22,634 nucleotides of DNA from a virus, in IMG/VR virus record IMGVR_UViG_3300009537_000193, positions 1-22,634 of that record; one strand, written 5' to 3'. Position 1 is the first letter of the stretch; the number at the start of each line of letters is the position of its first letter. Under the pieces are notes generated by a model, which saw nothing but the letters and a program-made list of their open reading frames with translations, was not told where the DNA came from and searched no databases. Below, piece by piece: positions 1-22,634 of this stretch. The translations under genes were made by a program, and so were the position numbers.

Positions 1-618
1 GTTGTGCATGGCCCACACGCCTACATGCTGGCCGACGACACCAATGCCGATGAAGTAACGAAGTGCCATATCGAGTATCAGATGAAGCACCCGTTCCCAA
101 ACAGATGGGAAGACATTGCCCATGCGATACATCAAGGCCGTGAATTGGCTGGACGATCTGGCATACCGTTTGGCGATTCAGATGGCATTTTTACCGAATG
201 CCAACGAGTCTTCGACAGGATCAGGAATATTCTCATAGTTCCACAAAATGCGCGGCAAAATATCGGTGGCTCTCTCCTTGGCCCTTTGCCATTGAACGAA
301 ATTTGGCTGAGAGAAATGTTGGGATGTCAGGCCTTGTTTGATCGGCTCTCCGCCTTTGAAATTCATGCCAAATCGCGCGGGTTTTTGTCTCCCGATGCCA
401 ATCTAATCGACGAAGGAGCGCAACGAAGATTCAAAGAACGAGATGACGAAGTAATTCGCCTGAAGAACGAGTATCCAAATCTTAGCCACGGACAGATTGC
501 CAAGCGTATCATCAGCACATGCCCTGAATGGGCAACTATGGAAAACGGCAAAGCGTTGAGCGCTGGCGCTGTACGCGCAATTCTGTCTCGTGCGAGAAAA
601 TCAGGTCTATCGCCATAA
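1..618 (+). CDS. Hypothetical protein, 5' end probably outside the window
   Basis: I do not recognise this protein. The reading frame is open from the first base of the window. A GTG at base 4 could start it, but no ribosome binding site can be seen, so the gene probably begins further upstream. At least 204 residues are visible. The last 60 or so (about 140-200) are basic and helical, with a segment around LSHGQIAKRI followed by AGAVRAILSRARKSG that resembles a helix-turn-helix of the resolvase or sigma-region-4 sort; this suggests DNA binding but is only a resemblance. The N-terminal two thirds show no motif I can name. Codon use is less GC-rich than in the phage block to the right, so this gene may have a different origin. 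It is followed by a cluster of dyad repeats and a short non-coding stretch. Confidence 0.6.
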   Translation, partial: VVHGPHAYMLADDTNADEVTKCHIEYQMKHPFPNRWEDIAHAIHQGRELAGRSGIPFGDSDGIFTECQRVFDRIRNILIVPQNARQNIGGSLLGPLPLNEIWLREMLGCQALFDRLSAFEIHAKSRGFLSPDANLIDEGAQRRFKERDDEVIRLKNEYPNLSHGQIAKRIISTCPEWATMENGKALSAGAVRAILSRARKSGLSP

Positions 619-635
619 ACCAAGTGTCCAATCAA

Positions 636-721
636 GCGCACAAAGCGCACAGTGCGCACAGTGCGCCACACGTAACAACTGACTGCGCGCGTTTTGTTGG
701 CGCACAAGGCGCACTGTGCGC
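636..721. repeat. Cluster of 13-bp dyads GCGCAC-N-GTGCGC
   Basis: Three copies of the near-palindrome GCGCAC-N-GTGCGC lie at 645-657, 654-666 (overlapping the first) and 709-721. Extra GCGCAC half-sites occur at 636-641 and 700-705. The blocks 636-657 and 700-721 are 22-bp imperfect direct repeats with 20 of 22 positions identical, 64 bp apart. The segment 653-667 is also a perfect 15-bp inverted repeat of 708-722. This is the pattern expected of clustered operator or iteron-like protein-binding sites downstream of the first gene. The binding protein is unknown. Confidence 0.7.
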
Positions 722-801
722 AGTTTGGTTAGGAATTCAAGCCAAAGCAATTGATTTTAGACACTTCCAGAAAAACAATGAAGAAGAAAGAGAGGTGCGA
801 A

Positions 802-864
802 ATGTTGAGAAGAAAGGAAAGGTCACGCCAGGTGGCCGCAAAAGGCTCTGACGAGCAAGTTTAG
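802..864 (+). CDS. Possible 20-residue leader ORF
   Basis: A short frame, beginning MLRRKERSRQVAAKG and ending in TAG, is preceded by GAGG six bases before the ATG, within the purine-rich run AAGAAAGAGAGG. Its stop codon falls on the first bases of the hairpin at 862-893. A basic leader peptide next to a hairpin could act as a translational or transcriptional attenuator, or the frame could be chance. No conserved family is recognised. Confidence 0.25.
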   Translation: MLRRKERSRQVAAKGSDEQV

Positions 865-893
865 CGGGGGTAGGATCGCGACCGATCCCGCTA
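862..893 (+). other. Stable hairpin with bulge
   Basis: The inner stem GGATCG (873-878) pairs perfectly with CGATCC (883-888) around a CGAC tetraloop. It is extended by TAGCG (862-866) pairing with CGCTA (889-893), with a six-base bulge GGGGTA on the 5' side. There is no run of T after it, so it is not a classic intrinsic terminator. It lies between the short ORF at 802-864 and the tRNA-like structure at 921. Confidence 0.5.
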
Positions 894-920
894 GGCAAGG
901 CAACCACTTTTCAACCAAAA

Positions 921-1011
921 GGAAGGCGTCCCGTGTCTTGGTCGGCACACCGGCTTTACAGCCCGGCGAAGGGAGCGGGAAACCGTTAGGGTTCGATTCC
1001 CACGCCTTCCG
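921..1011 (+). tRNA. Atypical class II tRNA-like gene, candidate anticodon UAC
   Basis: The ends pair as an 8-bp acceptor stem (921-928 GGAAGGCG with 1003-1010 CGCCTTCC), with a possible discriminator G at 1011 and no encoded CCA. A T-loop TTCGATT (992-998) is closed by GGG/CCC, but the outer T-stem pairs are mismatched. The anticodon arm CCGGC-TTTACAG-CCCGG (950-966) has one C-C mismatch next to the loop and would present UAC (valine) after a U at position 33. A five-pair variable arm (974-978 with 983-987) is capped by a GAAA tetraloop. A short D arm CCG/CGG (931-933 with 943-945) holds GG in its loop. The length of 91 nt and long variable arm fit a class II layout (Ser, Leu, Tyr), which conflicts with a valine anticodon. 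It is therefore either a diverged phage tRNA, a tRNA-like RNA or a decaying tRNA gene. Confidence 0.55.
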
Positions 1012-1019
1012 GTTTTATT

Positions 1020-1208
1020 CTACGTCAGCTGACGAACCTTTTTCAAGGCTTGCTTGGCAGATTTATTCAAGACGGCCCTGATCCACTCTGACCTGTCCAG
1101 GCCAGCGGAATCCGCTGTCTCGCTGTATGCAGCCAGTTCGCTCGGCGTCAAGCGAAGCATGATGCGTTCGGAAAGGTTCTCGTCGCCACTCTTAGGGGGG
1201 CGTCCCAT
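1020..1208 (-). CDS. Ribbon-helix-helix DNA-binding protein
   Basis: This 62-residue basic protein begins MGRPPKSGDENL and continues with an ERIMLRLTPSELAAY beta strand and helix, then GLDRSEWIRAVLNKSAK. That is the strand-helix-helix layout of MetJ/Arc-type ribbon-helix-helix regulators, including plasmid MobC-like and antitoxin-like proteins. Such proteins dimerise, insert the N-terminal strand in the major groove and usually repress their own promoter. No SD is visible before the ATG. Instead the start codon is directly preceded by a 14-bp palindrome (1209-1222), which fits autoregulation. No toxin partner is adjacent: the next leftward gene upstream is the secreted protein ending at 1288. 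Fold assignment is fairly firm; role (repressor, antitoxin, mobilisation accessory) is open. Confidence 0.75.
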   Translation of the reverse strand: MGRPPKSGDENLSERIMLRLTPSELAAYSETADSAGLDRSEWIRAVLNKSAKQALKKVRQLT

Positions 1209-1222
1209 GCGTTGTGCAACGC
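1209..1222. promoter_or_regulatory. Palindrome abutting the ribbon-helix-helix start codon
   Basis: GCGTTG-TG-CAACGC is an inverted repeat with 6-bp arms and a 2-bp centre, touching the ATG of the leftward gene. Its position would let a bound protein block transcription or initiation, as expected for a self-repressing ribbon-helix-helix protein. The binding itself is inferred. Confidence 0.5.
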
Positions 1223-1287
1223 AAAACTAGGACACTACCCAGATCTCAGTGGCATTGCAGTTCTCCTTGTGATTGAAACTCGAAGCG

Positions 1288-2226
1288 TCAACGTACCGGC
1301 CGCACCTCGATCTTGAACGACCCGGAGGACGGCGCATTCCAGGGGTTGGGCACGATTTGCAAGCGGACCTCGCCGGCGGCGTCGGCCCGGACGCGGCCGA
1401 GGCTTCCGATCACCTTCCACGGCCCCGAACCGACCTTCGCCAGGAGCGCGCCGGCGAGGAACGTGCCGCCCCGACCCGTCGTTCCGGCGTGGCCCTTCGG
1501 ATCGGCGAGGTACTGACCCGGAGTCTGCGGCCAGAGGTCCACGCTCCCAGACGCGGAGACCTCGACGGACTCCCCGGCCTCCAGGCGGATGCCGGTCTTG
1601 TATGACTTTTCGAGGTCCGAGCCGTATTGAACGGCGTCCAGGTCGATCCTGGCCGTCAGCCTGCCGAGGAACTCGACGCGTTCGACCCGGCCGATCGGAA
1701 CCACGAGGTCACCGAGGATCGCCGACTTCACGGCGATCGATTCGGCGGTGATTGAACCGATGACGACCATTCGGTCGGTGGCGATCTCGTCGTGGTCCGC
1801 GATCGGTCGAGCATCGGCCTCGCGGATTTTCTGGAGCAACTTGGCGGCCCGCTGCCGAATCTCGGCGTCCTTTGCACCAGACGTTTCCGCGATCCTGGCG
1901 AGGTGCGGCGCCGCGATCCTTCCTAACCTGACGAGGGACGCTTCCGCGGCCTCGCGTTCGCGGTACGAAGCACTGGTGAGCCCTCGCAAGCCGGCGTGCA
2001 AGTCCTTCGCCTCGGCCTTGGTGGCGTGAACGCCGACGGATATGCGCCTGATCTTGGCGAGCGGCACCACCAGATCGCCGAAAGCCGTCTTCACCGGGAT
2101 CGACGCGGCCGCGGTGGAGCAGTGAATGCGCGTGCCGTCGGAGAGCGTGAGCCTGACTGGCGTCTGGGCCTCCAGTTGCAGAGGGATCAAAATGGCGGCG
2201 AGAATGGTGAGGGTGAATCGCTTCAT
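1288..2226 (-). CDS. Secreted protein with duplicated beta cassette, HEAT-like segment and LecA-like lectin domain
   Basis: This protein has 312 residues. Residues 1-20 are a signal peptide (basic start, hydrophobic core, A-Q cleavage region). Two related cassettes follow, near 24-65 and 152-188, each with the pattern I-x-V-K-(T/S)-A-x-x-GDLVVP and then a hydrophobic R-(I/V) strand. Between them, residues 75-137 form a charged helical segment (REREAAEASLVRLG and later RQRAAKLLQKIREA) like a HEAT pair. Residues 206-312 resemble the galactose-binding jelly roll of Pseudomonas LecA: a hydrophobic early strand, an aromatic W-P region, FLAGALLAKVG and the closing SGSFKIEV strand. It therefore probably acts outside the cytoplasm and binds a carbohydrate or surface ligand. 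The combination is typical of planctomycete secreted proteins, so this may be a host or cargo gene. It has an SD-like GAGGGC and an ATGA overlap with the upstream gene. Confidence 0.75.
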   Translation of the reverse strand: MKRFTLTILAAILIPLQLEAQTPVRLTLSDGTRIHCSTAAASIPVKTAFGDLVVPLAKIRRISVGVHATKAEAKDLHAGLRGLTSASYREREAAEASLVRLGRIAAPHLARIAETSGAKDAEIRQRAAKLLQKIREADARPIADHDEIATDRMVVIGSITAESIAVKSAILGDLVVPIGRVERVEFLGRLTARIDLDAVQYGSDLEKSYKTGIRLEAGESVEVSASGSVDLWPQTPGQYLADPKGHAGTTGRGGTFLAGALLAKVGSGPWKVIGSLGRVRADAAGEVRLQIVPNPWNAPSSGSFKIEVRPVR

Positions 2227-2387
2227 GTTTTGCCCTCGAATTGGCCGAGCGACGCGAGCGCCTTGCTCTGGGTTTGGATCAAGTCCGGCTGTCCGCCGCC
2301 GACTCTCAGTATCCAGACCGCCTCGCCGTGCTTCGGACGCGACAGGATCGAGTAGCCGACGCGGCGCAGGCGCTCATCGGCGGACAT
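2223..2387 (-). CDS. Small hypothetical protein, 54 residues
   Basis: This small protein is not recognised. It begins MSADERLRRVGYSILSRP and is basic and soluble, without an obvious motif. Its TGA overlaps the ATG of the secreted lectin-like gene (ATGA), and its first 14 bases overlap the end of the membrane-protein gene upstream, so the three genes form a translationally coupled leftward unit. A longer version starting at a GTG at 2444 is open, but it would lie almost entirely inside the preceding gene, so the internal ATG is preferred although its SD is poor. Confidence 0.55.
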   Translation of the reverse strand: MSADERLRRVGYSILSRPKHGEAVWILRVGGGQPDLIQTQSKALASLGQFEGKT

Positions 2388-2535
2388 TGGTTTTTGCTGT
2401 TTTTTCGCTGTGACGACCACGACTGCGCCCCACCACGAGTTCACCGACCACGATAACGGGCAGCATCGACGCGAGGAAGATCACCCAGACAAAGACGACC
2501 GCCTCGAAGAGCCAGCCCCTCGCCTTGTCGCTCAT
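2374..2535 (-). CDS. Small single-span membrane protein, 53 residues
   Basis: The protein begins MSDKARGWLFEAVVFVW. Residues 8-36 form one strongly hydrophobic segment (VVFVWVIFLASMLPVIVVG), followed by a basic tail rich in R and K. The tail would stay in the cytoplasm by the positive-inside rule, giving an N-out or hairpin topology. An AGGA ribosome binding site lies about ten bases before the ATG. It is the first gene of the leftward trio 2535-1288. The function is unknown; small membrane proteins next to secreted ones can be anchors, holins or signalling peptides, and nothing here decides between these. Confidence 0.6.
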   Translation of the reverse strand: MSDKARGWLFEAVVFVWVIFLASMLPVIVVGELVVGRSRGRHSEKTAKTNVRR

Positions 2536-2580
2536 GGTCGCCGTCCTTGCTACAATCACAACAGAAAGCGAGGTTCCACA

Positions 2581-2796
2581 ATGGCCAAGAAGAAACCAGT
2601 CCAGAGCCTGTTCGATTCTCCGCCGCCGGCCAAAAAGTCTGCCCCCCAGAAGCCGCAAAAGCCGACCGGGGACGGCTCTCTCTCCTGCGACGCGGACCTC
2701 TGGGACGCCGCCGAGGAGGCGCTCGAAGAGCGAGTCGCCGAGATCGAGGCGGCCAAGGCCCGCGGCGAAAAGTCGCCCTACGACTTTTCTGTCTGA
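2581..2796 (+). CDS. Isolated rightward small charged protein, 71 residues
   Basis: The protein begins MAKKKPVQSLFDSPPPAKK, is rich in Lys, Pro and Ala in its first 30 residues, then becomes an acidic-basic helix (DLWDAAEEALEERVAEIEAA) and ends PYDFSV. I do not recognise a family. Codon third positions are strongly GC, and a purine-rich AAAGCGAGG lies about eight bases before the ATG. A TACAAT at 2551-2556 could be a -10 box, though no well-spaced -35 is clear. It is the only rightward gene between 1020 and 19915, and its 3' end runs convergently into the last 19 bases of the giant polyvalent gene. The lone orientation and basic-then-acidic make-up suggest an independently expressed accessory gene. 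Confidence 0.6.
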   Translation: MAKKKPVQSLFDSPPPAKKSAPQKPQKPTGDGSLSCDADLWDAAEEALEERVAEIEAAKARGEKSPYDFSV

Positions 2797-5700
2797 GACT
2801 CCATCGCCTTCTTTCTGGCCGCCTTCTTCTCGAACGCCTTTTCCAGCGTCTTGAGGGACCCAGATCCCTCGCGCAGGCTGAAGGCGACGTCCACGCTCCA
2901 GCCGTGTGCCAGCCACCAGTCGGCGCCGCTGAACTCCGTCTTTTCGATTTTCTTCGCGATGCTCTGCTGTATCCGCTCGCCGTTCTTCTTGTACTCGTCT
3001 CGCATCCGAGCGGTGTTCCCCTTGGCCACTTCGAGCAACTTCCTGAGACGAGTTCGCAGATTTTCCTTCTCGTCCTCCGTTAGGTCAACCTTGGTCCGCT
3101 GAAAAAAGTCCTGGAGCGTATTGGCCTCCGGTGCCAGGCGGCGGATGTCGCGCAGGCTTCCGCCGTAGCTGCCACCTCGATCGAGACGGTTGAGGACCTG
3201 GTCGTATCCCAGGGTCAACCAGGTGTAGTAACCGTTGAAGCCGTTCACGACGTCGGCCCTGGCCGCTTGCGTGTCGATGTAGGCGAAGCCGGCCGCCCTG
3301 GCGCCGTCCACCTCGGCCTTGAACACTTCGCTGCCGAACCCGTCCCCGAGGTAGTCCACCTTGAGGCGGAAATAGTCGTTGTGGATGTAGCTTCGGCCAT
3401 CACCGTCAACCTTGAAGGTGCGGTAGCATTCCTCGATCTTGTCGTGGTAAAGGTGGACTATGTTCGGTTCGCCGCGCTCGCGCTGCACGTCCAGGCCGAG
3501 GTCGGCCGCCCCAAAGAGGTCGTCGATCTCGTCGTCGTTGAGGCCGACCTCGTCCGGCTCCTCCTGGTCGTTCCGGTCGGCGTATCGCTCGCCGTCGCGT
3601 TCGGCCTCGCGCCGGTCCGTGGTCCAGTCGCCGGCCTCATCCGCGTCTCCGTCGGTGACGTCGGCGGATTGCCAGCGGTACACCTCGACCGGTTCGTCGT
3701 AGCCGGGCGGCGTGAACTCGCCGATCGACAGTTCGACCACGTGCTCGCGGCGGCTGTCCCTCGTGCCGTCCGGGTAGGAACTCCACGTCTGAATGTGCTC
3801 GTAGTCCGTCGCATCGACTTCGTATTGATCGATCTCGCCGTCCCACTCCTCGCGGTCTTCGTCCTCGTCCTGATTCTCGTCCTCGTCCTCGTCTGGCTCC
3901 TCGTCGTCTCGGTGGCGACGCTCATTCTTGGACGCCAGCCATTCCATTTTGGCGTTCTGCCGCTCAAAGTGCTGATTCAGCTTCACGGCTTCCTGGTTGC
4001 TCCTGCCGCGATCGGCGAGGCTGTAAAAGGCCAGCATCGTCCGGTTGCGCTCGTCGGCAGCGTCGAACCACTCCTGCATTTTCTCGGAAGGTACGTTGTG
4101 GATCGAAGTAGGGTGAGAAGGCTCCCACGGCACTGCCAGGTGGCTATTCAGGCTCTGGGCGATCTCTTCGGCCGCAGTTTGGGTCAGATGCTTCGGCACG
4201 TTTACGGTCAGGACACCATCGCCGAGACTTTGACCAAAGGTCCTGATGCCGTCCTTGAAGATGTATTTCGTCCCGCTCTGATCCACCACGAAGCCGGTGA
4301 AGCCCTTGTCGAGCACGCGAGGCGAGCCTGCTGGCCGGTCGAGCCACTTCCGCGACTCCGGCGGAAGCGCCGCCCACGGCGACGGCGTCTTCTTGGTTGC
4401 TGCCGCTGGCTTCTTGTCGCCATACTGGAGATCGGAGTCGTTGACGACGATCACGCCATGTTCATCGTCTCGCACGCGAGCGCGCCCGGTTTTTGAGTCG
4501 TGCGAGAGCACCGATACCTTGCGTCCCTGCCACGTCGGCTGAACTTGGTGCAAGGCGAGGTAGCCTTCCTCGCCGACCCGCTTGACACGCTTGCCATTCA
4601 GGAATCGAACTTTCCGGCCGATCGAGTCGGTGATCTCGCCGGTGAAGCCGGGCCCGCCGTCGTCGGCCTCGGCCAGGTCTCGACCCTGCTCGACCTCCGC
4701 CACCGGCACGATGACCCTCTCGCCGGTGCGCAGCGCCAACAGGGCCAGGCCGCGCCTCGGATCGAGGACCACGACAGTCGCCGCGACGCCGCGGCAGCGC
4801 ACCTCGCCGGCCAGCAACTCGCGCGACTCGCGAGCCTCTGCGCCCTTGCCTCCGGCTGTCGGCCAGATCTTCAGGCCGTTGAGTCCGCCGCGCTTCACGG
4901 CCGGATTGACGCCGCCGGCCTTTTGCAGGTAGCCAACGCAGCGATCGTAGAGGGCCTCCGCGTCCACGTTCCTGGCCGCCTCCGGAACTTCGGACAGCAC
5001 ACTCGGGTTCCCGTCCGCGTCCTTGCCCTCGTCGGTGTTGTCGAGGATGAAGAACTGAGCGTCGGCGCTGTCCTTGTGCTTGGCGTGGAAGTCGGCGAAG
5101 TTCTTCGAGCCGAGCGCGTAGGACTCCGCGAAGAGCCTGGCGTCCACCATGCGGCCGATCTTGCCGGCCCGCTCGACGACTCCGCGCTGCGGGTTTTCCC
5201 AGGTCTTCGTCGGGTCGGAATGCACGAAGAGGAACGTCGTGCCGATCCCGCGCTTCTTGCACTCGTTGAGGACCCACTCGTTCTCGGTCGCATTCTGCTC
5301 GCCGGCGGCGTCCCAGACGGCGCCAGCCTTGCTCGCGACCGCGTTGACGGCGCTCACGCGGGAGAGGGCATAACCTTTCCCACTTGCGACTCCGCCACTC
5401 GTCACGAGCACGGTGCGGTTTTCCTCTGGCAGCTTGGCGACCACGTCGTCGAGGTACTTCACGAAGGCGCGCTTGGCGATCGCGTTCGCGGTCTGGTGCA
5501 GGACGGTGTTGTAGCGGCTGCGCATCCCCATCACGTCAGCCTTGCCGATTCCAGAGTCCGCTGGCGGATTGTAGACGTCGCTGAGGAGTTTGGCGTCGTC
5601 GGTAGCGAAGATATTCGGCGCGTCGCCGATCTCGTAGGTGAGTTGGTGCTTCGGCGCCGACTTGCCGAGGAAGGCGCTGAGTTCCGGCTCCGACCCGGTG

Positions 5701-7253
5701 ATGACGATCTCGTCGGGCTGGCCAGCCTTGTCGTTCTTGACCTGGACCTTAAAACCGGCGGCCTCCGCCTCCGCGGCCGCGTTGGCGTGGTGCTTCGCCT
5801 TGACGACGGCGCCGACCACGTTCGCCTTCTTGCTGAGGTAGGCGCCGACCATCGCCTCGGGATCGCTCTGGAACTTTTCGGTGAACCGCGACTCGACGAG
5901 GCGCTCGTTCTTGGTGAGGCGCGGCAGTCGCCCGATCGGCGGCGGCGGCGGCACCTGGTCGGCCGGCACGCCGACGCGCGAGTGCTGCGCCACTCCGCCG
6001 TCTCCCTTGGCCGCCGGGTCTGGATCGTACACCGGCAAGGCGTCGCTGCCAGGTGGCGGCGGCGTGGTCGCCTCTCGGGTTATTGGTCCTGCTCGGTCGG
6101 ACTTTGGCTTGTCTTTTGGTTTTGCTCCGGCTTCTTGCCCGGCACCACGCCCGCGATGATGAAGCCCGGGGTCGTATCTTGGACGAGACGGTTCTTTTTC
6201 GTAGGCGGCGATTGCTCGGTCGTACTCGGCGTCGGCGACGTCTCGGGCGTCTGGGGCTTCTTGGTCGGTTGCTCCGATGAACTCGCCGGATCCCTTGGTT
6301 TGTCGGATGGTGACGTCATACTCGTCTCCCACGGTCAAGATTTTGGTGAGGAGCTCGTTCCCCTGGTCGAACACGACGACCTTGCACCCCTGCTCGGTCG
6401 GAACCAGAGTACGGAAGGCGATGCCCTTCTCGTCCAGTTTAGCACGCGCCTCCGCGATCGACACCGGCAAATCCATCTGGTACATCGCGTCGGCGCCGTT
6501 CGGGTCGTGCGAGAACGTGAGTACGGCCTTCTGCTTCGCGTTCTTGCCGATCAGCGCCGCCGTGTAGCGCATCGTTTCCTTGTCGATTGGCTTGGTGATC
6601 GTCTGGAAGACGCTGTTCTCTGCGCCGTCGGCCCAGTCGCCGATGGCGTTCGCCGCCGAGTGCTCGACGCCGACCTGGTCGAGCACGTCCTCGGCCAGGC
6701 GGAGGAACTTGACTTGCTGCTGCCCGCCGAGGTTCTCCACCGCCTTCTGGAACTTGACGCCCTCCTCGACGTTCGGGGAGTACATCTGGAATCCGGCGGG
6801 ATCGGCTTCCGGCGATTCCGGCTCGTCGTCCTTTACTGGATCCGGATCCGGAATGAGGTCCTGCTTCCTGACGACGCGGTCCCGCCCTTCCTCGTCCTTG
6901 ACGTGCGCGATGCCTCGCTTGCGGTCCATCCCGACGACCTTCACCGGCCGGCCGTTCAACTTGGCACTGACCGCCCGTCGCTTGCCCTTGGCCTCCAACT
7001 TGGAACCGCGGCGCCTGGTCTTCGGCGGCTCCACCTTCTCGATCGGCACCTGCTTGCCGTCCACGTACTTCCGGCGGCGCCCGAGTTCGTCCTTGATCTC
7101 GCCCGTGAAACCCTCTTCGAGCAAGTCGCGCTCGCTAACCAGTCCTGCCGACCTGGCCGTGCGCTTGAGCAACTCGGCGGTCTGCTTGTAGGCCTGGTCG
7201 TCCCGCTGCACGCAGATCAGCACGTCTCCCTTGTGGTCGAATGTAGCGAGCAT
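2778..7253 (-). CDS. Giant polyvalent phage protein with zeta-toxin-type kinase domain
   Basis: This protein of about 1,491 residues is probably co-injected with phage DNA, as proposed for phage polyvalent proteins. A GTG at 7271 is possible, but the ATG at 7253 has GGAGGGAG ideally placed. Numbering below is from the GTG. Residues 170-330 are an alpha/beta domain (IGDWADGAENSVF, AFRTLVPTEQG). Residues 330-450 are Pro- and Lys-rich linker. Residues 455-745 are zeta-toxin-like: Walker A GGVASGKG at 626-633, then VWDAAGEQ and an R-x6-GRMVDARLFAESY region. Zeta toxins phosphorylate UDP-GlcNAc, but activity here is inferred. Three GFTG repeats occur at 54, 875 and 990, with SH3-like beta modules near 104-141, 826-860 and 914-950. 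Residues 1120-1145 are very acidic. Residues 1300-1356 may be a GNAT-like domain. It is the last gene of the structural operon. Confidence 0.75.
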   Translation of the reverse strand: MLATFDHKGDVLICVQRDDQAYKQTAELLKRTARSAGLVSERDLLEEGFTGEIKDELGRRRKYVDGKQVPIEKVEPPKTRRRGSKLEAKGKRRAVSAKLNGRPVKVVGMDRKRGIAHVKDEEGRDRVVRKQDLIPDPDPVKDDEPESPEADPAGFQMYSPNVEEGVKFQKAVENLGGQQQVKFLRLAEDVLDQVGVEHSAANAIGDWADGAENSVFQTITKPIDKETMRYTAALIGKNAKQKAVLTFSHDPNGADAMYQMDLPVSIAEARAKLDEKGIAFRTLVPTEQGCKVVVFDQGNELLTKILTVGDEYDVTIRQTKGSGEFIGATDQEAPDARDVADAEYDRAIAAYEKEPSRPRYDPGLHHRGRGAGQEAGAKPKDKPKSDRAGPITREATTPPPPGSDALPVYDPDPAAKGDGGVAQHSRVGVPADQVPPPPPIGRLPRLTKNERLVESRFTEKFQSDPEAMVGAYLSKKANVVGAVVKAKHHANAAAEAEAAGFKVQVKNDKAGQPDEIVITGSEPELSAFLGKSAPKHQLTYEIGDAPNIFATDDAKLLSDVYNPPADSGIGKADVMGMRSRYNTVLHQTANAIAKRAFVKYLDDVVAKLPEENRTVLVTSGGVASGKGYALSRVSAVNAVASKAGAVWDAAGEQNATENEWVLNECKKRGIGTTFLFVHSDPTKTWENPQRGVVERAGKIGRMVDARLFAESYALGSKNFADFHAKHKDSADAQFFILDNTDEGKDADGNPSVLSEVPEAARNVDAEALYDRCVGYLQKAGGVNPAVKRGGLNGLKIWPTAGGKGAEARESRELLAGEVRCRGVAATVVVLDPRRGLALLALRTGERVIVPVAEVEQGRDLAEADDGGPGFTGEITDSIGRKVRFLNGKRVKRVGEEGYLALHQVQPTWQGRKVSVLSHDSKTGRARVRDDEHGVIVVNDSDLQYGDKKPAAATKKTPSPWAALPPESRKWLDRPAGSPRVLDKGFTGFVVDQSGTKYIFKDGIRTFGQSLGDGVLTVNVPKHLTQTAAEEIAQSLNSHLAVPWEPSHPTSIHNVPSEKMQEWFDAADERNRTMLAFYSLADRGRSNQEAVKLNQHFERQNAKMEWLASKNERRHRDDEEPDEDEDENQDEDEDREEWDGEIDQYEVDATDYEHIQTWSSYPDGTRDSRREHVVELSIGEFTPPGYDEPVEVYRWQSADVTDGDADEAGDWTTDRREAERDGERYADRNDQEEPDEVGLNDDEIDDLFGAADLGLDVQRERGEPNIVHLYHDKIEECYRTFKVDGDGRSYIHNDYFRLKVDYLGDGFGSEVFKAEVDGARAAGFAYIDTQAARADVVNGFNGYYTWLTLGYDQVLNRLDRGGSYGGSLRDIRRLAPEANTLQDFFQRTKVDLTEDEKENLRTRLRKLLEVAKGNTARMRDEYKKNGERIQQSIAKKIEKTEFSGADWWLAHGWSVDVAFSLREGSGSLKTLEKAFEKKAARKKAMESQTEKS

Positions 7254-7272
7254 TTGCCAGACTCCCTCCACC

Positions 7273-8739
7273 TCACCTGGTGAGCGTCAGCATCAGGCCG
7301 ACGGCGATGTCCAGGTCGCGTTTTCGCTTGCGCTGCTGCCTTTCCAATTCCTCGTTGACGCGCGTTTCGCCCTGTTTTTTCTTGCGCCGGCGATTTGGGA
7401 CCGAATGCGTTTTCCCCTTGTCGCTCCACTTGACCGTGCCGCCTCCTCCCGACGCTGGCGGCGGCGGCTGGACTGGCGTCGGCGTCGGCGTCGGAGCCGG
7501 CGTAAATTGCACCAGGGCCGCAAGCGTCGATGCCGTGGTCGTCAGCGTCACCGTCGCCGTGAACGTCCCCCCGGTGAACGTTGCCGCCGCTGTGAGCGTT
7601 GACACCTGAGAGGTCAACGCTGATGACGCTGTGTGAACGCCTGGGGAGAATGTAGCCGTAGCTGCCAAAACGGACGCTTGCGATGCGAGCGCGGACGTTG
7701 CGGAATAAACAGGGGCCGCAAATGTCGCAGTAGCCGCAAGCTCGGACGCCTGCCCGCTCAGTGCCACGCTGGCGGTATGAGTGCCGGGAGCAAACGACGC
7801 GGAAGCGGCAAGCGTGCTGGACGAGGACGATAGCGATGCCGCCGCCGTGTGCGTGCCGGGAGCAAAGGTTGCCGATGCCGCCAGCGTGGACGGTTGGCTC
7901 GATAGGCTGCTCGTGGCGGTGTGGACGCCCGGGTCGAACGTCGCCGATGCCGAGAGCGTGCTTGGCTGCGATGACAGCGAGCTTGACGCGGTGAAGATGG
8001 GCGGCGTGTGGGTTGCTGTTGCGGCTAGGGTGGACGGCTGCGATGCCAGGGCGGCGCTGGCGGTGTAGGTTGCGGGGCCACTTGCCGGAACAAAAATAAG
8101 CTTCCGGCGTTGCGGGTAGATGATGCGAGGGTGAGCGGCAGCTGACGTGCCTGTGAGCGTGCCGCCTATGCCGCCGAACAGTTCCACCTCTGGGCTGGTC
8201 CTGCCGATCAAAGGCCAATAGTAGCTTGGCTTCGATACGGAGTCGGGGCTGTACTTTGCAATCGCGGCAATTTGCCCAGCACCCAACACGGCCGGAAGTA
8301 TGGCTACCTCTGCAATGCTCCCGTTCCACAAGTGATTCGCCCCATCGGTAAACCTCCCAATCCATGTGCTGCCTGTTGCCGTTGGCGTTGACGCATCTGT
8401 AGCGGACGCTACCGATGATCCGTTAAGATATAGGTTCCAACTACTGCCCGACTTCGTTAAGGCGAGGTGATACCAAGTGCCGTTTGAGATCGTGCTGCTG
8501 CTGACGACGACATTCCCTTTGACATAGGGAATGTCAACGTGAATCTTGGAGTCGCTGGCTTTGTAGTAAATGTAAATCTGCCCGGCGCTTGCAGTGCCAG
8601 GGCCGCGAGCTATCAACGCATCGCCGTAGGCGCTTGGTCCTGCGCCAGCCCGACTAAACCACAACGAGATTGTGTAGTTTGTCGGGATGACCGCTGACGT
8701 GGTGATGTATTCCGACGAACCATTGAAGGAGCGAGCCAT
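7273..8739 (-). CDS. LamG-domain virion protein with eight 24-residue repeats
   Basis: This is a 488-residue protein. Residues 1-165 form a LamG/concanavalin-like jelly roll (MARSFNGSSEYI opening, TISLWFSR strand, GTWYHLALT, WNLYLNGSSV, and a closing IAEVAILP), a fold that usually binds carbohydrate. Residues 227-418 are eight tandem 24-residue Ala/Ser/Thr repeats of the form A-S-x-x-L-S-S-Q-x-S-T-L-x-A-x-A-T-F-x-P-G-x-H-T. A Thr-Pro, Pro and Gly linker follows, then a very basic tail (NRRRKKKQG, QRKRKRDL). No signal peptide is present. An AAGGAG sits before the ATG, and the stop lies just ahead of the polyvalent gene. It is plausibly a fibre or surface-adhesion protein of the virion whose repeats form an extended stalk. 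Strand and frame are secure. Confidence 0.8.
   Translation of the reverse strand: MARSFNGSSEYITTSAVIPTNYTISLWFSRAGAGPSAYGDALIARGPGTASAGQIYIYYKASDSKIHVDIPYVKGNVVVSSSTISNGTWYHLALTKSGSSWNLYLNGSSVASATDASTPTATGSTWIGRFTDGANHLWNGSIAEVAILPAVLGAGQIAAIAKYSPDSVSKPSYYWPLIGRTSPEVELFGGIGGTLTGTSAAAHPRIIYPQRRKLIFVPASGPATYTASAALASQPSTLAATATHTPPIFTASSSLSSQPSTLSASATFDPGVHTATSSLSSQPSTLAASATFAPGTHTAAASLSSSSSTLAASASFAPGTHTASVALSGQASELAATATFAAPVYSATSALASQASVLAATATFSPGVHTASSALTSQVSTLTAAATFTGGTFTATVTLTTTASTLAALVQFTPAPTPTPTPVQPPPPASGGGGTVKWSDKGKTHSVPNRRRKKKQGETRVNEELERQQRKRKRDLDIAVGLMLTLTR
7486..8061 (-). repeat. Eight tandem 72-bp coding repeats
   Basis: The stretch encodes eight consecutive 24-residue units in the LamG protein, alternating Ala/Ser/Thr-rich strands with short P-G-x-H-T or P-x-F-T turns. 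The units are diverged at the DNA level and in their centre (QPSTL, SSSTL, QASEL, QASVL, QVSTL, TASTL), so this is an old array rather than a fresh expansion. The regular length suggests beta-solenoid or repeated beta-hairpin stalk modules. Confidence 0.85.
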
Positions 8740-8740
8740 C

Positions 8741-9259
8741 CTACGACTCCTTGAGAATTAGCTCGTGAATTGAAGCGTCCAGCGTCATCGAATCGCTGGC
8801 GTGTGTCGAATCACGCTTGATGCGCAGGATGAAAGCCTGGCCTGCCGCCAACGAATCCATGTCGGCCCCGTCGGTGAATGTGATGTTGTCGTAGCTGACT
8901 TCGCCAATCGCTGACGGCGAAGTGACCGTGACCGTGTTGTAATCGTAAGTGTGAGCCGTGGTGTCCAAATCTTCGGCGTCGTCTGGGATTGCGCGAAACG
9001 CGCCTTGCCAGACGTAGGCATTCGTCGATTGCCCCGATGACGACACAATCGTAACCGTCACTCCGCCGCCGTCATAATGAGCCGGAAGAACGCCGTAGAA
9101 ATCGGCGTATTCCGTGCCGCCAGCACCGTCGAAGTCAGTGACGGGGATCAACTCGGCAGGCGATGCAGCGCCGGTGAGGATGTCCTGGGTCGCGTAGTTG
9201 GTTGCTGGCCCAGACTGTTCGCGAGCGTTCCAGGTACACAAATAGTTGCCGCTGGCCAT
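8741..9259 (-). CDS. Phage beta-sandwich structural protein, 172 residues
   Basis: Recurrent features are an ATNYATQDIL opening, a conserved V-x-DFDG...EYADFYGVLP stretch, HYDGGGVTVTIV, YVWQGAFRAI, and a final TDGADMDSLAAGQAF-LRIKRD with a closing C-terminal strand. I recognise this as the pattern of a phage protein family of unknown function, mostly beta and lacking a signal or membrane segment. It fits a decoration or fibre-type virion component. An AGGAGGG is well placed before the ATG. The start overlaps the upstream gene's stop (ATGA), and the stop is one base from the LamG gene's start codon, so these are one translationally coupled set. Confidence 0.7.
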   Translation of the reverse strand: MASGNYLCTWNAREQSGPATNYATQDILTGAASPAELIPVTDFDGAGGTEYADFYGVLPAHYDGGGVTVTIVSSSGQSTNAYVWQGAFRAIPDDAEDLDTTAHTYDYNTVTVTSPSAIGEVSYDNITFTDGADMDSLAAGQAFILRIKRDSTHASDSMTLDASIHELILKES

Positions 9260-9516
9260 CAGCTTGCCCTCCTGCGTCGCTCAGTGACAATCAACAACAA
9301 CTCCACCTTTTGCCGCGGCGTCAACGTGGACCGAGCAGGTAGCGGGATCGCGGCATTGAACACCGGAAGGCTCGTGTCGAGCCAATCGTCAATCGCATCG
9401 ACAGCCGCGCGAAGCTGAGCCCGCGTTAGCGTGCCGATGTCGCCACGGTCTGAGTTAATGAGGTCGGCGAACGCCTGATGGCAGGCCATTCGTTCTGAGG
9501 CTGGTAGTGTTGGCAC
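9259..9516 (-). CDS. Small helical phage protein, 85 residues
   Basis: It starts at GTG (AAGGTG SD seven bases upstream, inside the end of the preceding gene) and reads MPTLPASERMACHQAF. It is almost wholly helical, with a RAQLRAAVDAIDDWLD segment and a TPRQKVELLLIVTERRRR end. No catalytic motif is present. It sits between small virion-type genes in the structural operon, coupled to the next gene by an ATGA overlap. It is probably a small connector or accessory virion protein, but the function is unknown. Confidence 0.65.
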   Translation of the reverse strand: MPTLPASERMACHQAFADLINSDRGDIGTLTRAQLRAAVDAIDDWLDTSLPVFNAAIPLPARSTLTPRQKVELLLIVTERRRRAS

Positions 9517-9518
9517 GG

Positions 9519-9950
9519 CTACACCTTGAGTTTGTCCTGAGTGATTGGTTCCCGGTCCAACGTGATTTCCTTCGCGTGCCAGAGCAGGTGAAAGGCCGCG
9601 TCGCGAATCGGCCCCTTGAGCCTGTCAAACACGCCACTGCCCGCGATGTTGGAAAGCAAGTCCAACTCACGCATCCAGGGTGTCACGTCCCACAGCGCCT
9701 TGACGTGCTCGGCCTCCATCGGCACGACGGGGAACTCCGCGTCCTTGCCCTTGTGCTTGACGGTGTAGACGGAACCGCGCCGCTTGCTTTCGGGAAGCTC
9801 CCACCACTTCTCAACGCACGCCAAAAGCGTCTGCATGGCGTCTTTGACTTCGGCGTCATCGCATCCATCGGCCATCGCCTTGTACGTGGCCAGCTTTTCG
9901 TCGGTGAGCGGCGGCGCAAGGCACGCCACGGGCATCGCGTTCGTTTGCAT
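9519..9950 (-). CDS. Hypothetical phage protein, 143 residues
   Basis: It begins MQTNAMPVACLAPPLTDE, preceded by an ideal AAAGGAG seven bases before the ATG. The body is helical (ATYKAMADGCDDAEVKDAM and ACVEKWWELPES), has a VYTVKHKGKDAEFPVV beta hairpin, and ends DREPITQDKLKV. There is no membrane segment and no recognised domain. Position among structural genes suggests a head- or tail-associated factor or an assembly protein. The closely spaced downstream GTG gene uses its last codons as SD, so the two are co-translated. Confidence 0.65.
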   Translation of the reverse strand: MQTNAMPVACLAPPLTDEKLATYKAMADGCDDAEVKDAMQTLLACVEKWWELPESKRRGSVYTVKHKGKDAEFPVVPMEAEHVKALWDVTPWMRELDLLSNIAGSGVFDRLKGPIRDAAFHLLWHAKEITLDREPITQDKLKV

Positions 9951-9961
9951 GGGAAGCTCCT

Positions 9962-10354
9962 TTATTGCGGGGCCGTCAGGGTCAAGCTCGAAACGGCGAT
10001 GGTCCCGCCGGCCACGATTACCGCATTGTCAAAGTTGAAATCACCCGTCCCCTGGCCGCATGTCGCATCCGAATGGATGGCCGCGCCTGAGTCAATCAGC
10101 CGAGCGTGCCCGGCGGTATCGCTGGCGTCGGCGTTCGTGTCGCTGGCGATGGCGGCTGCCGTCACGACGCCGGTTGAGGGTGCCCCGAATGCCGTGCCGC
10201 TAAATGTCAACGTGCCAAGCAGCGTGCCGCTCGCGGCCGTGTCTGGCGTAGCGGGCTGCGCCCCGCTCCTGATTTGGATCGTGCCGCCGTCGAGCAGGTC
10301 GCCCTCGGCGTTTGCTACGGCATCTCGCGTTGCTACGGCTCGTCTGTAGGCCAT
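9962..10354 (-). CDS. Conserved phage virion-type protein, 130 residues
   Basis: The N-terminal helix (YRRAVATRDAVANAEGDLLD) leads into GGTIQIRSGAQP and a mostly beta body with LLGTLTFSGTAFG, the T-A-x-x-I-x-S-D-x-x-A-D-A-S-x-T-A-G-H-A-R stretch and a closing ISSxTLTxP-like strand (AVSSLTLTAP). I recognise this as a family common in phage structural regions, of unknown exact place in the virion. AGGAG is well spaced from the ATG. It lies directly downstream of the coiled-coil gene and upstream of the 143-residue gene in the same operon. Confidence 0.7.
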   Translation of the reverse strand: MAYRRAVATRDAVANAEGDLLDGGTIQIRSGAQPATPDTAASGTLLGTLTFSGTAFGAPSTGVVTAAAIASDTNADASDTAGHARLIDSGAAIHSDATCGQGTGDFNFDNAVIVAGGTIAVSSLTLTAPQ

Positions 10355-10366
10355 GAAACTCTCCTG

Positions 10367-11014
10367 TTACGTTCGTTCCTCGCTGATCGTGGAAACGGTC
10401 CCATCGTCGTGCTCGATTTTCAGCACGACCGGCGCGCGTTTCTGCGGCTCCGCGTCCTTGCGCTTGGCCGCAACTTCCTTGAGGAGTTTTGTCAGCATCG
10501 CCTCGATGCGCGCCGCTGAGGCTGTTTCGCGATCGACCATCGCCTGCATCACCCTGGCGTGGTCCTCTTGCATCGCCGCGAGCACCGCCGCCTGGCGCTC
10601 GCCCGCTTCCGCGAGGCTCTTGCTCACGGCCTCACGCAAGGAATCTTGAAGTGTTTCGCCCAGGCGGTCCAAAACTTCGACGAGCCGCTCCTCGGCGGCC
10701 TTGCTCCCTTCGGCGGCGACGCGCCACTGGTCGGCAAACTTGTCTATCGCCTGAGCCAGGATCGCCGCGATCGGTGCCGTGTCCACGCTGTTGACAGGCG
10801 ACAGCGATTCGAGCATGTTCCTCAAATCGTCGATCGCCTGCCCGACCGGCGCCATGTCCGGCCCCTTCACGACGGGCGCGGGGAACTCGTACCGCTGCGG
10901 GCGGACGTCGAAGCGCATCGCCCCAGGTTCCATCTTCGCGAGGCGGCTCTTGAGCACGTCGCCGACTGCCAGGAGTATGACGTCTTCGTCGGTAGTGGTT
11001 TCGTCGCCGATCAT
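10367..11014 (-). CDS. Coiled-coil phage protein, 215 residues
   Basis: The start is the ATG whose first bases overlap the portal stop (ATGA). A longer frame to 11182 runs inside the portal gene and has an out-of-frame-like N-terminus, so it is rejected. Residues 45-175 are long charged helices (AIDDLRNMLESL, LVEVLDRLGETLQDSL, KSLAEAGERQAAVLAAMQE), and residues 185-215 form a small beta end (PVVLKIEHDDGTVSTISE). There is no signal or membrane segment. Coiled-coil proteins directly after a portal often act as scaffolds or head-completion factors; that is inference from position. The SD is weak, so expression probably depends on coupling to the portal. Confidence 0.7.
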   Translation of the reverse strand: MIGDETTTDEDVILLAVGDVLKSRLAKMEPGAMRFDVRPQRYEFPAPVVKGPDMAPVGQAIDDLRNMLESLSPVNSVDTAPIAAILAQAIDKFADQWRVAAEGSKAAEERLVEVLDRLGETLQDSLREAVSKSLAEAGERQAAVLAAMQEDHARVMQAMVDRETASAARIEAMLTKLLKEVAAKRKDAEPQKRAPVVLKIEHDDGTVSTISEERT

Positions 11015-13116
11015 GTCGATGTTGTCCCGCCAATGATCTCTTCCAGTTTTGCGCGGAAGCGGTTGTACCTGTCCGCGGCGCTGACCTTTTGCTGCGGCGC
11101 GCCGATGGCTTCGAGTATGTCCGCCGGCACGCGAATCCATGCTGGCTCTGCCGACTCCGAGATGTGCCCGCGATTGGCCCATCCCTGCTTGGCCGCCATC
11201 GACCTCTTTGGATCCGGCGGAGGCCCGGCGTCTGAGACCGCCTCGCCCGAGAGGTCCTCCTCCGGCACTCCGGCAAACGGGTCGTCAGCGTCGGATACGG
11301 CTTCCTCTCCCCCACCTTCCTGGCCTGGTGGAGGCTGCGGCGCCCCGGGCATTCCAGGAGGCGCGCCTCCCTGATCCTGACCCATCGCCTTGTCCCACTC
11401 CTTCCAGTCCGCCATCACCTGGGCAACGTCGTTGCCGAGTTTGCCGATCTCGATCTGCGGACTGGTCACCTTCGCCTGGAGGTTGGCCGATCGAGCCTGC
11501 GAGAGCTCGCCCTCGTTGTTCTTGTGGACCTCCATGCCCTCGACGGTGATCTTGACGAGCGTGAGCGCCTCCTGCGGCAGCATGCCGCACTTCACCGCCC
11601 AGCGCACCACGCGCCACATGAGGCGCAGGAACGTCATCTTGAAGTGCTCCTGCTCGGCCTCGGCCGAGCGGACGTATGGAGTCCCGGCCTCCTGCGTCGA
11701 AGCGTAGTTCGCGTTTGAGGCATCGCCGGAGATCATGTACTCCGGCATCGATCCGGACGCGCCGGCCTGGCGCAGGTCGCCTTGGGCCGCCTGCATGTAG
11801 TTCGGCACCTGGGTCGTCGCCGGGTCGGGAACCGGCTCCTGGCCGGCCGGCACGCGCCGGATCTGTCCTGCTCGCACGCGCTGCTCGGTGAACTGCGCGC
11901 CGAGGCCGTCGCTGACCGACTTGGCGAACGGGTGTCCCTCTGCCAGTCGCTGGATCGCGGCCTTGTCGCCGATCGTGTGCTTCCACACCTCGGCGGTCGC
12001 CGCCTGGACGGCGCTGGTGATCGAGATGTTCCTCTGGAGATTGGTTGCGCGCAGGATCGCGTCGAACGTGTCGTAGGCGAACACGGGAGTGCCGCGCTTG
12101 ACCTCGGCGTCCTCCCAGGGGTCCTTGACGTGGACGATGTCCGCGGCCGAGACGACCTCGCCGACGCCGTCTCCGTCCTTGCCACGCGGCGCGTCCGTCA
12201 TGCTGTGCGGGCGGATGTAGTAGGCGACGATGCGCTCCAAGTCTTCGACGCGCACCGGCTGGCCTTCCTCGTCCTCCTCCCACGAGACGAAGTGCTGGAC
12301 GCCTGCGCTCCAGCCGTCATTTTCGGAGTGCGCGGCCGGCGCGCCGTAGATCACCTCCGGACCAACGAACCGCACGTCCACGCGGCCGCTCTTGCGCCGG
12401 AACAGCCGGATGATCGCCTCGCCGTCGCGCTTGGTGCGCCAGTGCGCCTCGCGCTCCCTCGTGCTCGACGCCGCGTTGACCGAGCCGTCCTCGGCTACGT
12501 CGCTGTTGCTGGCAGCCGTGTTCCAGTTGTTGCGCTCGCAGAATTCGTCGATCCACGCCTGCACGCCGCCGACCACCTTCTCGACCAGTTTCTTCTTCGC
12601 GTCGTGCTGCTTCTTTGCCGCCTCGTTTGCGGCCGGATCGTTCGGGTCCTCGATGAATGGCTTGTTCTCCTTGGCCTGGGCCCGGTAGGAGAACCCCTTG
12701 CCAATGACGTGGTTGACGGAGTTGCGCAGCATCGCCTTGGCGAAGTCGTTCGTGCCGGCGAGGAGTCGCGACGCCTGAATCGTTCGGTGCCGCTCCGCGT
12801 CCGTGCGCCAGAGTGGCCACTTGGCGCCGCCGCGGCGGTCGTTCGGCGTGGCCGGCGGAACCGCGAGGCCGCCAGCCTGGGACCGGGCCCGCAAAAAGAA
12901 TTCGGTCGTGTCGGTGCCGCCGAATCCGTCCCACCCGAACGAATGGAACGCCTCCATGAGCACCTGGCTCTCCAGGAGGTTGCGGCGGTAGCGGTTGGCG
13001 ATGCGCATTTCCTTCGTCTTGGCGCGCATCTCTTCGGGACTCAATTCGCGCTTTGACTCGCGAGGTGATTGCTCAAACGCACCAGGAGGTGGGTGACCGT
13101 TGATTTGCTCCGGCAT
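11011..13116 (-). CDS. Phage portal protein
   Basis: This is a 701-residue portal of the lambda-like type, which forms the dodecameric ring at the capsid vertex through which DNA passes. Visible features are ARSQAGGLAVPPATPNDRRG at the N-terminus, the long-helix region ASRLLAGTNDFAKAMLRNSVN, a VRFVGPEVIYGAP wing-like segment, the IVHVKDPWEDAEVKRGTPVF stretch that matches the conserved portal I-x-H-x-x-x...R-G-x-P motif, DAILRATNLQRN, and PEYMISGDASNANYASTQEA. The last 130 residues are Pro-, Gly- and acid-rich and then basic, an extension beyond the usual length. The GGAG SD is ten bases ahead of the ATG. The small genes at 13225 and 13494 precede it, and the coiled-coil gene overlaps its stop. 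Packaging genes lie upstream at 14943 and 18779. Confidence 0.9.
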   Translation of the reverse strand: MPEQINGHPPPGAFEQSPRESKRELSPEEMRAKTKEMRIANRYRRNLLESQVLMEAFHSFGWDGFGGTDTTEFFLRARSQAGGLAVPPATPNDRRGGAKWPLWRTDAERHRTIQASRLLAGTNDFAKAMLRNSVNHVIGKGFSYRAQAKENKPFIEDPNDPAANEAAKKQHDAKKKLVEKVVGGVQAWIDEFCERNNWNTAASNSDVAEDGSVNAASSTREREAHWRTKRDGEAIIRLFRRKSGRVDVRFVGPEVIYGAPAAHSENDGWSAGVQHFVSWEEDEEGQPVRVEDLERIVAYYIRPHSMTDAPRGKDGDGVGEVVSAADIVHVKDPWEDAEVKRGTPVFAYDTFDAILRATNLQRNISITSAVQAATAEVWKHTIGDKAAIQRLAEGHPFAKSVSDGLGAQFTEQRVRAGQIRRVPAGQEPVPDPATTQVPNYMQAAQGDLRQAGASGSMPEYMISGDASNANYASTQEAGTPYVRSAEAEQEHFKMTFLRLMWRVVRWAVKCGMLPQEALTLVKITVEGMEVHKNNEGELSQARSANLQAKVTSPQIEIGKLGNDVAQVMADWKEWDKAMGQDQGGAPPGMPGAPQPPPGQEGGGEEAVSDADDPFAGVPEEDLSGEAVSDAGPPPDPKRSMAAKQGWANRGHISESAEPAWIRVPADILEAIGAPQQKVSAADRYNRFRAKLEEIIGGTTST

Positions 13117-13225
13117 GGCGGCACCGCTCCGTCAGGCGGCGCGCCGCTCTCACAGAAGCGACGGCGTTTCGTTCTCCCCGGATCGCGGCTGCATCGCGGT
13201 CCAGGGGTCGTAAAAAATCTGGCAT
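13073..13225 (-). CDS. Possible small basic protein overlapping the portal start, 50 residues
   Basis: The ATG overlaps the TGA of the zinc-ribbon gene (TGATG), giving MPDFLRPLDRDAAAIRG. It is basic and Arg/Ala-rich, and ends inside the first 44 bases of the portal gene. Codon use is plausible and the coupling is close, but no family is recognised and overlap with another coding frame weakens the case. Confidence 0.4.
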   Translation of the reverse strand: MPDFLRPLDRDAAAIRGERNAVASVRAARRLTERCRHAGANQRSPTSWCV

Positions 13226-13494
13226 CACTTCGCCGCGGCCAGGACCTCGGCCTTCGTCTGGCCATGCTGTGGGTCGAGAACCTCCTGGCACTTGGAGCAC
13301 ACGAAGACCTCGACCTGGAAACAGATCGGCAGGGCGCCGATCACGTTCGTCGGCTTGGCGTAGGTTACCTTGCGCCGAAGGTCGAACAAGTCGCTGCCGC
13401 ACGGGCAGCAGCGCATCTGGTCGTCGGGAACCTTGAGAACCTGTACGCCTCCGTTCGTGGGGATGCGGAACTCGTGAAAAATTGGATCGGCCAT
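13225..13494 (-). CDS. Zinc-ribbon phage protein, 89 residues
   Basis: A CCPCGS knuckle near residue 28 and VCSKC near residue 66 give the CxxC...CxxC spacing of a zinc ribbon, with a small beta sheet between (FDLRRKVTYA, ICFQVEVFV). The protein begins MADPIFHEFRIPTNGG. The ATG at 13494 is chosen over an upstream alternative because GAGGA lies eight bases ahead. It precedes the portal and is coupled to the small overlapping gene. Zinc-ribbon proteins of this size occur in many phage packaging regions, probably as nucleic acid- or protein-binding adaptors; the exact role is unknown. Confidence 0.7.
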   Translation of the reverse strand: MADPIFHEFRIPTNGGVQVLKVPDDQMRCCPCGSDLFDLRRKVTYAKPTNVIGALPICFQVEVFVCSKCQEVLDPQHGQTKAEVLAAAK

Positions 13495-13505
13495 GCTGGA
13501 AATCC

Positions 13506-13853
13506 TCACGCCTCCACTATGAACCACCGCGTATTCTTGATTTTGCGCTTCTTATCCGAATCTTGCCAATTACAATCCTGCCCCTCATTGACAGTTGGCA
13601 AAACCAGGCAACCCCACCGCATGGAGGATAGGCCAAAGTAGGCATGACCATTCACGATAAATTCCTCGCCATCTACCCTGATGACGTCACCGTCCTCGAC
13701 TTGGTAGCAGCGGATGGCGTCCCAACGACCCGTACTGCGCGACTTGCGATAAAACTTGCGCAGATCGCGCTGACACCAAAACGAGCGGAGTCCCTCCGCC
13801 AACAAAATGAAGGCGGCGAAGAGAACGCAAAACAAAAAATTCCGGCGCTGCAT
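13506..13853 (-). CDS. Single-span membrane or secreted protein, 115 residues
   Basis: The start MQRRNFLFCVLFAAFILLAE gives a basic tip and a hydrophobic segment (residues 5-22) that can be a signal anchor or signal peptide. The remaining residues include a charged region (RDLRKFYRKSRSTGRW) and a beta-rich part (DAIRCYQVEDGDVIRVDGEEF, HAYFGLSS). The ATG at 13853 is preferred over a GTG at 13862, with GGGTGGGTG as ribosome binding site. Base composition is less GC-rich than its neighbours, so it may be a later arrival in the structural operon. A membrane protein here could act in superinfection exclusion or host takeover; that is only inference. Confidence 0.6.
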   Translation of the reverse strand: MQRRNFLFCVLFAAFILLAEGLRSFWCQRDLRKFYRKSRSTGRWDAIRCYQVEDGDVIRVDGEEFIVNGHAYFGLSSMRWGCLVLPTVNEGQDCNWQDSDKKRKIKNTRWFIVEA

Positions 13854-13854
13854 G

Positions 13855-14070
13855 TCACCCACCCAACATATCGTGCCGCTTCAGCCTGATCTCTCTGTAT
13901 CCAGCTGCCCTGACGACGACGTCGGCGACCAGGTACGTCACGCCCCTGAAGATCACTTCAGATCTGACGCGAACGTCGGCATCGTCGGGGACCGCGATGG
14001 TGACCGGCACGGTGCGCCCGACTTGCCTGGCTACCACGGTGACGCCGTCGATAATCACGGTCTCATTCAT
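13855..14070 (-). CDS. Small beta-rich phage protein, 71 residues
   Basis: The protein begins MNETVIIDGVTVVAR and continues with strands TVPVTIAVPDDADVRVRSEVIF, TYLVADVVVRAAGYREIRL; it is almost all beta and ends KRHDMLGG. It is unrecognised. AAGGAGGG is eleven bases ahead of the ATG but lies in a predicted hairpin (14080-14099). The stop is immediately followed by the next gene's ATG. Probably a small structural or head-completion protein by position. Confidence 0.6.
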   Translation of the reverse strand: MNETVIIDGVTVVARQVGRTVPVTIAVPDDADVRVRSEVIFRGVTYLVADVVVRAAGYREIRLKRHDMLGG

Positions 14071-14079
14071 CAAAGAAGG

Positions 14080-14099
14080 CCCCCTCCTTTAGGCGGGGG
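14080..14099 (-). other. Hairpin covering a ribosome binding site
   Basis: On the leftward transcript five C at 14099-14095 pair with five G at 14084-14080, and two more C-G pairs close a UAAA loop, with one G-A mismatch between. The AAGGAGG SD of the 71-residue gene is thus largely buried in the stem, which would limit initiation unless the structure is opened. Confidence 0.4.
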
Positions 14100-14106
14100 G
14101 GGTTGG

Positions 14107-14364
14107 TTACTCCCAGAGCGCCAGCATCAGCGTGGCGGTGGTTCCCGTGCTCCAGACCCTCGACACCGAGATCGGCAAGAAAGTCCCGGCCGGGACCGCG
14201 GTGAACGTCACTGCGTCACCTCCGGCCATCGTCACCTTGACGTTACCGACGCCGCCGACCCAGAGGCCCTTGGTCGTGTAGGCCAAGTCGGCCAAGTCGC
14301 TCGGCGTCACGGCCGCGGCGCGGGTCGATGCCGTCGGTCCGGTGTTTGACTGGATGATCGACAT
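14107..14364 (-). CDS. Spike-base-like virion protein, 85 residues
   Basis: The pattern VTPSDLADLAYTTKGLWVGG, VGNVKVTMAGGDAVTF, VPAGTFLPISVSRVWSTGTT and a final ALW-E closely resembles the short phage and gene-transfer-agent family annotated as spike base protein (RCAP_rcc01079 type). Members are small beta proteins thought to sit at the base of head spikes; the assignment here is by recalled pattern and was not searched. ATG at 14364 is chosen because GGAGG lies eight bases upstream; an upstream in-frame start lacks one. It is the first gene after the TATAAT promoter and operator at 14387-14435. Confidence 0.65.
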   Translation of the reverse strand: MSIIQSNTGPTASTRAAAVTPSDLADLAYTTKGLWVGGVGNVKVTMAGGDAVTFTAVPAGTFLPISVSRVWSTGTTATLMLALWE

Positions 14365-14386
14365 CGGTTTTCCTCCGCGAGCCAAA

Positions 14387-14403
14387 CCTTGAAATCGTCA
14401 AGG
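14387..14403. promoter_or_regulatory. Operator copy CCTTGA-N5-TCAAGG
   Basis: A perfect 6-bp inverted repeat around a 5-bp centre (CCTTGAAATCGTCAAGG). On the minus strand it matches the site at 22384-22400 in 15 of 17 positions. It begins three bases downstream of a leftward TATAAT, so a bound protein would cover the transcription start. Confidence 0.7.
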
Positions 14404-14405
14404 CG

Positions 14406-14435
14406 ATTATACACGGACCTACCGGACCACGTCCA
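14406..14435 (-). promoter_or_regulatory. Leftward sigma-70-type promoter for the structural block
   Basis: A perfect TATAAT -10 (14411-14406) stands 18 bases from TGGACG (14435-14430), a moderate -35. It lies in the gap before the spike-base-like gene, after the stop of the gene at 14419, and would transcribe towards the portal and the polyvalent gene. The operator lies at its start site. Confidence 0.6.
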
Positions 14436-14616
14436 GTCTTTTCAGTTGGTCCTCGGTGATTTCTTGCGAGTAGGCCGCGACGATGCGCCAGCCGTCTCCC
14501 CAGATGCCGCTCTCCTTCAAGCTGAGAACCTGGTCGCGCATGGCGAACTCCGACGGTATCCATGACACCTGGCGCACGCCAGAGCCCGATTCTAACTCGC
14601 ATTGCCTATAGGTCAT
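14419..14616 (-). CDS. Small conserved phage protein, 65 residues
   Basis: It begins MTYRQCELESGSGVRQVSWI, then PSEFAMRDQVLSLKESG and a closing GWRIVAAYSQE, ending LKRLDVVR. The (Q)V-x-W-I-P-x-x-F-A followed by a small beta hairpin is a pattern I recall from small phage genes between terminase and portal; function unknown. The ATG at 14616 is preferred over an upstream in-frame start that overlaps the next gene's end. A GAGA SD is weak. The -35 of the structural promoter lies just at its stop. Confidence 0.55.
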   Translation of the reverse strand: MTYRQCELESGSGVRQVSWIPSEFAMRDQVLSLKESGIWGDGWRIVAAYSQEITEDQLKRLDVVR

Positions 14617-14653
14617 TCTTGATCTCTCGATCTCGCATTGCGGGTTGAACCGA

Positions 14654-14890
14654 TCAAGGGCCTCGCCCGTCGAACAATGTTCCACCCACGACTACGTTGC
14701 CAGAAGGATCAACATAAACCTGCCCGGCCCGGCACAGTTCGCCGTTTACGCTAATGGTTCGTGGACCTTGAATAGACACGCCGTGAGCAACGAGGAACGC
14801 GGCGACAGCCATTGCGACCTCGTCTCCAGTCAATTCTACTGCAACGCCAGGGCCGAATTCGGTCTTTCCTTGTCCGTACATGACTTTCAT
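14654..14890 (-). CDS. Small hypothetical phage protein, 78 residues
   Basis: From the ATG at 14890 (GGAG seven bases ahead) the protein reads MKVMYGQGKTEFGPGVAVEL, then a helix TGDEVAMAVAAFLVAHGVSI, then beta strands around TISVNGELCRAGQVYVDPSG and a closing VVVGGTLF. It is not recognised. It lies immediately downstream of the large terminase with 52 bases between, and before the promoter that serves the portal block, so it is probably co-transcribed with the terminase. Confidence 0.55.
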   Translation of the reverse strand: MKVMYGQGKTEFGPGVAVELTGDEVAMAVAAFLVAHGVSIQGPRTISVNGELCRAGQVYVDPSGNVVVGGTLFDGRGP

Positions 14891-14942
14891 CTTTATCTCC
14901 ATGCGAACATGCGAACTGCGCACACACCGGAACGCCATCAAC

Positions 14943-16505
14943 TCACGCCTGCAAAACCTGAATCCCCGCGCCGCCCATGTCCGGATTGCGACCGTTGAGG
15001 ATGAAGTCGGCTATCTCTTCGGCCGTGGCCAGGCAGTCAGGCCCGTCGTCGTGGTCGGCGCCGAGTCCGGGCGTACTCGAATACTCGCGAGTCTGCTGCA
15101 CCAGAACCCGTCCGCCGGGCGTGTTGCGCACGCGGAGTCGCTTCTGCGCGAGGTACGGCGACAGGCCGGCCCGGATCCGCTGGCCCTTGCTGATCGTGTG
15201 CGCCACGGTGTAGACGGACAAGAAGACGCCGCGCTCGCGCGCGTAGCGCAGGAGCGCGAAAGCGACCCACTCCTGGAAACCGTTCGCCTCGACGAGGATC
15301 GCCTCCGGTTTGAATTCCTGGATCAGCCGGAAACCGTCGCCGACGATCGAGCGCATGTCCGGCGAACTCGCCAGCGGCTCGACCGGCCGCGCGTTGTCGA
15401 GGTCCGCGTCGGCCCACAGAGTCCACTGAGGATCGACGCCGAGCATCACCCATGCCGAGTAGTCGCCGCTGCGGTCCTGCTTCCCTTTCGACGGGTCGCA
15501 CGCCATGACCTTGCAGATCAGATCCGGCGGCCACTCGTCGAACAGGATATGCGGCCCGAAGAACTCGGGCGGGAACTCCAGGCCCTCGGCAGCAGCCGCG
15601 TGGTCGATGTCGAGTTCCTGCGCCACGAGCCTGGGATCGCCGATCCGGATGCGCTCGGCCTCGTACCACGCCTGATCCTTGCGGGGATCGTCGTGCCAGT
15701 GGAAGCGAAACCTCTGCTCCGGAGGGAGCGACGTCAGCCGCTTATAAAACGGCGTGTGCGTTCCGTGCGGGGTCGAGACGTCGATCCGGCACCGCGTGGT
15801 CTGCGAGAGCGCCGCCGCCGCCCGGTCGGGATGCTCTAAATAGGCCGCCTCGTCTACGATATACATCGTCACGCGGTCGCCGCGGCCAACCTGGTCGCCG
15901 ACTTCCCCGGTGATTGACGAGTCGATAGCCGGGTTCGTCAGCTTGCAAAAGGTGTCGTGGCGCACCCAGTTGAACCCGGCCGGCATCATCCACGTCGGCA
16001 GGCGGCGCAGGATGAACCGCATCTTCTCGAAGATGCTCTTCATCTCGCCGATCTTGTCCACCTTGGGTTCGGTGTGCGAGGTGACGCCCATGCGGAACCC
16101 GCTGCGGAACAGCCACGAGTGCGCGCCGTAGCCGCAGAACAGCCACGTCACGCCGACCTCTCGCGACTTCTCGCAGCTGCCGTCCTTCTGCTCGACCTCC
16201 ATGCGGCGCAGCCACTTGAGGAACTCTATCTGTCTTGGGAAAAGCACGAACGGCATCGTCGCCGGCACGCCGTCGGAAATGAACCTGGGGTCGTAGGTGT
16301 CAACGTAGTTCGCGAACCAGTATTCGATGTCGTCGCGGCACCTGGCGTACTCCACGGCCCGCTGCCGCGGGTCGGCCTCGCAGGCGAGCTCGATCTCGTA
16401 CCGCTGAACGAGCGACGACTCGACCTGGGCCAGGAGGTACGGCGCGAAGCTCGTCGCCGGGGCCGGCGCCGAGGCCAGTGAGCTAACCGGCGCGTCCACT
16501 GTCAC
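14943..16505 (-). CDS. terL: Phage terminase large subunit
   Basis: This is the DNA-packaging motor, an ATPase fused to a headful- or site-cutting nuclease, 520 residues. Residues 113-121 (KSREVGVTW) are the Walker A-like loop with the adenine-binding SRE-G motif. TMYIVDEAAYLE holds the Walker B and catalytic acid (D218, E219), and DVSTPHGT (242-249) is the coupling motif III. The nuclease triad is visible as D337 in ACDPSKG, E406 in VEANG and the DHDDGPD cluster (484-490). It starts at GTG, with AAGGAG ten bases ahead, and has no alternative start nearby. The small terminase is separated from it by a 2.3-kb cassette of small genes, which is unusual. It acts on the portal with the small terminase. 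Confidence 0.93.
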   Translation of the reverse strand: MTVDAPVSSLASAPAPATSFAPYLLAQVESSLVQRYEIELACEADPRQRAVEYARCRDDIEYWFANYVDTYDPRFISDGVPATMPFVLFPRQIEFLKWLRRMEVEQKDGSCEKSREVGVTWLFCGYGAHSWLFRSGFRMGVTSHTEPKVDKIGEMKSIFEKMRFILRRLPTWMMPAGFNWVRHDTFCKLTNPAIDSSITGEVGDQVGRGDRVTMYIVDEAAYLEHPDRAAAALSQTTRCRIDVSTPHGTHTPFYKRLTSLPPEQRFRFHWHDDPRKDQAWYEAERIRIGDPRLVAQELDIDHAAAAEGLEFPPEFFGPHILFDEWPPDLICKVMACDPSKGKQDRSGDYSAWVMLGVDPQWTLWADADLDNARPVEPLASSPDMRSIVGDGFRLIQEFKPEAILVEANGFQEWVAFALLRYARERGVFLSVYTVAHTISKGQRIRAGLSPYLAQKRLRVRNTPGGRVLVQQTREYSSTPGLGADHDDGPDCLATAEEIADFILNGRNPDMGGAGIQVLQA

Positions 16506-16546
16506 GGAGATACTCTCCTTCCGGCGTCATCGCTCACCCTCCACAA

Positions 16547-16690
16547 TCAGCTTTGCCGCCTTCGCCGCATCGGCCACGGTCGCAGTTCATCGCGTACCGC
16601 ACTGGAACAATACTTCCTGTATATCAATGATCTCGCCGTCTCAAATCCTGTTCCGCAAAACAAGCACTCGACTTTTAACTTTGGCCCCAT
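16547..16690 (-). CDS. Small Cys-rich zinc-finger-like protein, apparent frameshift near its end
   Basis: From an ATG that overlaps the TGA of the frame before it (TGATG) come MGPKLKVECLFCGTGF and LIYRKYCSS, the CxxC and YCS pattern of a small phage zinc finger. The fourth ligand expected in such fingers (about four residues after YCS) is not in this frame. After ELR the frame becomes Arg-rich (WPMRRRRQS), which looks like a shifted reading. The -1 frame instead continues TVADAAKAAKLIVEGER to a stop at 16527-16529. A single missing base would therefore restore one protein of about 55 residues. It is too short for an ordinary ORF cut-off but fits tightly between its neighbours. Confidence 0.5.
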   Translation of the reverse strand: MGPKLKVECLFCGTGFETARSLIYRKYCSSAVRDELRPWPMRRRRQS

Positions 16691-16848
16691 CAATCACCGC
16701 CTTTCATCGCCGCGTCGATAGCTTCGCGGCTAATTTTCAGTGGCTTTGCGTGAGTAGGCCATTGGTCTACGCTGACATGGCCTCGCGACTCCAACCAATC
16801 CAGCCTCTCCGCATCGGCTCGCAGCCCACGCACCAACGCCAGCGCATC
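16690..16848 (-). pseudogene. C-terminal fragment of a frameshifted small phage gene
   Basis: This frame reads DALALVRGLRADAERLDWLE and ends REAIDAAMKGGD, a sequence pattern typical of small phage proteins. In its own frame there is no credible start: upstream codons give an Arg/Cys-rich out-of-frame sequence. It joins smoothly to the first 74 residues of the 17069 gene by a -1 shift near 16848, as if one base were missing. The alternative is a separate gene using an internal GTG inside the other frame. Confidence 0.45.
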
Positions 16849-17069
16849 TGCACACGGCCCAGTTCTGCAACCACGGTCATCGTGTCGTTCCAGTCGGTGA
16901 GCGGTTGCCAAATCCTGGCACGCCGGTTTTCTGTTGCACTCGCATACCAGCCTGTCCAGTTGTCCGTTCCTTTTTCCATGTACACCCCGGAACGATTTGC
17001 CCACTCCATAACCTCCCAGGCGACGGCGGCAACGAGTTCGGCGTCAGTCAGTGTTTTTGGGACGGTCAT
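16767..17069 (-). CDS. Small phage protein, probably frameshifted in its last third
   Basis: From the ATG at 17069 (AAAGGTGG ribosome binding site within a 21-bp repeat) it reads MTVPKTLTDAELVAAVAWEV, GVYMEKGTDNWTGWYAS and PLTDWNDTMTVVAELG. The TDAEL...AWEVM...W...STDWN-type pattern is recalled from small phage proteins of unknown function. After about residue 74 it turns into a Trp/Arg/Met-rich tail (MRWRWCVGCEPMRRGW), typical of a wrong frame, whereas the -1 frame continues with good coding sequence. It may therefore be a gene of about 126 residues carrying a one-base deletion, real or from assembly. Confidence 0.55.
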   Translation of the reverse strand: MTVPKTLTDAELVAAVAWEVMEWANRSGVYMEKGTDNWTGWYASATENRRARIWQPLTDWNDTMTVVAELGRVQMRWRWCVGCEPMRRGWIGWSREAMSA

Positions 17070-17247
17070 CTACGCACCACCTTTCACTTCGGAGATTCCA
17101 CCTGCCCTTGAATCGCCGCAAACTGCCGTCTTATTTCGGCACGGCATTCCGCGTACAATCCCTCCAGGAGCCAATCCCGCAAAAACGGAATCAGGAAAAG
17201 AAGGGTGCGTATTTTCTCAGAATCATTCATCTACGCACCACCTTTCA
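17066..17247 (-). repeat. 21-bp direct repeat carrying stop, ribosome site and start codon
   Basis: An identical 21-bp segment occurs at 17066-17086 and 17227-17247, 161 bp apart. On the leftward transcript each contains AAAGGTGGTGCGTAG followed by ATGA. In the 17227 copy it forms the end of one gene (stop TAG) and the start of the next. In the 17066 copy it comes just after the 48-residue gene, reads through its last bases and starts the 17069 gene. It resembles a duplicated gene-junction cassette. Confidence 0.7.
17084..17230 (-). CDS. Small amphipathic protein, 48 residues
   Basis: This short gene begins MNDSEKIRTLLFLIPFLRDW, followed by a helical part (LLEGLYAECRAEIRRQFAA) and a GQVESPK end. 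The first half is a hydrophobic/basic amphipathic helix that could touch a membrane or another protein. The ATG directly follows the TAG of the 86-residue gene, and AAAGGTGG nine bases ahead, inside the repeat, is its ribosome site. Codon use and coupling on both sides support a real gene; function is unknown. Confidence 0.6.
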   Translation of the reverse strand: MNDSEKIRTLLFLIPFLRDWLLEGLYAECRAEIRRQFAAIQGQVESPK

Positions 17248-17491
17248 TCGCCGCGTCGATGGCGGCGTCTAACGCCTCATGCACATCGGCATTCTGAACC
17301 TTTGCGCCTGACCAATCGCACATACGAATGGCGTCAACCAGCCGTTCCACATCGGCCCGCAGCCGTTCGCTCTCGGCCAGCAACTCCCGCACAGCCGCAA
17401 CGTCGCTGCCTTCGATCGGCCCGTCGTCGCCGTTGCCGTTAGCGGCTTCGACGAGCCATTTCAGGTGGTCGATTGCTTCTTGTGTTGTCAC
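17231..17491 (-). CDS. Small helical phage protein, 86 residues
   Basis: The start is GTG at 17491, six to seven bases after a perfect GGAGGTG, and the GTGA overlaps the stop of the previous gene. The ATG further upstream lies inside that gene. The product begins MTTQEAIDHLKWLVEAANG, has a VAAVRELLAESERLRADVERL coiled helix and ends AIDAAMKGGA, almost the same end as the fragment at 16690. The shared AIDAAMKGG ending suggests paralogy or recombination between small genes of the cassette. No function is known. Confidence 0.65.
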   Translation of the reverse strand: MTTQEAIDHLKWLVEAANGNGDDGPIEGSDVAAVRELLAESERLRADVERLVDAIRMCDWSGAKVQNADVHEALDAAIDAAMKGGA

Positions 17492-17706
17492 GGCACACCT
17501 CCATCCTTCCACAGCGGGCGAAAGTCGGTTTCAGCGTTCCTTGGCGCTTGGCCAGAGCCAGGGCACGTTACCAATTCGTGACTGGCGCCCGTGCCAATCG
17601 TACAGCCCATCGAGTCCTCTGGCGCACGGACCATTATTTCATGCGTCGGGATCAGCGGATTGCACGCTCTTTGCGAATACTCACGGCCACAATGCGGGCA
17701 TTGCAT
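17488..17706 (-). CDS. Zinc-binding small phage protein, 72 residues
   Basis: MQCPHCGREYSQRACNPLIP, then THEIMV and, near the end, CPGSGQAPRNAE followed by RPLWKDGG. A CPHC knuckle plus C-P-G-S-(G)-Q-x-P-R-N is a small-phage-protein signature I recall from related elements; the protein probably binds zinc through CxxC and later Cys residues. Start choice is between this ATG (AAGTGAG ahead) and an in-frame ATG ten codons earlier (GGAGGG fifteen bases ahead). The next gene's GTG overlaps the stop. The 93 bases up to the next gene at 17830 hold no clear gene. Confidence 0.6.
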   Translation of the reverse strand: MQCPHCGREYSQRACNPLIPTHEIMVRAPEDSMGCTIGTGASHELVTCPGSGQAPRNAETDFRPLWKDGGVP

Positions 17707-17829
17707 GATGCTCACTTCGCACGTCCTTTCTGTCATAATCACTATTCCGCCCTCCACTTCATAGGGCATCGGCCTCAACGGGCCGACATGCCGGTATCGG
17801 ACACGCACCACGCGCCAGGAACCGCTACG

Positions 17830-18165
17830 CTACGATTCTTCGACGTACCCAATTTTGCCGCTCGTCTTGAGAAACTTGGCGTTGCGTATCGTCACCATGT
17901 CGAAACCAGCCGCCTGAGTCAGCAAGTCCAGGTATATTTCCACATCGGCAAGTTCTTCGGCTAGCATCGTTTTAAGCTCTGCTTCCGTTTCCTTGTTGCC
18001 AGGGATTCCATCACGAACGCGGTTCAGTTTCTTGATGATATTTGCGGCCTCACCAAGCTCGCCAGCCGTGGCCGTGAGCCAATCGCTCAGGCTCCACGAT
18101 TCGAGTTTGTGGTTGAAGCCGTTTTTGGCCTCGCATCGCAATTTGTTTCTCTCGCTGAATGTCAT
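17830..18165 (-). CDS. MazG-like nucleotide pyrophosphohydrolase
   Basis: Members of the MazG/dUTPase-2 superfamily hydrolyse NTPs or dNTPs to monophosphates. The 111-residue product has WLTATAGELGEAANIIKKL (E-L-G-E-A first acidic helix), then RVRDGIPGNK and AEELADVEIYLDLLTQAAG (E-E-L-A-D second acidic helix), the two metal-binding helices of the fold, and ends KTSGKIGY, a usual K-x-x-S-x-K-x-G-Y signature. Start at ATG 18165 is chosen because GGAG lies six bases ahead; another ATG four codons up is possible. It lies in the small-gene cassette between the two terminase genes, where it may tune nucleotide or alarmone pools during infection. Confidence 0.75.
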   Translation of the reverse strand: MTFSERNKLRCEAKNGFNHKLESWSLSDWLTATAGELGEAANIIKKLNRVRDGIPGNKETEAELKTMLAEELADVEIYLDLLTQAAGFDMVTIRNAKFLKTSGKIGYVEES

Positions 18166-18243
18166 TCGATTCTCCATTGTTGCCCCAGAAACCGCCTCGC
18201 CCGCTCCCGCAGCAGACGCACCGCAACCTGCACAGCCGCCGCC

Positions 18244-18765
18244 TCAATACCCCGGTTGCACCCACCGAACCAACTCCGTATCAGCCCGCAAAAAAAGAGG
18301 ATGCTTCGGGTCGCCGCTCTTGGTTACGCCCAAACAAACTGCTCCTTGTTGCACGCAAGCCGCCGCTGCGTTGCAATACGCCGTGCGAAACAGGCTCCGC
18401 TTTTTCGGCCCCAGCCGATTGCCCCAGGCCGCGACAACCTTCGTTCCCAACTTCACCGATGACGCGCCAATCAGCAGTCCCAGGTTCTTCGGCCCCACCG
18501 GGTCAGGGTGCGTCAATAGTTCCCGCTCGTCCGTGGCTCGCAACGCGAACACATTGCGAACCACGATGCCACCGCAGCCTTCCCGCTTCGCGAAGCCTAT
18601 GCAGCGGCGGATCGTTGGGTCGTCGTCGTCTGCGTCGGCGGTCGATGGGTTCTGCATAATGAACGCCAGGACTGGCCGATCTTCATCCCACAAACGCCAG
18701 AGGTTGTAGCGGTACAAGCCGCACTCGCTGATTGTTGCGCCTGATTTTAGGAACAAGTCACTCAT
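18244..18765 (-). CDS. DUF1643 family protein
   Basis: The 173-residue product has C-G-L-Y-R-Y-N-L-W-R-x-W, FIMQNPSTADADDDDPTIRR, CIGFAKREGCGGIVVRN and FALRATDERELLTHPDPVG, exactly the DUF1643 layout. The family has no established biochemical role, is common in phages and mobile elements and is soluble; the DDDPTIRRC core looks like an acidic metal- or ligand-binding site, which is inference. The ATG at 18765 is used because GGGGGTGG is well placed and an upstream start would overlap the small terminase. It follows the small terminase by 13 bases, so it belongs to the same transcript. A 66-base gap to the MazG-like gene holds a possible short frame. Confidence 0.8.
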   Translation of the reverse strand: MSDLFLKSGATISECGLYRYNLWRLWDEDRPVLAFIMQNPSTADADDDDPTIRRCIGFAKREGCGGIVVRNVFALRATDERELLTHPDPVGPKNLGLLIGASSVKLGTKVVAAWGNRLGPKKRSLFRTAYCNAAAACVQQGAVCLGVTKSGDPKHPLFLRADTELVRWVQPGY

Positions 18766-18778
18766 GCCACCCCCACGA

Positions 18779-19408
18779 TCATTGCGGTACTCCGTTCCCG
18801 TTCGCGACTGGCTCACTCGCTGCGGACCGCCGCTCGTTGATGGCCTCGCGGAGCCGCCGGATCCTCTCGTCCGCCGGCAGCGCCTTGAAGTCGTCCGAAC
18901 TCACGTCGATCAGCGCCGCCTGGAGCGGCGCGCCGCCCGGGCCGCTGACCTCGGACTTCGTGAACTTCGCGAACTTATCCGGGTTATTGGCCCGCAGCAG
19001 AAACTTTAAGAGCTCGTCCGAGTAGCGGCGGACGTGCCCGATGATCTCGCCGCGAAAATACTGAGGTTCGAGGACGCCGTGGTACGCGCGGCGGTTGGCT
19101 TCGGCCTCCAGTTCCTCACGGCCGACCTGCTTGGCCTCGTCCCAGGCCTTGGCGAACGCTGGCTCTTCCTTGCGCCGCTGGTAGGGCCTGGCGATGTCCA
19201 CCTTGGCGAGTTCCGCGGCGTCGCGGGCGTGGATTCCGGAGGCCACGCAGCGAAGGAACTCCGGGGCCCAGTCCGGCGTGCCGAGCGGCGGCCGACCCGG
19301 TCGGCCGCGTTTCCTGGTGGGTCTCTTGTTTTTTTTGCTTCCGGAACGGCGTCGCGCTGAGTTTTTCCTAGAGTTCGCGCCGGTTTTTGGTGTCTTGCTC
19401 TTCGCCAT
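18779..19408 (-). CDS. terS: Phage terminase small subunit (probable)
   Basis: This 209-residue protein has a very basic N-terminal tail (KSKTPKTG, RKNSARRRSGSKKNKRP) followed by a helix-turn-helix near 48-80 (APEFLRCVASGIHARDAAEL and VDIARPYQRRKEEPAFAKAW). It ends with RRYSDELLKFLLRANNPDKF and a charged C-terminal part, the pattern of small terminases that recognise the packaging site and hand DNA to the large subunit. The 41-base overlap with the upstream small gene and the weak ribosome site point to translational coupling. The large subunit lies 2.3 kb downstream after the small-gene cassette. Identification is by layout and motif, without search. Confidence 0.75.
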   Translation of the reverse strand: MAKSKTPKTGANSRKNSARRRSGSKKNKRPTRKRGRPGRPPLGTPDWAPEFLRCVASGIHARDAAELAKVDIARPYQRRKEEPAFAKAWDEAKQVGREELEAEANRRAYHGVLEPQYFRGEIIGHVRRYSDELLKFLLRANNPDKFAKFTKSEVSGPGGAPLQAALIDVSSDDFKALPADERIRRLREAINERRSAASEPVANGNGVPQ

Positions 19409-19592
19409 GACAAAGGCTCAACTCGTAGTAAAAGTACCGGCCGCCGCTGCCGGCGAGGAATTCCTTGTGGTTGTGCGTGAACCGGACTAGGCATTTCTCG
19501 CCGACCGCCTTGATGAACGCGACCACGGCGCCGGACGAGGTGCGCAGCAGCGTTCCAGACTGGAGGATTGAGGCCTGCTCGCGACTCAGCAT
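19368..19592 (-). CDS. Small hypothetical protein, 74 residues
   Basis: It begins MLSREQASILQSGTLLRTSS, continues with beta strands GAVVAFIKAVGEKCLVRF and FLAGSGGRYFYYELSL, and ends in a charged tail that runs into the small-terminase start (41-base overlap). The start ATG overlaps the stop of the upstream gene (ATGCTGA), with GGGGCGGGG as a rough ribosome site. It is unrecognised, looks like a small beta barrel, and belongs to the leftward packaging operon. Confidence 0.55.
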   Translation of the reverse strand: MLSREQASILQSGTLLRTSSGAVVAFIKAVGEKCLVRFTHNHKEFLAGSGGRYFYYELSLCHGEEQDTKNRREL

Positions 19593-19915
19593 TTCCCCGC
19601 CCCTTGGGCTGCCGACAGTTCGTCGATCCACTTCTCGACGGCCTGCAACTGACTAAATATCGCCTTGATCGCCTTGGCATTGCCGTTGACGCATTCATCG
19701 ACCACTACCGCGACGGCCGCGGACGTGATGGCCGCCACGAGCTCCTCGGCTTCGCTGCGGCACTCAAGGCGGTAGCCGAACTTTCCAGCCACTCCAGAAT
19801 TGACTTCGAGAATGCACTGCTCCAGAGGTCCATCGACAATCCTGACGGAATCGATGGCGCTGATCCGGATGATGCCCCGGTCTCCTACTAGCCAGCCGTT
19901 TTCAATCTTGACCAT
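19586..19915 (-). CDS. Hypothetical protein, first gene of the leftward packaging operon, 109 residues
   Basis: It begins MVKIENGWLVGDRGIIRISA, with a beta-rich half up to about residue 50 (DSVRIVDGPLEQCILEV, GKFGYRLECRSEAEEL), then a helical part (AAITSAAVAVVVDECVNG, AIFSQLQAVEKWIDEL). The alternating pattern resembles a PH-like or similar small fold, but no family is recognised. GGGGAG lies ten bases ahead of the ATG. Its promoter (19957-19986) overlaps an operator copy, so it heads the transcript that includes the small terminase. Confidence 0.6.
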   Translation of the reverse strand: MVKIENGWLVGDRGIIRISAIDSVRIVDGPLEQCILEVNSGVAGKFGYRLECRSEAEELVAAITSAAVAVVVDECVNGNAKAIKAIFSQLQAVEKWIDELSAAQGAGKC

Positions 19916-19956
19916 GCCGACGACTCCCCATATGTAGAACGCCGCGCCTGCAAGCC

Positions 19957-19986
19957 AGTATAGTCGAGCCGCCTTGAATTTGGCAA
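19957..19986 (-). promoter_or_regulatory. Leftward sigma-70-type promoter for the packaging operon
   Basis: A -35 TTGCCA (19986-19981) stands 18 bases from a -10 TATACT (19962-19957) on the minus strand, about 40 bases before the ATG of the 109-residue gene. Its -35 lies within an operator copy. Confidence 0.7.
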
Positions 19987-19988
19987 GT
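19972..19988. promoter_or_regulatory. Operator copy overlapping the -35 box
   Basis: On the minus strand ACTTGCCAAATTCAAGG matches the site at 22384-22400 in 15 of 17 positions; the differences are the first base and the A to C in the TTGAC core. It covers the -35 of the leftward packaging promoter, so repressor binding would compete with RNA polymerase. Confidence 0.65.
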
Positions 19989-20026
19989 TTGCCCCAAAAA
20001 TCTCCGCAAATTATCTCCGCATAGCC

Positions 20027-20055
20027 TTGACTTGTCCGCGACTTAGTCTTAAAAT
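20027..20055 (+). promoter_or_regulatory. Rightward sigma-70-type promoter of the early-type operon
   Basis: TTGACT (20027-20032), an exact 17-base spacer and TAAAAT (20050-20055) give a near-consensus promoter about 40 bases before the first rightward gene. Just upstream, ATCTCCGCA occurs twice (20000-20008, 20013-20021), a 13-bp period that might be a regulator site. No operator copy overlaps it, so it is likely controlled differently from the leftward promoter. Confidence 0.75.
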
Positions 20056-20094
20056 GAAGGTATAAGCGATTCCCAAGCGAGCGGAGGTCCGACC

Positions 20095-20385
20095 ATGATA
20101 GCCTGGCAGCGCAAGAAGATCTCGATCAACCGCTGGGAGGCCTGCGGCTTCTCGATCACCCAGACCGCCGACCTTGACGGCGTGCCGTTTACCCTGGCGA
20201 CGCCGGACGGCGCGGATGTCGAGTTCGACGACCTCGACCTGGCCAAGCGCCACGCTGAACTCCTGAACGACCTGAGCCTGGAGCGCGAGGAGTGCCGGCG
20301 ACTGCGAGACGAGGTGCGCCTGCTGCGCGACGGCCAGCACTTCGAGCGGACCGCCGCCCTGAACGGGAAGCAACAACTCAACTAA
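20095..20385 (+). CDS. Small phage protein with C-terminal coiled coil, 96 residues
   Basis: First gene of the rightward operon, with GGAGGT eight bases before the ATG. Residues 1-40 (WQRKKISINRWEACGFSI) are followed by a beta stretch (VPFTLATPDGADVEFDD), and residues 48-80 form a long charged helix (LAKRHAELLNDLSLEREECR) likely to be a coiled coil. Function is unknown. A position just after the near-consensus promoter suggests an early, possibly regulatory or replication-linked protein; this is position-based inference. Confidence 0.65.
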   Translation: MIAWQRKKISINRWEACGFSITQTADLDGVPFTLATPDGADVEFDDLDLAKRHAELLNDLSLEREECRRLRDEVRLLRDGQHFERTAALNGKQQLN

Positions 20386-20400
20386 CCCATGAGGTGAAAC

Positions 20401-21012
20401 ATGAAGGTTCGTTACGCCACGCCCGACCAGCGCCTCGCCTTCGAGTTCGAGGCCCAGACCGACAAGCAGGTTTTCGCGCAACTGGCGCGCATTCAGGAAG
20501 TCTTCGAGGAATCCGCCTGCGGGTGCTGCGGCTCCCACGACGTCCACCACGAGGTGCGCGAGTTCGACGGCAACAACTACTACAAGCTGGTTTGCGCCCC
20601 GTGCGGCGCGACGCTCGATTTCGGCCAGAACAAGGTCGGAGACACGCTCTACCCGAAGCGATTGCACAAGGACACCCGCGCGGCGCTGCCGCACCGCGGC
20701 TGGTATCGCTACCAGGAATCCCACCCCGAGGCGCAACAGGCGGCCGCCCCTGCCGCGAAGGCGCCGACGCCGGCTGCAAAGCCGGCACCGGCTCCTTCGC
20801 AGGAGCGCCACGAACCGCGCGGCGAGGATCCCACTCCATACCAGAAGGCAATCGCCGGGATGCACGGCGCGAAGACCAAGGACTTGCTCGACCAGTGGGC
20901 CAAGTGGTCCAAGTTGCTGCGCGGCCTGACGCCGCGGCAGCTGGCCAAGCTGGAGGACGTCTACCAGGAGGAATCGCAGAAGTTTCAGGATGAATTGGTT
21001 GGGGCGGCGTAA
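20401..21012 (+). CDS. Cys-rich domain phage protein with Ala/Pro linker, 203 residues
   Basis: Residues 1-38 are beta-helix (MKVRYATPDQRLAFEFEAQT, FAQLARIQEVFEES), then ACGCCGSHDVHHEVREFDGN and VCAPCGATLDFGQNKVGD, two CxxC knuckles of a zinc ribbon followed by the F-G-Q-x-K-x-G signature that I recall from phage proteins of unknown function. Residues 115-150 are an Ala/Pro/Lys linker, and the end is helical (QKAIAGMHGAKTKDLLDQWA, QLAKLEDVYQEESQKF), perhaps a partner-binding helix bundle. GAGGTG is seven bases ahead. Such proteins are often near recombination or single-strand-binding genes, though none is seen here. Confidence 0.7.
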   Translation: MKVRYATPDQRLAFEFEAQTDKQVFAQLARIQEVFEESACGCCGSHDVHHEVREFDGNNYYKLVCAPCGATLDFGQNKVGDTLYPKRLHKDTRAALPHRGWYRYQESHPEAQQAAAPAAKAPTPAAKPAPAPSQERHEPRGEDPTPYQKAIAGMHGAKTKDLLDQWAKWSKLLRGLTPRQLAKLEDVYQEESQKFQDELVGAA

Positions 21013-21051
21013 ATGCGAGTCTGGGAAGGCCCGTCAACTTCAGAGAGACGC

Positions 21052-21669
21052 ATGAAAACCAAAAATGAAAGGCTTGTCGAGGATCGCGTCGGCGACGACT
21101 TGAAGGATCACGTCGTCACGGTCATTCGCTGCGACGGGATGCACCGGCACTATCGTTGCCAAAAGCCGGGAACGTGGAACATGGGCTTTGACGTGGTGAC
21201 GTGGCCCGGCTCGCTCTGCTATACCGGCGACATGGGCGATTACCTATTTCAGCGCACCGAGGACATGATCGCATTCATGCGCGGATCGGCAATGAGTTAT
21301 GGCTATGCCGCTGAAAAGTGCGTGGCTCACGATGGTCGCCTGGAGGAGTTCAGCGAAGAGATTTTCGAGCAAGTCCTGGCCGAGCGGATCAAGGATTTTG
21401 AGGGTGAGGGCGGAAAAGCCACGCTGCTGCGTAATGAAGAAAAACGCCAAGAGGACGTTGCCGAGATTATCGACGACATTCGGCAGCAGTTTAAGACATA
21501 TTCCGCTCCGTTCGATGCCGAAAGGGCGATGTTTGAATCCGGCCTGTGGGATGGATGCGACCTGCCGAGTTGCGAAACGTGGACGTTTCACTTTCTCTGG
21601 GCATTGCACGCAATCAAATGGTTCTGCGACAAGGTTGATCGCGGGGACGTTAAGGGAGCAAAACCATGA
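21052..21669 (+). CDS. Conserved phage early-region protein, 205 residues
   Basis: The ATG at 21052 (MKTKNERLVEDRVGDDLKDH) is chosen over one at 21013 that directly follows the previous stop, because an AGAGAG site is better placed and family members begin with this helix. TVIRCDGMHRHYRCQKPGTW, then FDVVTWPGSLCYTGDMGDYL and QRTEDMIAFMR follow, a set recalled from uncharacterised phage and prophage proteins of several bacteria. The F-D-x-(V/I)-T-W-P-G-x-L and T-G-D-M-G-x-Y-x-F core is well kept. The rest is helical and ends CDKVDRGDVKGAKP. No enzymatic motif is recognised. The stop overlaps the next gene (ATGA). Confidence 0.65.
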   Translation: MKTKNERLVEDRVGDDLKDHVVTVIRCDGMHRHYRCQKPGTWNMGFDVVTWPGSLCYTGDMGDYLFQRTEDMIAFMRGSAMSYGYAAEKCVAHDGRLEEFSEEIFEQVLAERIKDFEGEGGKATLLRNEEKRQEDVAEIIDDIRQQFKTYSAPFDAERAMFESGLWDGCDLPSCETWTFHFLWALHAIKWFCDKVDRGDVKGAKP

Positions 21670-21872
21670 AGACCAAGATCGAAAAGATTGACGGGGGCGG
21701 CCGCGCCGTAGTCGTGACCACGCGGACGCCGGCTGGGTTTCAGACCGAGATCATCGGCGGCGTCCTCGACGGCGAGGTGTTCAGGACTCGCCGGGATCCT
21801 GCCAGGCAGCACAGCGGGGCCGTCGCCCTGGCGGTCGGCGTGGAGATCGCCGAGTCGGCCACTGCGGCATGA
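21666..21872 (+). CDS. Small hypothetical protein, 68 residues
   Basis: It begins MKTKIEKIDGGGRAVVVTTR, is beta-rich (FQTEIIGGVLDGEVFRTRRD) and ends in an Ala/Val/Glu stretch (VALAVGVEIAESATAA). It is coupled to the preceding gene by an ATGA overlap and is the last gene of the rightward operon. Only 14 bases separate its stop from the convergent CsrA stop, and no terminator hairpin is seen there. No family is recognised. Confidence 0.6.
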   Translation: MKTKIEKIDGGGRAVVVTTRTPAGFQTEIIGGVLDGEVFRTRRDPARQHSGAVALAVGVEIAESATAA

Positions 21873-21886
21873 CGCAAGGGCAGCAT

Positions 21887-22078
21887 CTAGCGAGGCTGAG
21901 TCTCAGATTCTCCCTGTGCGCGGCCCTTCGCCTCCTTGACTTCCGCGCGGTCAACCTCGATTTCACCAGGAGCCGTTATGCCGATCCTGACCTTGCCGCG
22001 ATCGACGCCGCACACCGTGACGACCACGCCGGCGCCGATCTTGATGGACTGGCCTTTTTTGCGACTCAGAACGAGCAT
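21887..22078 (-). CDS. csrA: CsrA/RsmE carbon storage regulator
   Basis: This 63-residue product is a full-length CsrA homologue, a homodimeric RNA-binding protein that binds GGA in hairpin loops and usually blocks ribosome binding. The sequence MLVLSRKKGQSIKIG, VTVCGVDRGKVRIGITAP and EIEVDRAEV matches the family throughout: L4 and R6 on the first strand and R44 in the V-D-R-A-E-V strand are the main RNA-contact residues and all are kept. The Shine-Dalgarno GGGAGGT is ideal. It lies 27 bases downstream of the HTH regulator gene and is almost surely co-transcribed with it. Its presence beside phage regulatory operators suggests the phage retunes host or own mRNAs; the targets are not visible beyond the nearby hairpin at 22410. 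Confidence 0.9.
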   Translation of the reverse strand: MLVLSRKKGQSIKIGAGVVVTVCGVDRGKVRIGITAPGEIEVDRAEVKEAKGRAQGESETQPR

Positions 22079-22105
22079 AGCGACCTCCCTGCCGTTTGGA
22101 TTTGC

Positions 22106-22318
22106 CTACGCCGGCTGCGCGACCTTGTTTTCGCGTGCCTCGCGCAGCCACTGCATGATTAGCTGCCGCGTGCCGCCCGTGGGGCAGCGACCCTCGTTGA
22201 TCCAGCGAGACACCGCGCCCTCGGTCATTTCCAGGGCCCGGGCCAGATCGGCCTGCGACCACTCGCGCAGGCGCATCAGTTCTTTAATATCGCGCACCGA
22301 CATTTTTTTTGCACTCAC
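22106..22318 (-). CDS. Cro/CI-type helix-turn-helix regulator, 70 residues
   Basis: The GTG at 22318 follows AAAAGGAGG by five bases; an upstream TTG frame has no ribosome site and covers the operator, so it is rejected. The product MSAKKMSVRDIKELMRLREW-SQADLARALEMTEGAVSRWI holds a complete XRE-type helix-turn-helix (SQADLARALEMTEGAVSRWI as helices 2 and 3) and a short C-terminal helix (QLIMQWLREARE). Length and single domain resemble Cro-like repressors, which dimerise on palindromic sites. Paired CTTGA-N5-TCAAG operators lie 28-82 bases upstream, so it is the best candidate binder of all four copies in the window. It is followed by the CsrA gene. Confidence 0.85.
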   Translation of the reverse strand: MSAKKMSVRDIKELMRLREWSQADLARALEMTEGAVSRWINEGRCPTGGTRQLIMQWLREARENKVAQPA

Positions 22319-22345
22319 ATGGGCCTCCTTTTTTTTACCAAGCGG

Positions 22346-22362
22346 TCTTGACAAATTCAAGC
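22346..22362. promoter_or_regulatory. Operator copy 1 upstream of the HTH gene
   Basis: TCTTGACAAATTCAAGC on the plus strand matches the copy at 22384-22400 in 15 of 17 positions. It is the proximal one of the pair before the HTH gene, and the -35 TTGACA of the rightward promoter lies inside it. Confidence 0.7.
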
Positions 22363-22376
22363 CCTGTTTTTAGGAT
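22348..22376 (+). promoter_or_regulatory. Rightward sigma-70-type promoter flanked by operators
   Basis: TTGACA (22348-22353), a 17-base spacer and TAGGAT (22371-22376). The -35 overlaps operator copy 1 and the transcription start would fall at operator copy 2, so it should be tightly regulated by whatever binds them. It drives the structured stretch after 22400. Confidence 0.6.
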
Positions 22377-22383
22377 TACATCA

Positions 22384-22400
22384 CCTTGAATTTGTCAAGG
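22384..22400. promoter_or_regulatory. Operator copy 2 upstream of the HTH gene
   Basis: CCTTGAATTTGTCAAGG, a perfect 6-bp inverted repeat with a 5-bp centre. It is the 15-bp-arm inverted partner of the site at 22347-22361 (23 bp between). It is the best match to the consensus of the four copies. Confidence 0.75.
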
Positions 22401-22409
22401 CGCAGCCGA

Positions 22410-22426
22410 ACCGGCACGGAGCCGGT
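22410..22426 (+). promoter_or_regulatory. Hairpin presenting a CsrA-type ACGGA loop over a ribosome site
   Basis: A perfect 6-bp stem (22410-22415 ACCGGC with 22421-22426 GCCGGT) closes the loop ACGGA, which is the ANGGA core seen in CsrA-binding hairpins. The GGAG that begins in the loop is also the Shine-Dalgarno for the short ORF at 22428, which is the classical arrangement for CsrA repression. Confidence 0.45.
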
Positions 22427-22427
22427 G

Positions 22428-22553
22428 ATGCTGGGTCAAGGATTGGGGGAGGCCAGCCGCACCCATCTCGGGGGGCTGGCCTTGAAGACAACACGGTCGG
22501 GAAAACCGGCGGCGCGGGTTCTTTTTCCCCGCGCCGTTGGGCCTGAAAAGTAG
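22428..22553 (+). CDS. Possible short ORF after the hairpin, 41 residues
   Basis: It begins MLGQGLGEASRTHLGGLALK and is basic, with GGAG six bases ahead of the ATG. No family is recognised, and the frame passes through two strong hairpins (22450-22482, 22510-22536), so it may be a chance frame in an untranslated leader. If real, it would be the first product of the rightward promoter. Confidence 0.25.
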   Translation: MLGQGLGEASRTHLGGLALKTTRSGKPAARVLFPRAVGPEK

Positions 22554-22634
22554 CAGGACCCGGCCTCCAAATTTTCCCCGGCGCCGGCCGACGGTGTAAT
22601 GGGCGACGCCGACTCGCGGTCGGGCCGGGGAATT
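22450..22634 (+). other. Highly structured, mostly non-coding region
   Basis: A 9-bp stem (22450-22458 with 22474-22482) and a 9-bp GC stem (22510-22518 with 22528-22536, loop TTCTTTTTC) are followed by palindromes near 22589 (CCGGCGCCGG) and a CCGAC-TCGCG-GTCGG hairpin before the window end. No U-tract follows the GC stem on the plus strand. It may be an untranslated leader, a small RNA or an origin-like element. No further gene could be supported. Confidence 0.4.

Follow-up and report, generated by a model that had tools for sequence, protein, structure and literature searches.

Four near-identical 17-bp sequences lie spread over 8 kb of a virus record, and they raise the question of whether one DNA-binding protein reads all of them and, if so, which protein that would be. 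The window, that is, the whole stretch of DNA that was analysed, is this record of 22,634 bases, likely a fragment, in which the last site lies 234 bp before the end. The four sites were re-read directly at the positions given by an earlier note, and their sequences are as it had claimed:

14387–14403, minus strand: putative operator 1, CCTTGAAATCGTCAAGG as written and CCTTGACGATTTCAAGG when oriented, directly 3' of a minus-strand TATAAT
19972–19988, minus strand: putative operator 2, CCTTGAATTTGGCAAGT as written and ACTTGCCAAATTCAAGG when oriented, overlapping a minus-strand -35
22346–22362, plus strand: putative operator 3, TCTTGACAAATTCAAGC, overlapping the -35 of a predicted rightward promoter
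22384–22400, minus strand: putative operator 4, CCTTGAATTTGTCAAGG as written and CCTTGACAAATTCAAGG when oriented, at the predicted start of the rightward promoter

In a common orientation, which is the reverse complement for the sites at 14387, 19972 and 22384 and the sequence as read for 22346, the 22384 copy is identical to each of the other three at 15 of 17 positions, in agreement with the earlier estimate. The outer arms are palindromic, CTTGA-N5-TCAAG, with one imperfect arm in site 19972. The centre is asymmetric, with C next to the arm in one half (GAC; GCC in 19972) and A in the other half (GAA). Since the centre is not palindromic, the sites have a direction, and in each case this is the direction in which the assigned promoter or gene is transcribed. 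Sites 22346 and 22384 have 15-bp cores that are exact reverse complements of each other, are 38 bp apart from centre to centre and bracket the rightward promoter. None of the four sites lies inside a gene, although 91% of the window is coding according to the gene list of this analysis.

The recurrence of the sites is well above what chance would give. The pattern CTTGAN5TCAAG is found three times in the window, compared with 0.04 times per second-order shuffle. The scan with mismatches used a 15-bp core, CTTGACAAATTCAAG, from which the four sites differ at 0, 0, 1 and 2 positions, while the next-best match in the window has 3 mismatches and lies inside a gene. With up to 2 mismatches allowed, 4 sites are seen against about 0.04 expected in third-order simulations of the window sequence, and none of 2000 simulated windows had 3 or more; as the core was derived from the data themselves, this figure is not a pure p-value and somewhat overstates the significance. 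The intergenic placement is evidence separate from these mismatch statistics. In 49 comparison virus records (about 3.25 Mb, mostly csrA phages) CTTGAN5TCAAG occurs 21 times, a rate from which about 0.15 would be expected per 22.6 kb compared with the 3 in the window, and none of these 21 occurrences has the AAATT centre. The window thus holds several copies of one site, above chance, as a dispersed operator set does.

Between 13,000 and 22,634, an independent scan for the sigma-70-type consensus, which yields consensus matches rather than mapped starts, gives four promoters that agree with the consensus at 10 of 12 positions, and three of these carry a site:

14406–14435, minus strand: predicted promoter TGGACG-18-TATAAT (10/12), heading the spike-base/portal block, with site 14387 directly after the -10
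19957–19986, minus strand: predicted promoter TTGCCA-18-TATACT (10/12), heading the TerS/TerL block, with site 19972 over the -35
22348–22376, plus strand: predicted promoter TTGACA-17-TAGGAT (10/12), with site 22346 over the -35 and site 22384 at the predicted start
20027–20055, plus strand: control promoter TTGACT-17-TAAAAT, divergent and equally good (10/12), without an operator

The coincidence of three sites with such promoters, as first proposed, is borne out: sites 19972 and 22346 lie over the -35, and site 14387 lies just after TATAAT, where it would cover approximately the transcription start and the bases that follow it. The promoter at 20027 has a TTGACT -35 without the palindrome, so that the palindrome is no by-product of the -35. 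Transcription from the rightward promoter, which the paired sites bracket, would run off the end of the record. Behind the leftward promoters are the following genes, roughly as had been described:

14107–14364, minus strand: spike base protein (RCAP_Rcc01079 family; NCBIfam NF048002, E 1.2e-24; PHROG 12296), the first gene behind operator 1
11011–13116, minus strand: portal protein (Pfam PF05136, E 4.3e-12; PHROG 21), in the block behind operator 1
18779–19408, minus strand: terminase small subunit, TerS (PHROG 4044, E 4.4e-28), behind operator 2
14943–16505, minus strand: terminase large subunit, TerL (PHROG 5989, E 1.3e-23), further along the operator 2 block

Site 19972 therefore faces the TerS/TerL block and site 14387 the spike-base/portal block, and the overlap of the sites with predicted promoters of lytic or late genes is what a dispersed operator set would present. 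Sequence statistics, intergenic placement and promoter overlap give good support to the view that a single family of operators occurs at several of this phage's promoters.

Two other features of the window are recorded here for their own sake. Two small minus-strand frames at 16690–17069 and 17231–17512 have a near-identical peptide end (IDAAMKGG) and similar DNA around their ends, which looks like a local duplication. On the plus strand at 921–1010 is a tRNA-like element; its acceptor stem has 7 bp and its variable arm is long. It scores 34.7 bits against the Rfam tRNA-Sec model, below the gathering score, and is not called by ARAGORN; it is possibly a degenerate tRNA or an attachment site.

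The paired sites lie next to a gene for a small helix-turn-helix (HTH) protein, which is followed by csrA:

22106–22318, minus strand: 70-aa Cro/C1-type HTH protein, the candidate regulator, with a GTG start at 22318 and AGGAGG at 22324–22329, 5 nt upstream
21887–22078, minus strand: csrA, RNA-binding regulator (PF02599, E 8.4e-20), directly behind the HTH gene

The HTH protein matches HTH_3 (PF01381) at 31.1 bits, above the cut-off of 23 (E 2.5e-7), and falls in a PHROG of transcriptional regulators; no other Cro/C1-type regulator was recognised among the scanned proteins of the window. Its single-sequence structure model is weak (pLDDT 75.5, pTM 0.49) and gave no meaningful match to a solved structure. 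Both genes read away from sites 22346 and 22384. The suggestion that two sites flank the upstream region of the Cro-like gene needs amending: they are indeed upstream of the GTG at 22318, by 28 and 66 bp, but both are on the same side of the gene. The consensus scan found no convincing minus-strand promoter for the HTH gene near site 22384. Of a divergent regulator pair of the lambdoid type, the leftward regulator alone lies inside the record, which ends 234 bp past the last site. Judged from just its position and its HTH_3 family, the HTH protein is probably the one that binds the sites.

On these grounds we consider it likely that the four sites are dispersed operators of a phage-encoded repressor, with the 70-aa HTH protein as the best candidate. 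In this reading, a small Cro/C1-type protein would bind the imperfect 17-bp palindrome as a dimer, and this protein is most likely the one encoded at 22318–22106; a near-symmetric site of this length would fit a dimer of a Cro-sized protein. The bound protein would block RNA polymerase by covering the -35 (19972 and 22346) or the start region (14387 and 22384); occupying the -35 or the start point is how a repressor keeps polymerase off a promoter. As a result, the two late leftward operons (TerS/TerL and spike-base/portal) would be held down, as would the rightward unit that runs past the record end; the HTH-csrA operon itself may be regulated through the paired upstream sites. Working promoters, protein binding and repression at the sites are what we infer from sequence. 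The proposal that one repressor controls the packaging genes, the structural genes and its own region thus holds as far as one operator family at several promoters is concerned, while the part given to the HTH protein as regulator rests on proximity and HTH type. A more specific scheme is rather doubtful: the Cro-sized protein, co-transcribed with the phage CsrA, would directly silence both late operons and the rightward unit by way of a single type of operator. HTH protein (transcription) and CsrA (translation) would then together form one small bicistronic late-gene switch without a late activator.

The same operators might instead be read by another protein, either a different phage repressor (for example, one of the CI type to the right of the record end) or a host regulator, with the HTH protein acting elsewhere. 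We regard this as somewhat unlikely, even though HTH genes are common in phages, proximity is what ties this one to the sites, and the record is a fragment with a rightward promoter leading out of it; since it extends just 234 bp past the last site, the gene for another repressor could be beyond its end. Against it, the HTH gene is the sole recognised regulator of its type among the scanned proteins, two of the four sites are within 70 bp upstream of its start, and there is no obvious reason for a host regulator to occupy two late promoters of a phage. Late gene blocks are switched on by an activator in many phages, and two of the three site-bearing promoters serve such blocks, so the sites could be operators of an activator or timing factor that turns late promoters on rather than off. 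An activator usually sits upstream of the -35, but these sites cover the -35 or follow the -10, and the promoters already have 10 of 12 consensus positions, which makes this improbable.

Beyond the rightward promoter, the plus-strand stretch of 252 nt from the predicted start to the record end (22383–22634) is without a recognisable gene, its longest frame being at most 55 aa, and it folds far better than its shuffles (z -5.15). It has no Rfam match above threshold and no counterpart among phages or plasmids, and it could be a structured leader or a small RNA. The fold bears on whether the palindromes are RNA hairpins in leaders, serving as translation or stability elements, perhaps with CsrA, and not DNA operators. 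Site 22384 would be the 5'-most hairpin of this rightward RNA (252 nt, z -5.15), and site 14387 the 5'-most of its own mRNA, ahead of GGAGG. However, site 19972 lies over a -35 and would be absent from the transcript of that promoter, the asymmetric centre is conserved among the sites while a hairpin loop needs none, and the whole 14387 leader folds no better than shuffles (z -0.10). CsrA prefers GGA, and the loops are without it. Hairpins are accordingly a very improbable account. Least credible, to the point of being negligible, is luck, by which a TTGACA -35 would have become embedded in a palindrome at several promoters. The half-site CTTGACA does contain the -35 consensus and the core was defined after looking, but the 4 sites against 0.04 expected, the 0 of 2000 simulations with at least 3, the lack of a -35 in site 14387 and the -35 without a palindrome at 20027 all speak against it.

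A search for the 17-bp pattern in related phages, a check proposed beforehand, produced no homologous site set in the collections searched. Neither IMG/VR nor the GTDB contigs yielded a relative with HTH protein and operator together, which leaves the sites without a phylogenetic footprint. In these contigs TerL has distant matches only, at best 43%, and one TerL relative (L005) also has a 28% portal relative; a peptide-pattern scan of IMG/VR found no relatives of portal and TerS. The HTH protein has one 39% match, in an unrelated context and without a site. The csrA loci have at most two other genes in common with the window, and those compared include neither a close HTH protein nor a site with this centre. 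No close relative of portal, TerL, TerS, the HTH protein or the right-hand non-coding stretch came from the phage and plasmid collections, and the Rfam search gave sub-threshold matches only.

Matches of the exact 15-mer listed from IMG/VR are at about the level estimated for chance in so large a collection. One contig with both a 15-mer match and an HTH relative (L117) was set aside as a relative of the system, its site being inside a gene. The double CTTGAN5TCAAG pattern occurs at 41 places, most of them spaced in whole codons and hence read as coding Leu/Lys repeats rather than paired operators; a stricter double-site pattern has no match. Another contig (L315, IMGVR_UViG_3300017963_000430) has csrA and two structural genes in common with the window, but its palindrome is different, and it too was set aside. 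It carries five copies of CGGTC-N5-GACCG, at 4512, 9920, 13957, 14523 and 14977, two of them directly before a ribosome-binding site and ATG, and 100 shuffles gave no such family with more than 3 copies. In an otherwise unrelated AT-rich viral contig (L275, IMGVR_UViG_3300005265_000744), four CTTGA-N5-TCAAG sites, three of them CTTGAATTATTCAAG and one CTTGAAGAATTCAAG, lie within 1.6 kb near the end (13093–14643), two of them 36 bp apart.

Several known systems offer parallels for the proposed arrangement. The operators of lambdoid CI and Cro (lambda, P22, 434) are imperfect palindromes of about 17 bp, paired around a promoter beside a gene for a Cro-sized HTH protein, and the palindromes, the pairing and the adjoining HTH gene in the window are alike in these respects. 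Lambdoid operators are clustered at OR and OL and late genes are reached via an antiterminator, whereas here the sites are dispersed and directly at predicted late promoters. In the Streptomyces phage phiC31, conserved inverted repeats (CIBs) scattered over the genome are bound by the phage repressor; these are scattered like the present sites, but sequence and repressor differ by description. In kind, the arrangement is comparable to the dispersed operators of P1 C1 and of L5. P1 has 22 operators for its C1 repressor, 17 bp long and widely dispersed over the genome, as here, which hold lytic genes down and provide autoregulation (PMC8546580). In P1 the consensus is ATTGCTCTAATAAATTT, which lacks symmetry and has no sequence relationship to the near-palindromic sites of the window, and by description C1 differs in size from the 70-aa HTH protein. 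P1 C1 is described as reaching late genes via the activator Lpa, whereas here the predicted late promoters themselves carry sites. In mycobacteriophage L5 (Cluster A), more than twenty 13-bp sites have an orientation that follows transcription (PMC9283540), and many copies occur across the genome, at promoters and elsewhere (PMC9283540, PMC6550527). The window likewise has copies of one site at promoters, oriented with transcription. In L5 the sites lack symmetry and are read by a monomeric protein of about 183 aa, which has two DNA-binding domains, an HTH and a Stoperator domain (PMC9283540). The present sites are not of this stoperator type, being 17-bp imperfect palindromes beside a 70-aa protein with one HTH, and unlike in L5 there are only four copies, none a clear non-promoter 'stoperator'. 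The regulon had been called apparently undescribed; this is right for the motif, which was not found in the literature searched or in any relative from the collections searched, but dispersed repressor operators are an old kind, already known from other temperate phages.

The sites are thus a real feature, their interpretation as operators is sensible, the HTH protein is a candidate regulator by sequence, and the dispersed-operator kind to which they would belong is already known. The finding would make a regulatory map readable for a phage without a close relative in the collections searched, with the 17-bp site as a precise, testable target for one small protein. It would also be a case in which late promoters bear repressor operators directly and do not only await an activator or antiterminator.
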